From Aequorivita xiaoshiensis (GTDB lineage Bacteria; Bacteroidota; Bacteroidia; Flavobacteriales; Flavobacteriaceae): a DNA stretch of 64,000 bases. Below, in pieces: positions 1 through 64,000 of the stretch; positions within the stretch are counted from its first letter, which is position 1; each line of letters starts with the position of its first letter. The notes under the pieces are model-generated. The model did not search any database and had not been told where the DNA came from. It saw only the letters and a program-made list of their open reading frames with translations. Made by a program: the position numbers and the translations under genes. The stretch lies in assembly GCF_022008395.1 (NCBI RefSeq), contig NZ_JAIRBB010000013.1, positions 1-64,000 on the forward strand, in the 5' to 3' direction.

Positions 1-57
1 TCAATCGCAGATTTCTATCCGAAAATAATGGAATATTTAAAAACCTATGAGGAATAA
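1..57 (+). CDS. 3' end of an unidentified protein
   Basis: The window opens inside a + strand reading frame (frame 1). Its last 18 codons end in EYLKTYEE followed by TAA at 55-57. Too little is present to name a family. It is followed directly by the first cassette-type spacer, so it is probably the preceding member of the gene array described for 1-8981. Confidence 0.5.
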   Translation, partial: SIADFYPKIMEYLKTYEE

Positions 58-70
58 ATGCCTGCGTACA

Positions 71-216
71 ACAATGTATATAAAAAATAGGCGAAGCAGT
101 AATAAATTCAAAGCTTTTGGCTTGTATAAAACTTTGTACTTAACCGAAAGTTTAGTGCTACGAAATCGTCTACTTTTAATAAACTAACCGCTGTAAAACT
201 TTTAAAAAAAACTGAT
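71..216 (+). repeat. Cassette-type spacer, copy A (about 145 bp)
   Basis: This non-coding spacer is about 95% identical to 4841-4984 by eye; the differences are one 2-nt indel and a few substitutions. The left edge carries TACAACAATG and the right edge ACCGCTGTAAAAC, so TACA(A/G)-type ends face TGTA in inverted orientation, as in an imperfect attC-like fold. The genes that follow the two copies (219 and 4983) are unrelated, so the spacer, not the gene, is what is repeated. Confidence 0.8.
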
Positions 217-218
217 TA

Positions 219-1319
219 GTGAAAAAATATTTTCAAATAACATTCCAACTTTTATCGATTTTTTTGTTTTGTTTTTACACAGATTTAGCTGCACAAGAAT
301 CTGAATATTTTGATGATTTAATAGAAAAAACTCAAGACGGAAAAGTCAAAATTTATTTAGACGGAGTTTTTCGTATCTCCTACAAAGATTGCTCTAAATA
401 TTACTTAATTGCAGAATTTGACGACAGACTTTTTCAATTCAAAGATTCTTTAAAAGTTTATTACAAAAATGATGATTTATTCTTAACTGGCTCATATCAA
501 AATGGTAAACTAAACGGAAAATTCAATTCATTTTATAGAAACGGGGAAAAGAAAATGGAATTTGAATATGCTTTAGGAAACAGAACAGGAATTTGGGAGA
601 GTTTCTCAAAACGTGGTAAATTAATTAAAAAAGTGATTTATAAAAACAATAACGAATTCCTATTGGAACAGCGTACTGAACTAGGAGAAATTATTGTTGA
701 GAATGGAAATGGAAAATTTATTGACAGCCTTTATATGTCTATTTCGGGTTCTCAAAAATCCAAATTAACCGGAAATGTAAAAAGCGGATTACCAGATGGA
801 GAATGGAACTTTTACACTGCAAACGCGAATTATGGGAAAGAATATTTTGAAAATTTTACTTTCAAAAAAGGAATGTCTATATCACCAATTTTAGGTAATG
901 AATTGTATTATAATTACTTCAATGCAACATTTACTGGAATAATTTTTTTAGAACACCTAAAGATAATTGGACCTTCTCGGTGTAATCAAAAAACGGACAT
1001 TGGAATAAATGATGACTTTTATGAAAAAATTAAAAAACGCTTCTATAAACTAAAATTAAACGAATCAATAACTGATAATTGGTTTTTATTGGAAATAGAA
1101 ACGGGAACAAATAAAAAGATAATTGATGTATCGATTATTTCAAAAGCGGATAATCAATCAATTAATTTGATAAAAGAATTAATTTTTAGTTTAAAAAAGG
1201 CAGTTACTTTTCCTTTCAAATACAAACCAGGTTTTGATTATTTCCCCATTGTAATTAAAAACTCAGAAATATTTACACCATATGATAAAGAAATTGAATT
1301 ATTGAGTTATAAATATTGA
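219..1319 (+). CDS. Exported MORN-repeat protein
   Basis: The 366-residue protein starts with GTG at 219, just after the spacer. Residues 1-26 form a signal peptide ending in DLAAQ, so it is exported. Residues about 91-150 and 180-200 contain MORN_2-type repeats of the form YxNGxxxGxxxxFYxNG. Such repeats occur in YwqK-like antitoxins and in many exported Bacteroidota proteins and do not fix a function. The C-terminal 80 residues loosely resemble a TonB C-terminal-like fold; this is a weak impression. It stands alone between two cassette-type spacers and probably relies on its own or read-through transcription. The product is real, the function unknown. Confidence 0.8.
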   Translation: MKKYFQITFQLLSIFLFCFYTDLAAQESEYFDDLIEKTQDGKVKIYLDGVFRISYKDCSKYYLIAEFDDRLFQFKDSLKVYYKNDDLFLTGSYQNGKLNGKFNSFYRNGEKKMEFEYALGNRTGIWESFSKRGKLIKKVIYKNNNEFLLEQRTELGEIIVENGNGKFIDSLYMSISGSQKSKLTGNVKSGLPDGEWNFYTANANYGKEYFENFTFKKGMSISPILGNELYYNYFNATFTGIIFLEHLKIIGPSRCNQKTDIGINDDFYEKIKKRFYKLKLNESITDNWFLLEIETGTNKKIIDVSIISKADNQSINLIKELIFSLKKAVTFPFKYKPGFDYFPIVIKNSEIFTPYDKEIELLSYKY

Positions 1320-1568
1320 AAAAATAATGTGCTACCACACCGTATAAAATTAATTGCTCTGTAGGAGCCTACTTACAAATCCCGATAGCTATCGGGACGC
1401 GGATTTTCTATTCGGTTTTTATTTGCTAAATTAGTTGCATGGAGCACGCCACAAATCATACACAAACACGTTTACCGCAATTATAAAAAATCCGTGATAT
1501 AATGAAAATTGTCACAAAAGGCCAAGTTAAGCGTCTTATTTGTAAATCAAATCACAGAAAATAATCCT
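1320..1568 (+). repeat. Cassette-type spacer, type D, with 16-bp palindrome
   Basis: This 249-bp gap holds GTGCTACCACACCG at its left edge and ACACGTTTACCGCAATTATAAAA near its right edge. In between is the perfect palindrome CCCGATAGCTATCGGG (about 1381-1396). The stretch TTTGCTAAATTAGTTGC...CACGCCACAAAT is shared, with changes, with the right half of the spacer at 6762-6955. No gene is visible. Confidence 0.6.
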
Positions 1569-2447
1569 ATGAACAAATTATTTGCAGCCTTATTTATCTT
1601 ATTTACAACACTAAACTACGCACAGGTCAAGACGGACAAAAAAATTGAAATTCCATTTACTCAAACTTCAAATGGTCACATTATAATTTCAGCAAGCATC
1701 AATGGAATTCAAGGGAGTTTTATTTTCGATACAGGAGCAGGAATAAATCTCTTGACCAAAAAGTTTGCAGACAAAGTAACCGACCTCGAAAAAACCCATC
1801 ATTTCTATACAGGACATCGAGCGACAGGCGAAGAAATTCAATCAGATTTATGGAATTCCAAAAATTTAAAGATTGGCGATTTTAAAATAAATAAAGAAAT
1901 ATTTGCTGTTTACGATATTGATTTCCCTCTTGACGGACTAATTTCATTGACGCCATTTAAAGACAAGCCTATTACAATTGATTTCGAGAATAAAATTCTG
2001 AGTATCGAAACGGAAAGATCAATGAATCAATCTATGGCAGATAAAGATTTTGAGATGCCCATCCAAATTAATAATGACAGAGATATTAGAATTGGTATTG
2101 CCACTACCATAAAATTAAATGACACACTAACATTAAATGTAAGTTTAGATAGTGGTGCTGGATTTAATGTTTTCAGATTTAGTTCGAGATTTATGGAAAA
2201 TCTTGGAGTAGACAAGGAAAGTATTGAGAGTGAATATAAGCAAAGTATGTTCAAACCAGAAAACGGAAATCAATATTACTACACGACATTATCAAAAATG
2301 ACGGATATAAACAACAATGTTTCTGTAAGAGATTTTAAGGTTACATTTATTGATGGGTTGATATACGAAGGAATTTTGGGAATAAATTGGATTGGTAAAA
2401 AAATAACGATTGATATTCCAAATAAAAGACTAATCGTGCGGAAATAA
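1569..2447 (+). CDS. Exported retropepsin-like aspartyl protease
   Basis: I place the start at ATG 1569, which begins a clean signal peptide (MNKLFAALFILF ... LNYAQ). A TTG at 1509 would add 20 residues of non-signal sequence. The 292-residue mature-plus-signal protein carries two aspartyl-protease active-site motifs, DTGAG (around residue 57) and DSGAG (around residue 195). It is therefore a single-chain, two-lobed pepsin-like retroviral-type protease, as in the gag-asp/Asp_protease_2 families. It should act in the periplasm or at the surface; the substrate is unknown. It lies alone between two spacers of the array. Confidence 0.85.
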   Translation: MNKLFAALFILFTTLNYAQVKTDKKIEIPFTQTSNGHIIISASINGIQGSFIFDTGAGINLLTKKFADKVTDLEKTHHFYTGHRATGEEIQSDLWNSKNLKIGDFKINKEIFAVYDIDFPLDGLISLTPFKDKPITIDFENKILSIETERSMNQSMADKDFEMPIQINNDRDIRIGIATTIKLNDTLTLNVSLDSGAGFNVFRFSSRFMENLGVDKESIESEYKQSMFKPENGNQYYYTTLSKMTDINNNVSVRDFKVTFIDGLIYEGILGINWIGKKITIDIPNKRLIVRK

Positions 2448-2713
2448 CTATGGCTAAATATCTAAATAAAAAATAGCGCAAGTCTTTACGTAAACTAAGA
2501 CATGGGCATATTTGGAAAGTCACCAAATTTATAACTTTACTATCATTTCTATTTTCCATATTGATAGCAGTAGCCCTTCGGCGGACGACTTCTAATAAAT
2601 AAGTTAAATAGTAAAATTTAAAATTTGGCTTGTACTTAAAACCGAATATAATCGCTACATTACACACTACAAGCCATATATAAACACGTTAACGGTTGTA
2701 TAACACGAAAACA
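2448..2713 (+). repeat. Cassette-type spacer before the S41 protease
   Basis: This spacer carries the block GGCTTGTACTTAAAACCGAA...CGCTAC, which is a diverged version of part of copies A and B. Its right edge is ATAAACACGTTAACGGTTGTATAACAC, again with the GTTGTA box next to the following start codon. The left edge is ACTATGGCTAAATATC. I see no gene here. Confidence 0.55.
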
Positions 2714-3796
2714 GTGAGGAAATTTATATTCATCATATTATTAATTACATCCATTAATATAGTATCTGCTCAAGACACTCGAATTGAGCAACCAGTAAAT
2801 AATTTTGAAAAACTCTGGAATGAGTTTAACGCTAGATATGCAAGCTTTAAAATTAAAAACATCAATTGGAGTGAAATTTATAAAAAATACCGACCGCTAA
2901 TTAATGAAAATACTACAAATGACAGTCTTTTTAAGGTTTGTAACAAAATGCTTCTTGAGCTAAAAGACGGTCACGTTAACTTAATACATTACGGAAAAAA
3001 AGGTAAGGTCATAAACAAAGCAAGTGATGGAAGCTCTTCCAAATTCCTTAAAAAGTTTCCTCTTTCAAAAGAAGAAAAACCGAATATTTATCAACTATTA
3101 AAAACAACAGATAAAACCCTTAAGGATAAAGGCTTTTCCATTGTTGGTGTTTCCAAAAAAGGTTCTATGGAATATGCAATTTCGAAAGATTATGGGTATT
3201 TAAGAATTTTATCAATGGGCAATTTATCTATAAGTGATTATAGAAAACATGTAGATAAGGCAGTTAACGCGTTTGAAAATTTGAAAGGTGTAATAATTGA
3301 TATTCGATTCAATGGTGGTGGAGATGACAAAACATCATTTGAAATTGCAAGCAGATTTACTGACAAAAAGAGAATTGTACTATACAAAAGAGAGAGAAAA
3401 AAGGGAACTTCAGAATTCAAAAAACTAGAAACTAAACACTTAAAGCCTTCGGGTAAAAAACAATTTACCAAACCAATAATAATTTTAACAAGCGACTTGA
3501 CGGCAAGTGCAGCTGAGGTCTTTACTATGATAATGAAAGAACTACCATACGTAACCATAGTTGGGGACCATACAAATGGAATTTTCTCAGATATGTATGA
3601 TTTCAAATTACCCAATGGATGGCTTGCTACTTTATCCCATCAGCAGTACTTCTCTTCCGAAATGAAAAATTTTGAAAGTATTGGTATTGAACCTGACATA
3701 AAACTATTGAATGAACCTCAGAACATTATTGATAAAATAGATCCTTTAATTGGAAAAGGAATTGAAGAATTGAAAAAAACAACCGCTAATAACTAA
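2714..3796 (+). CDS. Exported S41-family serine protease
   Basis: The start is GTG 2714, giving a signal peptide that begins VRKFIFIILLI and ends at VSAQ. A TTG at 2696 inside the spacer is possible but adds six poor residues. The S41 (tail-specific protease/CtpA-like) core is in the second half: a glycine-rich IDIRFNGGGDD stretch and the nucleophile motif TASAAEVF, followed by GDHTNGIFSD and a proline-rich IGIEPD end typical of the family. There is no obvious PDZ domain, so it belongs to the short TSPc-only group. It probably degrades or trims periplasmic peptides. It sits alone in the cassette-like array. Confidence 0.85.
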   Translation: MRKFIFIILLITSINIVSAQDTRIEQPVNNFEKLWNEFNARYASFKIKNINWSEIYKKYRPLINENTTNDSLFKVCNKMLLELKDGHVNLIHYGKKGKVINKASDGSSSKFLKKFPLSKEEKPNIYQLLKTTDKTLKDKGFSIVGVSKKGSMEYAISKDYGYLRILSMGNLSISDYRKHVDKAVNAFENLKGVIIDIRFNGGGDDKTSFEIASRFTDKKRIVLYKRERKKGTSEFKKLETKHLKPSGKKQFTKPIIILTSDLTASAAEVFTMIMKELPYVTIVGDHTNGIFSDMYDFKLPNGWLATLSHQQYFSSEMKNFESIGIEPDIKLLNEPQNIIDKIDPLIGKGIEELKKTTANN

Positions 3797-3800
3797 AAAT

Positions 3801-4104
3801 CCGTATGGTCGGTACAACTCAACAAGAATGCAGTGTTGACTGAACCGGTGTATGTCGGTTTGTCCTTATGGGGATTGGTTTAGTTTGGGATGGATTTTTA
3901 GAAATTGATTTTTCTAATTTTAATTTTTGCACATCCAATATATTTTTAAAAGTTATTATACTTGCTATAACCCAATTAACCACTCTGGAAGCTTTAAAAA
4001 TCGCATTCTCGAGAAATTTTATAAAATTCATGAAATACGGAAATCTTAAACCTGCAACTGAAGTTATAAGAAAATTAGTGTAGTTTTGGGACAGACTGCC
4101 GTTG
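3801..4104 (+). repeat. Long cassette-type spacer, copy C1 (about 304 bp)
   Basis: This copy aligns over its length with 5449-5755 (C2); shared landmarks are GGTCGGTAC/GGACGGTAC, TGACTGAACCGGTGTATGTC, ATGGATTTTTAGAAATTG and ACAGACTGCCGTT. The first 55 bp also recur at about 6779-6833. A 71-codon frame lies inside it, but the C2 copy has TAA seven codons in, so I treat the element as non-coding. Confidence 0.8.
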
Positions 4105-4128
4105 CCACCCATTTAAAAAAAACGAGAG

Positions 4129-4827
4129 TTGATTAATAAACTAACATTTATATTTCTAATTTCTATTGGATTCAGTGGATTGTCTCAAAATAAAATTGAG
4201 TTAATGACTTCAGATTGTACTCAAGAAAATGGATTTACAATGTTTCAATTGGACGAAGCAAATCCACAAATTTTGACAAAACAAATCTTTAAAAAGGAGA
4301 ATGGATATTGGGGCGGCCATAAAAAAATAATTCAAAACCAATCGGATAGTTTAAAAATAGAATACACAAATATTTTTGGTCAACAAATTGACACCACATT
4401 TGCAAATGCAAAGGAATTGAGTAAAATAAAAATTTGTGTAAATAAATATAAAGATTACGAAAAAAAATCTTTGATAAGGCAATCAATCGAGGGAAACAAA
4501 AAATGGATTTTATCTACAAGTTGGGGACATCAAGTTTTTGAATCTGACAAATTAATTCTAAAACCCAAAAAGGGATTTTTAAAATTTAAATATTATAAAA
4601 ACGGGAAAAGAGTAAAACGCGGTAAAATAAAAATAACCAAAATCATTATTAACCGAATATCCTTATTTGAACGCAAACTTAATTCAATGCAAAATGCAGA
4701 TGGTGGTTGTAATTTTGGAGTAAGTTATTATCTTGATAATGGAATTGAAAAACTTAATTTTCAAGACAACAGTTGTAATGGATTTTCGAACGACCAGTTA
4801 TTAACCGAATTAAAAATAATTGAATAA
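4129..4827 (+). CDS. Exported protein of unknown function
   Basis: The 232-residue protein starts with TTG at 4129; no better start lies nearby and the frame begins a signal peptide ending at GFSGLSQ (about residue 20). The mature part is lysine-rich in the middle (KYYKNGKRVKRGKIKITK) and contains three spaced cysteines in the last third. I recognise no domain. It is flanked by spacer C1 and spacer B and is another single-gene unit of the array. Confidence 0.65.
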   Translation: MINKLTFIFLISIGFSGLSQNKIELMTSDCTQENGFTMFQLDEANPQILTKQIFKKENGYWGGHKKIIQNQSDSLKIEYTNIFGQQIDTTFANAKELSKIKICVNKYKDYEKKSLIRQSIEGNKKWILSTSWGHQVFESDKLILKPKKGFLKFKYYKNGKRVKRGKIKITKIIINRISLFERKLNSMQNADGGCNFGVSYYLDNGIEKLNFQDNSCNGFSNDQLLTELKIIE

Positions 4828-4840
4828 AAAACGTGTGGCT

Positions 4841-4984
4841 ACAATGTATATAAAAAATAGGCGAAGCAGTAATAAATTCAAAGCTTTTGGCTTGTAAGAC
4901 TTTGTACTTAACCGAAAGTTTAGTGCTACGAAATCGCCTACTTTTCATAAACTAACCGTTGTAAAACATTTAAAAAAAACTGAT
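4841..4984 (+). repeat. Cassette-type spacer, copy B (about 144 bp)
   Basis: This is a near-identical direct repeat of 71-216. It begins GTGTGGCTACAATG after the stop of the preceding gene and ends CTAACCGTTGTAAAACATTT directly before the next start codon. CTACAA and TTGTA at the two ends are inverted with respect to each other. Confidence 0.8.
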
Positions 4985-5423
4985 GAGAAAAAAAATTACC
5001 TTATTGTTATTGATTATAATATCAGTAACATTTATAACGAAATTGAATGCGCAATCTTCTGAAAAAGAAATTACAACTGAATTTTTTCGAGTATTCGAAA
5101 GCGAACCGATGAAAGCTATGGATTACGCTTTTTCGACTAATAAATGGATGGAGAGAAACATAGACGGAATAGAAAGTTTAAAAACAAAATTTAAAGATAT
5201 ACTTCCTTTGATTGGCGATTATTATGGTTATGAAATGATAACAGAAAAAAGTGTCGGAAAAGATCTAAAATTAATAAGTTATATGCTCAAATACGACCGA
5301 CAACCTTTACGCTTTACTTTTGTTTTGTATAAACCGAATGACAAATGGCAAGTTCAAAATCTCAATTGGGATGTTGACATAGATGATGAACTAGAAGAGT
5401 CTGCAAAATTGAATCAGAATTAG
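4983..5423 (+). CDS. Exported DUF3887-like small protein
   Basis: The 146-residue protein starts at ATG 4983, at the very edge of spacer B. Residues 1-23 are a signal peptide (ending KLNAQ). The rest alternates helices and strands and ends in a WQVQNLNWDVD strand, the pattern of small NTF2-like/DUF3887 periplasmic proteins. The family call is a resemblance, not a certain match. No partner is encoded beside it. Confidence 0.65.
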   Translation: MRKKITLLLLIIISVTFITKLNAQSSEKEITTEFFRVFESEPMKAMDYAFSTNKWMERNIDGIESLKTKFKDILPLIGDYYGYEMITEKSVGKDLKLISYMLKYDRQPLRFTFVLYKPNDKWQVQNLNWDVDIDDELEESAKLNQN

Positions 5424-5448
5424 ATGAAAAAACGTTTTACAATAACTA

Positions 5449-5755
5449 AGCATTCGTGTGGACGGTACGACTCAACATGAATGCGGTGTTGACTGAACCG
5501 GTGTATGTCGGTTTGTCCTTATGGGGATTGGTCTAGTTTAAGATGGATTTTTAGAAATTGATTTTTCTAATTTTCATTTTGGCACATCTTATATATTTTT
5601 AAAAATTATTTTTCTTGCTATAGCCTAATTATCCACTCAGGAAGCTTTAAAAATGGCATTTCCGAGAAATTTTATAAAATTCATGAAATACGGAAATCTT
5701 AACCCTGCAACTGAAGCTATAGGAAAATTAGTGTAGTTTTGAGACAGACTGCCGT
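5449..5755 (+). repeat. Long cassette-type spacer, copy C2 (about 307 bp)
   Basis: This is the second copy of the element at 3801-4104. Its right edge reads CAGACTGCCGTTAACACACAT where C1 has CTGCCGTTGCCACCC, so the last bases next to the downstream gene differ while the body is conserved. Stops in the frame that is open in C1 show that it is not protein-coding. Confidence 0.8.
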
Positions 5756-5786
5756 TAACACACATCAAAACAAAAAACGAACATCA

Positions 5787-6761
5787 ATGAAGAAATCAAC
5801 GATTTTAGCAATTTTAAGTCTTTTAATGTTCAATCTTTCCTTTGGACAAAACCGAGAAAAATATTCCGAACTTATAAAGGAAGCTTGGAATTTATACCAA
5901 ACAAAGGATTATAAACAATCCGCTGAAAAATATTCCGAAGCTTTTATTGCTTTAGGAAACAAAGGCAACATATCGGACAGATATAATGCGGCCTGCTCTT
6001 GGGCTTTAGCAAAAGAAATTGATTCCTCATTTGTTCAGTTGTTCCGAATAGCCGAAAAAGGAAATTATTCAAATTTTGGACATTTAACAACAGATACAGA
6101 TTTAGATACTTTACATTCGGACAAAAGATGGAGTGAAGTTCTCGACAAAGTAAAGGCTAATAAAGAAAAAGCAGAAGCCAATTTAGATAAACCGCTAGTG
6201 GCAATTTTGGACACCATTTATCAAGAAGACCAGGGTTTAAGAAGACAAATAAGCAAAGTCGAAGAAAAATATGGGAGAGATTCGGATGAAATGATAGCTC
6301 ATTGGAAAAAAATATCCGAAAGAGATTCTATTAATCTTATCAAAATCAAAAAAATACTTGATGAACGGGGTTGGCTCGGTCCTGACGTTATCGGCAATCA
6401 AGGAAATATAACATTGTTTTTAGTTATTCAACATTCTGACCAAGCAGTTCAAGAAAAATATTTGCCAATGATGAGAGAAGCTGTCACAAAAGGAAATGCA
6501 AGACCAAGTAATTTGGCTTTACTGGAAGATAGGGTTGCACTAGGGCAAGGAAAAAGACAAATTTATGGAAGTCAAATTGGTCGAAATCCCGAAACTGGAG
6601 AATACTTTGTTTCGCCTTTAATTGACCCTGAAAATGTAGATAAAAGACGAGCAGAAGTTGGACTTGGACCAATTGAAGGTTACATAAGTAATTGGAATAT
6701 GACTTGGGACGTTAAGAAGCATATAGAACAAACTGAAAAAATGGAGAATGAAAAGAAATAA
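5787..6761 (+). CDS. Exported TPR-like/DUF6624 protein
   Basis: The start is ATG 5787, which begins a signal peptide (MKKSTILAILSLLMF ... FGQ); an ATG at 5739 lies inside the spacer. The 324-residue protein has an N-terminal TPR-like helical part (about residues 25-130, with LIKEAWNLYQTKDYKQSAEK) and a C-terminal DUF6624 domain with GWLGPDVIGNQGN, a conserved HSD, and a RPSNLALLEDR segment. DUF6624 proteins are common and unexplained in Bacteroidota. Another possible DUF6624 relative lies at 7987 in the same array. Confidence 0.8.
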   Translation: MKKSTILAILSLLMFNLSFGQNREKYSELIKEAWNLYQTKDYKQSAEKYSEAFIALGNKGNISDRYNAACSWALAKEIDSSFVQLFRIAEKGNYSNFGHLTTDTDLDTLHSDKRWSEVLDKVKANKEKAEANLDKPLVAILDTIYQEDQGLRRQISKVEEKYGRDSDEMIAHWKKISERDSINLIKIKKILDERGWLGPDVIGNQGNITLFLVIQHSDQAVQEKYLPMMREAVTKGNARPSNLALLEDRVALGQGKRQIYGSQIGRNPETGEYFVSPLIDPENVDKRRAEVGLGPIEGYISNWNMTWDVKKHIEQTEKMENEKK

Positions 6762-6955
6762 ATACGTTTGCTAATAACTAAGCATTCGTGAGGTCGGTAC
6801 GATCCTTCATGAATGCAGTGTTGACGGAACCGAATCCCCACAGCTATCGGGATGTGAATTTTTGCTACGTACATTTCGCACAACTCGTCGTGTCAATTCG
6901 CTTTGTATATGCTAAATTAGGTGCTTAATACACGCCACCAATTATAAACCATTAC
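6762..6955 (+). repeat. Mosaic cassette-type spacer
   Basis: The left part (about 6769-6833) matches the beginning of C1 and C2: CTAAGCATTCGTGAGGTCGG then GAATGCAGTGTTGACGGAACC. The right part matches the type D spacer at 1320-1568: an imperfect CAGCTATCGGGATG, then TATATGCTAAATTAGGTGC and CACGCCACCAATTATAAACC. It is thus a recombinant of two spacer types. Confidence 0.65.
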
Positions 6956-7819
6956 ATGCTAACCAATTTGAAAAAAAGTATAAAACAAACAATATTAAGT
7001 CTAATTCTACTTTTAGTAGTTCAAATTGTCTACAGTCAAGAAGTAAGCGAAAAAATTAGCGAAACTGAATTTTCAATTGGCAAGACTATAAAAATTAAAT
7101 CTCAATTATTAAACGAAATAAGAGAAGTAAATATTTATCTACCCATAAATTACTCAAAGGACAGCTTAAAGACCTATCCTGTAATATATTTACTTGATGG
7201 CTCAAAAGATGAGGATTTTATCCATATTTCAGGAATAGTACAATTTGGCTCATTTTCTTGGATAAACATGATTCCCGAATCAATCGTAGTTGGAATAGGT
7301 AATGTAGATAGAAAAAGAGATTTTACTTATCCCTCGCAAAGTGAGCTTGACCAAAAAGAATTTCCTACGTCTGGTAAATCTGAAAAGTTTATTTCCTTTC
7401 TAGAAAAAGAACTTCAACCCTTTATCGATTACGAATATAGAACAACAGAAATGAAAACAATCATTGGACAATCGCTTGGTGGCCTACTAGCAACAGAGAT
7501 TCTATTCAAAAAACCCAAACTTTTTGACAATTATATAATTGTAAGTCCAAGTTTATGGTGGGATGAGGAAAGATTGTTAGATGAAAATCCTAAAACGTAT
7601 CATTCTAAAAAATCGATTTATATAGCTGGTGGAAAAGAGGGAGAAATAATGGAACGAACTGCAAAGGAATTGCATGACAAGCTCAATAAAAACAAAAAGC
7701 AAAATACGGATTTGACTTACAAGTTTTTAGAGGATAAAACCCACGGAGACGCTTTGCATATTGCTGTTTATAATGCGTTTGAGAATATATTTAAACAGGA
7801 GAAAAAAGAAAAAAACTAG
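6956..7819 (+). CDS. Exported alpha/beta-hydrolase, esterase D/IroE type
   Basis: The 287-residue protein starts at ATG 6956 and has an N-terminal membrane or signal segment (residues about 11-28, ending VYSQ). The body is an esterase of the PF00756 type: KTYPVIYLLDGS near residue 75, the nucleophile elbow GQSLGG, then IIVSPSLWWD, and a late THGDALH that supplies the histidine. Relatives cleave siderophore esters or other small esters, but substrate cannot be read from the sequence. It stands alone between spacers. Confidence 0.85.
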   Translation: MLTNLKKSIKQTILSLILLLVVQIVYSQEVSEKISETEFSIGKTIKIKSQLLNEIREVNIYLPINYSKDSLKTYPVIYLLDGSKDEDFIHISGIVQFGSFSWINMIPESIVVGIGNVDRKRDFTYPSQSELDQKEFPTSGKSEKFISFLEKELQPFIDYEYRTTEMKTIIGQSLGGLLATEILFKKPKLFDNYIIVSPSLWWDEERLLDENPKTYHSKKSIYIAGGKEGEIMERTAKELHDKLNKNKKQNTDLTYKFLEDKTHGDALHIAVYNAFENIFKQEKKEKN

Positions 7820-7986
7820 CTACAAAGCCGAATATAATTATTTACTAGTAATAGTTTAATTACAGATCCCGATAGCTATTAAGCCTAGGACTTTCAGTAT
7901 GGAGTATGCTTGCAAAACTAAGTGCTAACGCACACAACTACCCATAGTCGAGACCGCGTTGTATAACATTTACATAAAATTAGAGA
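7820..7986 (+). repeat. Cassette-type spacer
   Basis: The left edge is CTAGCTACAAAGCCGAATATAA and the right edge is CGCGTTGTATAACATTTAC, so GCTACAA faces TTGTA in inverted orientation. A degraded CCCGATAGCTAT palindrome half and TTGCAAAACTAAGTGC (compare TTGCTAAATTAGTTGC in type D) lie inside. Confidence 0.55.
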
Positions 7987-8607
7987 ATGAAATTAAAAAT
8001 TTTGATATTTAGCATATTTCTGAGTAATACAATTTATTCACAATCTGTTAAAGACTCCCTTTTGAAAAAGGATATAACCATTTTAGTAGAAGAAATGGAA
8101 TTTATGTATGGTTACGACCAAATTATGCGTGAGTACACAATTTTTAAGACTTTTGACAAATCTGAAACAGACAGAATTGAAAACCTTCCAGACAGTTTGA
8201 GGGTTATGGAATTGGAAAATCGAAAATTCGTATCGGATAGTATTAGCAAGTTGATTTCTAGAAAATATATTAATCCAATGGATGCTGAACACACCGAGCG
8301 ATTGATAGCAATAACAAAAAAATACGGATTTCCAAGCACTGAACGAATTAGAAAATACTATAAACAAGATTTTGCTGACCCAGAATTTAATCCCCTACTA
8401 ATCCTTATCCATTCACCAAAAAAGTATTGGGAGGAACTAAAGGAATTAATGTTAATGGAATATCAGAATGGAATAATCAATCAATGCCAATATGGGTATG
8501 CACTTTGGCAATTTACTGGACGAAAAAGCTTTCAACCAATGCTAGATAATGGATTTGTAATGGTTGAAGAAAATGGAAAAACAACGCTAAAATCAACCTG
8601 TGACTAA
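7987..8607 (+). CDS. Exported DUF6624-like protein
   Basis: The 206-residue protein starts at ATG 7987 after the GTTGTATAAC box. Residues 1-19 are a signal peptide (NTIYSQ). The middle has MDAEHTERLIAITKKYGFPS and LLILIHSPKKYWEEL, which resembles the DUF6624 pattern of a helix, a GWPS/GFPS turn and a conserved histidine. I consider this a probable distant relative of the C-terminal domain at 5787-6761. No function is known. Confidence 0.6.
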   Translation: MKLKILIFSIFLSNTIYSQSVKDSLLKKDITILVEEMEFMYGYDQIMREYTIFKTFDKSETDRIENLPDSLRVMELENRKFVSDSISKLISRKYINPMDAEHTERLIAITKKYGFPSTERIRKYYKQDFADPEFNPLLILIHSPKKYWEELKELMLMEYQNGIINQCQYGYALWQFTGRKSFQPMLDNGFVMVEENGKTTLKSTCD

Positions 8608-8981
8608 AAACGTAGCACAACCTTGTTTGTCCCCATTTTGTCTCGACAATTGGCTGCCTTCGTGTCGACGGATTACACTACTACAACCTAAACTTTGAAC
8701 AAGTAATCCGAATACACGCATATTAGCTCAAACCAGTGCTAAACCCTATATTTATGCTAAAAATCTAGTAATTGCAGTAATACTAAACGTTATAACCAAT
8801 TTTGACCTGTTCTGAATAAAAGCTAAATATTTTAAACATTATGTATAAAAATGATTAAGTATTTAAACTATATCCAGAATCTTTTAAATTCAAAGTTTAA
8901 AATAAAATAAAACAAAATTTATCAACTGACCACTGAATCGGAGATTAAGCAAGTTTGAAGATTGAAAAAGCATAATTCTGA
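8608..8981 (+). repeat. 374-bp cassette-type spacer
   Basis: The gap begins AAAAACGTAGCACAACC directly after the stop codon and contains AAACGTTATAACCAATTTTGACC near 8786-8808. GCACAAC and GTTATAAC are close to the R'' and R' core boxes of integron attC sites. About 170 bp of AT-rich sequence without a gene follow before the next start. Confidence 0.5.
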
Positions 8982-9269
8982 ATGGAAAAATTAACTGACC
9001 TGATAAACAAGCCTAAAAATAATATTATCGGAATTCTAACTGCAACGCTGATTTCGTGGATTATCGCAATGTCAACTGATTTATCGCCAAGTTCAGGTCA
9101 CGGCGGATTTATTCCATTAGTGTTTTTACCAATAATTGGAATATTTTTTATAGGAGTCTACTATGTTTCTCGGATTTTTACTAAAAAGTACAATTGGATT
9201 ATTAGTCTATTTGCAATAGTCTATCTTTTACATTTTGCGATTGACTTTTACTTAACGGAGAATATTTAA
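8982..9269 (+). CDS. Small three-helix membrane protein
   Basis: The 95-residue protein starts at ATG 8982. It has three hydrophobic segments, at about residues 15-30, 42-60 and 73-90, joined by short loops with a glycine/serine-rich SPSSGHGGF turn. It has no signal of enzymatic function and no family I recognise. It follows the last clear cassette-type spacer, so it may be the final member of the array or simply the first ordinary gene after it. Confidence 0.55.
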   Translation: MEKLTDLINKPKNNIIGILTATLISWIIAMSTDLSPSSGHGGFIPLVFLPIIGIFFIGVYYVSRIFTKKYNWIISLFAIVYLLHFAIDFYLTENI

Positions 9270-9456
9270 AAAAAAACGAACATGCTTTCTCCAATGTCTC
9301 GCAATCTATTGTGAACACTGAACTTGGGTGACTACAAGTTAATCTCTTCATTATCTCATTTACTGCCGGGATTATTTTCAGCTTTTATTTAGTACCTTAC
9401 GTTATAATCCACGTATCTAATCATACTCAATCATGATATGGTAATATAAATAACTG

Positions 9457-10266
9457 ATGAAAAATGACTTCATCATACAAAAACCGTTCAATGACCATCT
9501 TCAATCGCTGGTGGACTACTACTTTTATATAGATATCCCGATAACGGAGTTAAGCATGGAAGAAGAGTATGTAATTCCTTTTCCTAGAATTACGTTCGGA
9601 TATTTTTTTGAACATCCATTTTCGGTTACTAACCACTCTACCGAAGAAACTATTAAGGCGGAAATGATTATTTCTAGAATATCCACAAATCAAATTTCGG
9701 TGAAACCTATGACGGAGCGAATAAAAATTATTGGAGCTCACGTTAGACCCTATACTTTGGCCTATTTGACAAACGTGAATATTTGTGAAATGCCTTGGCT
9801 AATCAGAACAGAGAATTTGTTTGGTAAAAAAGCACTAAATTTCAAGAACAGAATCAACACATTTTCAAATCCAAAGAAAATGTTTGTAGAAATAGAGAAC
9901 ATTTTTTTAAAAACAATATTAGTTAAAGACCTTAATGTTATTACTGAAGCCATTAACATTATTGAATCGAAAAAAGGAAGTATTTCTATATCAACAATTT
10001 CGGACAAAATAGGAATTTCTAGCCGTACATTACGAAACCATTTTTATAAATCAGTTGGCTGTTCACCAAAAGAGTACATTCATTTAGTAAAATTAAAACA
10101 GGCTATTTTTCAGATGAAACATTCGACCGATTCTTTGACATCGGTGTCGTACACCCAAAATTATGCAGACCAAGCTCATTTTACAAATACGTTCAAAAAT
10201 ATAACCGGAGTTTCACCAAAAAACATACGTGGAAATATGTCTGATTTCCGATTCTTGCAATTTTGA
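9457..10266 (+). CDS. AraC-family transcription regulator with DUF6597 N-terminus
   Basis: The 269-residue protein begins with a DUF6597-type domain (about residues 1-110: an ADYYFYI-like VDYYFYIDIP and EYVIPFPRITFGYFF). It ends with an AraC/HTH_18 DNA-binding domain (about residues 165-262) with ISTISDKIGISSRTLRNHF and the second helix-turn-helix YADQAHFTNTFK. Members of this group usually control a neighbouring gene in response to a small molecule that is rarely known. The membrane protein starting 42 bp downstream is the likely target or partner. Confidence 0.85.
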   Translation: MKNDFIIQKPFNDHLQSLVDYYFYIDIPITELSMEEEYVIPFPRITFGYFFEHPFSVTNHSTEETIKAEMIISRISTNQISVKPMTERIKIIGAHVRPYTLAYLTNVNICEMPWLIRTENLFGKKALNFKNRINTFSNPKKMFVEIENIFLKTILVKDLNVITEAINIIESKKGSISISTISDKIGISSRTLRNHFYKSVGCSPKEYIHLVKLKQAIFQMKHSTDSLTSVSYTQNYADQAHFTNTFKNITGVSPKNIRGNMSDFRFLQF

Positions 10267-10308
10267 GAGTATATAATGCAATAGTTTTGTTTCATAAATT
10301 GTAAAGAA

Positions 10309-10764
10309 ATGAAACGGTCAAAAATAGTTACGGTACACATTATGGCAACAGTAATTGCCGGATTCACAATAAGCTGCTTTTTTAGCTTTTCGCTGATTGC
10401 AGAAATACTTGGAGAAGATTTGTTTATAAAACAAGTGAAAACGGGGATACTTTATTGTCTTCCGATTCTTGTTATTACAATGCCTATGTTGGCAATATCG
10501 GGGAAAAAACTTGCAGAAAGTTCAAAGAGTCTAATTGTTGCGAAAAAAATGAAAAGAATGAAATTTATTGCCTTAAATGGTGTGGTTTTAATTTTATTAG
10601 CAATTTACCTTTACTATCACGCAATTTATAAGACAATTGACAGTGCTTTTTTATATGTACAAATAGTGGAGTTATTAATCGGAGCTGTGAATTTGAGATT
10701 GATTGTATTGAACATTAATTCGGGACTAAAATTATCAGGCCGGAAATGGACAAACAGCACATAA
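10309..10764 (+). CDS. Four-helix membrane protein of unknown function
   Basis: The 151-residue protein has hydrophobic segments at about residues 9-32, 46-62, 87-105 and 115-135. It follows the AraC-type regulator by 42 bp on the same strand, so the two may be co-transcribed. The KKMKRMKF stretch between helices 2 and 3 should face the cytoplasm. I recognise no family. Confidence 0.65.
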   Translation: MKRSKIVTVHIMATVIAGFTISCFFSFSLIAEILGEDLFIKQVKTGILYCLPILVITMPMLAISGKKLAESSKSLIVAKKMKRMKFIALNGVVLILLAIYLYYHAIYKTIDSAFLYVQIVELLIGAVNLRLIVLNINSGLKLSGRKWTNST

Positions 10765-11078
10765 CTGTGGAAACAGCTGCACAAGTCATTAATTTTAAAA
10801 ATTCAGTTATTAACAAAGTTTGAAGAGATTTTAATTTATGATCAGTGTAAAGAATCGTCAGATCTCAAGCGTCATAATTACAGCATTATTGGGTTAAGGA
10901 AGGAGGTATTTGAATAAATTCTAGTTATCGGAATATATAATAAAGTACTTACCCACTTTCCTACATGTTTAATTGTAAAGCTAAAAATGTCAATATAAAA
11001 ATGGGAAATGATAAAGAGAGGGAGTAGGAAGTTTTGTAGCCTTAATTATTTAGAATATAAGGAGTTCAAGTTGCATTA

Positions 11079-11141
11079 CGATGACATCAATGCAGGTACA
11101 CATATTTTAATCTATCGATGTGAATATGTGTACATTCATCG
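11079..11141. repeat. Inverted repeat after nosY in a 378-bp gap
   Basis: The gap 10765-11142 has no supported gene. At its end, GTACACATATT (11096-11106) and AATATGTGTAC (11123-11133) form an 11-bp perfect inverted repeat, flanked by CGATGA (11079-11084) and TCATCG (11136-11141). It begins two bases beyond the nosY stop codon, so it may end the nos transcript, although no U-run follows on the minus strand. Confidence 0.6.
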
Positions 11142-11142
11142 T

Positions 11143-11925
11143 TTAAAAATCCTTCCGCTTAGCGATTCTCCAAATAAAGAAAGTTGGAATAACAACCCAA
11201 AACACTAGCATTACAAAGGATAATATCACACCAAAGCTAGTGCCGAAAAACTGTTGAAATACGGCTCCGGTATAGCCTAATAAAGCAGAAATATCGAGTT
11301 TAAGAAGTATTAAAACTCTCGACAAGTCTACTGGGTTTAGCATGGTTGCAAATAGTGAGAATTTATCTAAAGGGTAGTCTTCAAAATACAACAGCGACAT
11401 TAAAAATAATCCGTCGTAGATAACCGCCATAAAAAGCCAAAGTAAAATAGCATACCCAAAACCTTTGATTTTATTTTCATTAGAAAGTGCTATAACAAAA
11501 GCTAAAGCGGTAAAAATAAAGGTAAGAAATCCACCAGTAATTAAGAGTAATGAGAAGTCCCAGATTGCACTGCTATTAAAAATTCCATAAAAAGCAAATG
11601 GAAGTCCTAGTCCGATAATTAAACTCATTGCTAAAGAGGTGGCAACCCCAAAGTACTGCCCTAAAAAAATAGAACTTCGCTTAACAGGTTGTGCCAAAAG
11701 AAGCTCAGTAAATTCGCGAGAATTGTAATAATACATCACGCCAAAAATGGTTCCAATTAAGGGGACAAGGATGATGATAACGTTCATTAATGTTATCACT
11801 GCTTTTGATAAATCGTTGTTTAAAAACAATAGGACAATACCAAGCAGTAAATAAAACAGAAAGTATACGTAGCTCCAACGGCTTCGCATTAAATCGTAAA
11901 AACTATATTTTAATATCTTAAGCAT
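11143..11925 (-). CDS. nosY: NosY, ABC-2 permease of the nos copper/maturation system
   Basis: The 260-residue protein has six hydrophobic segments and a FTELLLAQPVKRSSIFLGQ segment after the second helix that is characteristic of NosY-type ABC-2 permeases. With NosF it should form the inner-membrane transporter that, with NosD, serves assembly of the copper-sulfide centre of N2O reductase. Its start overlaps the end of nosF by 8 bp, so the two are translationally coupled. It is the last gene of the operon. Confidence 0.92.
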   Translation of the reverse strand: MLKILKYSFYDLMRSRWSYVYFLFYLLLGIVLLFLNNDLSKAVITLMNVIIILVPLIGTIFGVMYYYNSREFTELLLAQPVKRSSIFLGQYFGVATSLAMSLIIGLGLPFAFYGIFNSSAIWDFSLLLITGGFLTFIFTALAFVIALSNENKIKGFGYAILLWLFMAVIYDGLFLMSLLYFEDYPLDKFSLFATMLNPVDLSRVLILLKLDISALLGYTGAVFQQFFGTSFGVILSFVMLVFWVVIPTFFIWRIAKRKDF

Positions 11926-12628
11926 AACTTGCGGATAAAATAGAGGCTATTGCGTGTTCAAAATCTGGTTGTTCGGTCTTAGTCTTGAGCTTAGTGATAC
12001 TACCTTTAAAGTAAATTTTTCCTTCTAAAAGGAAGACTATTTCATCGGCAATTTCTTCAACAAAACTTAAAATATGAGAGGTTACAAGAATTGTTTTTCC
12101 CTTCTCTTTTTCGGCAAAAATTAAATTCTTTAATCTTAAATGAGAAATAGGATCTAGACCGCTTGTAGGCTCGTCCAGAATAATTAACGGACTGTCGAAC
12201 ATAAAAGTAAGGACTAAGTTTACTTTTTGTTTTGTACCTCCAGAGAGGTTTACAAGCCGCTTATTCAAAAAAGGTTGCAGTTTAAACAAATCTATTAAAG
12301 CTTCGTCATGTGTTGCCTTAGTAGCTCTAAGATCTTTAATCATCTCTATAAGCTCACTTACTTTCAAATTTCCAGGGAAATTGGCTATTTGTGGTAAATA
12401 GTCAATCTTATCGCGATATTTAAAGTTGTTTTTTAAAGATTCTCCATTAAAGAGAATTTCACCTGAATCTGGTATTACCATCCCAAGAATAGCTTTTATA
12501 AGTGTAGTTTTCCCTGAACCATTCGGCCCGAGAATAGAAAATATTCCTCCTTCACCTATAGAGAGGTCTATGCCCTTTAGCACCTCGTTCTTACCAAATT
12601 TTTTATGTAAGTCTTTAATTTCTATCAT
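11918..12628 (-). CDS. nosF: NosF, ABC ATPase of the nos system
   Basis: The 236-residue ATPase has a Walker A GPNGSGKTT (about residues 33-41), the signature LSGGTKQK, and a Walker B LIILDEPTSGLD, all intact. It should power NosY. The gene starts at ATG 12628, 14 bp inside the end of nosD, and ends 8 bp inside nosY. This tight overlap and the order nosD-nosF-nosY are those of known N2O reductase clusters. Confidence 0.93.
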   Translation of the reverse strand: MIEIKDLHKKFGKNEVLKGIDLSIGEGGIFSILGPNGSGKTTLIKAILGMVIPDSGEILFNGESLKNNFKYRDKIDYLPQIANFPGNLKVSELIEMIKDLRATKATHDEALIDLFKLQPFLNKRLVNLSGGTKQKVNLVLTFMFDSPLIILDEPTSGLDPISHLRLKNLIFAEKEKGKTILVTSHILSFVEEIADEIVFLLEGKIYFKGSITKLKTKTEQPDFEHAIASILSASYA

Positions 12629-13889
12629 GGTCTATACGTTTCATTTTTGGATTTTCATCCAATAAATTGTCTGGCGTAAATACTGGAGATACTTTTTCTG
12701 AAAAGTCTATGATATCTATAAATAGACTTCGCATTAAAATTATCGTTTCTGGGGTTCGGTTTACTATATATGAAAACAGTTTTACAGGTCGATAGGGAAC
12801 ATCACCTATCCCGTTTTTATTAAGATCGTAGCCGGTATAATTACTCCAAAAATTATTGTCGAATTTATTGTCATTGATTCGTCCGTTATAGGAAATATCG
12901 AATGAATTATACAGAAAGTTATTGTTTATTACATGGTTTTGATAGCAGGCACCTTTCACTTTTAAAGCATATCCATTACTCGTAAAATCGTTGTTGGTAT
13001 ATTCCAATCGATTACTTCCTTCTACCGTTATTCCCACGGTATTTTCGAAAAACAAATTGTTTTTTATGTTGGCGTCGTTTACTTCTTTTAACAATAACCC
13101 ATAAGCCGCTGTTCCCCAGTTTTTCTGAATAATATTATTTTCAACTTGCATAAATTTTGAAAACATTAGTGCTATTCCTGCTCCATTAGTTTCAAAAGTA
13201 TTATTGATTACATAGTTGTTGTTACTAAACATGAAATGAAGTCCGTATCGAATGTTGTTCTTACTTACATTATCTTTGATAGTTATGTTATCTGAAAATT
13301 CTAGATAAATCCCATCGCGAACATTTTGCACATCATTACCAATTACCTCAACGTTTTTGCAATACCATAGATGAACTGCATTTCCAGAGTTAAACTCAGT
13401 CACAGCTTCCCCCCTAACCTTATTATTTAAAACTTTACCATCGTTAGATTTTTGAAGATAAATTCCGAAGAAAAGCTTTTCGAGTTCCAAATTCTGAATT
13501 AGGAAACCCTTGCTATTTACAACTCGAACCGCAGCATAATCTGTGGTATAACTTACGCCTACGTTTATAATTTTAAATCCGTCTATAGTAACGTTGTCTG
13601 TGCCAATGGTTATTACTTCTCCTTTTTCTTGTCCATCAATAGTGGGAAGATTTTCACCAATAAGCGTAATTCCTTTATCAATTTTAATATTAGCTTCTTT
13701 ATATACACCTTTTTTTACCAAAATCGAATCTCCTTCCGCTGCTTGTTTAACCGCCTCTTTAATAGATTTCACCGGACAAGTAGCGCATACAGTAATTGTT
13801 TGAGACCATAGGTTTTTAAGGGAAAACAAGGAAACAAAAAGGAATAATATGAAGAATTTATTTTTCAAAATTTTATTAGATTTTAGCAA
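12615..13889 (-). CDS. nosD: NosD, periplasmic parallel-beta-helix copper-delivery protein
   Basis: The protein of up to 424 residues has a signal peptide (ending LWSQ) and then about 14 right-handed parallel beta-helix turns of the CASH/PbH1 type, seen as recurring NxIxxN units such as NVEVIGNDVQNV and NITIKDNV. NosD is the periplasmic partner of NosF and NosY. The start is uncertain: TTG 13889 and TTG 13868 are both possible and both lead into the same signal peptide. It is 97 bp from nosL. Confidence 0.92.
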   Translation of the reverse strand: MLKSNKILKNKFFILFLFVSLFSLKNLWSQTITVCATCPVKSIKEAVKQAAEGDSILVKKGVYKEANIKIDKGITLIGENLPTIDGQEKGEVITIGTDNVTIDGFKIINVGVSYTTDYAAVRVVNSKGFLIQNLELEKLFFGIYLQKSNDGKVLNNKVRGEAVTEFNSGNAVHLWYCKNVEVIGNDVQNVRDGIYLEFSDNITIKDNVSKNNIRYGLHFMFSNNNYVINNTFETNGAGIALMFSKFMQVENNIIQKNWGTAAYGLLLKEVNDANIKNNLFFENTVGITVEGSNRLEYTNNDFTSNGYALKVKGACYQNHVINNNFLYNSFDISYNGRINDNKFDNNFWSNYTGYDLNKNGIGDVPYRPVKLFSYIVNRTPETIILMRSLFIDIIDFSEKVSPVFTPDNLLDENPKMKRIDHDRN

Positions 13890-13986
13890 TACTATGCTTG
13901 CAACTCAATCGATTTAGAAATTAAAAACATGGTTTCAGACAGGCTTCTTAGCGCCTTAAAATTTAAAAAACTGCAGAAGTCTATTT

Positions 13987-14421
13987 CTATTTCAATTTTA
14001 AGTGTTTCTGAATATCATTCCAGTTATATATTTTACCAGTAAACGTTTCTTGTGCTTTTTGAGCCTCTTCGATATTTGTAAATGCAGATAGGTTAGCCCC
14101 CATAGGACTTTGTAAATTTTCACTTACCAAATAGGATGCGTTTGAAGCATCAATCAATTCACTTGGATTATTTAGGTTAGCCACTATTTTATACGCCATT
14201 TCTGTGTCCTTAAATTCATCTTGTAAGGAATGAACCATACATTCAATAGCATCATATTTATACGCCTTCCCTTTAGCCGTAACCATCTGTGCAGCGTGTT
14301 GTCTATCTACAATAGTCATATCGCAATAATAACAAGCATCTGAGCCATAATTAATGGGTTTCGGTTGGATATTACAGGCTGCAAACACCAATGAAATTAG
14401 TAATAATTGTATGACTTTCAT
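13987..14421 (-). CDS. nosL: NosL, outer-membrane/periplasmic copper lipoprotein
   Basis: I place the start at ATG 14421, which gives a lipoprotein signal ending LVFAAC with the lipidated cysteine at residue 16. An upstream ATG at 14454 would add 11 residues before the signal. Residues 30-35 are CYYCDM, the metal-binding CxxCxM-type motif of NosL, which delivers Cu(I) for N2O reductase maturation. The rest follows the NosL fold. It lies between the membrane protein at 14515 and nosD. Confidence 0.93.
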   Translation of the reverse strand: MKVIQLLLISLVFAACNIQPKPINYGSDACYYCDMTIVDRQHAAQMVTAKGKAYKYDAIECMVHSLQDEFKDTEMAYKIVANLNNPSELIDASNASYLVSENLQSPMGANLSAFTNIEEAQKAQETFTGKIYNWNDIQKHLKLK

Positions 14422-14514
14422 GATTTTAAAAGTTTTAAGGTTTACCCCTTTCATTTTAATAAGACGTATATATATTTTATTAATTCACATTCCGCTAAAC
14501 AAGGGAAAGGAGTA

Positions 14515-15132
14515 TTAATTATATTCTTTTTTATATTCTTTTTTACCAACAAAGAAGGCTACTACAGTTAATAACATCCCAGTAAGTATCATATAAGCTC
14601 CTGCTCCTGGCCAAGAATCTACATCGAAATTCAACATTTTTTGATACCCGATAAGCGGTGGTTTATAAGTCATAGGTGTACCATCAGGGTTTTCTAACTT
14701 CATTATAGCTTTTGGATCGAGGTCTGTTCCGTATTCTATCAACCAAAGGTTAAAATCATACATCCCTAATAAACCTAGAATGGACATTACTATAAACCAA
14801 CCTAAAAACCATTTATAACTTACTTTTCCTAAGAAGCCAAGAATTCCGATGATGACCCCCAATGCAACCATAAGTCCGATTACTTTTGGAAACACATCGA
14901 ACTCCCACATTTCTTCCACTTTAGGGATTGGTTTCATCCCGATATAGTGGTTAATGCCGTCGATATTTTGAATATCAAATTCTTCAACCCCTTGAATTCC
15001 TTGAATGTAAATATCCATTCCTAAAGGCTGTGGATATTGTGGTGCACCAAGCATAATATTCCACAATGGGAATTTAAAAAGACCCAATAATAGCAAGGAG
15101 CCAATTATCATTATTATTCCTGCTTTTTTCAT
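14515..15132 (-). CDS. Membrane protein of Bacteroidota-type nos clusters
   Basis: The 205-residue protein has predicted membrane segments at about residues 4-26, 82-103, 108-130 and 176-196. A long extracytoplasmic loop carries the motif NHYIGMKPI and another acidic loop lies between helices 3 and 4. It is encoded between nosZ and nosL, so a role in N2O reductase maturation or copper handling is likely from context. I know of no assigned function. The hairpin at 15189-15218 separates it from nosZ. Confidence 0.8.
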   Translation of the reverse strand: MKKAGIIMIIGSLLLLGLFKFPLWNIMLGAPQYPQPLGMDIYIQGIQGVEEFDIQNIDGINHYIGMKPIPKVEEMWEFDVFPKVIGLMVALGVIIGILGFLGKVSYKWFLGWFIVMSILGLLGMYDFNLWLIEYGTDLDPKAIMKLENPDGTPMTYKPPLIGYQKMLNFDVDSWPGAGAYMILTGMLLTVVAFFVGKKEYKKEYN

Positions 15133-15188
15133 TTGTAAGAGATATTAGATGTGAGATGTATTGAATTTTAGGATTTAATTACTTTAAA

Positions 15189-15218
15189 AAGACGGGGGAA
15201 ATCAACAACCCCCGTCTT
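15189..15218 (-). terminator. Strong hairpin between nosZ and the rest of the nos operon
   Basis: AAGACGGGGG (15189-15198) pairs perfectly with CCCCCGTCTT (15209-15218) across a 10-nt loop. On the minus strand the stem is followed by TTTAAAG, a short U-run. It lies downstream of the nosZ stop and upstream of the membrane protein, so it is either a partial terminator that lowers expression of the maturation genes or a 3' mRNA stabiliser for nosZ. Confidence 0.75.
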
Positions 15219-15271
15219 CACTGAAAATACTACTAATCACTAATATGTATTTTCACTACTAAAAACATCTT

Positions 15272-17242
15272 TTAATCTTCACCTAAAGTCCAAGACAATT
15301 CAATATCCGAATCAGCGGGGCTAACACGTACATATCCTTGCATTTCTTGGTGAAGTGCCGAACAGAAGTCGGTACAGTAGAATGGCCATACACCTACTTG
15401 TTTTGGTTCCCAAACTAAAGTTTCGGTTGCTCCTGGCATAATTAGCATTTCGGCATTATTTGCACCAATTACTGCGAAACCGTGAGGTACATCAAAATCT
15501 TGTTCGTGGTTTGTAATATGGAAATATACTTTGTCACCCACTTTTACACCTTCAATGTTATCAGGGTTAAAGTGACTTCTAATCATATTCATATAAATAT
15601 GAACTTCTTTTCCATCGCGCTCCACTCTAACATCGCTGTTGTCTAATACTGCATATTTGTGTTTGTTTTCTGCTAGTTTGAAAATTTTTCTAGACTTCGG
15701 AGCTACCATTTCTGCAGGAATAGCAGCTGCGTAGTGAGGTTCACCAATAGTAGGAAAGTCTAGCAATAGTTCCATTTTATCTCCAGTAATATCAAATAAT
15801 TGAGCAGATTGGGTAAGTTCAGGACCGGTAGGCAAGTATCTATCTTTTGTAATTTTATTTAAGGCTACAAAGTATTTTCCAAATGGCTTACGTGAGTTTC
15901 CTCCAGGAATCATCCCGTGACCTACAGAGTAGAATACTGGTTGACGGTCTAATACTTCCCAAGTTCCCACTTTCCATTTTACAACTTCAGAAGAGATAAA
16001 GAAGGTTGTATAAGCATTTCCTTTTCCATCAAATTCAGTGTGTAATGGGCCTAATCCTGGTTGTTTTACAACTCCAGCAAGAATATCCTCAAAGTTTAAA
16101 ATTGGAATACCATAGGCTTCTCCATCAAATTTCTTGTTTTCGATGGCATCAAGCATTTTAGTAAAACTGTGAACAGTTAAATCGGCAGAAAGTTTTCCAT
16201 TACCGATAATGTATTCTCCAGTAGGATCTACGTCACATCCGTGAGGAGATTTTGGAGTTGGCAGAAAGTAAACTGCTCCTGGCACTTCTAATGGGTCTAC
16301 AGTAAGAACCTCATCAATCATAGTAGAAGTTGCAGTATGCGTATGCTCATCTAAAACGTTGTGTGCATATTTAGCTGGTACTTTTTTCCCGCCACCATTA
16401 TTTACGTATTCTTCAATTTTTTTCCAGTTTACAGCCGCAATAAAGTCTTTATCGTTTTGTGAAGCGTTTACTTCCAATAACGAGTGGGCTTCCTCGGTAT
16501 TATATGTAGTAAAGAAGAACCAACCATGACTCTTATCACGTCCTGGGTGAGAGAGGTCGTAGTTAAATCCAGGCATCATTAGCTGGAATTTAATATTCAT
16601 TCTTCCTGATTCTTGATCTACCTTAATAAAAGTTAAGGCCCCTTTAAAGTTACCCTTGTATTCATTAATAGACATATCTTTCTGTGGCACTGGCACAGAG
16701 AAACGTGTTCCTGCTACAACGTACTCAGTATTTTCAGTAATAAATGAAGAACTGTGGTTACCCGCACTATTTGGGATTTCAATAATTTCTTCAGTTTTAA
16801 AACTTTCTAAACCTATACGTGCGATACGTGGAGTGTTGTTACCATTAATAAATATCCAACGTCCATCTAGTACTCCTTCAGTTTGAGAAATATCAGGGTG
16901 GTGAGAGTCGTCCCAAGGTACAAAACCGAAAGATGTATTTAGCATTGGTTTAGTCTCCTCGGTATATCCCCATCCATTTTCTGGGTTCTGAGAAAACACT
17001 GGAAGTACTTTTAACAAACGTCCTGATGGTAATCCGTACACACCAAGTTGTCCACTAAATCCTCCAGACATAAATCCGTAAAACTCGTCATGCTCTCCGG
17101 GAGCCACATACACCCTTTCGGCAGCATTGGTTGCCAAACCTCCTTGGCTTCCACTTTTGCTCTTTTTTGTTCCGCCATCATTACAGCTAACCAAACCGGC
17201 TACCATAATCGCGGATATTAAAATATTAATTGATTTTTTCAT
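15272..17242 (-). CDS. nosZ: Nitrous oxide reductase, clade II (Sec-type), with lipobox
   Basis: The 656-residue enzyme reduces N2O to N2 in the periplasm. The C-terminal CuA domain has Cys623, Cys627, His631 and Met634 in the pattern Cx3Cx3Hx2M. The N-terminal propeller carries the histidines expected for the CuZ centre (DDSHHPD, SPHGCDVD, GPLHTEFD, VGHGMIPGG, EPHYAA). No Tat motif is present; the N-terminus is a short Sec signal ending GLVSC with a lipobox at residues 17-20. It may therefore be a lipoprotein. The operon lacks nosR in this window, as in other clade II systems, and includes a cytochrome c as a likely electron donor. Confidence 0.96.
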   Translation of the reverse strand: MKKSINILISAIMVAGLVSCNDGGTKKSKSGSQGGLATNAAERVYVAPGEHDEFYGFMSGGFSGQLGVYGLPSGRLLKVLPVFSQNPENGWGYTEETKPMLNTSFGFVPWDDSHHPDISQTEGVLDGRWIFINGNNTPRIARIGLESFKTEEIIEIPNSAGNHSSSFITENTEYVVAGTRFSVPVPQKDMSINEYKGNFKGALTFIKVDQESGRMNIKFQLMMPGFNYDLSHPGRDKSHGWFFFTTYNTEEAHSLLEVNASQNDKDFIAAVNWKKIEEYVNNGGGKKVPAKYAHNVLDEHTHTATSTMIDEVLTVDPLEVPGAVYFLPTPKSPHGCDVDPTGEYIIGNGKLSADLTVHSFTKMLDAIENKKFDGEAYGIPILNFEDILAGVVKQPGLGPLHTEFDGKGNAYTTFFISSEVVKWKVGTWEVLDRQPVFYSVGHGMIPGGNSRKPFGKYFVALNKITKDRYLPTGPELTQSAQLFDITGDKMELLLDFPTIGEPHYAAAIPAEMVAPKSRKIFKLAENKHKYAVLDNSDVRVERDGKEVHIYMNMIRSHFNPDNIEGVKVGDKVYFHITNHEQDFDVPHGFAVIGANNAEMLIMPGATETLVWEPKQVGVWPFYCTDFCSALHQEMQGYVRVSPADSDIELSWTLGED

Positions 17243-17274
17243 TGGTCTATTATTTAAGTTACATTGTTTTAAAA

Positions 17275-17850
17275 CTAATTTGCAGGTAGAATTACCTTAT
17301 CTACCACGTGTACAATTCCGTTACCTGCAGGTACACTTGCTATAATTTTTGCTCCTCCTACAGTTACATCATCACCATTTACTTCCACTATTGCATCACT
17401 ACCATCTGCCTGACCTACTTTTTTAAACTTTTTTAAAAAATCTTTCGAATAATTACCAGGTGTTACGTGATGTTTAAGTATTGAAGCCAATTTCTCTTTG
17501 TTTTCTGGCTTTAATAAATTTTCTACAGTACCCTCAGGCAAAGCGTCAAAAGCCTCATCAGTTGGTGCAAAAACCATTAACGGACCCGCGTTAACTAGTG
17601 AATTTTCTAAACCCGCCGCTTGAACCGCTGCTACTAATGTTTGGTGGTCTGGCGAACTCATTGCAATTTGAAGAACATTAGGGGCAGACTCATCATCGGT
17701 AATAAATGCTTGCCCTTGCTTTTTAGGCACACTATTTTCTACGGAATTCTCAATAAGGGTTCCGTTTCCTTCCGAATTTGTTTCGTTTTTACACGCGGTA
17801 TAAGCGAGTAATAAAACAGAAACAACAAGTACTTTCAAAATCGCTTTCAT
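17275..17850 (-). CDS. Fasciclin-domain lipoprotein of the nos operon
   Basis: The 191-residue protein has a lipoprotein signal (lipidated Cys20 in AYTAC) followed by one fasciclin (FAS1) domain covering residues about 55-190. Family motifs are visible: TLVAAVQAAGL, MVFAPTDEAFDALPEGT and GNGIVHVVDKVILP. FAS1 domains mediate adhesion or protein contact; a fasciclin gene is often found beside nosZ in Bacteroidota, but its role there is not known. It is 32 bp before nosZ and surely co-transcribed. Confidence 0.9.
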   Translation of the reverse strand: MKAILKVLVVSVLLLAYTACKNETNSEGNGTLIENSVENSVPKKQGQAFITDDESAPNVLQIAMSSPDHQTLVAAVQAAGLENSLVNAGPLMVFAPTDEAFDALPEGTVENLLKPENKEKLASILKHHVTPGNYSKDFLKKFKKVGQADGSDAIVEVNGDDVTVGGAKIIASVPAGNGIVHVVDKVILPAN

Positions 17851-17871
17851 CCTGCTTCTCAGTTATTTTAA

Positions 17872-17900
17872 CCCTTGCAGAACGATTAGTCCTGCAAGGG
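17872..17900 (-). other. Hairpin between cytochrome c and fasciclin genes
   Basis: CCCTTGCAG (17872-17880) and CTGCAAGGG (17892-17900) form a 9-bp perfect stem with an 11-nt loop. No U-run follows on the minus strand, so it is more likely an mRNA processing or stability element than a terminator. Confidence 0.6.
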
Positions 17901-17922
17901 AAATTTGGTTAGTTAAAAATTT

Positions 17923-18426
17923 TTATAGGGTTCTAAAATACTCTAGTATTTGCCTTGCTTCTTCTTCTGTTAAGCTTTGATTTGCCATTGGCGAACCATT
18001 GAATTCTTGTAATAAAGCTTTTGCTAGTGGATCGTTTTTAACCATTCCTTCCGGGTCGAGTATCATATTCATTACCCATTCTGGAGTACGTCGCTCCAAA
18101 ATTCCCGTTGGAGCTGGACCGATAAACTTTTTGTCAACTTTATGACAAGCCATACATTTTGATTTAAATAACTCTAAACCTTTGGCAGCCATTGCATCGT
18201 CAACTTCAGCAGAAAGATCAACGTTTTTAATAGGACCTACCCCTTTATTAGTAAGGTCGATAGTCTCGGAAGGCTTAACAGTTGAAGCTGGTGTTTCTTT
18301 TGGAGTTTCCGTTGGAGCTGGTTTTTGCCCAATTTGAATTCCTTCTTTCTTTTTCTCTTCTTTTCCACCGCAACTTACTAAGAGTAAAATTACGAGTGCA
18401 GCCATCGATTTAATTATGTTTTTCAT
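17923..18426 (-). CDS. Monohaem cytochrome c lipoprotein, first gene of the nos operon
   Basis: The start is ATG 18426, giving a 167-residue lipoprotein with lipidated Cys19 (LLLVSC). An upstream frame start at 18453 adds nine residues before the signal. A flexible Pro/Thr/Lys-rich linker (about residues 30-55) is followed by one haem-binding CMACH (residues 91-95) and a likely distal ligand Met147 in NGSPMAN. It is a class I-type cytochrome and the likely electron donor to NosZ. The divergent upstream region holds three FNR-like dyads. Confidence 0.9.
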   Translation of the reverse strand: MKNIIKSMAALVILLLVSCGGKEEKKKEGIQIGQKPAPTETPKETPASTVKPSETIDLTNKGVGPIKNVDLSAEVDDAMAAKGLELFKSKCMACHKVDKKFIGPAPTGILERRTPEWVMNMILDPEGMVKNDPLAKALLQEFNGSPMANQSLTEEEARQILEYFRTL

Positions 18427-18480
18427 AGTTGTTAGAATTAAATTATAGAACAAATGTATTTTATAATGGAAGCTTGTAAA

Positions 18481-18494
18481 ATGATATTTATCAT
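18481..18494. promoter_or_regulatory. FNR-like dyad ATGAT-ATTT-ATCAT
   Basis: This perfect palindrome has the half-site and 4-bp spacing of the FNR box (TTGAT-N4-ATCAA) with the outer base changed. It is centred about 61 bp upstream of the cytochrome c start codon. It is one of seven similar dyads between 18 and 37 kb. Confidence 0.65.
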
Positions 18495-18498
18495 ATTT

Positions 18499-18514
18499 AT
18501 GACCTTTTGGTCAT
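18499..18514. promoter_or_regulatory. Palindrome ATGACC-TTTT-GGTCAT
   Basis: A perfect 16-bp palindrome lies 4 bp from the preceding dyad in the divergent region between the nos operon and the stress-protein gene at 18640. It shares the outer ATGAC/GTCAT half-sites, with a wider spacing of the half-sites than the other dyads. It may be a second regulator site. Confidence 0.5.
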
Positions 18515-18580
18515 TTATTGTAAAATTAATTATCTTCGGTAAATTATGTTGTAATTTTAAAATTGAAAATCTAGATATTA

Positions 18581-18594
18581 ATGACATAAATCAT
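18581..18594. promoter_or_regulatory. FNR-like dyad ATGAC-ATAA-ATCAT
   Basis: The near-perfect dyad lies about 45 bp upstream of the start codon of the stress-protein gene at 18640. That is a position compatible with activation or repression of that promoter. Confidence 0.6.
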
Positions 18595-18639
18595 TCTTTA
18601 AAACAATCGTTGTCAATACATTTGAATAAAGAATAGCTT

Positions 18640-19467
18640 ATGAAAAATATACTCTTACCTACAGACTTTTCTAAAAATTCAAAAAATGCAATCGAATATT
18701 CATTGAAGCTTTTTGAAGGAGAAACTGTTACATTTCACATTTTGAATTCACAAAAACCAACAGGATATATGACTGCAGATGTTTTATATGGCGCTGCAGG
18801 AGATTCCGTTTATGATGGGATTTTAAACGACAATAAAAAGGAACTTGAAAAGTTAATTCGATACTGTGAAACGCAATCTGAAGGTGAAAACTTCACATTT
18901 GTCCCGAAAATTGATTTCGACAATATAGTTGATGCTGTAAATCAAGCAGTAAGTTTAAATAATATTGAACTTATTATCATGGGCACAAATGGAGCAACTG
19001 GAGCTGAAGAAGTTGTATTTGGAAGTAATACATTAAAACTAATTAGAAAAGCAAACTGTCCAGTTTTAGCAATTCCTGAAGGATATGTCTATAATAAAAT
19101 TGAATCCGTTTTACTGTCTGTAAATTCCCAGTATGAACTTAAAACTGATGGTTTAGCAGTAGTTTTAGATATAATTCGAAAACACGATGCAACTTTAAAA
19201 ATATTGAATATAGAAGAAAACAATGTAGAAGTTGATCCACCAAATGGTAATAATTTCGATCAATTGAAAGATATAAATATAGAGCGTTTTTGTATTAGGA
19301 AGATTCCTTCTGCTGTTGCAATTGATGCCTTTACACAATTAATTCCTGTTCAACTTCACGCTATGTTTGTAGAAAGAAAGAGTTTGTTAGACCGTTTTAT
19401 ATATGGCTCAGAAACTTCCAAAATCAGCTATAGCTCTAAGGTGCCTCTGTTGATATTTAGAAAATGA
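18640..19467 (+). CDS. Tandem universal stress protein (UspA family)
   Basis: The 275-residue protein consists of two Usp domains. The first (about residues 1-143) starts KNILLPTDFSKNSKNAIEYS and has the ATP-binding pattern Gx2Gx9GS in MGTNGATGAEEVVFGSN. The second half keeps the fold but has lost the glycine motif. It should be a cytoplasmic nucleotide-binding stress protein. It is divergent from the nos operon, and its promoter region contains an FNR-like dyad, which suggests shared low-oxygen control. It is the only one of the seven stress proteins in the window on the + strand. Confidence 0.9.
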   Translation: MKNILLPTDFSKNSKNAIEYSLKLFEGETVTFHILNSQKPTGYMTADVLYGAAGDSVYDGILNDNKKELEKLIRYCETQSEGENFTFVPKIDFDNIVDAVNQAVSLNNIELIIMGTNGATGAEEVVFGSNTLKLIRKANCPVLAIPEGYVYNKIESVLLSVNSQYELKTDGLAVVLDIIRKHDATLKILNIEENNVEVDPPNGNNFDQLKDINIERFCIRKIPSAVAIDAFTQLIPVQLHAMFVERKSLLDRFIYGSETSKISYSSKVPLLIFRK

Positions 19468-19478
19468 TTTTAAGAGTT

Positions 19479-20111
19479 TTACCTTAGAACTAGCAAGTTG
19501 TTCTTCTTAAGTGCTTGCATCAAAGTATTTACATAGTCTCGAATAGAAGTAGCTGCAGTAGGAGGATTTACTATATCTATTTTTCCTCTCCATATTAAAT
19601 CGTTGTTCCTACCTGGGCAAAGGCAAAACAAAGATGTTTCTGTATTATAAACTGGATAATCTTCAATGTGGTCATTTCCATAAACTACCTTATTTTCATT
19701 GTAGTAATCATTAAATGACTGAAAAGATCTTTTAAGGTTTCTGTAAGATTGCGCCATAGTTACCTTGTTTTCCTGTCCTACTATTTTTGAAAAAAGTACT
19801 GCATCGAAACTTTCGTTTAATAATTGCTTTTTTAGAGCTTCTAAATTCTCTTCAGATTGATCAATCTCGTTCACATTACTTTTAAAGTAATCTACACTTT
19901 TAATGGCGATTATATTTTTATCCTTTAAAGCCTTTACAAGACTGTATTCAAATTGGCGTTGCAACCCACCATCTGGAGTTAACCCCACTACCAATACTTT
20001 CTGAGCTTGAAAGTTCGGGCTTTCCTTATTAATGTATTCGTCTACCAAGCGACTACTCGAACAACCAGCAATCAGAATTACTAAAACGAAAAGCAATACT
20101 AAGTTTTTCAT
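19479..20111 (-). CDS. Lipoprotein of unknown function
   Basis: The 210-residue protein has a lipoprotein signal ending LIAGC (Cys17). The mature part starts with an alternating strand/helix pattern (KVLVVGLTPDGGLQRQFEYSLVKAL) that resembles proteins in which a small lipoprotein domain senses or scaffolds at the outer membrane. I do not recognise the family with certainty. It is convergent with the stress-protein gene at 18640 (11 bp gap) and divergent from 20314, sharing an upstream region with an FNR-like dyad. Confidence 0.7.
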   Translation of the reverse strand: MKNLVLLFVLVILIAGCSSSRLVDEYINKESPNFQAQKVLVVGLTPDGGLQRQFEYSLVKALKDKNIIAIKSVDYFKSNVNEIDQSEENLEALKKQLLNESFDAVLFSKIVGQENKVTMAQSYRNLKRSFQSFNDYYNENKVVYGNDHIEDYPVYNTETSLFCLCPGRNNDLIWRGKIDIVNPPTAATSIRDYVNTLMQALKKNNLLVLR

Positions 20112-20232
20112 CGGATTAATATTAGAAAGACAATAATAAGAATTGCCATATGTAAATATACGTTTCTCTTTTTTAAATTAATTGAAAATAAAATTGTTGG
20201 AATAAAAATATGTGGTTTCAATAAACCTTAAT

Positions 20233-20246
20233 ATGATTATAATCAT
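20233..20246. promoter_or_regulatory. FNR-like dyad ATGAT-TATA-ATCAT
   Basis: This perfect dyad (extended as TATGATTATAATCATA at 20232-20247) lies about 74 bp upstream of the start codon at 20314 and about 128 bp upstream of the divergent gene starting at 20111. Confidence 0.65.
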
Positions 20247-20313
20247 AACTTCTCGATATAAAAATCCCGTGATTTGTTAAAAGTTAAACAAGAAAAATCA
20301 AAAATTATAAATA

Positions 20314-20823
20314 ATGAAAAAAACAATTTTATCATTAGCCATCATTTTAGCTTTTTTAGTGAGCTGTAACGAAACAAAAACAAAAGATGTAACCACTAGT
20401 ATTGAAGAAATGCACGAGCACGATACTTCCAATTCAAATGCTACCCACGAAGAAGTAGCTGCCGAAATGCATGCTATAAATAATGCATGGGTAGATGAAA
20501 TAAAACTAGACAATGGAGATAAATGGGAAGCAAATATTGAAACTACTGAAGGAGTAAATAAAATGTTAGATATGCTTAAGTCTACTGAAACTAAAACCAC
20601 TGAGGGCTACCACGCTTTAGCTTCAAATTTAAATGAAGTAAAAAACTTTGTTGTTAAGGAATGTACTATGGAAGGACCATCTCACGATAATTTACACGTT
20701 TTCTTACATCCACTTATCGAGAAAATCGAGGCGTTAGGAAAAGTATCAACTGTAGCCGAAGGCGCACAAATCAAAAAAAGTATTAAGGAAAATCTAGATG
20801 GATATTTTAACTATTTTGAATAG
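20314..20823 (+). CDS. Histidine/methionine-rich helical lipoprotein
   Basis: The 169-residue protein has a lipoprotein signal (LVSC, Cys18). The mature part is predicted all-helical and unusually rich in possible soft-metal ligands: EEMHEHD, HEEVAAEMHA, and a conserved-looking KECTMEGPSHDNLHVFLHPL segment. A periplasmic metal-binding role, for example copper handling for the nearby N2O reductase, is an inference from ligands and location. I do not recognise the family. An FNR-like dyad lies upstream. The 299-bp gap after it has no visible gene. Confidence 0.75.
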   Translation: MKKTILSLAIILAFLVSCNETKTKDVTTSIEEMHEHDTSNSNATHEEVAAEMHAINNAWVDEIKLDNGDKWEANIETTEGVNKMLDMLKSTETKTTEGYHALASNLNEVKNFVVKECTMEGPSHDNLHVFLHPLIEKIEALGKVSTVAEGAQIKKSIKENLDGYFNYFE

Positions 20824-21122
20824 AGCAAATAGCATCTTTTACAATAATTCAAAGTCTTCCTTAGCTTAAATACTCAATGGAATTAGCTGTCCGGAAATAA
20901 ACATGTTTTTATTTAAAACATTTAACCTATAAGGCTTATTTAGTATTATTTCAACTTAAATGATATTCAGTAAAATCACTAAATAAACATTATAATTATC
21001 GAGTTTTGTATATGTTGAAAACAGACAGGTTTATATTGAATTGTATGAATAGAAGTTCTACATTGCTAAAAAACACTTGTTTGAAGAATTTTTTACAGAT
21101 TTTTAGAATAATATAATACTAT

Positions 21123-21965
21123 ATGGGGGAAATAAATATTAAAATAGAAAAATTCAACGGCGACATTGAAGAATTTAAAGTCGAAAAATTAAAAAATTCA
21201 CTCAGAAGAAGTAAGGCTTCTGAAAACGAAATAGATCAGGTAGTTAATAAGATCATGCCTACGCTTTACGACGGAATGAAGTCTAAAGAAATTTACAAAA
21301 CAGCGTATTCTATACTAAAAAAACTCAATCGCGTATCAGCTTCTAAATACAGCCTAAAACGGGCTATTTTAGATTTAGGTCCTACAGGATTCCCTTTTGA
21401 AAGTTTAATTGGCGCCGTTCTTAAGCACCATGGTTATACAACACGGGTTGGAGTTACTTTACAAGGGGAATGTATAACACACGAAGTTGATGTTCTAGCC
21501 GAAAAAGATGGTAATGCTTACACTGTAGAATGTAAATTTCATGCAGATCCTAGGGCTGTAAGTAATGTAAAAGTGCCGCTATATATTAATTCTCGATTTT
21601 TAGATATTCAAAGGCAATGGAATAAAGATTCTGAGAAAAAATCTCATTTAAAACAAGGATGGTTAGTTACTAACACACGCTTTTCGAAAGACGCCATTGA
21701 TTATTCCGAATGTGTTGGATTGCATTTAATGAGTTGGGATTATCCTGATAACAATGGAATTAAACACAATATTGATAAATATACCCTCTACCCTATTACC
21801 ACGCTAACAACTTTGACAAAGAAGGAAAAACATCTTCTTATCGAAAAAAATGTTATTCTAACCAAGGAATTATACGAGTCTTCTTTTTTACTTGAAGAAA
21901 TAGGACTTTCCCCAATACGACGAAAAAGGGTTTTAAATGAAATAAAAAAGCTGTGTAATCTTTAA
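21123..21965 (+). CDS. ATP-cone domain fused to an Mrr-type restriction endonuclease fold, copy 1
   Basis: The 280-residue protein begins with an ATP-cone (about residues 5-92), the nucleotide-sensing module of ribonucleotide reductase and NrdR. This is followed by a PD-(D/E)xK nuclease fold (about 93-220), with the catalytic set Asp123, Glu136 and Lys138 in HEVDVLAEKDG and TVECKFH. A C-terminal helical region ends GLSPIRRKRVLNEIKKLC. All key residues are intact, so a nucleotide-gated nuclease is plausible. The paralogue at 24082 is about half identical. A terminator hairpin overlaps the end of the gene, so it is probably a single-gene unit. Confidence 0.85.
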   Translation: MGEINIKIEKFNGDIEEFKVEKLKNSLRRSKASENEIDQVVNKIMPTLYDGMKSKEIYKTAYSILKKLNRVSASKYSLKRAILDLGPTGFPFESLIGAVLKHHGYTTRVGVTLQGECITHEVDVLAEKDGNAYTVECKFHADPRAVSNVKVPLYINSRFLDIQRQWNKDSEKKSHLKQGWLVTNTRFSKDAIDYSECVGLHLMSWDYPDNNGIKHNIDKYTLYPITTLTTLTKKEKHLLIEKNVILTKELYESSFLLEEIGLSPIRRKRVLNEIKKLCNL

Positions 21966-21989
21966 TAAAGAAAGTTTACACAGCTTTTT
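21945..21989 (+). terminator. Terminator overlapping the end of the ATP-cone nuclease gene
   Basis: AAAAAGCTGTGTAA (21945-21958) pairs perfectly over 14 bp with TTACACAGCTTTTT (21976-21989), followed by a U-run. The left arm contains the last codons of the gene. As both arms end in A/T runs it can work in both directions and would also end the convergent thioesterase transcript. Confidence 0.85.
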
Positions 21990-22013
21990 CCATTATATAT
22001 TTTCTAATGAATA

Positions 22014-22496
22014 TTATCGATTAGAATCTATCGATATATTTTGAATTAGTTCATAAACTTCAGGCGCTCTACTATTTAGCCTAACTGGTTTCCAGCTTTT
22101 ATCCAACCACATATGCAGCGATGTTCCAGATGCCAGAAGTTCTCCTTCAGGTTCTCCCTCTATACTTTCATCTCGAGACAAAGGCGTACCTGCTTTTCCC
22201 AGTCGTCTTGCTTCATAATAGAATTCTAATTTAACTGCAGATTGACTCTTTATCTTTGTAAATACCCCGATAGCCTCATCGTAAAGTGCGGGTTTATGAT
22301 ATTTAACTTGAACATCTAAAACAGGCAGCATTAACCCCATACTTTCCATTTTGCTGTAAGGAAGCCCGTTGGAACGCATCATTTCTGTACGACCAATTTC
22401 AAACCAAGTAACGTAATTGGCGTGATGCACTACTCCCATTTGGTCTGTTTGCTTATAGTGTACTCTCAAATTGTGCTTGTGCCAGAATTCTTTCAT
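22014..22496 (-). CDS. Acyl-CoA thioesterase, YbgC/FadM hot-dog family
   Basis: The 160-residue protein has the YbgC signature near its N-terminus, TDQMGVVHHANYVTWFE, in which the Asp is the catalytic residue. A single hot-dog fold is expected, with an insert of charged residues (about 105-125) compared with the usual 130-140 residues. It should hydrolyse short or medium acyl-CoA in the cytoplasm. It has no operon partner and is convergent with the ATP-cone nuclease gene. Confidence 0.9.
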   Translation of the reverse strand: MKEFWHKHNLRVHYKQTDQMGVVHHANYVTWFEIGRTEMMRSNGLPYSKMESMGLMLPVLDVQVKYHKPALYDEAIGVFTKIKSQSAVKLEFYYEARRLGKAGTPLSRDESIEGEPEGELLASGTSLHMWLDKSWKPVRLNSRAPEVYELIQNISIDSNR

Positions 22497-22708
22497 AGTT
22501 TATCTTTAAAATAATAGCCGATAAAGGCTAGAACGTAACTAATAATTCAACTTTTTTAAAATTAGTGATGAGCTTTTTCAAGGCTACAACAAAATTAGAA
22601 ATTTAAAAAGCTAATAACCATCACATTTTGAAAATAGATTTGAGGATGCAGAATAGAACTAAAAGGTTTCTTACATCCAATCAAATCACTTCAAAATAAT
22701 TAAATTAT

Positions 22709-24079
22709 CTACACTAAGATTTCCTTAACATCAAGTAGCTTAGGAATTGAAACCTTCCAACCATAAGTATCTTGAAGTTTTAGGCGAAGAACATCTTGTG
22801 CTGTGGGCTCTCCGTGAATTAAAAATGTATCCTCTGGTATATTTTTAATTTCACTCGTCCAATTTAGAAGTCCTTGTTGATCTGCATGGGCAGAAAGACT
22901 TTCAATATGGTGTATCTCTGCCTTCACTGGGTGATATTTTCCAAAGAATTTTAATTCATGAGCTCCTTCTAATAGCTGTCGTCCACGAGTACCTTCAGCT
23001 TGGTAACCAACTAGCAATACGGAAGTATTTGTTTTATCAATCATTTGTTTTAGATACGTCAATACTCTCCCGCCCGTAACCATTCCACTTCCAGCAATAA
23101 TTACCTTGGGTTGTAGGTTATCTATTGTTTCCCAAGTTTCTTTATAGGATGTAATTATATTCATCCTTCTATTCATGGCATTAAAATCTTTCATTGGTAT
23201 TTTGTGCCAATCTGGAAAATTCTGAAATACGGACAATACATTATTTCCCATTGGACTATCAATAAATATTGGAATGTTTGGAATTCGGTTTTCATTGTAC
23301 AATTTCCAAAGCAAAAACATTAAAGTCTGTAGCCGTTCTACAGCGAATGATGGAATTATAAGATTCCCCCTATTGTTAATCGTTTTGTTGATGAGTTCTA
23401 CCAATTTATCTGAAACACTTTCTTGCGGATGAAGTTTATTTCCATAGGTGCTTTCAATAAATAAATAGTCGGCCCATTCTGGTTTTTCGGGTGGAGAGAG
23501 CAATAAGTCGTGTTCGCGACCAATATCTCCAGAGAAGACAAAAGTTTTACCGAAAATATCCAATTCAATAAAAGTGGCTCCAATTATATGCCCGTTATAT
23601 TTAAATCTATATTTAATGTTTTCTGAAAGTTGAATCCATTGATCTCTTTCTTCCGATTGGAAAAAACCTAAGGTAACCTCAGCTTCTTGTAAAGTGTAAA
23701 ATGGCTCGGCAGGTGTGTGTTTAGAATATCCTTCTTCATTTGCTCTTTCAGCTTCTTCCTCGTGAATTTTTGCACTGTCTAACAATATAATTTTTGCAAT
23801 TGCTAAAGTTGGTGCTGTCCCAATAATTTTGCCCCTATACCCCTTTTTTACCAATCTTGGTAAATATCCTGTATGATCTAAATGCCCATGCGTTAATAAT
23901 ACAATGTCGATTTCAGAAATAGCTATAGGTAAATCTTCCCAGTTTTTCTCCCGCATCTCCTTTACCCCTTGAAACATTCCACAGTCAATTAAAATATTTT
24001 GCTCTGGCGTTTCAATATAGAATTTTGACCCTGTTACCGTTCCAGTTGCACCTAAAAAATGAACTTTAATTTTTTGCAT
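22709..24079 (-). CDS. Beta-CASP metallo-beta-lactamase-fold nuclease
   Basis: The 456-residue protein has a metallo-beta-lactamase core with the zinc motif LTHGHLDH (about residues 62-69), GSGMVTGGR, a beta-CASP insert, a SAHADQQGLL motif and a final HGEP. This is the CPSF73/Ysh1-like RNase group that lacks extra RNA-binding domains, present in many bacteria and thought to process RNA. Its start lies 2 bp after the ATP-cone nuclease gene, so both are made from one transcript that begins in three stress-protein genes. It may be the RNA-acting arm of that module. Confidence 0.92.
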   Translation of the reverse strand: MQKIKVHFLGATGTVTGSKFYIETPEQNILIDCGMFQGVKEMREKNWEDLPIAISEIDIVLLTHGHLDHTGYLPRLVKKGYRGKIIGTAPTLAIAKIILLDSAKIHEEEAERANEEGYSKHTPAEPFYTLQEAEVTLGFFQSEERDQWIQLSENIKYRFKYNGHIIGATFIELDIFGKTFVFSGDIGREHDLLLSPPEKPEWADYLFIESTYGNKLHPQESVSDKLVELINKTINNRGNLIIPSFAVERLQTLMFLLWKLYNENRIPNIPIFIDSPMGNNVLSVFQNFPDWHKIPMKDFNAMNRRMNIITSYKETWETIDNLQPKVIIAGSGMVTGGRVLTYLKQMIDKTNTSVLLVGYQAEGTRGRQLLEGAHELKFFGKYHPVKAEIHHIESLSAHADQQGLLNWTSEIKNIPEDTFLIHGEPTAQDVLRLKLQDTYGWKVSIPKLLDVKEILV

Positions 24080-24081
24080 AA

Positions 24082-24915
24082 CTAGTTGTGTTTACACAAG
24101 ATTTTTATCTCTTCTAAAATTCGAGCTTGTCTATTTTCAGAAATTCCCAGATGGTCTAAATAAAAATCATCGTTTATTAATTGTTTGCAAAGCACTATAT
24201 CACGACTGAGCAAAAACTGTTTTTCTCGCTGGCTCAACAATGTTGAAGCAGTAATTGGGTAAAGCCCCAATCGATCTATCCGGTCTTTAATCCCGTTGTC
24301 TTTTGGGTAATCCCAACTTAACAAATAGAGTCCTGCACATTTCCCGTATTGCAAGGCATCTTTTGAAAAACGAGTATTAGTAACCACCCAACCTTGGGTT
24401 GGCTTTTCTACTTCATTTTTAACGTTATAATTGTTTAAAATATCTCGATATCGGGAATGGATATACAGTGGAATTTTCACATTACAATTTCGACCTTCAT
24501 CACTGTGAAACTTACATTCTACAACAATAATTTGGTCGTTTTTTCGTGCAACAACATCAACCTCGTGAAGGACGCATTTTCCTTGTAAAAACTGCCCAGT
24601 TTTTACATTATAGCCACTATAAAACAACAGGGCAGCTATAAATTTTTCAAAAGGAAATCCCGTTGGTCCTAATTCGTAAATTGCTTTTTTTAACTTGTAT
24701 TTTGAAGCATAGCCTTTCTTCTCTTTTTTAAGAAGAGCAAAGGCGCGATTATATATTTCTCTTGTTGAAATGCCCTGATATAACTCGTCGCGGACGTTGT
24801 TGGAAATTTCATTAACCAATGCCTCTTCTGCTCCACTTTTTCGAAGTGAAGATTTTAATTTATCGATTGAAAAATTTGTCCGTTCTCCAGAATGCTTAAT
24901 AATTTCAACATCCAT
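24082..24915 (-). CDS. ATP-cone domain fused to an Mrr-type restriction endonuclease fold, copy 2
   Basis: The 277-residue protein has an ATP-cone at about residues 2-89, a LGPTGFPFE linker shared with copy 1, and a PD-(D/E)xK domain with Asp120, Glu133 and Lys135 (HEVDVVARKND, VVECKFH). The shared TQGWVVTNTRFSKDA and SWDYP segments follow. The C-terminus ends LGISENRQARILEEIKILC. It is encoded between a stress-protein gene (16 bp upstream) and the beta-CASP nuclease (2 bp downstream). ATP-cone proteins sense ATP or dATP, so nuclease action linked to nucleotide status is an inference. Confidence 0.87.
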   Translation of the reverse strand: MDVEIIKHSGERTNFSIDKLKSSLRKSGAEEALVNEISNNVRDELYQGISTREIYNRAFALLKKEKKGYASKYKLKKAIYELGPTGFPFEKFIAALLFYSGYNVKTGQFLQGKCVLHEVDVVARKNDQIIVVECKFHSDEGRNCNVKIPLYIHSRYRDILNNYNVKNEVEKPTQGWVVTNTRFSKDALQYGKCAGLYLLSWDYPKDNGIKDRIDRLGLYPITASTLLSQREKQFLLSRDIVLCKQLINDDFYLDHLGISENRQARILEEIKILCKHN

Positions 24916-24931
24916 TATTTCTTTAATTTAA

Positions 24932-25783
24932 CTATGTTCTGGAATCGTGTAGCGCCAATATTGGCACTTTAGAATGTACACCAAGGCTTTTAACCAAAGG
25001 ATTTGTAAAAGCACTGCCAAAAAACCAATGTTTTCTGTTTACAAAAGCTATCATCCCACTTTCACGTTCATCAATAAACGTGAGCAGTTCTTCTTTAACC
25101 CCTCCACTATCAATCCAGTGATATGTAAATTCTAAGTCTTTAAAATGGTTTTCTAGTTGACTTCGGTTATTTTTTTGTCTTTCAGTGAGATTGGTTTCCT
25201 TCCCAATATGTAAAATACGAATCGGAGAATTGCCTTGTTTTGCAATTTTCACAAAGGTTTTCATCTCACTTTCGATATAGTGACTTTTAAAATTGGTTGG
25301 AAATACAATTTCATTAATATTTCTGTAGGATATATTGGAAGGAATTGCGAGAACGGCACAATCCCTTATATTTTCCATGATATTTACCGAATTTCTACCG
25401 TAGGCAACTTCTCCATCATTAGTTACACCGCGGGTTCCCATGACTATTAGATCAATATCATTTTTTTTTACTTTTTCTTCTATTAAGTCTATAAAAGATC
25501 CAAATTTGTGATCGTAGTATATTGTATGTCTAGGATTATCAGCTAACAGATTTACCTTATTTTTAAGAAAAATCATTTTCTCTGCTGAATGTCTTGCTGC
25601 AGCATCATACTCAGATGGTTCTGGTTCTGGAAATAAGAAATTTCCACGAGCGGAATGCTGTAAAAAATAAGAGTGAAAAATATAAAATGTACAATCTATA
25701 TTTTTAAAAAGCTCAAATGTGTAGACAATAGCATTAAATGCATTTCGCGAATAATCAGTAGGAATTAATATATTTTTATGCAT
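24932..25783 (-). CDS. Tandem universal stress protein
   Basis: The 283-residue protein has two Usp domains. The first nucleotide motif reads MGTRGVTNDGEVAYGRN, where the usual GS is GR, so ATP binding may be altered. The second half lacks the glycine motif and ends FGSAFTNPLVKSLGVHSKVPILALHD. It is the third gene of the transcript 27555 to 22709 and closely resembles the protein at 25825, which points to a local duplication. Confidence 0.9.
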   Translation of the reverse strand: MHKNILIPTDYSRNAFNAIVYTFELFKNIDCTFYIFHSYFLQHSARGNFLFPEPEPSEYDAAARHSAEKMIFLKNKVNLLADNPRHTIYYDHKFGSFIDLIEEKVKKNDIDLIVMGTRGVTNDGEVAYGRNSVNIMENIRDCAVLAIPSNISYRNINEIVFPTNFKSHYIESEMKTFVKIAKQGNSPIRILHIGKETNLTERQKNNRSQLENHFKDLEFTYHWIDSGGVKEELLTFIDERESGMIAFVNRKHWFFGSAFTNPLVKSLGVHSKVPILALHDSRT

Positions 25784-25824
25784 AGCTAAAAGTTTATTTG
25801 TGTATTGAACCCCACTCTAAAATT

Positions 25825-26676
25825 CTATGTTCTTACATCGTGCATTGCTAATAGTGGAACATTAGTATGCTTACCGAGTTCTTTCACCATAGGGTTTGAA
25901 AATATACTGCCAAAAAAGTTGTGTTTTTTATTTACAATTGCAATCATTTCGCTTTCTCGACTTTGAACAAAACAACTTACGCCATCTTTTAAATCTACAT
26001 CATACAATCTATGATGCGTAAACGATGCTGGATCTAAAATTTTTTCTAATAGCAATTTGTTGTCTATTTGAGGTTGTGATAAAGCCTTCCCCCTTTGCAC
26101 GTGTAAAATGCGAATTGGTGCATTTAAAAGCCGAGAAATCTCTACTAAAGTAGACAGTTCCTTTTCCTTATAATGTGTTCTAAAGCTTGTTGGAAAAACT
26201 ATTTCGTTTGGCTCCTTAAATAATACTGTAGATGGAATGGCTAGCACTGGGCAACTTCTAATTTTCTCCATCACATTAACAGCATTACTTCCTAAGATAA
26301 CAGTTTTATTATCTGTTTCACCTTGAGTTCCCATTATAACAAGTTCTATATCTTCTCTGGCAACAACAGTTTTCATTACTTCGAAAAATGGTCCAAACTC
26401 GCTAAAATATTTAAAACTGTGTTTCTCATTTTCTTCATAAAAACTCATTTGAACTTTTAATCTTTCAATATTCTTTTCAGAACGTTCTTTTACAATACTT
26501 AGGTCTTTATCTGTTGGCTGAGGACTTAATAAATTGTCTTTAGAATATCCTGATAGATAGTATGTGTTTAGAATAAAAAATTCACAATATTCGCGTCTAT
26601 ATAGTTCCATTGCATATTTAATAGCGTTAAATGCATTGCGTGAAAAATCTGTGGGTATTAATATTCTTTTCTTCAT
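25825..26676 (-). CDS. Tandem universal stress protein
   Basis: The 283-residue protein is the same length as its downstream neighbour and shares its C-terminal pattern (FGSIFSNPMVKELGKHTNVPLLAMHD). The first domain keeps a full nucleotide motif (MGTQGETDNKTVILGSN). The second domain is degenerate at that site. It lies 36 bp after one stress-protein gene and 41 bp before the next. Confidence 0.9.
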   Translation of the reverse strand: MKKRILIPTDFSRNAFNAIKYAMELYRREYCEFFILNTYYLSGYSKDNLLSPQPTDKDLSIVKERSEKNIERLKVQMSFYEENEKHSFKYFSEFGPFFEVMKTVVAREDIELVIMGTQGETDNKTVILGSNAVNVMEKIRSCPVLAIPSTVLFKEPNEIVFPTSFRTHYKEKELSTLVEISRLLNAPIRILHVQRGKALSQPQIDNKLLLEKILDPASFTHHRLYDVDLKDGVSCFVQSRESEMIAIVNKKHNFFGSIFSNPMVKELGKHTNVPLLAMHDVRT

Positions 26677-26712
26677 AATATCTGTTTATTTAAACTTTTA
26701 ATTTACAATATT

Positions 26713-27555
26713 TTATTTAATCTTTGATGGAATTACTAGAAGTGGAACATAATCGTGTTTTCCAATCCGGTTTACAACTGGCTCACGGAAAAGTTGTTTT
26801 ATAAAATTATGTTTATGATGTATGATTGTAAATAGATCTATATCCTCTTTTTCTACAATAGAATGTAAGGTATTAGAAATATTTCCCTTTTTCGGTACAA
26901 AGTGAAAATCTACATCGTATTCAGTTAAGTCTACCAAAAACTTGTTATAGTTTTCTTTTTGTGTTTTGTCAAGTTCTTTTTCCGAACCTACATTAATAAT
27001 GTGAATTTGCGAATTGAACTGTCTAACAAGCCTTGTGATTGGTTTAAATTTTGAAAAACTAAAAAACTCATTGTAATCGCTAGCAAAACCAATCTTTAAA
27101 GGAACTACAAACTTTACGTGATTGGGAACAATAAGTAAAGGACAGTTTTCTAGCGATTTTAAAACTTTTATTGTTGTACTCCCTACTAATACATCTTCTG
27201 CACTAGTTCGCCCTTTATCTCCCATCACAACAAGGCTTACTTCATCTTCCTTAGCCATTTTATTGATGGTACTCGACAAAGATTCTGGGGTTAAAATAAA
27301 TTCGTAATTATGCCTTTGCTTCGGGGTGCTTAGTTTAATTTTTTGAAGCAATTTTTTACTTTCTTCTTCAGGATTTATTTTGACGTTTTCTGTTTTAACA
27401 CTTAGCCCTGCAAGATTATTATTATTTCTACTCTGCGAACTATAGGAATGTAAAACTACTATACACAACGACTCATCACCGTAAAGTTTTGAAGCATAAT
27501 GCAATGCTGCAAATGCATTATCAGAAAAATCTGTAGGGACAATTATTTTTTTCAT
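26713..27555 (-). CDS. Tandem universal stress protein, first gene of the nuclease operon
   Basis: The 280-residue protein starts KKIIVPTDFSDNAFAALHYA and has the nucleotide motif MGDKGRTSAEDVLVGST in its first domain. It is more diverged from the other copies. It heads a five-gene run (three stress proteins, ATP-cone nuclease, beta-CASP nuclease) with gaps of 2-41 bp. The 138 bp upstream contain an inverted repeat but no FNR-like dyad, so transcription may also enter from the stress-protein gene at 27694. Confidence 0.9.
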   Translation of the reverse strand: MKKIIVPTDFSDNAFAALHYASKLYGDESLCIVVLHSYSSQSRNNNNLAGLSVKTENVKINPEEESKKLLQKIKLSTPKQRHNYEFILTPESLSSTINKMAKEDEVSLVVMGDKGRTSAEDVLVGSTTIKVLKSLENCPLLIVPNHVKFVVPLKIGFASDYNEFFSFSKFKPITRLVRQFNSQIHIINVGSEKELDKTQKENYNKFLVDLTEYDVDFHFVPKKGNISNTLHSIVEKEDIDLFTIIHHKHNFIKQLFREPVVNRIGKHDYVPLLVIPSKIK

Positions 27556-27575
27556 GGACTAAAAATTAGTGGTTT

Positions 27576-27603
27576 AAGCTTCAATTTATTTAAAATGAAG
27601 CTT
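27576..27603. other. Inverted repeat upstream of the nuclease operon
   Basis: AAGCTTCA (27576-27583) and TGAAGCTT (27596-27603) are a perfect 8-bp inverted repeat with a 12-nt AT-rich spacer. It sits 21-48 bp upstream of the start codon at 27555 and downstream of the stress-protein gene at 27694, so it may be an operator or a weak terminator. Confidence 0.5.
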
Positions 27604-27693
27604 TAGAGTCTATGTGGTTTTGGTAGTATAAATTATTCAAAATTCCATAGATAGCAAAGAATAATTAGATAAATGATCGGTTAAAATTTTTTA

Positions 27694-28539
27694 CTAACGC
27701 GGTAAGTTTTGAAGTACTAAAAATGGAATATCAATTTTTAAACCTATTTTTTCTATAGTTGACTTGTACAAGATATTTTCTAAATAAGAATGCCGTGTAT
27801 TCACCATAACTAGCATATCAATAGGGTTTTCTATAATAAATTTATTAACTGCTTTAGTTACATTCTTTTTATCCTTTTGAACAAAATCTATCTGATTTTC
27901 ACTTAAACAAGCTTCCATAAAGGCTTTATTATCATGTTGCCTTAAAGACAAGTTATTAAATTTAGATACGTACAAAAAGTTAATTTTGGAAGCAAAGCAT
28001 TTAGCTAGTGACCCTAATAGCTTTAATTCTCTTCTTTTAAAAGGAATCATAAAATCTGATGGAAACAAGATGTTTTTTGGATGAACATCGGTATAGATTT
28101 CTGGAATAGCCAAAACAGGACATTTCACGTATTTAATAACTTGAAGTGTATTACTACCAAAAGTGATATTTTTATCGTCGGTTTCCCCTTGTGTTCCCAT
28201 CACGACAATATCAGCATTTTTACTTTCCACCCATTCATTTACCGTATCCACCAATAAGCCAAATTCAGCAACTGTAAAAATTTTATGTTTTGGATTTGGT
28301 GAGTAAGCGAAAAGTTCCTTTTTCATTTTAGCTAATTTCTCTTCTACATCACTGAGTGTCTTTGCCTTTAAATTGTCAAAATCGGCATCTGGCAAATTTA
28401 TTTTTTCATTATACACTCTATCTGCAAACGCGTGTATAAGATAAATTTCAGAATGACCGTGCTTAAAAAGCTCGGCAGCATATTTAGCAGCATTCATGGA
28501 GTTATTAGAAAAATCGACAGGAATTAAAATTTTGTGCAT
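27694..28539 (-). CDS. Tandem universal stress protein
   Basis: The 281-residue protein starts HKILIPVDFSNNSMNAAKYA and its first domain has the intact motif MGTQGETDDKNITFGSN. The second domain starts PKNILFPSDFMIPFKRRE and lacks the glycine motif. It is divergent from the small membrane protein at 28683; the shared upstream region carries an FNR-like dyad and a 15-bp palindrome. Confidence 0.9.
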   Translation of the reverse strand: MHKILIPVDFSNNSMNAAKYAAELFKHGHSEIYLIHAFADRVYNEKINLPDADFDNLKAKTLSDVEEKLAKMKKELFAYSPNPKHKIFTVAEFGLLVDTVNEWVESKNADIVVMGTQGETDDKNITFGSNTLQVIKYVKCPVLAIPEIYTDVHPKNILFPSDFMIPFKRRELKLLGSLAKCFASKINFLYVSKFNNLSLRQHDNKAFMEACLSENQIDFVQKDKKNVTKAVNKFIIENPIDMLVMVNTRHSYLENILYKSTIEKIGLKIDIPFLVLQNLPR

Positions 28540-28594
28540 TAGAAAGTATTTAGAGGTTTAAAAGTAAATATACGTTTTTCTTACTGAAATAAAT

Positions 28595-28608
28595 ATGATA
28601 AGTATCAG
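28595..28608. promoter_or_regulatory. FNR-like dyad ATGAT-AAGT-ATCAG
   Basis: The dyad has one outer mismatch (G instead of T). It lies about 62 bp upstream of the stress-protein start at 28539 and about 82 bp upstream of the small membrane protein at 28683. Confidence 0.55.
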
Positions 28609-28628
28609 CTAAACACTTGATATTTAAG

Positions 28629-28643
28629 GTTTCATTATGAAAC
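28629..28643. promoter_or_regulatory. Palindrome GTTTCAT-T-ATGAAAC
   Basis: A perfect 7+1+7 bp palindrome lies in the same divergent region, 40 bp before the start codon at 28683. It could be the site of another regulator. Confidence 0.4.
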
Positions 28644-28682
28644 ATTAGGTTTCGATTTTCGTAACTTTAAAATAAAAATGTT

Positions 28683-28916
28683 ATGAAACTCTCTGTTATT
28701 TCATATTTGGTAATAACTACTTTAGTATTGACGACAGTTGCAATATTTGCAGCCTTAGGATTCTCATTCGATTATATTTTTTTCCTCACTGTTATAGGTG
28801 AAGTATTATTGATATATTCGGTCTATAGCGTTTTGTCTGATTATTACACTACAGATAAAAAATTTAAAGATTTTTATGAGGATCATCCTATAAAAAAAGA
28901 AGAAGACAAACTTTAA
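28683..28916 (+). CDS. Small two-helix membrane protein
   Basis: The 77-residue protein has two membrane segments (about residues 5-25 and 30-50) and a charged C-terminus (DHPIKKEEDKL). No family is recognisable. It is embedded among minus-strand stress-protein genes and shares its control region with one of them, so it may be part of the same response. Confidence 0.65.
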   Translation: MKLSVISYLVITTLVLTTVAIFAALGFSFDYIFFLTVIGEVLLIYSVYSVLSDYYTTDKKFKDFYEDHPIKKEEDKL

Positions 28917-28977
28917 AACTATTGTTTTAAAAACCTATCAAGCTCTTTTTTAAATTATAGATGCTCATAAATATCAA

Positions 28978-29817
28978 CTATTCGTGAATCACTAAAAACG
29001 GAACATTTGGCTCATAACTCACTAATTTAGCCACGGGCCTTAATAACAAACGCTCTATAAAATTTAAGTTTTTAGCTACAATGGAAACCATACTTATATC
29101 CCAAGTTTCGATAAAATTTTTAAGCCCTGTTTCTAGTTCCTTATTTTCTACAAAATGAAAACTGTGTTTCTTTTCTCTAAAAGAATAGTGTAAAAAACCT
29201 TTATTGTCGGTTTGCTCGCTATTAAGTCCTAAATTATGTGTTCTTATATTAAGCACCCGAAGTGCTGAATTATGCAGTTCCAGATTATCGGAAAGTGTCG
29301 AAAATATTTTACTTCTAAATATATTGTTATAATCGGTTATAAAGGCAATATTGCTTATTTTTCTAAATCTAGCATTACCAGGTATAACCATTATTGAACA
29401 TTTAACCTTTGTAATAACTTCACAGGTATTACTTCCTAGCCTTTTTAAATTAGAAACAGACATTCCTCTGGTTCCCATTAAAATATAATCTATTTCTTTC
29501 GCAATTACCTGCTTGCGAATAGCTTCTACTAAGTTTAAGTCGTCTTCTATTGCATAGAACTTATGCTGAGCGTTTAATCTGGATGTTTTACAGGTGTTAA
29601 TTAGCGATTTAAGTTTGGAGGAAGCGTTTTGAAGTGTAGTTACATTAGCGATAGATTTTGTGAAACCATCCCCCTCTCCATTTGGTTCTTGTATTTCAAT
29701 TGAAGCTACATGAAGTAAATAAAAATTGACTGGAATATCAGCAAAGTAATCTAGCGCATAACGAATTGCATTATGCGAATTTTTAGAAAAATCTGTAGGA
29801 ATTAAAATATTTTTCAT
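28978..29817 (-). CDS. Tandem universal stress protein
   Basis: The 279-residue protein has a first Usp domain with MGTRGMSVSNLKRLGSN, an intact nucleotide motif, and a second domain without it. It is the nearest stress-protein gene to the receiver-FNR regulator and has an FNR-like dyad 50-63 bp upstream of its start codon. Confidence 0.9.
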   Translation of the reverse strand: MKNILIPTDFSKNSHNAIRYALDYFADIPVNFYLLHVASIEIQEPNGEGDGFTKSIANVTTLQNASSKLKSLINTCKTSRLNAQHKFYAIEDDLNLVEAIRKQVIAKEIDYILMGTRGMSVSNLKRLGSNTCEVITKVKCSIMVIPGNARFRKISNIAFITDYNNIFRSKIFSTLSDNLELHNSALRVLNIRTHNLGLNSEQTDNKGFLHYSFREKKHSFHFVENKELETGLKNFIETWDISMVSIVAKNLNFIERLLLRPVAKLVSYEPNVPFLVIHE

Positions 29818-29866
29818 TTTACCAAAGTCTCACAGGCAAAGTTATCCGTAAGCTTTGATATTAGAA

Positions 29867-29880
29867 ATGATAAAAATCAG
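29867..29880. promoter_or_regulatory. FNR-like dyad ATGAT-AAAA-ATCAG
   Basis: The dyad lies between the stop codon of the receiver-FNR gene (29901) and the start of the stress-protein gene (29817), so it can only serve the latter. Confidence 0.55.
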
Positions 29881-29900
29881 TTTTGAAGGAGGTAATTGTG

Positions 29901-30959
29901 TTATTCTATAAACTTTAACCTGTCTAGGTCTACAATGTGAATATCACGCCCTTCGATTTCAATAATTCCGTTTTTCTTGAATTCAGATAGCGTTCTAATT
30001 AAACTTTCTGTTGCTATTCCTGCAGTTGCAGCTAAATCATTACGCGAAATTCGCAAGGGCGCTGAAGTGTTTTTATTCATAATTTCAGCAAATTGAATGA
30101 TAGTAGCTGCAGTTTTCTTCCTAACCGAACTATAGGCCATCCTTATAAGTTGCTGCTTTATCTCGGTTAAATTATCGCTAAGAAGATTCATTAATTCTAA
30201 AGTAACATCCTTACTTTTTATTAAAATGTCTTTTAGATAAGTTTTGGATAAACTAACCAGTTCTACATCTTCTACCGCTGTAGCAAACTCGGCATAAGGT
30301 AGATTATCTTCAAACGAGGTAAATCCTAAAAAATCGTCGGCTTTGTATAATCCAGTAATAAGCTCTTTCACATTATCGTCCATGGTATGCGTTTTTACAA
30401 CTCCTCTGGTCAATAAAAAAATGTTATTTGAGTGATCACCAGCACGATAAATAGTTTCACCTTTTTTATAATTGGCAATGGTACCCTCATCGCAAAAATA
30501 ATTTTTTAGCTGATTTAAATTCCTTGGGGCGTCCTCATCTTCAACTACATCTACATTGATGCCTGCGTTAATTGAACGCATAGATAAGATGGCAGATTTC
30601 GCCAATCTACTTTCTATAGCACTAATTAAATCCGCTTCATCAAATGGTTTAGTAAGGTAATCATCTGCTCCCATATCCATTCCTTTTCTTATTTCTTTGT
30701 GCTCGGTTTTAGCAGTAAGAAATATAAAAGGTATATGTGTGGTTTTTTCATTTGAAGCTAATGCCTCTAACACGCCGTAACCGTCAATTTCAGGCATCAT
30801 AATATCACAAACTACAATATCGGGTAATTCCTTGAAAGCTTGTTCAATCCCTAATCTGCCATTTGCCGCAGTAATTACGTTATAATCTGATAGCTCTAAA
30901 AGCTCGGCTGTATTTTCCCTTAGTGCTGTATCGTCTTCAATTAGAAGTATTTTCTTCAT
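29901..30959 (-). CDS. Response regulator: receiver domain fused to a CRP/FNR-type regulator
   Basis: The start is ATG 30959; a frame start at 31022 would overlap the kinase gene. The 352-residue protein has a receiver domain (about 1-120; phospho-acceptor Asp52, Lys104), a cyclic-nucleotide-binding-type beta-barrel (about 150-260) and a CRP/FNR helix-turn-helix (about 270-345). The recognition helix aligns without gaps to E. coli FNR, with Glu318 and Arg322 at the positions of FNR Glu209 and Arg213 but Ile321 in place of Ser212. The FNR Fe-S cysteines are absent, so oxygen is not sensed directly; the kinase encoded 1 bp upstream should provide the signal. FNR-like dyads nearby are its likely targets. 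Confidence 0.92.
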   Translation of the reverse strand: MKKILLIEDDTALRENTAELLELSDYNVITAANGRLGIEQAFKELPDIVVCDIMMPEIDGYGVLEALASNEKTTHIPFIFLTAKTEHKEIRKGMDMGADDYLTKPFDEADLISAIESRLAKSAILSMRSINAGINVDVVEDEDAPRNLNQLKNYFCDEGTIANYKKGETIYRAGDHSNNIFLLTRGVVKTHTMDDNVKELITGLYKADDFLGFTSFEDNLPYAEFATAVEDVELVSLSKTYLKDILIKSKDVTLELMNLLSDNLTEIKQQLIRMAYSSVRKKTAATIIQFAEIMNKNTSAPLRISRNDLAATAGIATESLIRTLSEFKKNGIIEIEGRDIHIVDLDRLKFIE

Positions 30960-30960
30960 A

Positions 30961-32196
30961 TTAACTTTTTGGAATTTTACTTGGGAAGGTAATAGTAAAT
31001 GCACTTCCTTTATTTTCTTCACTTTCGAAGATTATAGTACCACCTATATTGTTTAGATGACTTTTAACAATATTTAAACCAATGCCAGTTCCTTGATTCA
31101 ATAAAGCATTTTCAGCTCTAAAATATCTGTTGAAAATAAATTTCTGCTCTTTTGCAGGAATACCAATCCCTTGATCGATAATTTTTATACTCATAGCGTC
31201 CTTCTGAGGCAGAACAATTACATCGATACTTGTGTTTTCTGGGGAATATTTTATGGCGTTATTAATAAGGTTAGTTAACGATAATTCTAAAATTTTTTCG
31301 TCAAAATAAACCTGTATGCCGTCAATGTTTTTTGGGTAGTTAATTTGCTGACCTTCCTTTAAAAGCATATTAGCATTATAGATCACTTCATTAACTACTT
31401 TACTTAATGGAAAAGTACTGTACTTATAAGTTTCCCTCCCAGATTCTAGACGTTCAATAGATAAGAAGTCGTTGAGGATATTATTTAGATACTTTACTTT
31501 ATTTTGAATGGTTTTTAAGTGTTTCTCTCTTTTGTCTTGTTGGCTAGTCTCTTTGTATTTCTCTACCAATGTTGCAGACGTGAGGATTCCACTTAACGGG
31601 GTTTTAAATTCGTGTGAAACTAAGGATAAAAACTTTGTTTTAAGCTCACCTAATTCTCGTTCTTTTCTTAAAGACTCTTTAATTTTATCCTCGGCATCTT
31701 TCCTTTTTACTACTTCTTTTTCGAGTTCTATAATACTTTCTTTTAAAGCTTGTGTTCGCTTTTCAATTTTCAATTCTAATTCATTATTGAGCTCTCTAAT
31801 TTGCAACTCCTGTTGTTTTCTAACAGAAATATCTGTAACCAAAGCCATTACATATTTGCTGCCATAAACTTCAAATGGATTTAGTCCAGCTTCAACAGGA
31901 AAGGTGCTGCCATCTTTTCTTTTACCATATAAATCACGACCATGACCCATTTGTCTCGGGTCGCTATTTTCCATAAACTCATTAACCTGAACATGATGAT
32001 TACTCCTATATTCCTGAGGTATTAAAACACTAAGGTTTTTACCAATTAGTTCACCGTGTTCGTATCCAAACATTCTATCACCCGCATCATTAGAGGTTAC
32101 AATTTCATGTTTGTCGTTAACAATAACAATCCCTTCTGAAATAGCTTCAGAAAGAATTTTAAAAATGTTACCTTTTTTTTCGTCAAATACTTTCAT
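30961..32196 (-). CDS. FixL-like PAS histidine kinase
   Basis: The 411-residue protein has no membrane segment. It has a PAS domain (about 10-125), a coiled coil (about 126-185), a HisKA domain with phospho-acceptor His195 in SHEFKTP, and a HATPase domain (N box near 311-320, G1 DQGIGIP, G2 GTGIGL). The PAS domain follows the FixL pattern closely: YRSNH, NSDP, GHGR and GKRKDGSTFP. His67 aligns with the haem ligand His200 of Bradyrhizobium FixL and Arg87 with Arg220, while other FixL haem-pocket residues differ. Haem and oxygen sensing is therefore plausible but unproven. An FNR-like dyad upstream suggests autoregulation. Confidence 0.92.
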   Translation of the reverse strand: MKVFDEKKGNIFKILSEAISEGIVIVNDKHEIVTSNDAGDRMFGYEHGELIGKNLSVLIPQEYRSNHHVQVNEFMENSDPRQMGHGRDLYGKRKDGSTFPVEAGLNPFEVYGSKYVMALVTDISVRKQQELQIRELNNELELKIEKRTQALKESIIELEKEVVKRKDAEDKIKESLRKERELGELKTKFLSLVSHEFKTPLSGILTSATLVEKYKETSQQDKREKHLKTIQNKVKYLNNILNDFLSIERLESGRETYKYSTFPLSKVVNEVIYNANMLLKEGQQINYPKNIDGIQVYFDEKILELSLTNLINNAIKYSPENTSIDVIVLPQKDAMSIKIIDQGIGIPAKEQKFIFNRYFRAENALLNQGTGIGLNIVKSHLNNIGGTIIFESEENKGSAFTITFPSKIPKS

Positions 32197-32234
32197 TCCT
32201 TACAAAAGTAAAGAATTTTATCAGTTTCCCTTAA

Positions 32235-32248
32235 CTGATTTATATCAT
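32235..32248. promoter_or_regulatory. FNR-like dyad CTGAT-TTAT-ATCAT
   Basis: The dyad has one outer mismatch and lies 39-52 bp upstream of the kinase start (32196) and 53-66 bp upstream of the divergent gene at 32301. It would let the receiver-FNR protein control its own operon. Confidence 0.55.
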
Positions 32249-32300
32249 TAAAATTAAAATGAATTAAAACTAGATTTACACACTTTATAACCACAGAATT

Positions 32301-32705
32301 ATGGGTATTATGGATAAACCACAATTGCTTTTTTACCAGAAAATGGGAGAACTCTTTTACGCAATTGCAGCTGCTGATAAGGTTGTGCGCAAAGAAGAAT
32401 ATGAAATTCTTAAAAAAATGGTGCTAAATAAGTGGAAACACATTGATAACGATAAAAATTCATTACAAGAAGCCGCTGCACACCAAATTGAAATTGTATT
32501 TGATTGGTTCGACTATGAACAGCTTGATGCAAACGACTGTTTCGACAGTTTTGCCGATTATAAAAAGGAAAATTCAAAACTCTTTACTGAAGAGCGAAAA
32601 AAACTAATTTGGAAAACTGCTGATGTCATTGCCAGTTCTTTTTCAGGTAAAAACAAAAGCGAACTTGTAATGCTTGCCAAATTAAAGTTGCTACTTGAGG
32701 AATAA
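32301..32705 (+). CDS. TerB-like protein
   Basis: The 134-residue all-helical protein has the TerB pattern: an early FYAIAAADKVVRKEEYEIL (a DxxxxxxE metal-site-like segment) and a late ERKKLIWKTADVIASSF. TerB-like proteins are found in stress-linked operons and may bind metals or act as scaffolds. It is divergent from the kinase/regulator operon and shares its FNR-like dyad. The call is by fold pattern; the function is unknown. Confidence 0.65.
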   Translation: MGIMDKPQLLFYQKMGELFYAIAAADKVVRKEEYEILKKMVLNKWKHIDNDKNSLQEAAAHQIEIVFDWFDYEQLDANDCFDSFADYKKENSKLFTEERKKLIWKTADVIASSFSGKNKSELVMLAKLKLLLEE

Positions 32706-32778
32706 CTCTTAATTATTCTTACTTTTTTCTCTACAATATAAATCTTTCATTATTTTTATAAATCAAACCAAAATTAAA

Positions 32779-33645
32779 ATGAAAAACCTTCTTCCAATCC
32801 TTGTCTTTCTTTCACTTCTTGCGTGTAAAAACGACACTAATAAAGTAAAAATTGAAAGTGAAGACGCACAACCAATTGAAAAAAACGCTGATTCCTTCAG
32901 TGTATCAGATAAGGATTTGAAGTTGAAGGAGCAAACTCTAGATATTAAAAGAAAAGAACTACTTGAAAAAAAGGATCAAAAAGAAGAATTAGAGACATTA
33001 CTAGTTTCTAAGTCATTTTTAAAAAAAGATGAATGGTTTACATTAGATTTTAAATACCCTTATTTGAATGAAAAAATTAAACCACAATTTGAGAACTTCA
33101 ATCAGTATATTACGGATAATTATTTAGACATTAAAGAAATAGAAAAGCAAATTTTAGACGAAAAGCGCTTGTGTGATTCATTGGGAATTCCAAGACAAAA
33201 TGAGCTGCGAAGTGTAGACTACAAAATCTATAATCTTAACGATAGAATAATAAGTGTACTTTTCTATAAAGAAAATCACTACACGGGTGCAGCCCATGCT
33301 GCTTATACCTTTGAGACTTTGAACTTTGATTTAGAGCGCGGAGTTTTCTTAAAATTTGAAGATTTTTTTAACGACGGAACGGAAGAAGAAGTTCAGGAAA
33401 TTTTAAACGAATTTTTAAAAGAAAAGATTCAATCGGGCGAAATGTATTACGATTGTTGGACAATTTCAGACGACGATTTTTTCAATGCTAAAAACAATTT
33501 TGTAATAAACGATATGGTTGTCGAATACTATTTTGACGACTGCATAATCTGCCCTTCATACACTGGGACGTATTCTATTAAAATACCCTTAGAAATGCTG
33601 AAACCAGTGCTTAGAAAGCATAAAAAGAACCTTTTAATGTTATAA
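32779..33645 (+). CDS. DUF3298/DUF4163 lipoprotein (RsiV-like)
   Basis: The 288-residue protein has a lipoprotein signal ending SLLAC (Cys16), a charged coiled-coil linker (about residues 45-75), and the DUF4163/DUF3298 pair with YKENHYTGAAHAAYTFETLN, the lysozyme-binding-like fold known from RsiV. In Bacteroidota these are generally envelope proteins of unknown function. It follows the TerB-like gene by 73 bp. Confidence 0.8.
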   Translation: MKNLLPILVFLSLLACKNDTNKVKIESEDAQPIEKNADSFSVSDKDLKLKEQTLDIKRKELLEKKDQKEELETLLVSKSFLKKDEWFTLDFKYPYLNEKIKPQFENFNQYITDNYLDIKEIEKQILDEKRLCDSLGIPRQNELRSVDYKIYNLNDRIISVLFYKENHYTGAAHAAYTFETLNFDLERGVFLKFEDFFNDGTEEEVQEILNEFLKEKIQSGEMYYDCWTISDDDFFNAKNNFVINDMVVEYYFDDCIICPSYTGTYSIKIPLEMLKPVLRKHKKNLLML

Positions 33646-33766
33646 TTTAGCGAACAAAACTTGATACTTTAGCCTTCAAATATTAAATTATCGTTTAAAT
33701 ATAAATCGTATTAACGCACAGCCAAATACTAATACTATTTGGCAAATTTAATCCTAAAAAAATTCT

Positions 33767-34069
33767 ATGAAAAGTAATTTTAAAGATATCATTAATTCCG
33801 GAACACCTGTTCTTGTTGATTTCTTTGCTGATTGGTGTGGACCTTGTAAAATGTTAGCTCCTATTTTAAAACAAGTGAAAGATGAACTGGGTGATTCTGT
33901 AAAAATCGTAAAGATAGACGTTGACAAAAACCAACCACTTGCAGCACAATTTCAAGTGAAAGGTGTTCCTACCATGATTTTATTCCGTAATGGAGAGCAA
34001 AAATGGCGACAGAGTGGTGTTTTGCAAAAAGATGAATTAATTGCAATTATCAATCAGCATAAAAACTGA
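33767..34069 (+). CDS. trxA: Thioredoxin
   Basis: The 100-residue protein is a single thioredoxin fold with the active site WCGPC (residues 26-30) and a cis-proline in KGVPTMILFRNG. It should reduce cytoplasmic disulfides; a role in low-oxygen metabolism would be in keeping with its location. The stop codon overlaps the deoC start by one base (TGATGG), so both are translated together. Confidence 0.92.
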   Translation: MKSNFKDIINSGTPVLVDFFADWCGPCKMLAPILKQVKDELGDSVKIVKIDVDKNQPLAAQFQVKGVPTMILFRNGEQKWRQSGVLQKDELIAIINQHKN

Positions 34070-34740
34070 TGGAATTAAATCAATATATAGACCATACTCT
34101 TCTTAAAGCCACAGCTACAAAAGATGATATCATCAAACTTTGTAATGAAGCTAAGGAGTATAACTTTTACGCTGTTTGTGTGAATAGCTGCTATATTTCA
34201 CTGGTAAAAAACGAACTTAAGAATAGCGACGTAAAAATTGCTGTAGTTGTTGGTTTTCCTTTGGGAGCTAATTCTGCCAATTCAAAATTATTTGAAGCAG
34301 AACAAGGTGTAAAAAAAGGTGCCGATGAAATTGACATGGTGCTTAATTTAGGATTTTTAAAATCTGAAATGTTTGATGCTGTTGAAAAAGAAATTTCAGA
34401 TATAAAACAGGCAATTGGAGGTAAAATTTTAAAAGTAATTCTTGAGACTTGTTATTTATCCAATAGCGAGATAATTACCGCTTGTAAAATTTCAAAAGCA
34501 GCCGGAGCAGATTTTGTAAAAACATCCACAGGGTTTGGCACTGGCGGCGCGACCGAGGAGGCCGTGAAACTAATGGTTGAAACTGTTGGTGATACATTAA
34601 AAGTAAAAGCTTCTGGGGGCATTAGAGACGCAAAAACAGCAAAAAAATACATCGATCTAGGCGTGAGTAGAATAGGAACTTCTTCCGGAATTCGAATTGT
34701 TACATCAAGCAATACAAGTACAAATGAGCACACATATTGA
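34069..34740 (+). CDS. deoC: Deoxyribose-phosphate aldolase
   Basis: The 223-residue TIM barrel converts 2-deoxyribose-5-phosphate to glyceraldehyde-3-phosphate and acetaldehyde. It has the Schiff-base lysine in FVKTSTGFG and the phosphate loop [10 protein letters not shown]. It overlaps deoD by 17 bp. With deoD it forms a deoxynucleoside salvage pair, which fits an island that also holds putative DNA-acting nucleases. Confidence 0.95.
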
Positions 34741-35422
34741 AGCCAAAATAGGCGAAATTGCAGAATCTGTTCTTCTCCCTGGCGACCCTTTACGCGCAAA
34801 ATGGATAGCCGAAACGTATTTAAAAGACGCTAAATGCTATAACGAGGTACGCGGAATGTATGGTTATACTGGCACATATAAGGGAAAGCGTATTTCGGTG
34901 CAAGGTACAGGAATGGGAGTTCCGTCAGCCTTAATTTATTGTCACGAACTTATAAAAGACTACGGCGTTAAAAACTTACTTAGAGTAGGTTCGGCAGGTA
35001 GCTATAAAAAAGATATTAATGTTCGCGATATAGTAATTGCAATGGCAGCATCATCCAATTCTGGCATCAATAAATCACGGTTTTCAAACTCCGATTTCGC
35101 TCCTACTGCCGATTTCAATTTGTTTATGAAAGCTGTGTCTTATGCTAAAGAAAATAATATTTCTATAAAAGCTGGAAATATTCTTACAACCGATCTGTTC
35201 TACGAAGACAATGTGGAAGATTATAAAAAATGGGCTGAATACGGGGTGCTTTGCGTGGAAATGGAAACTGCAGGGCTCTATACCATTGCGGCAAAATATA
35301 ATGTAAAAGCTTTGTCTATTCTAACTATTTCAGACTCCCTAGTAACTGGTGAGACTACGACTTCTGAAGATCGAGAAGGAAGTTTTTCTAAAATGATTGA
35401 CATAGCGTTAAACACCGTTTAG
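34724..35422 (+). CDS. deoD: Purine nucleoside phosphorylase DeoD type
   Basis: The start is ATG 34724, as the family begins [21 protein letters not shown]; an earlier frame start at 34697 lies within deoC. The 232-residue enzyme splits (deoxy)nucleosides with phosphate, giving a free purine and (deoxy)ribose-1-phosphate. [17 protein letters not shown] and [10 protein letters not shown] are family motifs. It is followed by a strong bidirectional terminator. Confidence 0.95.
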
Positions 35423-35432
35423 TAAAAAAAAG

Positions 35433-35465
35433 AAAGCAGAAATTCACCAATTGAATTTCTGCTTT
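35433..35465. terminator. Bidirectional terminator between deoD and a stress-protein gene
   Basis: AAAGCAGAAATTCA (35433-35446) and TGAATTTCTGCTTT (35452-35465) form a 14-bp perfect stem with a 5-nt loop, with A- and T-runs on either side. It serves the convergent genes deoD and the stress-protein gene at 35496. Confidence 0.9.
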
Positions 35466-35495
35466 TTATAGTTAATTGATGTCGATAGCAACTAA

Positions 35496-36332
35496 CTAAA
35501 CTTTAAATGTCATAACTGGCAAATCTGAGTGGTTTACTACATCTTCCCCTATACTTCCTGAGAAAAAGTGTGCTAAGCCTTGTCTACCCTGTGTGGGTAA
35601 AGAAATAATATCTGCATTAACTATTTGGCTGTAACCAAAAATTCCTGCTTCTACAGAATATTCGTTGTAGTGAGCCACACTGTTTAAGCTTTCCAAAGGG
35701 TTGGCTTCTCCAGCAGATTTGAAAAAATCTAAAATTCTTTTTTCAATTTCTCTTGTACTACGAAAATCTCCAGCTAGGTTTATATATACCATTTGCATAT
35801 CTATTCCGAAAATTTCAAAAACCTCTTTTGCACGTTTATAAGGTCCAACTGAATTCTCTAAAAAATCACAGGCGAATACCCCTAACTTCGGATTAAATTT
35901 TTCGTGTCTGTGTTTTATCACTAAAACCGGAATTTCTGAAGTGCGAACCACTTTCTCGGTATTACTACCTACAAAGACTTCTTTTAAACCAGAGCTTCCG
36001 TGAGATCCCATTACTATAAGATCTATGTTCATTTCTTTAGCAACGTCATTTATTTCACTAAAGATTGTATAATTATGAACTGTATCGGTTACTTTAACAC
36101 CTTCTAAGTAATCTTTATCCAAAAGTTCTGCAAACTTTGTTTCAGCAAGCCTCATATAGTACATTGCCTCAAAAACCTCTCTCGATTCGTTTTTTGTTAC
36201 TACCGCATCACTAAGCCCCATCATATGCAAGGCAATAATTTCAGCGTTTTGTTTTTTAGCAATTCCAGCAGCCACCTCCATGGCGTAATCTGAGTATTTC
36301 GAGAAATCTACAGGGACTAATATTTTTTTCAT
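35496..36332 (-). CDS. Tandem universal stress protein, paired with hibernation factor
   Basis: The 278-residue protein has the first-domain motif MGSHGSSGLKEVFVGSN and a second domain ending GSIGEDVVNHSDLPVMTFKV. Unlike the others its second half keeps part of the glycine pattern. It follows the hibernation-factor gene by 10 bp, a pairing that links it to entry into stationary or anoxic dormancy. Confidence 0.92.
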   Translation of the reverse strand: MKKILVPVDFSKYSDYAMEVAAGIAKKQNAEIIALHMMGLSDAVVTKNESREVFEAMYYMRLAETKFAELLDKDYLEGVKVTDTVHNYTIFSEINDVAKEMNIDLIVMGSHGSSGLKEVFVGSNTEKVVRTSEIPVLVIKHRHEKFNPKLGVFACDFLENSVGPYKRAKEVFEIFGIDMQMVYINLAGDFRSTREIEKRILDFFKSAGEANPLESLNSVAHYNEYSVEAGIFGYSQIVNADIISLPTQGRQGLAHFFSGSIGEDVVNHSDLPVMTFKV

Positions 36333-36342
36333 CTTTATGTTT

Positions 36343-36642
36343 TTAGTGGGTTGAAAATTTTGCTTTACGTTTTTTAAGTTGTCTTTCTAAATCTGAGATT
36401 GTTTCTTTAGCTGCTGCTTCAAAAGTTGATTCGGTTGAAGTTGCAAATATTTTAGGTCCAGGCAGACTTAACTCAATTTCACAAATGTTACCTTTTCCAT
36501 AGACGTTATTTTCCATTTTAAAACTTACATCTGCACGAATAATCCAGTCGTATTTATCACCTAGTTTATTCAGTCTTTGTTTAACATAATCAGACATTGC
36601 CTCACTAGTTGGCATTTTTATGAATTGAATGTTTATAGTCAT
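36343..36642 (-). CDS. hpf: Ribosome hibernation-promoting factor, short form
   Basis: The 99-residue protein has the HPF/YfiA fold: a first strand TINIQFIKMP, a long helix with SDYVKQRLNKLG, and KTISDLERQLKKRKAKF at the end. It should bind the small ribosomal subunit and inactivate or protect 70S/100S ribosomes. It lacks the C-terminal dimerisation domain of long HPF. It is the first gene of a two-gene operon with a stress protein, with an FNR-like dyad 59-72 bp upstream. Confidence 0.9.
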   Translation of the reverse strand: MTINIQFIKMPTSEAMSDYVKQRLNKLGDKYDWIIRADVSFKMENNVYGKGNICEIELSLPGPKIFATSTESTFEAAAKETISDLERQLKKRKAKFSTH

Positions 36643-36700
36643 AATATCACAAATTTGTTACTTATTATATCAAATATAACCTTAATTAACGAGTCTAATA

Positions 36701-36714
36701 ATGACTAAAATCAT
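36701..36714. promoter_or_regulatory. FNR-like dyad ATGAC-TAAA-ATCAT
   Basis: The dyad lies 59-72 bp upstream of the hpf start codon. The position resembles that of the dyad before the cytochrome c gene. Confidence 0.6.
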
Positions 36715-36795
36715 ATTAAGCTTCATATTAAAAATAAAACAAGAAAAATTATCCAAATAAACTTTGAAGGCTTTAGCTTTAATTTTATAAAATAT

Positions 36796-36803
36796 TATAT
36801 TTG
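36796..36803 (+). promoter_or_regulatory. Bacteroidota -7 box before tRNA-Leu
   Basis: TATATTTG fits the TAnnTTTG -7 consensus of Bacteroidota and lies 40 bp upstream of the tRNA. No clear TTG -33 box is visible at the usual distance. Confidence 0.5.
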
Positions 36804-36842
36804 CGCTCTGTTCGAGAAAGCTAGCAGCTTATAGCAACATCC

Positions 36843-36925
36843 ACCCGGGTGCTGGAATTGGTAGACAGGCATGGTTGAGGGCCATGTGTCTTATGGACGT
36901 GTGGGTTCAAGTCCCATTCCGGGTA
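36843..36925 (+). tRNA. tRNA-Leu (anticodon GAG)
   Basis: The acceptor stem is ACCCGGG (36843-36849) with TCCGGGT (36918-36924), one G-U pair. The anticodon stem-loop is CATGG-TTGAGGG-CCATG with anticodon GAG, which reads CUC and CUU. A long variable arm, as expected for tRNA-Leu, follows, then a GTGGG-TTCAAGT-CCCAT T-arm. Discriminator A is at 36925; CCA is not encoded. Confidence 0.93.
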
Positions 36926-37048
36926 CAAATTTTAATGTATATTTAATCAATATACGTATCGAATTGTTTAAAGATAAATTCAAATTTTTAAACAAACTTT
37001 CTTTCTTTTTAGTAATTTCACCCTTGAAATATTAATTATTTAATTTTT

Positions 37049-37945
37049 GTGGTTAAAACTCAATTCGGCATAAAAGATCTTGAAAATCTTTCAAACGTTA
37101 AAGCCCATACGATAAGGATTTGGGAAAAACGATATAATCTTCTTGAGCCTAATCGCACCGATACCAACATAAGGAAGTACGATCTGGAAAGTTTAAAAAA
37201 GCTTCTCAACATTGTATATTTATATAATGAAGGTCATAAAATTTCAACCTTAGCAAGTCTTAATAAAACTGAGCTTCAGAAGTTAGTTAAAAAGAATATC
37301 CACGAACTAAACACCGAATATGCTTGTAATGTTTTAAAGACAGCTATGTTCGAGTTCGATAGTGAGCTTTTTGATACTACTTTTATGAAATTAATAGAAC
37401 AAAAGTCGTTTCGAGAAGTGTTTTTAGAAGTATTTGTTCCTTTATTAAATGAAACAGGAGTTCTTTGGCATTCTGGAACTATTGACCCTTCGCATGAACA
37501 TTTTATTTCAGAAAAAATACGCCATTTAATTATCCAACAATACAATCTTGTAAAAGATGCTTCTACAGGGAAAGAAAATAAAATCTTTGTATTGTATTTA
37601 CCGCTAAAAGAAATTCACGATATTGGGCTACTATACGCTAATTATGAACTTTTATCTGCGGGTTATCACACTATATATTTAGGAGCAAACGTACCCATTG
37701 ATAGTTTAAATCACGTTGTAAAAACCCAATCTGAAATCGTTTTCTTGACGTATTTTACAGTACAACCAGAGACAGACCAAGTAGAGAATTATATTGGTGA
37801 ATTTCAAGAGAAAGTTAGCCATATAAAACCTTGTGAACTTTGGATTTTAGGTAAAAGGGTTGATCAGATAGCAAACCCAAATAATAATATTCGCGTTTTT
37901 AATAGCTTGGAATTATTTACCCAACATATTGAAACAACTTTATAA
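37049..37945 (+). CDS. CarH/LitR-like MerR regulator with B12-binding domain
   Basis: The 298-residue protein starts with GTG 37049. It has an N-terminal MerR helix-turn-helix (about residues 5-75, HTIRIWEKRYNLLEPNR), a helical cobalamin-cap domain (about 90-170) and a B12-binding Rossmann domain (about 175-295). The light-sensor motif Wx9EH of CarH is present as Trp140, Glu150 and His151. The base-off ligand motif is EIHDIG with His190, where the usual first Asp is Glu. Such proteins repress carotenoid genes in the dark via adenosylcobalamin and release DNA in light. The crt genes follow on the same strand. Confidence 0.9.
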   Translation: MVKTQFGIKDLENLSNVKAHTIRIWEKRYNLLEPNRTDTNIRKYDLESLKKLLNIVYLYNEGHKISTLASLNKTELQKLVKKNIHELNTEYACNVLKTAMFEFDSELFDTTFMKLIEQKSFREVFLEVFVPLLNETGVLWHSGTIDPSHEHFISEKIRHLIIQQYNLVKDASTGKENKIFVLYLPLKEIHDIGLLYANYELLSAGYHTIYLGANVPIDSLNHVVKTQSEIVFLTYFTVQPETDQVENYIGEFQEKVSHIKPCELWILGKRVDQIANPNNNIRVFNSLELFTQHIETTL

Positions 37946-38074
37946 ATATTTTACACTCTAAAGTTCTCACAATACCTCACCACCCGCTCACTATAAAAAA
38001 TTGCTGTGCAAATAAGAATTATTTGGAATGAAAACTTTTAATTAGTGATTTTTTTGACATTATACTGTTTAATT

Positions 38075-38099
38075 ATTTTGTACATTTGTTAAACAAAAT
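38075..38099. promoter_or_regulatory. Candidate crt operator and -7 box
   Basis: ATTTTGT (38075-38081) and ACAAAAT (38093-38099) form a perfect inverted repeat around an 11-nt centre. The -7 box TACATTTG (38081-38088) overlaps it, and the right arm ends in the crtI start codon ATG 38098. A protein bound here would block RNA polymerase. A possible -33 TTG lies at 38054-38056, 24 nt from the -7 box, which is long. Confidence 0.55.
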
Positions 38100-39564
38100 G
38101 AGCAAATCTGTAATAATCATTGGTTCTGGGTTTTCATCACTAGCTGCTTCTTGCTATTTAGCTAAAGCGGGATATAGTGTAACCATATATGAAAAAAATT
38201 CAAGTATTGGGGGCCGCGCTAGGCAATTAAACAAGAATGGGTTTAAGTTCGATATGGGTCCCACTTGGTACTGGATGCCTGATGTGTTTGAACGATTTTT
38301 TTCCGATTTCGGGAAGTCTCCTGCAGAATATTACCAATTAGAGAAACTCAATCCTGCCTATCGCGTTTTTTTCGGAAAAAACGATTCTATAAGCATTGAA
38401 GATACTTTAGATAAAATTTGTGTTGCATTTGAGAATGAAGAGGTAGGCAGCTCAACGAAGCTAAAAAAGTTTATTGCACAAGCCCAAGATAATTACAATA
38501 TAGCCATAAAAGATTTGGTTTATCGACCTGGAGTTTCACCTTTAGAACTCGTAAATACTGCCACCATAAAAAAAGTTGGACAGTTTTTTAGCACCATCAG
38601 TAAAGACGTTAGGAAAGAATTTACCAATCCTAAACTAATTTCTATATTGGAATTTCCAGTTTTATTTTTAGGTGCTAAGCCGTCAAATACACCGTCTTTT
38701 TACAGCTTTATGAATTATGCCGATTTTGGTCTAGGTACATTTCATCCAAAGGGAGGGATGTATTCTGTAGTAAAAGGAATTCAGAAACTTACAGAAGATC
38801 TTGGTGTTACAATTAAAACAAATCAAAACGTTGAAAAGATAAATATTGAAGATGGCAAAGCCACATCTATTATAATAAATGGAAATCTAGTAAATGCTAA
38901 TTTTATATTAAGCGGTGCAGATTATCATCATACGGAAAGCTTACTACCCACTAAATACCGTCAATATTCTGACAGTTATTGGAAAAAGAAAACTTTTGCT
39001 CCTTCTGCCTTACTTTTCTATGTAGGATTTGATAAAAAGATTCAAAATGTAAATCATCACACTTTGTTTTTCGACGTAGATTTTAAAAAACATTCTGAAG
39101 AAATTTACGACCACCCCAAATGGCCTAAGGAACCTTTATTTTACGCTAGTTTCCCTTCAAAAACAGATGAGAGTGTTGCGCCTAAAGGAAAGGAATTAGG
39201 GATTTTTCTTATACCTCTAGCCCCTGGTTTGGAAGATAATCTCGAAATAAGAGAAGTGTATTTTGAAAAAATAATAAAAAGATTTGAAACTGTTACGAAT
39301 CAATCTATCACAAAATCAGTTATATTTAAAGAGTCATTTTGTGTAAACGACTTTATTTCAGATTATAATAGTTATAAAGGAAATGCATACGGACTTGCAA
39401 ATACGCTTTTGCAAACTGCATTTTTAAGACCGAATTTAAAGAGTAGTAAAGTGAAGAATTTATTTTTCACAGGACAACTTACTGTTCCAGGTCCCGGAGT
39501 ACCACCAGCTTTAATTTCAGGAAAATTGGCAGCAGGATTAATTGAAAAATCAATAAAAAAGTGA
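38098..39564 (+). CDS. crtI: Phytoene desaturase
   Basis: I choose ATG 38098, after which the FAD-binding motif VIIIGSGFSSLAA starts at once; a TTG at 38086 adds only four residues. The 488-residue enzyme desaturates phytoene to lycopene. The C-terminal FAD motif FTGQLTVPGPGVPPALISG is intact. The mRNA may have a very short or no leader, as the -7 box ends 9 bp before the ATG. Its stop overlaps the crtB start (GTGA). Confidence 0.95.
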   Translation: MSKSVIIIGSGFSSLAASCYLAKAGYSVTIYEKNSSIGGRARQLNKNGFKFDMGPTWYWMPDVFERFFSDFGKSPAEYYQLEKLNPAYRVFFGKNDSISIEDTLDKICVAFENEEVGSSTKLKKFIAQAQDNYNIAIKDLVYRPGVSPLELVNTATIKKVGQFFSTISKDVRKEFTNPKLISILEFPVLFLGAKPSNTPSFYSFMNYADFGLGTFHPKGGMYSVVKGIQKLTEDLGVTIKTNQNVEKINIEDGKATSIIINGNLVNANFILSGADYHHTESLLPTKYRQYSDSYWKKKTFAPSALLFYVGFDKKIQNVNHHTLFFDVDFKKHSEEIYDHPKWPKEPLFYASFPSKTDESVAPKGKELGIFLIPLAPGLEDNLEIREVYFEKIIKRFETVTNQSITKSVIFKESFCVNDFISDYNSYKGNAYGLANTLLQTAFLRPNLKSSKVKNLFFTGQLTVPGPGVPPALISGKLAAGLIEKSIKK

Positions 39565-40403
39565 AAGAGCTTTTCGACATAGTATCTAAATCCTGCAGCA
39601 AAAAGGTTACTGAAACTTACAGCACATCTTTTTCGTTAGCTACACGAATGTTAGCTCCATCTATTCGTCAAGATATCTACAACATCTACGGGTTTGTTCG
39701 CTTCGCCGATGAGATTGTAGATTCGTTTCACGATTACAACAAGGAATTACTTTTTAACCGTTTTGAAACTGCATTAAATGAAGCTTTGGAAGATCGCATT
39801 AGTCTAAATCCAATATTAAATTCATTTCAACATACCGTTTACAAATACAACATTGAAAGAGAGTTAATAGACACCTTTATGGCCAGTATGCGATTAGACT
39901 TGACTAAACAGGTTTACACCACTCCAGAAGAATTTAATAACTATATTTATGGTTCTGCCGATGTTGTTGGGTTAATGTGCTTAAAGGTGTTTGTGAAAGG
40001 AAATACTAATAAGTACGAAGCTCTAAAAGATGCAGCAATGTATTTGGGTTCAGCTTTTCAAAAGGTAAATTTCCTCAGAGATTTAAAAGAAGACCACGAA
40101 AATCTACAACGAACTTATTTTCCAAATGCAAATTTGGATTCGTTAGATGAAATTTCAAAGCAAGATATAATTAGTGAAATAACTGATAATTTCGACAAAG
40201 GATATCAGGGAATATTACACCTTCCAAATGAAGCGAAACTCGGAGTTTTTATTGCGTATAGATACTATAAAAGGTTATTAAAAAAACTTCAAAAAACTCC
40301 AGCCTTAGAAATTAAAAACACTCGGATTCGAATCCCAAATACTGAAAAGATTGGGCTTTTGATGAGGAGCTATGTGAAATATCAATTAAATTTGGTGAGG
40401 TGA
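39561..40403 (+). CDS. crtB: Phytoene synthase
   Basis: The 280-residue enzyme joins two geranylgeranyl diphosphates to phytoene. Both Asp-rich motifs are present: RFADEIVDS and FLRDLKEDHEN. It starts with GTG 39561, overlapping crtI by 4 bp, so translation is coupled. Confidence 0.95.
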   Translation: MKELFDIVSKSCSKKVTETYSTSFSLATRMLAPSIRQDIYNIYGFVRFADEIVDSFHDYNKELLFNRFETALNEALEDRISLNPILNSFQHTVYKYNIERELIDTFMASMRLDLTKQVYTTPEEFNNYIYGSADVVGLMCLKVFVKGNTNKYEALKDAAMYLGSAFQKVNFLRDLKEDHENLQRTYFPNANLDSLDEISKQDIISEITDNFDKGYQGILHLPNEAKLGVFIAYRYYKRLLKKLQKTPALEIKNTRIRIPNTEKIGLLMRSYVKYQLNLVR

Positions 40404-40451
40404 TATTATCTCTAAACAAGATTCCTAATACATAAAACAGTAAATAGAAAA

Positions 40452-40901
40452 ATGGATACAGTTCTTTGGATAATAATTTTCATTGCTACTTTCTGCATAA
40501 TGGAATTTATGGCGTGGTTCACTCATAAATATGTTATGCACGGATTTTTATGGAAGTTACACAAAGATCACCACAAAAAAGATCACGACAGCTGGTGGGA
40601 ACGCAATGATTATTTTTTTCTATTCTATGCTTTAGTAAGCATAAGTTGTTTTATTGGGTGGAGTTATTATGGCTTCTGGGCCGGACTACCAATTGGGTTA
40701 GGAATATTTGCTTACGGCCTCGCCTATTTTTTTGTTCACGATATCTTTATCCACCAGCGCTTTAAGTTATTTAGAAATGCAAATAATTGGTATACTAGAG
40801 GCATTAGAAGAGCGCATAAAATGCACCATAAACACCTGGGAAAAGAAGATGGAGAGTGTTTCGGAATGTTACTACCACCCTTAAAATATTTCAAGAAATA
40901 A
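40452..40901 (+). CDS. crtZ: Beta-carotene hydroxylase
   Basis: The 149-residue membrane di-iron enzyme has the histidine boxes HKYVMHG, HKDHHKKDH, HDIFIH and HKMHHKH and four hydrophobic segments. It makes zeaxanthin from beta-carotene. It lies 48 bp after crtB and 3 bp before the lycopene cyclase gene. Confidence 0.94.
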   Translation: MDTVLWIIIFIATFCIMEFMAWFTHKYVMHGFLWKLHKDHHKKDHDSWWERNDYFFLFYALVSISCFIGWSYYGFWAGLPIGLGIFAYGLAYFFVHDIFIHQRFKLFRNANNWYTRGIRRAHKMHHKHLGKEDGECFGMLLPPLKYFKK

Positions 40902-40904
40902 ATT

Positions 40905-41615
40905 ATGTGGCACCTTTATTTTGTATTGGATTTAGCTTCCTTAAGCATTCCATTTATTTTCAGTTTTCACCCAAAATTGAAGTTCTACAAATTGTGGAAA
41001 TATTTTTTTCCCGCCACATTCATAATGATGGCTTTTTTTGTTTCTTGGGATATCATTTTTACTCAAAATGGTTTTTGGGGCTTTAATGACACCTACCTTT
41101 CAGGACATCGATTAATAAATCTCCCCATTGAAGAATGGCTGTTTTTTATTTGCATACCCTACGCTTGCCTATTCACCATATATGCTTTTAAAGATTTATG
41201 GCCTAAGTTTGCATTTTCCAATAAGCTTACAAAATTAGTATATTACACGCTGCAAACCATTTTTATTGTAATTCTTCTTTACAATTTCGATCGTTGGTAT
41301 ACCGCTATTAATTTCGCTTATGCTGTGGTTTTACTAGGTTTAGTCTTCAACTATATGCGAAGTGCTTTAAAGATATTCTTCCCAGTGTTTTTGGTGCTTT
41401 TAATTCCATTTTTTATAGTAAATGGTTTCTTAACTGGAAGTTGGATAAACGAACAAGTGGTTTGGTATAATGATGCTGAAAACTTAGGAATTCGAATAGG
41501 AACTGTTCCAATTGAAGATAGTGTCTACGCTCTTAGCATGTTGCTTACAATATTTGTATTAATGGAAAAATTTAAAGAGAAATACCCTTCAAAAACGAAA
41601 GAAATTACAAAATAG
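40905..41615 (+). CDS. crtY: Lycopene cyclase, fused CrtYcd type
   Basis: The 236-residue membrane protein has two tandem lycopene-cyclase domains of about 100 residues. Each bears the PIEE/PIED motif (LPIEEWLFF near residue 68; VPIEDSVYALSM near residue 204). In other bacteria these are separate CrtYc and CrtYd subunits; a fused form is usual in flavobacteria. It cyclises lycopene to beta-carotene. It ends the crt operon. Confidence 0.93.
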   Translation: MWHLYFVLDLASLSIPFIFSFHPKLKFYKLWKYFFPATFIMMAFFVSWDIIFTQNGFWGFNDTYLSGHRLINLPIEEWLFFICIPYACLFTIYAFKDLWPKFAFSNKLTKLVYYTLQTIFIVILLYNFDRWYTAINFAYAVVLLGLVFNYMRSALKIFFPVFLVLLIPFFIVNGFLTGSWINEQVVWYNDAENLGIRIGTVPIEDSVYALSMLLTIFVLMEKFKEKYPSKTKEITK

Positions 41616-41633
41616 TAAACTTAATCTTTATAT

Positions 41634-42197
41634 CTATTCCGACAGAAGTTTATCTAAAAGGGCTCTCATTTTCTTGCTATTCCAATCGGCTACACCCGTT
41701 TCATCTATAACTATTTCACCTGTTTTAGACATTACATAAGTAGTAGGAAGCACATTGGATTCTAACTGCGTTGGTGCTTTATATTTTTGAATATATATCG
41801 GCAAATTATAACCGTTTTTATCTATAAATTTCTCAATCTTTTCTGAAGTTTCTGAAGTAACGAAATAGAAATCTACTTTGTCTCCATAACTGTTGAATAG
41901 TTTTTGAAAAGAAGGCATTTCTGCGACACAAGGTGGACACCAAGTAGCCCAAAGGTTTACTATTGTGACCTTTCCTTTTGATTGTGAGAAATTGATTGCT
42001 TCAGAATTGAGTGGCTGTAAACTCCAATTGTAATCGGTTAATGTTTCTCGTTTAGATTCGGCTTTTTCAGATGGCGAAAATGATATTAATCGTTGTACAA
42101 AAACTTGTATTGGCATTCTCGTTTGCGGGATAATAAGTAAAACAAATAATCCAACGAATAGAATATTGCTCCAGTGCTTTTTTAAAAAACCTATCAT
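41634..42197 (-). CDS. TlpA/ResA-like membrane-anchored thioredoxin
   Basis: The 187-residue protein has one N-terminal membrane anchor (about residues 8-26) and a periplasmic thioredoxin fold with the active site WCPPC in NLWATWCPPCVAEMPSF. It should reduce disulfides or apocytochromes outside the cytoplasm. It is convergent with crtY (18 bp gap). Confidence 0.9.
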   Translation of the reverse strand: MIGFLKKHWSNILFVGLFVLLIIPQTRMPIQVFVQRLISFSPSEKAESKRETLTDYNWSLQPLNSEAINFSQSKGKVTIVNLWATWCPPCVAEMPSFQKLFNSYGDKVDFYFVTSETSEKIEKFIDKNGYNLPIYIQKYKAPTQLESNVLPTTYVMSKTGEIVIDETGVADWNSKKMRALLDKLLSE

Positions 42198-42209
42198 ATT
42201 TCTAAGGTA

Positions 42210-42246
42210 TAAAAAAAACCTAACAGGTAATGAAACCTGTTAGGTT
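42210..42246 (-). terminator. Terminator after aconitase
   Basis: AACCTAACAGGT (42217-42228) pairs over 12 bp with ACCTGTTAGGTT (42235-42246), with a 6-nt loop. On the minus strand a run of U residues follows (A-run 42210-42217 on the + strand). It would end the aconitase transcript before the TlpA-like gene. Confidence 0.88.
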
Positions 42247-42268
42247 TGTATATTGAAAACAATGATTT

Positions 42269-44533
42269 TTAAGCGTTTTGCTTTTTAATCAAATTTAAAG
42301 CTGAACCTTCACGGTACCACTTAATTTGAGCATCGTTGTAAGTATGGTTTGCCATAATAACATCTTTACTTCCATCCTTATGAACAACTTCAATTGTCAA
42401 TGGTTTATTAGGAGCAAAGTCTGCAATATCCACAAAGTTGAAAGTATCATCTTCTTGAATTAGATCGTAATCTGCTTCATTAGCAAATGTCAATCCAAGC
42501 ATACCTTGTTTTTTCAAGTTTGTTTCGTGTATTCTAGCAAATGATTTTACTAAAACAGCTGCAACACCTAAGAATCTAGGCTGCATGGCTGCGTGCTCAC
42601 GTGAAGAACCTTCACCGTAGTTATGGTCACCCACAACAATAGTTTTAATTCCTTGCGCCTTGTATTGACGCTGTACATCTGGTACACCACCGTATTCCTC
42701 AGTCAACTGATTTTTAACGAAGTTAGTTTTCTTGTTAAAAGCGTTTACAGCACCGATTAATGTATTGTTCGAAATATTATCTAAGTGCCCACGGTAACGC
42801 AACCAAGGTCCTGCCATAGAAATATGGTCGGTAGTACATTTTCCGAATGCTTTTATCAACAGTTTTACACCTTGTAATTCAGAATCTTGAATTGGCACGA
42901 ATGGCTCTAACAATTGAAGGCGCTCGCTATCCGTTGCAACTTTTACCTCAACAGTACTACCGTCTTCAGTTGGCGCTAAATATCCATTATCGTCAACCGC
43001 AAAACCTTTAGGAGGTAATTCAAGACCTACTGGCTCGTCTAATTTAACCTCTTCTCCATCTTCATTAATAAGCGTATCGTTCATAGGGTCGAAGTCTAAA
43101 CGACCTGAAATTGCAATTGCTGCAACCATTTCTGGTGAACCTACAAAGGCATGTGTATTTGGATTACCATCTGCACGCTTTGAGAAGTTTCTATTAAAAG
43201 AGTGCACAATTGTATTCTTTTCTTCTCCTTTTCTATCACTTCTATCCCATTGTCCAATACATGGTCCACAAGCGTTTGTAAAGATAGTAGCATCAAGATT
43301 TTCAAAAACATCTAGTAAACCATCACGCTCTGCGGTGTAACGTATTTGTTCAGAACCAGGATTGATACCGAAGTCACTTTTCGACTTTAATTTTTTATCG
43401 ATTGCTTGTTGTGCGATAGATGCAGCTCTAGATAAATCTTCATATGAAGAGTTTGTACAAGAACCGATTAATCCCCAATCAACTTTAAGAGGCCAATCAT
43501 TTTTTCTTGCTTTCTCACCTAACTCACCAACTTCAGTAGCTAAATCTGGTGTAAACGGACCATTTAAGTGTGGGCGTAATGTAGAAAGGTCAATTTCAAT
43601 TACTTGATCGAAGTATTGTTCTGGATTTTCGTAAACTTCATCATCTCCAGTTAAATACTCGCGTATCTTGTTTGCTTCATCAGCAATTTCATTTCTATCT
43701 GTAGCTCGTAGGAAACGCTCCATAGAGTCGTCGTAACCAAATGTTGAAGTAGTAGCTCCAATTTCGGCACCCATATTACAGATAGTTCCTTTACCAGTAC
43801 AAGAAAGGTTCTTTGCACCAGGTCCAAAATACTCAACTATAGCCCCTGTTCCACCTTTTACAGTTAGAATACCAGCTACTTTTAATATTACGTCTTTAGA
43901 GGCTGTCCATCCATTTAACTTACCAGTTAATTTAACACCAATAAGTTTTGGGAATTTTAATTCCCAAGGCATTCCTGCCATTACATCAACTGCATCGGCT
44001 CCACCAACTCCAATTGCAACCATTCCTAAACCACCTGCGTTTACAGTATGGCTATCGGTACCAATCATCATCCCTCCAGGGAAAGCGTAGTTTTCAAGCA
44101 CTACTTGGTGAATAATTCCAGCTCCTGGTCTCCAAAAACCTATTCCATATTTATTTGAAACAGATTCTAAGAAGTCAAAAACTTCATTACTAGTTTCGTT
44201 AGCGCGCATTAAATCTTTTGCAGCACCTTGTTTTGCCTGGATTAAGTGATCACAGTGAACAGTAGTTGGAACTGCAACCGATTTTTTCCCCGCTTGCATA
44301 AATTGTAACAATGCCATTTGTGCTGTTGCATCCTGGCAAGCAATTCTATCTGGAGCAAAATCTACATAATCTTTCCCACGTTGGAAAGCCTTACTAGGTG
44401 TGCCATCCCAAAGATGTGAATAAAGAATTTTTTCAGAAAGTGTAAGGGGCCTACCCGTGATTTCACGTGCTTTATCAACACGTTCCGCCATCTGGGCGTA
44501 CACCTTTTTAATCATATCAATATCAAAAGCCAT
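42269..44533 (-). CDS. Aconitate hydratase
   Basis: The 754-residue enzyme of the TCA cycle isomerises citrate and isocitrate. The 4Fe-4S ligands are visible as the Cys in [10 protein letters not shown] and the pair in [25 protein letters not shown] is the swivel-domain motif. The length and sequence pattern are of the mitochondrial-type aconitase that Bacteroidota have. It is a single-gene unit. The 263-bp gap upstream (44534-44796) has no gene that I can see. Confidence 0.96.
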
Positions 44534-44796
44534 AGTTGTATTTTTTGTTGTTGCGAATTTACAAAAATTTGGAATATTTAAAAAGTATTTAACGAAGTTG
44601 CTTCTTTAATGAAAATAATTCACTTAAAACTAATATTAGTTATTGAAAAATATCAATTCTTTAATTTTTAGCTACTAATAATGAGAATTTAAAAAAGAAA
44701 AGAGCAACTTAATAAGTGTCTGATTTTATTTCAACTAAAATTATTACTGTGAAAAAGTTCACGCTATAATTTTAATGAAAAGAATTAGGCAAAAAA

Positions 44797-45750
44797 CTAG
44801 AATAAACTTCTAATAATTTCTTCTATACTCAAGCCCTCAGCCTCTGCTTTATAGTTTTTTATGAGTCGGTGTCTTAAGATTCCGATAGCAGCTTTCTGAA
44901 CATCTTCAATATCTGGCGAGTATTTCCCATTTAAAGCAGCATTCGATTTTGCTGCTAAAATTAAGTTTTGTGAAGCTCTAGGTCCCGCTCCCCAATCGAC
45001 ATAATTCTTTACAATTTCAGGTGCTGACGGACTATTCGGTCTCGTTTTTCCAACTAGTCCTACAGCGTATTCAATAACGTTATCAGCAACAGGAATTCTT
45101 CTAATTAGTTGTTGAAAATCAATAATTTCTTGAGCTGTAAACAATGCATTTACATTTTTATGTACACCAGCGGTTGTTTGCTTTACAACTTCTACTTCCT
45201 CAGTAAATGAAGGGTATTCTAAGTTAATGGCAAACATAAAACGGTCTAATTGCGCTTCAGGTAATGGATAGGTTCCTTCCTGTTCAATTGGGTTTTGAGT
45301 AGCGAGCACAAAATAGGGTAAATCTAATTTATAGTGATGTCCGGCCACAGTTACAGCGCGTTCTTGCATTGCTTCTAAAAGAGCTGCTTGTGTTTTCGGC
45401 GGCGTTCTATTAATTTCGTCTGCAAGAATAATATTTGCAAATATTGGACCTTTGATAAACTTAAATTCGCGGTCTTTATCCAAGATTTCTGAACCTAGAA
45501 TATCACTAGGCATTAAGTCTGGAGTAAATTGTATTCTTTTAAAGTTTAACCCCAAAGCTTCAGCAACAGTATTCACCAACAAGGTTTTTGCAAGCCCAGG
45601 AACACCGATAAGCAACGCATGCCCGCCAGAAAATATGGAAAGCAACACTTGCTCTACCACTTCATCTTGACCTACTATTACTTTTTTAATTTCCTGCCTA
45701 AGGGCATTGTATTTTGAAACCAGTTGTTTTACGGCTGCTACGTCTGACAT
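44797..45750 (-). CDS. MoxR-family AAA ATPase
   Basis: The 317-residue protein has the Walker A GVPGLAKT, the Walker B ILADEINRTPPKTQ and an RPNSPSAP-containing C-terminal lid, typical of MoxR. MoxR proteins act as chaperones for VWA-domain partners, which are not encoded here. It is 16 bp downstream of a parvulin gene and probably shares its transcript. Confidence 0.93.
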   Translation of the reverse strand: MSDVAAVKQLVSKYNALRQEIKKVIVGQDEVVEQVLLSIFSGGHALLIGVPGLAKTLLVNTVAEALGLNFKRIQFTPDLMPSDILGSEILDKDREFKFIKGPIFANIILADEINRTPPKTQAALLEAMQERAVTVAGHHYKLDLPYFVLATQNPIEQEGTYPLPEAQLDRFMFAINLEYPSFTEEVEVVKQTTAGVHKNVNALFTAQEIIDFQQLIRRIPVADNVIEYAVGLVGKTRPNSPSAPEIVKNYVDWGAGPRASQNLILAAKSNAALNGKYSPDIEDVQKAAIGILRHRLIKNYKAEAEGLSIEEIIRSLF

Positions 45751-45766
45751 ATTAAAAAATCATAAA

Positions 45767-47200
45767 TTATTTTACCCAATCCCCTGCGAAGTCACAATCT
45801 TGGTAATCTTCGTTGATGCTAATATAGGTACTTTTAATCTTTTCGTTCTGCCACTTGTTTATTACCTTGATTTGCTTTTCGCGTAATGCCAATTCTTTTA
45901 TACGTTCGTAGTCTTTCGTATAGTCTGCAGTGTGCTCTTCAAAACGCTTGGTAACTGTAAGAATTTTTAAACTACTCTTACCTGTGCGGTCACGATCTGT
46001 AAATACTTTAGACACTTCACCCTCTTCAAGGTTGTACACTTTTGCACTAAGGGTTGGGTCCATTTTTGTTAAATCGAATTTAGTATCGAAAGTAACTGGA
46101 TTTACTAATCGACCTCCGTTGTTGCGCGTTTCTTTATCGTCTGAATATTTCTGAGCTGCCTCAGCAAAAGTGATTTCTCCGGCTTCAATTTCAGCTCTAA
46201 TATCATCCATTCTTTTATGAGCTTCATCAATAGATTTTTGTGAAACTTCTGGGAATAATAAGATATGACGTACATCTACTTCTTGACCTCGAATTTTTTC
46301 AACATAAAGAATATGATATCCAAATTCGGTTTCAAATGGCTCACTTACTTCTCCTTCTAACAATGAAAAAGCCTGATCTTTAAATTCTTTAGCCCAAGGT
46401 GAATCTCTTTTAACCCCTTCATACAAACCTCCTTTTGAAGCAGAACCTGGATCTTTAGAGTAAAGTACTGCCTTAGTAGAAAAACTTGCGTCGTTGTCGA
46501 TAATATCGGCACGCATAGCGTATAACTTAGCTATAACTTCATCTTTTGCTTCTTGCGTAACTTCAGGTTCAACTACTATTTGAGCAATTTCAATCTCAGC
46601 ACTAAACACTGGACGCTCATCTTCTGGAATTGAAAAGAAGAATGTACGCACCTCTTCAGGGGTAATCTCAACCTTTTCAATTACTTTTTGCTGCATTAGG
46701 CTAGCTAATTTTATATTTTTATTTGCCTCAAAAAGTTCTCTTCTTAAATCTGCAATATTGTCTTTACGGTAATACGCAGCAACTTTTTCTTCACTCCCTA
46801 ATTCCGAAACCATGTACTGTAATTGCTGGTCTATCATTCCATTAATTTCAGCATCAGCAACCATGATACTATCTTGTTTAGCTTGATGAGCATAAAGCTT
46901 GTCTTCCATTAGCTTCCCCATTAACTGGCAACGACTCACATCTTCAACAGACATACCTTGCGACTTCATTTCAACATAAGCTTTATCAATATCGCTATCC
47001 AAAATAATGTGCTCGCCTACTACTGCGCTAACGCCTTCAGCTTTAAATCGTTTAAACGGTACTATTGTATCTTTTTTAAGCGCTTGACTCACTACAAGCG
47101 AATCGTTACTTTTTACAACTCCGCTGCTATCCGGCTCCAATACTGTTTGGCCGTAAATCATTGGTGTGCATAAAAGGAATAGTAATAAGAATTTATTCAT
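45767..47200 (-). CDS. SurA-like periplasmic peptidyl-prolyl isomerase
   Basis: The start is ATG 47200 (signal peptide ending MIYGQ), 8 bp inside the preceding gene (ATGAATAA); an upstream frame start at 47215 is less likely. The 477-residue protein has a SurA N-terminal chaperone domain (about 50-160) and two parvulin domains. The domains are recognisable by PVFSAEIEIAQIVV, FGYHILYVEKIRG and VDVRHILLFPEV. It should help outer-membrane protein folding. Confidence 0.9.
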   Translation of the reverse strand: MNKFLLLFLLCTPMIYGQTVLEPDSSGVVKSNDSLVVSQALKKDTIVPFKRFKAEGVSAVVGEHIILDSDIDKAYVEMKSQGMSVEDVSRCQLMGKLMEDKLYAHQAKQDSIMVADAEINGMIDQQLQYMVSELGSEEKVAAYYRKDNIADLRRELFEANKNIKLASLMQQKVIEKVEITPEEVRTFFFSIPEDERPVFSAEIEIAQIVVEPEVTQEAKDEVIAKLYAMRADIIDNDASFSTKAVLYSKDPGSASKGGLYEGVKRDSPWAKEFKDQAFSLLEGEVSEPFETEFGYHILYVEKIRGQEVDVRHILLFPEVSQKSIDEAHKRMDDIRAEIEAGEITFAEAAQKYSDDKETRNNGGRLVNPVTFDTKFDLTKMDPTLSAKVYNLEEGEVSKVFTDRDRTGKSSLKILTVTKRFEEHTADYTKDYERIKELALREKQIKVINKWQNEKIKSTYISINEDYQDCDFAGDWVK

Positions 47201-48050
47201 TGGTGTAAATTTCAAAGTTTTTTGTTTCTATAGCGTCTTTAGTAATATCGGCTTCAAACTTTTTTATAAGCTCAAGCTTTCTTTTGTTGAGAATAATCTG
47301 CTTTAAAGTAGGTTTAATGTATGGTAGTGGTGGTGTATCATTGGGATTGAGTACATCTTCAATTTTCACCAAATATACCCCCAAAGAATCTTGTAATTGT
47401 ACAAAATTTGATTTTTTTAACACTTGCTCATTAATTCCTTTTAAAACAGGTAAAACATTGAGTAGCATTTGTTTTTTAATCCAAACCGAGTCATTAAAAT
47501 TACTTGAAACAAATCTGTAATTTTCGGTAGTCAATGACTTTTTATCTTTTTTATCGTAGCGTGATAATTTCTGTTTTACCTCTTGTACTCCATCGTATTC
47601 GGGAGGTAGGTGTATGTATCTTAATTTTACCAATAAATCTTTTAGTCTAAAATTATCGATGTTTGAAGCGTAATAAATTCTATAATCTTCTTCGGTTATC
47701 ACACTATCTATTTGTTTACTAACAACAGCTCCTTTATAGCTTTCGGTTAACAAATCGTTTTTATATTCCTCAACCAATTTATCAAATTGCTGAAGCTTAT
47801 CCGGTGATAAATTAATTTTAGCTTGTTCGATAAGCAATTTTTGCGTTGCCCAACGATTGATATAATTATTGACAATTAAAATACTATCCTCTTTTGAAGA
47901 GTTTTCCGGAACTAAACTTTCAACCTCACTTAAATATAGGTAATTGTCGTTAACTCTAGCTACAACATTTTCCTCTGTTGGTTTTTCAAAGTAATTGCAG
48001 CCCGTGAAAACGGATGATAATATGAGAGAAAAAAGAATTGTTCTTATCAC
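47193..48050 (-). CDS. SurA-like lipoprotein, parvulin part missing or degenerate
   Basis: The 285-residue protein has a lipoprotein signal (VFTGC, Cys18) and a SurA-N-like helical part (YLYLSEVESLVPENSSKEDS, then a helix KLLIEQAKINLS). A C-terminal remnant of a rotamase-like fold may be present, but no catalytic parvulin motifs are visible. It overlaps the next gene by 8 bp and the preceding one by 4 bp, so the three are one unit. Confidence 0.8.
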   Translation of the reverse strand: MIRTILFSLILSSVFTGCNYFEKPTEENVVARVNDNYLYLSEVESLVPENSSKEDSILIVNNYINRWATQKLLIEQAKINLSPDKLQQFDKLVEEYKNDLLTESYKGAVVSKQIDSVITEEDYRIYYASNIDNFRLKDLLVKLRYIHLPPEYDGVQEVKQKLSRYDKKDKKSLTTENYRFVSSNFNDSVWIKKQMLLNVLPVLKGINEQVLKKSNFVQLQDSLGVYLVKIEDVLNPNDTPPLPYIKPTLKQIILNKRKLELIKKFEADITKDAIETKNFEIYTNE

Positions 48051-50002
48051 TTAAGCTCTTTTTTAATACGCTTTAAGGCTTTTTTATTTACTTGAACCTT
48101 ATACTTAGCACGTAAAGTTTTATTCCACTCCTGCTCTAAATGATTTTGATAATCACTTAAAACCCTACCTTTTACTTCATCTAAAGGCTTTATACTAGGA
48201 GCTAAAATATCGTTCACTTTTACCACTATATACGAATCGTTACTCTCGTAAATATCCGACACACCCTTTTTAGCGGTTATATTTTTTGGCAGATCATCAG
48301 CGTCAACTTCAAAAGTACCAGTTGAAGCTAATACCTTTACTTCTTCATTTTTATTTATTTCAGATTTTATTTCTTCAACAGACTTGTTGCTTTTCAGCAT
48401 TGCTTGAATTTCTTGAGCTACCTTTTTAGAAGTTGCCGAATAAATCTCTGCATCTAAACGTTGTTTCCAAGTGTAATTGTTTTTTGTTTTATCATAAAAC
48501 TCCTGCAGACCAACAGTATCAGTTTTAGCTTTTTGCCAAATGTTTTTGTTCATAACATCAAAAATCAAAAGCCCATTTCGATATTCATCTAAAACGGCTG
48601 CATACGCCTCATTTTCATCTTCTAATTTGTCTTTAAAGTAATCTGTTAAACTTACGTTCACAAATTCTTCATATAAACTGTTCAGTAAAAGAGTTTTATC
48701 TTTAAAAGCTCTAGTAGATTTTTGACGATAAGAAATATAATTAGCAAAATCTGAATACTTTAAATCTTTATCCCCAATTGTAAACAACACTTTATCGTCT
48801 TCTGGCTTTATCTCTTCACCTTCCCATCTTCGGTTAAAGACATCTTTTGAAACATAATTATCAAAAAATGGCATATAATCTACACCTTCTTTAAAGCCAT
48901 ATTTATCTTTAATTTTCTTATTTACTGCGTGATATACTACTTTTGATCTATCGCCACCCTCCACTTTTTTATCGAGTGTTTCTTTTTGGCTTTCGTAGCT
49001 TTCTTCTGGAATAATATTTCTCAATTTGATGATATGCCATCCAAACTCAGATTTTACAGGCTTGCTTAATTCTCCTGGAGTTTTAAGTTTGTATGCCGCT
49101 GCTTCAAATTCTGGTGCTTTAAGATCGCCTCTAGTAAAAGGCTTTAATTCGCCACCTTTATTTCCAGAACCTCTATCGTCTGAGTATTGTTTTGCCAAAC
49201 TCTCAAAAGACTCCCCTTGCTCTAGAAGTTTATAAATTTCCTGAATACGTTCTTGAGGATCAAAATTGCGCTCTTTTCTTTTGTCGGAAATCATTATATG
49301 ACTTACTTCAATTTTTGGAGCCCTTTCTCTTCTATTGTTTACTTTTATAAGGTGATACCCAAACTGAGTTCTAACTATATTTGAAATCTCTCCAGTTTTA
49401 GTATTGTATGCTTCTGTTTCGAATGGATAAACCATTTGAAAAACAGAGAAATAACCTAAATCTCCACCACTTACTGAAGCATTAGGCTCTTCAGAATATT
49501 TTTTAGCTAGTTCGGTGAAATCTTCACCCTTTAAAGCGCGCTCGCGAATCTTCTTTAATTTGTTATAAGCAGCCAACGTATCTTGTGGCATTGCATCAAA
49601 ATCAACAAGAATTAAAATGTGAGAAGCATTAATCTCTTCTTTCCCTCTTTCGTAAGCTTCTTTAGACAATTCATCAGTAATTTGATCTTTTGCTAAATAC
49701 TGTCTTGAAAGTTGATCGCGATATTGAGAAAGCTCTCTAACGTAAGATTGATCTTGATCTAAACCTTGTGCCCGAGCTTCAGCAACTTTTAATTTATAAT
49801 CTATAAATAACTCCAAGTAGCCATCGACATCTTTTTGAGATTCGTCCTGTACAAGGTCTAAGTTTTTCTTATAAACACGATTAAATTCTTTTACATAAAC
49901 AGGAGAACCATCTATCGTTAGAAGTTCATCTTTTTTACTTTGTGCAAAAACTGTCGTAGCGCTTAAAAAAGCTAAAAGACATACGGTAAGAAATTTTCTC
50001 AT
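48047..50002 (-). CDS. Large periplasmic parvulin with two PpiC domains
   Basis: The 651-residue protein has a signal peptide (TTVFAQ) and two parvulin domains, about 120-225 and 228-335. Both carry HILI/HIMI, the SxDxxSxxxGG pattern and FGYHLIKV/FGWHIIKL endings. A long C-terminal half (about 340-640) shows helical chaperone-like sequence and a third, degenerate rotamase-like repeat. It opens the operon and probably acts in outer-membrane biogenesis, together with the OmpH/Skp gene encoded nearby on the other strand. Confidence 0.9.
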   Translation of the reverse strand: MRKFLTVCLLAFLSATTVFAQSKKDELLTIDGSPVYVKEFNRVYKKNLDLVQDESQKDVDGYLELFIDYKLKVAEARAQGLDQDQSYVRELSQYRDQLSRQYLAKDQITDELSKEAYERGKEEINASHILILVDFDAMPQDTLAAYNKLKKIRERALKGEDFTELAKKYSEEPNASVSGGDLGYFSVFQMVYPFETEAYNTKTGEISNIVRTQFGYHLIKVNNRRERAPKIEVSHIMISDKRKERNFDPQERIQEIYKLLEQGESFESLAKQYSDDRGSGNKGGELKPFTRGDLKAPEFEAAAYKLKTPGELSKPVKSEFGWHIIKLRNIIPEESYESQKETLDKKVEGGDRSKVVYHAVNKKIKDKYGFKEGVDYMPFFDNYVSKDVFNRRWEGEEIKPEDDKVLFTIGDKDLKYSDFANYISYRQKSTRAFKDKTLLLNSLYEEFVNVSLTDYFKDKLEDENEAYAAVLDEYRNGLLIFDVMNKNIWQKAKTDTVGLQEFYDKTKNNYTWKQRLDAEIYSATSKKVAQEIQAMLKSNKSVEEIKSEINKNEEVKVLASTGTFEVDADDLPKNITAKKGVSDIYESNDSYIVVKVNDILAPSIKPLDEVKGRVLSDYQNHLEQEWNKTLRAKYKVQVNKKALKRIKKELK

Positions 50003-50234
50003 TATTATTGAATTATTGTTTTAAATGAAGTTATGCCTATACAAATATTTTGGCCTACAAATGTGCGAAAATAGCAAAAACCTATGTGAACTCACACCCA
50101 AAAGCAAACGAATTTATCGGCAATATAGTGTCTTCAATACTAAAATAAATACAAAAAACACTTAACTTGCATTGGTCTTAAAATTTAGATTATAAATTTC
50201 ATAAAAAGTATTTGATACATATAAAAAAAAATGA

Positions 50235-50477
50235 ATGAGTGAAAGAGTAAAACTTATATGGGATTTTCGTGGCCCTAACGCCGAACAAACAGCAAAACAC
50301 CACACAATTCATCTTTCTGAATTCGCACAGATTGAGAACTTAAACAATCCAATAATAGGTCAAGAAGAACTTTCAAAAATGCATCACACCGCATATATGG
50401 TTGTTGATAAAGATTTAATGCATTCTTTGAGAGAAACACTAAAACCTACTCGTGGACAGTATTACGATGAAGCATGA
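50235..50477 (+). CDS. Small conserved-looking protein of unknown function
   Basis: The 80-residue protein starts at ATG 50235 and is hydrophilic, with no signal or membrane segment. It is rich in His (KHHTIHLSEF, MHHTAYMV) and ends LKPTRGQYYDEA. I recognise the type only as a short cytoplasmic protein seen beside parvulin operons; no function can be given. It is divergent from the parvulin operon. Confidence 0.6.
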   Translation: MSERVKLIWDFRGPNAEQTAKHHTIHLSEFAQIENLNNPIIGQEELSKMHHTAYMVVDKDLMHSLRETLKPTRGQYYDEA

Positions 50478-50593
50478 ATGTTAATCCTGATGCATTAAAT
50501 TAAGACAATTTTAGCGTACTCTAATTCCATCATTTAGGGTTATTTGTAAATTTTATAGTAATATTGCCCTCTAAATAATTAATTACAAACGAG

Positions 50594-51112
50594 ATGAAAT
50601 TTTTAAAAATTGCCGTTTTCTTTATTAGTTTATCCACTTTTGCACAAGGAAAAGTAGGTGCTGTAGACATAGAGTATATACTTTCAAAAATGCCAGAACT
50701 TACTTCTGTACAAACTGAAATGGAAACTTACGGAAAGTCTTTAGACGTAGATTTAAACAAAAAAATAGACGAATACAAAGCGCTTCTTGAAGAGTATAAA
50801 AAAGATGAAGCTACATTTTCTGCTGAAAAAAAGAAAGAAAAACAAACAGCTTTGCTAGCATTAGATAACGATATTCAAAAGTTTCAGCAAAACGGAACAA
50901 AACTTATGGAAATAAGGCGACAAGAAGCTTTAAAACCGTTATACGCTAAAATAGGTCAAGCGCTAGAAAAAGTAGCTAAACAACAAGGCTATACTCAAGT
51001 AACTAGAGCAACGCAAGACATAGTATATCTAGACCCAGCTTACGACCTTACAGTTCCAATTTTATTAGAACTTGGCATTTCAGTATCTGATGAAGAAGCC
51101 GAAGGAAACTAA
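50594..51112 (+). CDS. OmpH/Skp-family periplasmic chaperone
   Basis: The 172-residue protein has a signal peptide (STFAQ) followed by GKVGAVDIEYILSKMPE, the usual OmpH start, then a long coiled coil (about residues 40-130) rich in Lys and Glu, and a returning strand with YLDPAYDLT. It should hold unfolded outer-membrane proteins in the periplasm as a trimer. The terminator at 51134 follows. Confidence 0.93.
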   Translation: MKFLKIAVFFISLSTFAQGKVGAVDIEYILSKMPELTSVQTEMETYGKSLDVDLNKKIDEYKALLEEYKKDEATFSAEKKKEKQTALLALDNDIQKFQQNGTKLMEIRRQEALKPLYAKIGQALEKVAKQQGYTQVTRATQDIVYLDPAYDLTVPILLELGISVSDEEAEGN

Positions 51113-51133
51113 ATTCTTTATCGTATAAATTTT

Positions 51134-51166
51134 AAAAAGGTGAGGTTTATAACTTCACCTTTTTTT
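51134..51166 (+). terminator. Terminator after the OmpH/Skp gene
   Basis: AAAGGTGAGGTT and AACTTCACCTTT pair around a short loop, with one G-U pair, followed by a run of U residues. The position is 22 bp after the stop codon. Confidence 0.85.
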
Positions 51167-51230
51167 ATTGACAACATTCTTGCTAGTAGATTTGGTCTTG
51201 TGGGGGTAATTCCAAATAATATTAAAAAGC

Positions 51231-51260
51231 AAAAGACACTAGAAAACCCTAGTGTCTTTT
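51231..51260 (-). terminator. Terminator after guaB
   Basis: AAAAGACACTAG (51231-51242) pairs perfectly with CTAGTGTCTTTT (51249-51260) with a 6-nt loop. It lies 28 bp beyond the guaB stop. The A/T-rich arms permit use in both directions. Confidence 0.85.
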
Positions 51261-51288
51261 ATTGTTTAATTTATATATGTTGAAAAAA

Positions 51289-52761
51289 TTATCTACTATA
51301 ATTAGGAGCTTCTTTAGTAATAGTTACATCATGAGGATGGCTTTCCGTAACCCCTGAAGATGTTATTTTAACGAATTTTCCATTCTCTTTTAAAAACTCA
51401 ACATCTTTTGCACCACAATACCCCATACCAGCGCGAAGACCACCAATAAACTGAGTCATACTTTCTAGCAACTCACCTTTGTAGGGTACACGTCCTACAA
51501 TTCCTTCTGGCACTAATTTTTTAATATCATCTTCTACATCTTGGAAGTAGCGGTCCTTACTACCTTGTTTCATAGCTTCTACTGAACCCATTCCTCGGTA
51601 TGACTTGTATTTTCTTCCTTCGTAGATAATTGTTTCTCCTGGTGATTCTTTAGTACCTGCTAGTAGCGAACCTAACATTACAGAATCTGCACCTGCAGCC
51701 AATGCTTTAGGAATATCGCCTGTATAACGTATTCCACCATCTGCAATTACAGGAACACCTGTTCCTTTTAAAGCTGCCGCAACTTCTAAAACAGCTGAAA
51801 ATTGTGGAAAACCAACTCCAGCAACTACTCTTGTAGTACAAATTGAACCTGGCCCGATTCCAACTTTTACAGCGTCTGCCCCTGCCTCAACTAAGTACAA
51901 TGCAGCTTCGGGTGTTGCTATGTTTCCAACTACAACATCTAAATCTGGAAACTTTTCTTTTACTTTTTTTAGAACATCCACCACACCTTTTGTATGCCCG
52001 TGAGCTGTATCGATAATTACAGCATCAACTTGAGCATTTACTAGAGCTTCTGCTCTATCAATTGCGTCAGGAGTTACACCTAAAGCTGCTGCAACGCGAA
52101 GTCTTCCGTATTGATCTTTATTAGCACTTGGTTTTTGGGTAAGTTTTGTGATATCTCTAAAGGTGATTAAGCCTAAAAGTTTTCCTGAATCATCTACAAC
52201 GGGAAGCTTTTCAATTTTGTTTTGTTGAAGAATTATTTCTGCTTGTTTTAATGAAGTTCCTTGTGCCACTGTCACTAAATTTTCTGAAGTCATAACTTCC
52301 GACAGCGGACGTTTTAAGTCTTTTTCGAAACGCAAATCACGATTGGTAACTATTCCGATAAGTAATCCAGCTTTATCAGTGATAGGAATTCCTCCAATAC
52401 TGTACTCACGCATTGTGTTTTGAGCATCTCCAACAGTATTTTCTTTATGAAGCGTTACTGGATCGATAATCATTCCGCTTTCTGCACGTTTAACTTTTCT
52501 TACTTCGGCAGCTTGTTGCTCAATTGTCATATTTTTATGAAGAACACCAATCCCTCCCTCTCTAGCCATAGCAATTGCCATAGCACTTTCAGTAACGGTA
52601 TCCATAGCTGCAGAAACTATTGGAACGTTAAGTGTAATATTTCTAGAAAATTTGGTGGTTATTGAAACCTCACGGGGTAAAACTTCAGAAAATGCGGGTA
52701 CTAAAAGTACGTCGTCATAAGTAAGGCCTTCTCCAAGAATTTTGTTGTTGTGTGCAGTCAT
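51289..52761 (-). CDS. guaB: IMP dehydrogenase
   Basis: The 490-residue enzyme oxidises IMP to XMP for guanine nucleotide synthesis. The catalytic Cys is in [15 protein letters not shown]; a CBS pair lies at about residues 95-215. [17 protein letters not shown] and the YRGMGS flap are intact. It is a single-gene unit with its own promoter and terminator. Confidence 0.97.
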
Positions 52762-52832
52762 TGCAATTAATTTAATTTCCGAGGCTAAACTGAAGTGACA
52801 GAATCGGAATGTAGTTATGTTTTAATTGCGTG

Positions 52833-52840
52833 CAAATATA
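52833..52840 (-). promoter_or_regulatory. Bacteroidota -7 box of guaB
   Basis: On the minus strand the sequence is TATATTTG, an exact TAnnTTTG -7 box, 71 bp upstream of the guaB start codon. Confidence 0.6.
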
Positions 52841-52868
52841 CAACTTTTAATTTTAAAATATATTAAGC

Positions 52869-55301
52869 TTAGAGCTTAATTTGAAGTGTGGCATACCAAG
52901 TTCTCGACTGACTAGGAAGAATTCCTGGACCTGGATAACCAGTAGCTCTTCTGGTAAAATAACTATTGTTTAAAACGTTGTTGATCCCGCTTTCCAATTT
53001 AAAATTACCAAAGGTATAAGCCAAAGAAATATCTAGAATATCGTACGCAGGAATTTCTCCTACAATTCCGCTTTGACTCTCAAAATCGCGTTCGCTATTC
53101 GTGGCATCAGTAAATTGTTTACTTAAATAGGTATATTGAGCACTTCCTAAAAAGTTTTTATAACCGAATCCTAATCCGGTTTTTAGATTAATTGCCGGAA
53201 TAAATTCTACTTTATTTCCTTCTACATTATTTTCTTTCGAGGAAATATACTCACTATTAGTAAGTGCAAGGTTTACAAAGTAATTCATCTTAAAGTTGCT
53301 ATTGGTGGAGAAAGACTCCATTACATTCCAATCTACAAAACTTTCCAAACCATAAGTTACGGCATCGCCAATATTGCCGCGAAAACGCTCTTCCTGAATG
53401 TCGCTTACCTCACGAACAATAACTCCTAACCTATCCTGATAACTTAAAAAGAACCCTCCTATATCATAAGAAATATATTTTCCAAACCTTCCACGAGCAC
53501 CTAAATCGAAAGTATATCCTTGCTCATCGGTGATATTGGGATCCACTACTAACGACGGGTTGGTTATTCTAATATCATTGAAAGTTACAGAACGATAATT
53601 CTTACTTAAATTCGCATACATTTCCAGAGACCGCAAAGGTTTATAGCTCATGCCCACTCCCAATAATAAGAAAGCTCTGTCAAAATTCCGATTATCTTCA
53701 ATATTCTCATTCAATATAGGGTTTCCCGCAATGTCAAAATTAATTTTTTTGAATTCGCCTTCGCTCTGTGTCTTGATATATTCAAATCGGAAACCTGGAG
53801 TTATAGAGAGTTTTGAGCTAAGGTTAAAAATACTTTCTCCAAAAACAGCAATGTTTAGGTTTGGAAATTCAAAATCACTCTGTCTGGGATAGTTAGGATA
53901 TTTATCGTTGGCGAAATTAAAATCTGGATCGCTTCCATCACTACCAGGCCCTTGGCGTTCACTATTTTTAGATTGGTAATATTTACCCCCCAAAAGCAAT
54001 ACATTTTCGTTATTTAGTAAATTGTAATGAGTTAAAAATCTAGCTTCTGCTCCCCAATTATTGAAATTCCCCGAAACTAATTCTCTTGGCGAATCTAAAT
54101 CATCTTCTTGTGAAACCCTATTTTCACGAAAACCAACAGTCTTTCGGTAAGCATCCAAGGCAAATAAATTTAAACTGAAATCTGTTTTATCGGAAAAACT
54201 ATGGTCTAATCTAAGTGAGTATAGTTTCCAGTCTACTTTAAACCAATTTCGCGTGCGATTACTATATGTAGGATCTTCTTCAAACTGTCTATCGGTAAGC
54301 CCTCCTGGTTGTTGTGCTAAATAATTCAAGTAGCTCATTTCAAAAGCTACTTTAGTATTGTTGGTGAATTTATAATCTGTATGCGCATAGGCATTATGAG
54401 AATCAAATTCGGAATTTGGTCTAAAGTCATCGCCCGTTTTAAAATTGTAGTAGACGTAATAGCCAAATTTCCCTACGGTACCGCTTAAGCTATTAAAGCT
54501 ATTGAAAAGGTTGAAGGACCCCAAAGATTGTCTTGATACCCACTCTACCTTTTTTCTAATATTGGGTTCTTTTAATTTAAAGTTGATTAAACCTCCAAAC
54601 TGTGTTCCATATTGAAGTGATGCCGCTCCACGCACTACTTCAATCTCTCTTATGGCATCAGCAGGTGGTGTGTAGTAACTTTCGGGATAGCCTAAAACAT
54701 CTGCGGAAATGTCGTACCCATTTTGTCGCGTATTGAAGTTTGCTGTTCTGTTTGGGTTTAAACCTCGACCGCCAATATTTAGCTGTAACCCTCCATCGTT
54801 GTTTTCGTAAATATTTAAACCTACAACTTGGGCGTAAATTTGCCGTGCATTATTAGTTGCTGTATTGGTTGTTAGATTACTCATAACCACAACCTCACTC
54901 TTTTTACCAGCGTATATAGCTGTACCCTCTACTTGTTTCAAATTTCGTAAAGCGAAAATTTCTTCTTTTCTCTTTGTAATAAGCACTTCAGATAACTGTT
55001 CGCCCAACAAATTAAGATTAAAAGAAATTGTTGTGTTTTCTGAAATAGTTATATGTTTTTTTAACACTTCATATTCCAGACTAAAGACTGCAAATTCATA
55101 CGTGCCCGCAGGAATATTAGCAAATTCAAAATTTCCTTCCGCGTCGCTAATTCTAGATTTCCCTAAATCTAAAATATAAACCTCTGCGTAGGAAACCGCT
55201 TTATTTGATTCGTTTGAAAATACTTGCCCCGAAATGGAAAATTGTGCGAAAGCTGAAATATTAAAACCTAAGAATAAAATCAATAAAGTATTTTTAAACA
55301 T
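52869..55301 (-). CDS. TonB-dependent outer-membrane receptor, probable iron transporter
   Basis: The 810-residue protein has a signal peptide (ISAFAQ), a carboxypeptidase-regulatory-like domain (about 22-105) with the SGQVFSNESNKAVSYAEV start, a plug (about 115-235; VEVVRGAASLQYGTQFGGLINF) and a 22-strand beta-barrel ending in SRTWYATLQIKL with a terminal Leu. It resembles FecA-like receptors. It is the last gene of the operon with imelysin and HTTM protein, which points to iron as substrate. Confidence 0.92.
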   Translation of the reverse strand: MFKNTLLILFLGFNISAFAQFSISGQVFSNESNKAVSYAEVYILDLGKSRISDAEGNFEFANIPAGTYEFAVFSLEYEVLKKHITISENTTISFNLNLLGEQLSEVLITKRKEEIFALRNLKQVEGTAIYAGKKSEVVVMSNLTTNTATNNARQIYAQVVGLNIYENNDGGLQLNIGGRGLNPNRTANFNTRQNGYDISADVLGYPESYYTPPADAIREIEVVRGAASLQYGTQFGGLINFKLKEPNIRKKVEWVSRQSLGSFNLFNSFNSLSGTVGKFGYYVYYNFKTGDDFRPNSEFDSHNAYAHTDYKFTNNTKVAFEMSYLNYLAQQPGGLTDRQFEEDPTYSNRTRNWFKVDWKLYSLRLDHSFSDKTDFSLNLFALDAYRKTVGFRENRVSQEDDLDSPRELVSGNFNNWGAEARFLTHYNLLNNENVLLLGGKYYQSKNSERQGPGSDGSDPDFNFANDKYPNYPRQSDFEFPNLNIAVFGESIFNLSSKLSITPGFRFEYIKTQSEGEFKKINFDIAGNPILNENIEDNRNFDRAFLLLGVGMSYKPLRSLEMYANLSKNYRSVTFNDIRITNPSLVVDPNITDEQGYTFDLGARGRFGKYISYDIGGFFLSYQDRLGVIVREVSDIQEERFRGNIGDAVTYGLESFVDWNVMESFSTNSNFKMNYFVNLALTNSEYISSKENNVEGNKVEFIPAINLKTGLGFGYKNFLGSAQYTYLSKQFTDATNSERDFESQSGIVGEIPAYDILDISLAYTFGNFKLESGINNVLNNSYFTRRATGYPGPGILPSQSRTWYATLQIKL

Positions 55302-55311
55302 AGAGAAATCT

Positions 55312-56676
55312 TTAAAGTCCTTTGATATTATGGTTAAATGGTAAAATCCAGTTTTTTGGTAAAAAGGATTCTTTTTGCAACATTAAGTCGGTTTCTGGAT
55401 TTATAAACGGTTGGCTCAGTCTTCCATTTAATGCCACATAACTTTCTACGTAAACAGCAATATTTTTATGCCCCTGCGCGGCAAAATGATTACCTAAATA
55501 ATGTGCATACTGCAATATAAAATCTGGTTGTGTACTCATTTGTTTTTCCTGAAATGGGGTTAGAAAATCTGTGTTATCCACCAAAAATTGTTCTCCAGTT
55601 TCCTTATTTTTTATTTTAAATTGCGCATAGCCAGCCTTCTCCATAAGCATTACCCGCCAGGAAAAACGATACCCTTCCTCAGTCCAAAAAAGCTCATTGG
55701 GGTACGCCAAATATCGCCAAGGAAATAACAATTGGACTATAAAAAATACCGTTACCACGGGCAAAGATATACTATTGTTAAACCTATATGTTGTTATTTT
55801 GGAACTAGCAGTATTTTTTGAAGGTTCGCAACCTAATATTCTTGAAATGAAATTAATGATACTTTGATGAAAACTTGGGTCAAAGAAAATTAACGTACTT
55901 ACAATCATTATATACGGAAACATTCCAATAGGAAATAAAACTCTTGTAAGTATATGAAAGATTACAACCAGAGTAAAAGCTAACCATCGCGTAGGTTTAT
56001 ATAAAAGCAGAAATGGGATTGTTAAATCATAAATCGCACCTGTATAACTAAACGTATAATGCAGCCACTGTTGCTGCATCAAATCTCCCAAAAAGGGTAA
56101 ATCATATTTTGAAGGGAGCCAAATTTTTAAAGGCATTGCATGCACCAACCAATCACTATTTAATTTTGCCAACCCTGCATAAAAGTAAACTATACCAAGC
56201 ATAAGCTTAATACTATCTACTGTCCATTTAGGGATGGTATTAAAAGCATTTAAAGGTTTTTTTAAAGCGTCAATAGAAAAGTAAACATTAGCTGGTAAAA
56301 AAATCATTAAGAATGCAACACAACTTATGAAATAGTAATGGTTGAGATATGTAGTTTTATCCATCAACTCTATATAAGTAAAACTTAAAAAGAAGACGAT
56401 AATGGCCAAACGATACTTATATCCCAAAGCCACTAATAGGGAGGCGATACCGCATACTATAAAAATGATATACGTGTAATCCCCAATTGGTTTCACCCAT
56501 TCAAAACCGTAATAGCTAAAGAAAAACTTTGGTTGTACGTATAATTTATCGATCCACCCATTCGCCCAGAAACGAACAATGCTAAAAAACATCATAAATC
56601 CAAATAAAACACGAAAGACCGCTAATGGAGCGGCCTGCGTAGTTTTATTTAAATACCTATCAATTCCTTTTAACAT
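55312..56676 (-). CDS. HTTM-domain membrane protein
   Basis: The 454-residue protein has six to eight membrane segments in residues 20-350 and the HTTM (gamma-carboxylase-like) pattern: LAVFRVLFGFMMFFSIVRFW, YLNHYYFISCVAFLMIF and KLMLGIVYFYAGLAKLNSDW. A soluble part follows. Known relatives include vitamin K-dependent gamma-carboxylase, but the bacterial function is not known. It lies 10 bp before the TonB receptor gene in an iron-type operon. Confidence 0.88.
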   Translation of the reverse strand: MLKGIDRYLNKTTQAAPLAVFRVLFGFMMFFSIVRFWANGWIDKLYVQPKFFFSYYGFEWVKPIGDYTYIIFIVCGIASLLVALGYKYRLAIIVFFLSFTYIELMDKTTYLNHYYFISCVAFLMIFLPANVYFSIDALKKPLNAFNTIPKWTVDSIKLMLGIVYFYAGLAKLNSDWLVHAMPLKIWLPSKYDLPFLGDLMQQQWLHYTFSYTGAIYDLTIPFLLLYKPTRWLAFTLVVIFHILTRVLFPIGMFPYIMIVSTLIFFDPSFHQSIINFISRILGCEPSKNTASSKITTYRFNNSISLPVVTVFFIVQLLFPWRYLAYPNELFWTEEGYRFSWRVMLMEKAGYAQFKIKNKETGEQFLVDNTDFLTPFQEKQMSTQPDFILQYAHYLGNHFAAQGHKNIAVYVESYVALNGRLSQPFINPETDLMLQKESFLPKNWILPFNHNIKGL

Positions 56677-56740
56677 TGTATTCCAATTAATTGGAAATAA
56701 GCCAATTTAATTATGAAGCTAGATTAATTTTCTCGGTATT

Positions 56741-57862
56741 TTAGTCCCCGTCAGAATCTATGTAATCTATACTTACGTCAAAGGCTTGCACCATGTCTAC
56801 CTTCATTAAAATTACAAGACGTTGTAATTCGTCATAAGTCTCTAGCATTTTAAAATTATCCGTTTCTATTTGCTGAGCTAAATTTGGATTTAATTCATTG
56901 GCCTTAGTTTTTGCAACCGCAAATTGACTATTTATCAAATCACCCAAATTTTCTCCATTTTTAATGGTATTCAAATAGTTTAAATACGTATTAAAGCCAG
57001 GGCCGTTTTCATTTCCGTCAAAACTCTTTCCGTTGAAAAAATTTTGGCTTGCGGCAATTGCTTCCAATAAAAGTTCCTTTGAAATATCCTTCTTATAATA
57101 TGCTTCCACATTTTGAGGCAAAGTTTCGGCAGAGAATACACCAGCTGGAATACCAACTTTTCCGGCACGAAGCGATTTTTCGAAGTAAAAAATGTAATCG
57201 TTGGTCAGTTTATCAACGGCTCCAGATGCCGATGAACTTGTATTAGCTACAAAAGTATCGCGATAACCGTTAATCCAACTATCTAAAACCGCATTACTCA
57301 AAGATGAAATGGATTCGGACAATGCTAAAAGATAGTTTCTATAACCTTCGGAATTTGCGTTTGTAGTGTAAAACTGAATAATTTCGGTATCGTTTTCTGC
57401 CAATCCGTTTAGCATATAATCTAAAGCTGGAAAGCCTTGTTTATCTATGGTAGAAGGCAGGGCAAAATCATAATCTCCACTGGAAATAAAATTTTCAATT
57501 TGATCTGTATTCGCAGGATACACATTTAACCGATTTCTAAAACGAAGTTCCTCCGCTTTTCCAATTTCGAACATGGATACATTTTGAAACGATACATAAC
57601 TATCTTTCCATGCTGATCTAAGCAATTGTAAATTTTCCGCCGTGGGATTTGCAGTAAACTGTGCTGTACTTGCTTCTAACGCAGTAGCCTTTAGGTTAAA
57701 ATTGGTATAGGCAGGAATTATAATATTGTCTGCCCAGTTAACTAACATTGTACCACGATCAAAGTTATCACCTTCATCTTGCGGGGTATCATTATCACTT
57801 GAACACGCAACGATAGACGTAAATATCGTAATTAATAATACAGAAACTTGAAGGAATCTCAT
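56741..57862 (-). CDS. Imelysin-family lipoprotein (EfeO/IrpA-like)
   Basis: The 373-residue protein has a lipoprotein signal (SIVAC, Cys20) followed by an imelysin helical bundle. The family signature is present as the GxHxxE-like early region replaced by NVSMFEIGKAEELRF, and FPALDYMLNGL. Imelysins bind or assist uptake of iron in the periplasm or at the surface. It follows the DUF4856 gene by 59 bp and precedes the HTTM gene by 64 bp. Confidence 0.9.
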   Translation of the reverse strand: MRFLQVSVLLITIFTSIVACSSDNDTPQDEGDNFDRGTMLVNWADNIIIPAYTNFNLKATALEASTAQFTANPTAENLQLLRSAWKDSYVSFQNVSMFEIGKAEELRFRNRLNVYPANTDQIENFISSGDYDFALPSTIDKQGFPALDYMLNGLAENDTEIIQFYTTNANSEGYRNYLLALSESISSLSNAVLDSWINGYRDTFVANTSSSASGAVDKLTNDYIFYFEKSLRAGKVGIPAGVFSAETLPQNVEAYYKKDISKELLLEAIAASQNFFNGKSFDGNENGPGFNTYLNYLNTIKNGENLGDLINSQFAVAKTKANELNPNLAQQIETDNFKMLETYDELQRLVILMKVDMVQAFDVSIDYIDSDGD

Positions 57863-57921
57863 AGTAATAAATTTATAACCCCACCAAAATTATATTAGTG
57901 GGGAGAGTTGAGTTAATTGTT

Positions 57922-59145
57922 TTAGTTAGTAGCTGCCTGTGCAACTGTAAAATCAAATTTTGTAGCAATGGCTTCGGAAACCTGATCAATAGTTTCAGGC
58001 GTAACACTCCAGAAACCATTTTCAGAAGAATCCATCAACATCGCTAAAAGAGTATCTACTTCATTTCTAGTGAAAAGTGGTGTAGCACTTTCAGAATTTC
58101 TGGCAAAACGAAGGCTATAAACAAAACCGTAAGCTTCTGATAATGCGTGAAATGATCCTTCACGGTTACCTTCAGCAATTTTATTTTTACCAACCTGAAG
58201 GTAGAATATGCCACGAACGGCAAGTACAGTTGAAACTTTTTCACGAATAATCGCGGCCTGAGCATCGCGAACCTCATAATCTTTTGCAACAATAGCAGCG
58301 CGACCTAATTTAAATGCATTCCATATATCTGCAGCTATGGTTGAGAAATCTGAATTGTCATTAACGCGACCAACATATTCATTTAAAAATTTATCATCAT
58401 CGCCAATAGTTAAGTTAGGGTTTTCAGGATTTGCAGAGGTTCCATAAAGATACCCGTATGCCTCATCCCATTTGTGCTCCATAGTGGTATAATTTTTATT
58501 CTCCTCGGTTATTCCGTTATCATTGTTTTCACGATTATCACCTTCATCCAAAACTGAAGTGCTCAAATAATTATTCAACATTTGATCTGTCATAAGTGCT
58601 CCTATAATACCTTTGGCAAATGCTTGATTATATTCTAAACCTTTAGCATTTACATATCGAGTTTTGTCACCATCGGCAATCTGTCCGGAAATTCCTGGTG
58701 ATGCTACAACCATTTTGTTTGGAAACACCTCATTGGTTTGTGAAATAATATAGTCATCAAAAGTGGCTTTAATCTGAGCACTTTCAGCAGTATTTGTTGC
58801 AAAGTAATCATAAGATGCAGCACATTTACTTCTTAAATTCTTACCTGAAGCATTTAGCGTAGCATCAGAAAAGTCGTCGTTTCCAGCTTCATGATTAAAC
58901 ATAGCTAATAATGATGCTTCGGTAGTATTATCAAAATCTGTAAATGCTCGAGCTGTCTCGCCAGCCATTAGAATACGAGTAGTTTGGCCATTAAAATTAA
59001 CGGTAGACTCCCCATCACGCATAAATTTGTAAGTTTCTGGGGTTTCAATATTATTTTCCAATATAGCTTGATCATCATCTGAAGAACACGAAATAAAAAA
59101 GGTAGCACTTAAAAGTGAGGTAAATAAAAATAAATTTTTCATCAA
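57922..59145 (-). CDS. DUF4856 lipoprotein, first gene of the iron-type operon
   Basis: The 407-residue protein has a lipoprotein signal (FFISC, Cys20) and then the DUF4856 domain with ETPETYKFMRDGESTVNF, KGIIGALMTDQMLNNYL and MEHKWDEAYGYLYG. DUF4856 proteins occur next to imelysin in many Bacteroidota and are probably distant imelysin-like bundles that bind iron. Upstream are a -7 box and a 31-bp inverted repeat, which suggest metal-dependent control. Confidence 0.9.
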   Translation of the reverse strand: MMKNLFLFTSLLSATFFISCSSDDDQAILENNIETPETYKFMRDGESTVNFNGQTTRILMAGETARAFTDFDNTTEASLLAMFNHEAGNDDFSDATLNASGKNLRSKCAASYDYFATNTAESAQIKATFDDYIISQTNEVFPNKMVVASPGISGQIADGDKTRYVNAKGLEYNQAFAKGIIGALMTDQMLNNYLSTSVLDEGDNRENNDNGITEENKNYTTMEHKWDEAYGYLYGTSANPENPNLTIGDDDKFLNEYVGRVNDNSDFSTIAADIWNAFKLGRAAIVAKDYEVRDAQAAIIREKVSTVLAVRGIFYLQVGKNKIAEGNREGSFHALSEAYGFVYSLRFARNSESATPLFTRNEVDTLLAMLMDSSENGFWSVTPETIDQVSEAIATKFDFTVAQAATN

Positions 59146-59214
59146 ATATTATTTAGACTGAATTAAAATAGTGTAATTTTCAGCCGCAAAAATAAGAGTG
59201 ATATAGAAATCTCG

Positions 59215-59222
59215 CAAATTTA
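59215..59222 (-). promoter_or_regulatory. -7 box of the iron-type operon
   Basis: The minus-strand sequence TAAATTTG fits TAnnTTTG. It lies 70 bp upstream of the DUF4856 start codon and is overlapped by the inverted repeat at 59216-59246. Confidence 0.55.
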
Positions 59223-59246
59223 TTTAGATTTAATTTAAATAAATTT
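59216..59246. promoter_or_regulatory. 31-bp inverted repeat, candidate metal-repressor operator
   Basis: AAATTTATTTA (59216-59226) and TAAATAAATTT (59236-59246) form a perfect 11-bp inverted repeat with a 9-nt centre. It overlaps the -7 box, a position expected for repression. Which regulator (Fur- or DtxR/TroR-type) would bind is inference. The AT-richness lowers confidence. Confidence 0.5.
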
Positions 59247-59375
59247 TAAAAATATATTGTAATGAGAAGTAGTTTAGACTTTTATAGTGATAACGGCACA
59301 TACCTTTTAAGCTTAAAACATTTACGTATTAGCTACTTTATTCCAATAAATTTGAAAATGCAGTAAGCACAATAA

Positions 59376-60917
59376 TTAATTCTTTGACTTTAAATAGTTG
59401 ACAATTGCTTTTCGAATATCGGCTGCATTTTCTTTTTCAGAAGGGGTGTATACTTTTAATACTCTTTTATTTTCTTGCGTTAAAAATGGAATATCTAGCC
59501 CTTTCATAAGAAAGTCGCTTATGGCGATTGTGTAACGATATTTAGGATTTATAGGAGCCCCTTGTACTAACCATGTACCTTTAGAATTTTGAGTAAAGTT
59601 ATGTCTTTGCAAATATGCGCCTGAACCTTTTTGATTATTGCCATACTCTAGTACCTCAATTAGTAAACTTCCTCTAAGCTGAACTTTTAATACACTCCCT
59701 CCAAAAGGTAGCACTCTAAAAATATCTGTACTAGTAATATTTCCCTGCAAATTATCGTCAATACGTATTGAGCCTCCGTTAACAATTGCACCCGCTACTT
59801 TATTGTTATACGCATGTGCCATCGATTTTGTTATTATACCACCTAGATTAGTTTGCTTACTCCTATTTGCATCATCTGTCCCATCAAGTATTTCATCAGC
59901 TTTATAAATAACATCGTAAGGAGAATCCACAACTTCCTTTAATTTATCATCCAACAAATCTTCCCATTTTTTTACCACTCGCTCTACTTTAGGAGCCGAA
60001 GGCACATCGCTGCCTACAAACACCAACTCAGAAGCTACTGATAGCATTTTAGTTCTTAAATTGTAAATTAGGGTGTGGACATATAATGTTTTTGCATTTG
60101 CATCGGCTTTGGTAATAATAGTTCTACCTTCTTTTAACAACATATTAAAATGTTCATGACCTCCCATTATTAGCGGTAAATTCCTTAGAAGTCTGGCTAT
60201 TTCTAAATCTTCTTCAATAGATACATGTGTTAAGCCAACCACAAAATCCGATTTTTGTATCGCTTCTTTATACGCTCTTTTAGAACTTTCGTAAATATTT
60301 TCATAGGACACGTAATCTTTCGGATTTGAAGGTAAGGTAACGCCAAAAACAGCAAATTGAATTTGATTTCCTTCTTCATCATATGCCGGAAATGTTACAT
60401 AGTCGGAAATTGGTGCATTAGTATACTCCAATTTTGTTGTAAACGGGCTTACTTTTTCTTCTGTAGCATGCCGTACATTTGCTGATGTCCATTTAAACTT
60501 CGATTCATCCAATCTTTTTTGTAATTCCGATTCACTTAAATCGAATTCATGGTTTCCAAAAGTCACCAAATCTATTTCCATAGCATTTAGTACATCCACC
60601 ATATGTTTTCCCTTTATCGCTTCCCCTTCGTGTTTTAGAGTACCCAATAGAGAAGGGTTGAGAAAATCGCCGGCTAGAAACATAAATGTATTAGGAAAAT
60701 CCTTTTTGATAGAATCGCGTATATATGCTACTCTTGCCAACCCACCATACTCACCACCGTTCAGTGGAGAAATCTCGTAAACATCGTTAATTTGAATAAA
60801 TTTTAAGGTAACAGCACCCGCACCTTGTATAGGATCTTCCTTTGGAATTGAGTTAATTATTGAACACCCAGAGCAAAGAATCGCAAGAAGAAAAGAAAAT
60901 AGTAAAGTTTTTTTCAT
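59376..60917 (-). CDS. 5'-nucleotidase / metallophosphoesterase lipoprotein
   Basis: The 513-residue protein has a lipoprotein signal (LCSGC, Cys18), a calcineurin-like phosphoesterase domain (about 35-320; QINDVYE, GDFLNP, GNHEFD, GGHEHF) and a 5'-nucleotidase C-terminal domain (about 340-500; NGGSIRID, DIFRVLPFGG). It should release phosphate from extracytoplasmic nucleotides. It is 81 bp downstream of the HMG-CoA lyase gene. Confidence 0.93.
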   Translation of the reverse strand: MKKTLLFSFLLAILCSGCSIINSIPKEDPIQGAGAVTLKFIQINDVYEISPLNGGEYGGLARVAYIRDSIKKDFPNTFMFLAGDFLNPSLLGTLKHEGEAIKGKHMVDVLNAMEIDLVTFGNHEFDLSESELQKRLDESKFKWTSANVRHATEEKVSPFTTKLEYTNAPISDYVTFPAYDEEGNQIQFAVFGVTLPSNPKDYVSYENIYESSKRAYKEAIQKSDFVVGLTHVSIEEDLEIARLLRNLPLIMGGHEHFNMLLKEGRTIITKADANAKTLYVHTLIYNLRTKMLSVASELVFVGSDVPSAPKVERVVKKWEDLLDDKLKEVVDSPYDVIYKADEILDGTDDANRSKQTNLGGIITKSMAHAYNNKVAGAIVNGGSIRIDDNLQGNITSTDIFRVLPFGGSVLKVQLRGSLLIEVLEYGNNQKGSGAYLQRHNFTQNSKGTWLVQGAPINPKYRYTIAISDFLMKGLDIPFLTQENKRVLKVYTPSEKENAADIRKAIVNYLKSKN

Positions 60918-60998
60918 CTGTAATAAATATTAAATTAAAATGTAAAAAGCTTTAGCTTAACAAATTACAATAATTCAGTTTAAATTAAGCTTTATTTA

Positions 60999-61862
60999 TT
61001 AATGATATTTAGTAAAAATTTTAGTAGCTTCATTATATGCGCTTTCAAAAGACATAGGATTTATGTTACTCGAAATCTTTTCAGTTGTAAAATAACTTAA
61101 CATTTTTTCGGTAGGCATATTTCCTGTTAACTCATCTTTTGCCATGGGACAACCGCCAAAGCCTTGAATAGCACCATCAAACCTTCTGCAGCCAGCCTCA
61201 AAAGCCGAGCTTATTTTTTCGTGCCATGCATTTGGGGTAGTATGCAAATGAGCACCAAATTCAATGTGAGGATAATTAGGGATCAAGTTACTAAATAAAT
61301 ATGAAATAATTTCAGGTGTAGAGGAACCAACTGTATCACTTAACGATAAAATCTTAACACCCATGGCAGAAAGCTTCTCTGTCCACTCTCCTACTATCTC
61401 GACATTCCAGGGATCGCCATAAGGATTTCCGAAGCCCATAGACAGGTAGGCAACAACTTCTTTGTTATTTTTATCTGCAATGTTTAGAATCTCACCTAAC
61501 AATACTATCGACTCATCAATTGTTTTATGGGTATTGCGCATCTGAAAATTTTCAGATATCGAAAAAGGATACCCTAAATATTGAATTTCCGGATGTTTTA
61601 CAGCATCTTCTGCCCCGCGTAGATTTGCGATAATTGCTAACAATTTACTATTTGTAGCAGATAGATCTAACTGTGAAAGCACCGCGGCTGTATCCTGCAT
61701 TTGCGGGATAGCCTTTGGCGAAACAAAGCTTCCAAAATCTATAGTATCGAAACCACAGCGCAATAGTGATTGTATATACTTCACTTTTAGCTCGGTGGGA
61801 ATCCATTCTTTGATGCCTTGCATAGCATCGCGCGGACATTCTATTATTTTTACTTCTTGCAT
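60999..61862 (-). CDS. mvaB: Hydroxymethylglutaryl-CoA lyase
   Basis: The 287-residue TIM-barrel enzyme splits HMG-CoA to acetoacetate and acetyl-CoA, the last step of leucine breakdown. The ECPRDAMQG start (Arg and Asp for substrate/metal), LSDTVGSSTP, HLHTTPN metal histidines and the GCPMAKDELTGN loop with the active-site Cys are all present. No other leucine degradation genes are in the window. Confidence 0.95.
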   Translation of the reverse strand: MQEVKIIECPRDAMQGIKEWIPTELKVKYIQSLLRCGFDTIDFGSFVSPKAIPQMQDTAAVLSQLDLSATNSKLLAIIANLRGAEDAVKHPEIQYLGYPFSISENFQMRNTHKTIDESIVLLGEILNIADKNNKEVVAYLSMGFGNPYGDPWNVEIVGEWTEKLSAMGVKILSLSDTVGSSTPEIISYLFSNLIPNYPHIEFGAHLHTTPNAWHEKISSAFEAGCRRFDGAIQGFGGCPMAKDELTGNMPTEKMLSYFTTEKISSNINPMSFESAYNEATKIFTKYH

Positions 61863-62279
61863 TGGTCCAAAGATAGCTTTTGAATAAGTAAAAACGAAAT
61901 TAGGAAAGCGAAAAAATGATAAATGAAAGAATCATGAAGGGTTTTTATTAAGTAGGTTGACTTCTTCCCACTACCATACGAAACGAAATTCGAAGGAGTC
62001 AGCCCTCTGCTACCGCACGAGTCCTCTCGTGTGGTTTTCTACAGCTCAATAAAAAGCACTAATCCTCAAACAAAATACTAAAAGACTATAAAGTCTCTAA
62101 TTTTTGCTTTCCAAAAAGAATCGGAATGTAGCTTCGAGATGGAATTTTAAGAAGGTGGAAAACCACGCGATATAATCGCGCGGGAGCGGAGGGATTTCCT
62201 GGATTGTTTATAATCAAATATTGTTTTAAATTTCCAATAAGTATTAAATTGTATATTTACTATAATAAAAAACATCGTT
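61863..62279. other. 417-bp gap with two structured elements
   Basis: No gene is visible. ACCGCACGAG (62012-62021) and CTCGTGTGGT (62026-62035) form a 10-bp stem with one wobble pair and a TCCT loop. Just before it, GGTTGACTTCTTC (about 61953-61965) and GAAGGAGTCAGCC (about 61992-62004) pair over 11 of 13 positions. A separate perfect stem, CGCGAT-ATA-ATCGCG, lies at 62166-62180 and is like the REP stem at 63808-63822. The first two could be the tail of a structured RNA element; I cannot name it. Confidence 0.5.
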
Positions 62280-62516
62280 ATGGATTTACAGGCTGATTTA
62301 AAATGGATACATAAGGAATTGGACAAAGTGAAAGATCCAATATTTATATAGGCAATAAAAAGCATGTTGAAGTATAATAAAAAAATGACTTCGGAAAGAA
62401 TTTCCAAAGAACAATACAATCAAGAACTCGAAGCATCCATTGCACACATTAAAGATGGTAATAGATTTACACATCAACAAATTAAAGAGCGCATGGAGCA
62501 ATGGATAGAAAAATAA
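62280..62516 (+). pseudogene. Antitoxin gene with an in-frame stop codon
   Basis: The reading frame runs from ATG 62280 to TAA 62514-62516 with one in-frame TAG at 62349-62351 (codon 24, in DPIFI*AIKSML). The translated parts on both sides match the form of small RelB-like antitoxins found before RelE/ParE toxins in Bacteroidota (MDLQADLKWIHKEL; TSERISKEQYNQELE). A CAG-to-TAG or GAG-to-TAG change would explain it. ATG 62364 could still give a 50-residue C-terminal part, the part that usually binds toxin. It overlaps the toxin gene by 16 bp. Confidence 0.75.
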
Positions 62517-62803
62517 TCTGGACTCATCAAGCAGAGGTAGATTTACATACAGCTTTTCTGGATTTGTTGGAGTATTCAAAATCTATTGAAATCTCCTCGC
62601 GGATTATCACTGAAATATATGAGTCGACATCAATATTAGCGACGGATCTAGAAATTTATAAGCTCGACTTGTTAAAGATAAATAACAATGGAAATATACG
62701 AGCCTTCGAAAAACATACGTATAGGATTTCGTACCTATTTGATAACGAAAACGTTTATACAATTAGAATACGTCCAGCAAGAAAAGAACCTTTGGAATAT
62801 TGA
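62501..62803 (+). CDS. RelE/ParE-family toxin
   Basis: The 100-residue protein has the RelE/ParE fold: an N-terminal IIWTHQAEVDLHTAFLDLLEY strand and helix pair, and a C-terminal YRISYLFDNENVYTIRIRPARKEP strand set. It should inhibit translation or gyrase; which one cannot be told. It starts 16 bp within the disrupted antitoxin frame. The toxin frame is complete. Confidence 0.82.
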   Translation: MDRKIIWTHQAEVDLHTAFLDLLEYSKSIEISSRIITEIYESTSILATDLEIYKLDLLKINNNGNIRAFEKHTYRISYLFDNENVYTIRIRPARKEPLEY

Positions 62804-62825
62804 TCTTATTAAAAGACAAAATACC

Positions 62826-62910
62826 CATCTGGTGCGCTCCCGAAGCTTCGGGAGCATCGCGTTCCTCGCACAATTTAAATTAATAACTCCCAATTCAACC
62901 ATAATACCGA
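62826..62910. repeat. REP-like element, copy 1, with RAYT-derived flank
   Basis: CTGGTGCG is followed by the perfect palindrome CTCCCGAAGCTTCGGGAG, then CATCGCGTTCCTCGCAC, so GGTGCG and CGCAC close the element. The following CAATTTAAATTAATAACTCC and CAATTCAACCATAAT are nearly the same as the sequence after copy 2 and include what is the RAYT stop region there. Confidence 0.75.
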
Positions 62911-62959
62911 AAAACTATAAGATTCGTGGAACAAAGCAGACTTTACTGGCTATTGAATT

Positions 62960-63268
62960 TTATTCAGACATTCTGTTTCTGATAATCTCTGGATTTCTAC
63001 TTGTGTGCAGTAGTCCAAATACTACAATCCTTTTTTGTGCTTCATCCAATAAATAATATATAGCGTAGGGAAAGCGAATTACCAACGACTGACGTAGTTC
63101 TTTATACTTTCTTTGGTAGTGTTCTGGATATTTGCCGATGTAGTTAATTTCCTTATTGACCGCTACTTTAAATTCTTCACCCAATGCTTTGTTTTTATCA
63201 CTGTACCATTTCTTAGCTTTTCGTAGGTCGTTCTGAACAGTTGGTAGTAATTTTATCTCATAATCCAT
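62960..63268 (-). CDS. RelE/ParE-family toxin, second module
   Basis: I choose ATG 63268, which gives a 102-residue protein; a TTG at 63274 is possible. The family pattern is clear: LLPTVQNDLRKAKKWYSDKN, FKVAVNKEINYIGKYPEHYQ, and RFPYAIYYLLDEAQKRIVVFGLLHTSRNP. It lies directly after its antitoxin, with overlap TAATG. It is convergent with the other toxin gene. Confidence 0.9.
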   Translation of the reverse strand: MDYEIKLLPTVQNDLRKAKKWYSDKNKALGEEFKVAVNKEINYIGKYPEHYQRKYKELRQSLVIRFPYAIYYLLDEAQKRIVVFGLLHTSRNPEIIRNRMSE

Positions 63269-63486
63269 TACCAATCCCGTTTTACCTCTTCCCAGTCCAG
63301 AACATCTTCAGGATTGTCTTTAAAGCTTTTCAATCGGCTATCAAGTTCCTTTTTATGAGCTTTTGATATTTCTAGTTGTTCTTCTATTTCTTGTTTCAAA
63401 ACACGTTCCAAAGCAGTCATAACTTTTTCTTTATCGATCTTAAAGAGTTCTTGTATAAAATTGTATTTGCGTGTTTTTAAATCCAT
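63268..63486 (-). CDS. Antitoxin of the second module
   Basis: The 72-residue protein starts DLKTRKYNFIQELFKIDKEKV and ends NPEDVLDWEEVKRDW, the usual pattern of Bacteroidota antitoxins paired with RelE/ParE toxins: an N-terminal helix pair and an acidic, Trp-rich C-terminal end that wraps the toxin. Its stop overlaps the toxin start by one base. The module appears intact. Confidence 0.88.
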   Translation of the reverse strand: MDLKTRKYNFIQELFKIDKEKVMTALERVLKQEIEEQLEISKAHKKELDSRLKSFKDNPEDVLDWEEVKRDW

Positions 63487-63581
63487 AATGATAATTTTAT
63501 TCAGTGTAGTAAAGATACAATTTGTGATTCATATTTTAGCTTATTAATGCGATCACAATTTTTAAGGCATAATTTCGATTC

Positions 63582-63650
63582 CCCGCTGGTGCCTCCCGAA
63601 GCTTCGAGAGCATCGCGTTTCTCGCACAATTTAAATTAATAACTCCCAAT
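63582..63650. repeat. REP-like element, copy 2
   Basis: CCCGCTGGTGC is followed by the imperfect palindrome CTCCCGAAGCTTCGAGAG, then CATCGCGTTTCTCGCAC and the common CAATTTAAATTAATAACTCC. It lies directly downstream of the RAYT remnant at 63651-63758. Confidence 0.75.
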
Positions 63651-63758
63651 TCAACCATAATATTGAAACACCACAATATCTTCCAAAAATCCGTTTTCGT
63701 CTACACAGCTTAGAAAATAAAGTCCTTCAGGATTAAGGAATTTATAGTTACGACTCAT
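63651..63758 (-). pseudogene. Internal-deletion remnant of a REP-associated (RAYT) transposase
   Basis: The 35-codon frame starts MSRNYKFLNPEGLYFLS, the usual N-terminus of RAYT/Y1 transposases, and then passes straight to GFLEDIVVFQYYG, which aligns to the C-terminus of the partial transposase at 63862-64000 (GLLDDIVVFQYYD). The whole catalytic middle, including the HUH histidines and the tyrosine, is missing. It is thus a miniature, in-frame deletion derivative. Confidence 0.85.
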
Positions 63759-63796
63759 CCTCTAAAGATATTGTTATTTCCTAATATCATGAAAAC

Positions 63797-63832
63797 CCCC
63801 GCTGGTGCGCGATTGTATCGCGTTCCTCGCAC
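63797..63832. repeat. REP-like element, copy 3
   Basis: CCCCGCTGGTG is followed by the stem CGCGAT (63808-63813), loop TGT, ATCGCG (63817-63822), then TTCCTCGCAC. It lies just downstream of the stop codon of the partial RAYT gene. Confidence 0.78.
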
Positions 63833-63861
63833 AATTTTAATTAAACTTTCCTATTCCCAAT

Positions 63862-64000
63862 TCAATCATAATACTGAAACACCACAATGTCATCCAACAA
63901 TCCTCTTTCATCTGCATAATCCGAAGCACTGCTATAAACATAATCTTGTGCCCTATAAACCAATCCAGCCTCAACGGGATTATTGTGTACATAGTTGATC
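63862..64000 (-). CDS. C-terminal part of a REP-associated tyrosine transposase (RAYT)
   Basis: The minus-strand frame enters at the window end and stops with TGA at 63864-63862, giving 45 residues. They include YVHNNPVEAGLV and YVYSSASDYAD, the typical end of the Y1/RAYT transposase domain after the catalytic tyrosine. The enzymes mobilise REP repeats like those nearby. The remaining gene lies beyond the window; whether it is intact is unknown. Confidence 0.85.
   Translation of the reverse strand, partial: INYVHNNPVEAGLVYRAQDYVYSSASDYADERGLLDDIVVFQYYD

Follow-up and report, generated by a model that had tools for sequence, protein, structure and literature searches.

The 64,000-nucleotide stretch of the Aequorivita xiaoshiensis genome analysed here (the window) encodes two paralogous proteins in which an N-terminal ATP-cone precedes a Mrr-type PD-(D/E)xK nuclease domain. 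One of these, copy A (24082..24915, minus strand), is the conserved partner of a β-CASP RNase within the host family. The surrounding gene block looks suited to low oxygen, and we favour, at chances we put just short of even, the view that the unit serves an adenylate-gated breakdown and salvage of nucleic acid under low-oxygen or energy stress.

Both originally predicted domains are above the Pfam cut-offs in both paralogues. The Mrr_cat domain scores 26.2 bits in copy A and 30.1 in copy B (21123..21965, plus strand; assigned from Pfam and a tree), with a cut-off of 21, and the ATP-cone (PF03477) scores 30.5 and 28.6, only a few bits over its cut-off of 25.8. Copy A, assigned from Pfam, a PDB match and a structural model, continues into an AF1548-like C-terminal part, the Pfam profile for which stays below its cut-off of 23.9 in the two window copies (15.6 and 21.3). 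The catalytic triad, Asp120/Glu133/Lys135 in copy A with aligned residues in copy B, is intact in all 126 family ORFs, the window copies included, and both copies combine Mrr_cat with the Asp and Glu-x-Lys residues of Mrr-type PD-(D/E)xK nucleases. They share 48% identity. Copy B does lie on the opposite strand, but not at the 1.2 kb first given: its end lies 0.74 kb from that of the RNase gene, with a thioesterase gene (22014-22496) in between, and 2.1 kb from copy A. It has neither an adjoining RNase nor a perfect TGATNNNNATCA upstream, and in the tree phosphorylase-linked nucleases of about 50% identity do not group with it.

The RNase gene (22709..24079, minus strand) starts 2 bp past the copy A stop. 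Its product has Pfam Beta-Casp and RMMBL domains and the metal-binding motifs, whose His/Asp positions are conserved at 0.99-1.0 among 100 sequences, and matches TTHA0252 across residues 9-427 (E 1.8e-67). In sequence and motifs it resembles the TTHA0252 type; however, the subfamily of the window RNase (E <= 1e-100) occurs only alongside the nuclease in our family sample of 199 genomes. It was found in 78 of 82 nuclease-bearing genomes versus none of 117 nuclease-free ones (Fisher 4e-51), and immediately downstream of the nuclease at 82 of 97 sites. These counts are not independent because the loci are related. When the pair was searched for in other genomes, as the original prediction had proposed, a conserved unit was recovered, with the RNase at 77 of 80 named loci and universal stress proteins (USPs) at 76. 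The gap between the two genes falls between -56 and +19 bp in 68 of the 77 (longest-ORF starts); at one locus (L165) the three forward frames downstream of the nuclease gene gave no RNase. Coupling is looser outside the host family, where the RNase adjoins 10 of 28 nuclease sites. More distant β-CASP proteins (E <= 1e-20) occur in 201 of 296 genomes of the phylum and the nuclease in 49. The pair was seen in Bacteroidota and on one plasmid of Chlamydiota. Assignment of the RNase as Cas14 of type VII CRISPR was rejected (NCBIfam score 387.8, equivalog cut-off 800).

Pfam and ORF coordinates agree with the predicted position of copy A, directly before the RNase and behind three stress-protein genes. 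The latter, all PF00582 and on the minus strand (26713..27555, 25825..26676 and 24932..25783, the last adjoining copy A), open a tight USP-USP-USP-nuclease-RNase run. Two further USP genes on the same strand (27694..28539 and 28978..29817, PF00582) each have a palindromic box upstream. Across the loci, USP density is highest 0-4 kb upstream of the nuclease, and the recognisable neighbours are mainly stress and fermentation genes. Such islands also hold a second ATP-cone fusion, to a putative glucoamylase.

Beyond the USP genes lie a gene for a receiver domain joined to a CRP/FNR-type regulator (29901..31022, minus strand; receiver matches near residues 24-150 and FNR/CRP matches at 173-370) and one for a PAS-type sensor histidine kinase (30961..32196, minus strand), both named from NCBIfam matches that all fall under their cut-offs. 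The palindrome TGATNNNNATCA, which we take to resemble a CRP/FNR box, is enriched around the nuclease, with 140 occurrences at 66 loci against 5.6 expected. The window holds five, every one between island genes: at 18482..18493, flanked by a cytochrome c-like gene (17923-18453) and, on the other side, a USP-like ORF (18640-19467), both named from reading alone; at 20234..20245, between divergent genes (19479-20111 and 20314-20823); at 28596..28607 and 29868..29879, upstream of the USP genes 27694-28539 and 28978-29817; and at 32236..32247, in the gap that separates the sensor kinase gene from 32301-32705. Genome-wide, the strict form occurs 11 times (control, 1), 5 upstream of a gene and 6 within ORFs, and the loose form 69 times (control, 50). 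One strict site elsewhere in the genome precedes a P-ATPase gene, presumably of the cbb3-maturation type. The palindrome is enriched in the island but stands out less at the operon of the nuclease. Boxes precede 29 of 106 nuclease operons versus 80 of 554 others under a 200-bp joining rule (p 0.0024), 26 of 110 versus 97 of 686 under a 120-bp rule and 21 of 117 versus 139 of 958 under a 60-bp rule; among 30 newly fetched, scorable loci, none has one. For the window operon, the nearest perfect box stands before the USP gene that precedes it, and 138 bp separate this gene from the operon. No enrichment of a looser version of the box, ATGATNNNNATCAT with up to 2 mismatches, was found in the window (60 vs 61), and scans for sigma-70 sites (42, against 34.3 in shuffles) and terminator-like sequences (8, against 4.0) were uninformative.

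The ATP-cone is the master switch of deoxynucleotide synthesis, and in ribonucleotide reductases (RNRs) it works through changes of oligomeric state. In the confident AF2 model of copy A the N-terminal fold resembles the cones of NrdR (E 2.4e-3), Leeuwenhoekiella NrdB (3.7e-3) and NrdA, here placed on a nuclease; these matches span E 2.4e-3 to 1.2e-2, none of them below 1e-3, with a fold-match probability of 1.00 in most cases. A PDB profile search with the nuclease sequence returned 1y88 and five designed proteins, and no ATP-cone. Three positions that presumably contact the nucleotide are kept in the family ORFs: Lys7 in 125 of 126, Lys19 in 120 and Thr/Ser51 in all. The two lysines align with lysines in the cone of this genome's own NrdB; however, the NrdB threonine does not align with position 51, and further cone positions also vary. 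It had been proposed that the sensor responds when anoxia stops aerobic RNR. This argument is weakened because the genome encodes a class II enzyme (NrdJ, above cut-off) besides the NrdB with its ATP-cone; class III NrdD was not found in it.

The closest relative of the nuclease is AF1548 of Archaeoglobus (PDB 1Y88), which is alike in the nuclease and C-terminal parts (sequence E 3.6e-26, fold E 8.9e-15). However, the match begins at residue 22-23 of its 199-residue chain, so AF1548 leaves no room for an ATP-cone. The cyclic-oligoadenylate-gated nucleases Can2, Card1 and Cdn1 likewise join a nucleotide sensor to a PD-(D/E)xK domain (fold E 3e-4 to 1e-2), but their sensor is a CARF domain and that of copies A and B an ATP-cone; no CRISPR genes were noticed near copies A and B. 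A CARF-gated nuclease was accordingly rejected as an identity for the window proteins, in which Pfam gives no CARF. The literature search, judged mostly from search results, gave no recognisable description of an ATP-cone nuclease, and the portion of PMC11841059 used here does not mention an ATP cone.

Deoxynucleoside salvage genes are present in the island, as predicted: deoC (34069..34740, plus strand; TIGR00126, 280.7 bits, cut-off 117.3) and deoD (34697..35422, plus strand; TIGR00107, 322.1 bits, cut-off 232.25). The deoD ORF is taken from a TTG, and its real start may be further in. The salvage link is stronger in relatives, where an archaeal-type phosphorylase gene lies directly behind the RNase in 15 of 16 cases (samples of 199 and 296 genomes); in the window genome none was found at E <= 1e-60. 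The order nuclease-RNase-phosphorylase-PRPP synthetase is seen on Criblamydia and Pontibacter plasmids and at six Flavobacteriaceae loci (L203, L206-L210), the latter runs preceded by a 2-hydroxyacid dehydrogenase and a USP. On 3 of 4 proteobacterial plasmids examined, an MBL protein, a phosphorylase and PRPP synthetase form a run without an annotated ATP-cone nuclease. A similar run, Bradyrhizobium bll3115-bll3117 (MBL fold, PRPP kinase, phosphorylase family), appears in a table of microoxia genes (PMC6515984), and the low-oxygen lxa locus of Burkholderia has six USPs with a 51-kDa MBL protein, together with PFK (PMC6127331). An ATP-cone nuclease is not named for either island in the parts of these sources consulted; the main text of PMC6127331 has no occurrence of 'ATP cone', 'ribonuclease', 'thymidine phosphorylase' or 'phosphoketolase'.

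Gene content suggests how such a unit could work. Failure of oxygen or of respiratory energy would act through the PAS kinase and REC-CRP protein, or an FNR-type regulator, which would bind TGATNNNNATCA and switch on the USP operons, that of the nuclease and RNase included. The ATP-cone would then take up adenine nucleotides and set the activity of the nuclease, probably via its oligomeric state. The PD-(D/E)xK nuclease and the β-CASP RNase, encoded in adjacent frames, would cleave the cell's nucleic acid, with RNA, or RNA plus DNA, the likeliest substrate. The products may pass to phosphorylases, DeoD with DeoC in this island and the archaeal-type enzyme with PRPP synthetase in relatives, a flux whose yield of bases and sugar phosphates would feed salvage and fermentation. 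More tentatively, and with the odds against it, Bacteroidota may have re-used the ATP-cone as an energy gate on enzymes that degrade polymers, namely the nuclease and, in one group, also a glucoamylase; at low oxygen the cell would consume its own RNA and DNA by way of nuclease, β-CASP RNase, AMP/nucleoside phosphorylase and PRPP synthetase, fermenting the sugar phosphates and keeping the bases for regrowth.

Alternatively, the pair could degrade selected RNA or DNA and halt translation or replication as ATP drops, a reversible dormancy to which salvage is secondary. The many USPs of the island, the likeness of the nuclease's architecture to nucleotide-gated Can2 and Cdn1, and neighbour clusters 34 and 12 (8 and 25 of 123 sources), read from their sequences alone as hibernation-factor-like and chaperone-like, would fit such growth arrest. 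Nevertheless, no antitoxin-like partner was noticed, relatives carry the phosphorylase and PRPP synthetase genes after the RNase gene, which suggests that the products are put to use, and we consider arrest unlikely. A role in quality control, in which, during stress from reoxygenation or denitrification, the nuclease would trim nucleic acid that is damaged or stalled, while the RNase clears faulty RNA, would suit a Mrr-type domain and an adjoining nosZ (from an NCBIfam search), which suggests nitrogen-oxide metabolism; but reading of the commonest neighbour clusters recognised no repair genes, and this too seems rather improbable. Anti-phage defence by ATP/dATP sensing of phage takeover, part of the original prediction, is very improbable despite the architectural parallel with CARF nucleases: 26 of 28 genomes in the host genus carry the nuclease, the neighbourhood of stress genes recurs across loci, 50,697 phage records gave zero matches, four pattern matches in IMG/VR include no relative, and a PADLOC scan of 10 island proteins gave only weak, domain-level matches, to the RNase and to the nuclease, the best of the latter confined to a late part of the profile.

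Breakdown and salvage of nucleic acid at low oxygen, the reading preferred here, bears on how aerobes outlast anoxia without growth and at what cost. A conserved, possibly adenylate-gated pair linked in relatives to nucleotide catabolism would turn the spending of nucleic acid into a directly testable idea. If true, the role of the ATP-cone would extend past RNR control, and a further kind of nucleotide-gated nuclease would stand beside the CRISPR-linked ones.

The components claimed in the original prediction, namely two ATP-cone/Mrr proteins, a beta-CASP RNase and three universal stress proteins (USPs), are all present in the window as open frames with Pfam matches. In both nuclease copies, A (24082-24915, minus strand) and B (21123-21965, plus strand), ATP-cone and Mrr_cat exceed their Pfam cut-offs and AF1548-like_C is below cut-off. 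The copies lie 2.1 kb apart, not 1.2 kb as first given, and a thioesterase gene sits between copy B and the RNase (22709-24079, minus strand). Copy A and the RNase, on the same strand, close a USP-USP-USP-nuclease-RNase run with intergenic gaps of 36, 41, 16 and 2 bp (window ORF coordinates). The surrounding genome (3.06 Mb; genus taken as Aequorivita, Flavobacteriaceae) carries a nitrous-oxide reductase region adjoining this island (11143-18453; nosZ confirmed at 15272-17242, remaining genes by reading). Genes at 38086-41615 resemble, by reading, those of a carotenoid pathway.

The component parts and their pairing within the family are solidly established. Among 199 Flavobacteriaceae genomes (198 genera), the nuclease occurs in 82 (E <= 1e-5) and the RNase in 78 (E <= 1e-100); every one of these 78 carries the nuclease, and at that threshold the RNase is absent from all 117 genomes that lack the nuclease (Fisher 4e-51). 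The search of other genomes with scoring of neighbours, proposed earlier, places the RNase directly downstream of the nuclease at 82 of 97 family sites (one fragment row excluded) and USPs in 76 of 80 named loci, chosen as the best among 587 relatives. The RNase is directly downstream in 77 of these 80, the three misses being two contig ends and one locus, L165. In a phylum-wide sample the nuclease is found in 49/296 genomes. With the 36 best RNase matches (E <= 1.8e-137), three short cone-only rows excluded and two pieces of one gene counted as one site, the RNase adjoins the nuclease at 33/55 sites; pairing is looser outside the family (10/28), and 3/36 RNases have no neighbouring nuclease. 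Distant beta-CASP proteins are common (201/296 genomes at E <= 1e-20). Copy B groups in an RNase-less clade of four rows (FastTree, local support 99).

ORF clustering of the 80 loci recovers the nuclease in 80, the RNase in 77 and USPs in 323 copies, followed by two nameless clusters (44 and 42 loci), REC-CRP (35), PAS kinase (33), TerB-like (27), thioredoxin-like (26), Hsp20-like (24) and other proteins; names beyond the window's own searched genes were assigned by reading. USP density in these loci peaks within 0-4 kb on the upstream side of the nuclease gene, at 0.5-0.8 per kb; farther upstream (5-9 kb) it falls to 0.1-0.2, and downstream to 0-0.14. A family of ~138 aa (25 loci, including L131 9489-9905), with no Pfam match found at 0.001, neighbours the nuclease closely on its upstream side in 19/80 loci. 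An 84-aa protein lies between nuclease and RNase in L203 and L206-L209 (e.g. L209 9411-9665), with no Pfam/NCBIfam match found at the thresholds used.

At E <= 1, a sequence search of the PDB gives copy A a single relative, AF1548 (1Y88, E 3.6e-26). The likeness extends to the predicted fold: for a model built from 39 sequences (mean pLDDT 89.8, pTM 0.85), 1Y88 is the best Foldseek match (8.9e-15), followed by MspJI (1.5e-4), Cdn1 (3.2e-4) and Can2 (6.3e-4), with only eight matches below 1e-3. Likeness to the cones of ATP/dATP-bound NrdR (2.4e-3) and Leeuwenhoekiella NrdB (3.7e-3) is weaker. All 126 family ORFs, taken from 122 loci plus the window, share Asp120, Glu133 and Lys135. The cone conserves Lys7 (125/126), Lys19 (120/126) and a Thr or Ser at position 51 (126/126), all putative nucleotide contacts. 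Fold and conserved residues suggest that the nuclease may be gated by adenylates. The NrdB cone of a flavobacterium is reported (PMC5794259) to bind dATP, ATP or dADP, two molecules in each case.

In three loci (L182, 10851-12386; L189; L194) a second ATP-cone fusion, to a putative glucoamylase (one scanned member: PF10091 288.5 bits; ATP-cone 30.3, cut-off 25.8), is encoded two genes away from the nuclease. Fusions of the nuclease kind may be mentioned in an early survey of the ATP-cone domain. The third ATP-cone protein of the window genome is, by reading, NrdB. It coexists with a class II ribonucleotide reductase (contig C65:74791-76650; TIGR02504 579 bits, cut-off 400); no class III enzyme was found in this genome.

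Annotation of Pontibacter (Bacteroidota) and Criblamydia (Chlamydiota) plasmids gives an ATP-cone protein, an MBL-fold protein, a thymidine phosphorylase family protein and ribose-phosphate pyrophosphokinase in that order; the Criblamydia MBL protein shares 54% identity with the window RNase, and phosphoketolase, glucan phosphorylase and acetate kinase are also annotated there. On the C. sequanensis plasmid (L169, 7861-19202), nuclease, MBL protein, phosphorylase, PRPP kinase and fermentation genes lie together, with a shorter glucoamylase of the fusion's cluster nearby. The nuclease-RNase-phosphorylase-PRPP synthetase run recurs in six Flavobacteriaceae loci, preceded by 2-hydroxyacid dehydrogenase and USP, with glycolytic genes near some (families scanned from one example each; PFK by reading). 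The relatives' phosphorylase is of archaeal type (TIGR02645 above cut-off; AMP phosphorylase TIGR03327 below, 492.5 vs 535), rare at E <= 1e-60 (13/199 family, 3/296 phylum genomes) and immediately preceded by the RNase for 15 of these 16 genes; the sixteenth is stop-interrupted and located elsewhere. Such phosphorylases occur in 115 plasmid records, mostly Proteobacteria among the 40 listed. Of four proteobacterial plasmids opened, three encode MBL protein, phosphorylase and PRPP synthetase, and none of the three has an annotated ATP-cone protein; in the fourth, phosphorylase-PRPP synthetase occurs with USPs close by. The window RNase and the Variovorax MBL protein share 37% identity. The nuclease thus looks like a partner of a wider RNase-phosphorylase unit, in Bacteroidota, the phylum that the genome searches covered, and in one Chlamydiota plasmid. 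The archaeal-type phosphorylase was not found in the window genome at E <= 1e-60; deoC-deoD is present in the window's own island. From the relatives we infer a putative salvage role.

A scan of 917 intergenic regions for palindromes of 4 and 5 bases with gaps of 2-8 gave a single dominant family, TGATNNNNATCA (140 observed vs 5.6 expected, 66 loci), with a strict form, TGATANNTATCA (67 vs 0.8); expectations are first-order shuffles, and the loci are mutually related. By resemblance it is a putative CRP/FNR-type site, and the island's REC-CRP protein may bind it. Whole loci hold 269 boxes, 71 within ORFs and 19 without a gene start inside 350 bp; the remainder lie a median 61 bp ahead of gene starts, chiefly of USPs (89). 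The window's five (18482, 20234, 28596, 29868, 32236) each fall between island genes, compared with 1.7 expected (five reached in 3/100 shuffles), and are 5 of the genome's 69 loose sites (binomial p 0.015). The box at 18482 falls between a cytochrome c-like gene of the nitrous-oxide reductase region and a USP-like ORF. Genome-wide, the strict box has 11 sites (reversed control, 1), 6 within ORFs and 5 upstream of genes, one of these a heavy-metal P-ATPase gene, putatively of the cbb3-maturation type. At the nuclease operon itself the box evidence is weaker: 29/106 vs 80/554 other operons with 200-bp joining (p 0.0024), 26/110 vs 97/686 with 120 bp, 21/117 vs 139/958 with 60 bp, and 0/30 among scorable newly fetched loci. 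This contrast is conservative because the comparison operons come from the same islands.

Related genes appear in low-oxygen data from other bacteria. In Bradyrhizobium, bll3115 (MBL fold; 2.9/15.4), bll3116 (ribose-phosphate pyrophosphokinase; 4.4/7.7) and bll3117 (thymidine phosphorylase family; 2.1/5.1) are tabulated, with these paired values, among differentially expressed proteins and genes under microoxia (PMC6515984, in excerpt). Proteins of the Burkholderia low-oxygen-activated locus are listed as raised in late isolates: phosphofructokinase, a heat shock protein, six USPs and a metallo-beta-lactamase protein of 51 kDa (PMC6127331, in excerpt). Unlike the island described here, neither set names an ATP-cone nuclease in the excerpted text. 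A low-oxygen setting of the island is well indicated, and the nuclease is a candidate nucleotide-gated enzyme within an already known type of low-oxygen island.
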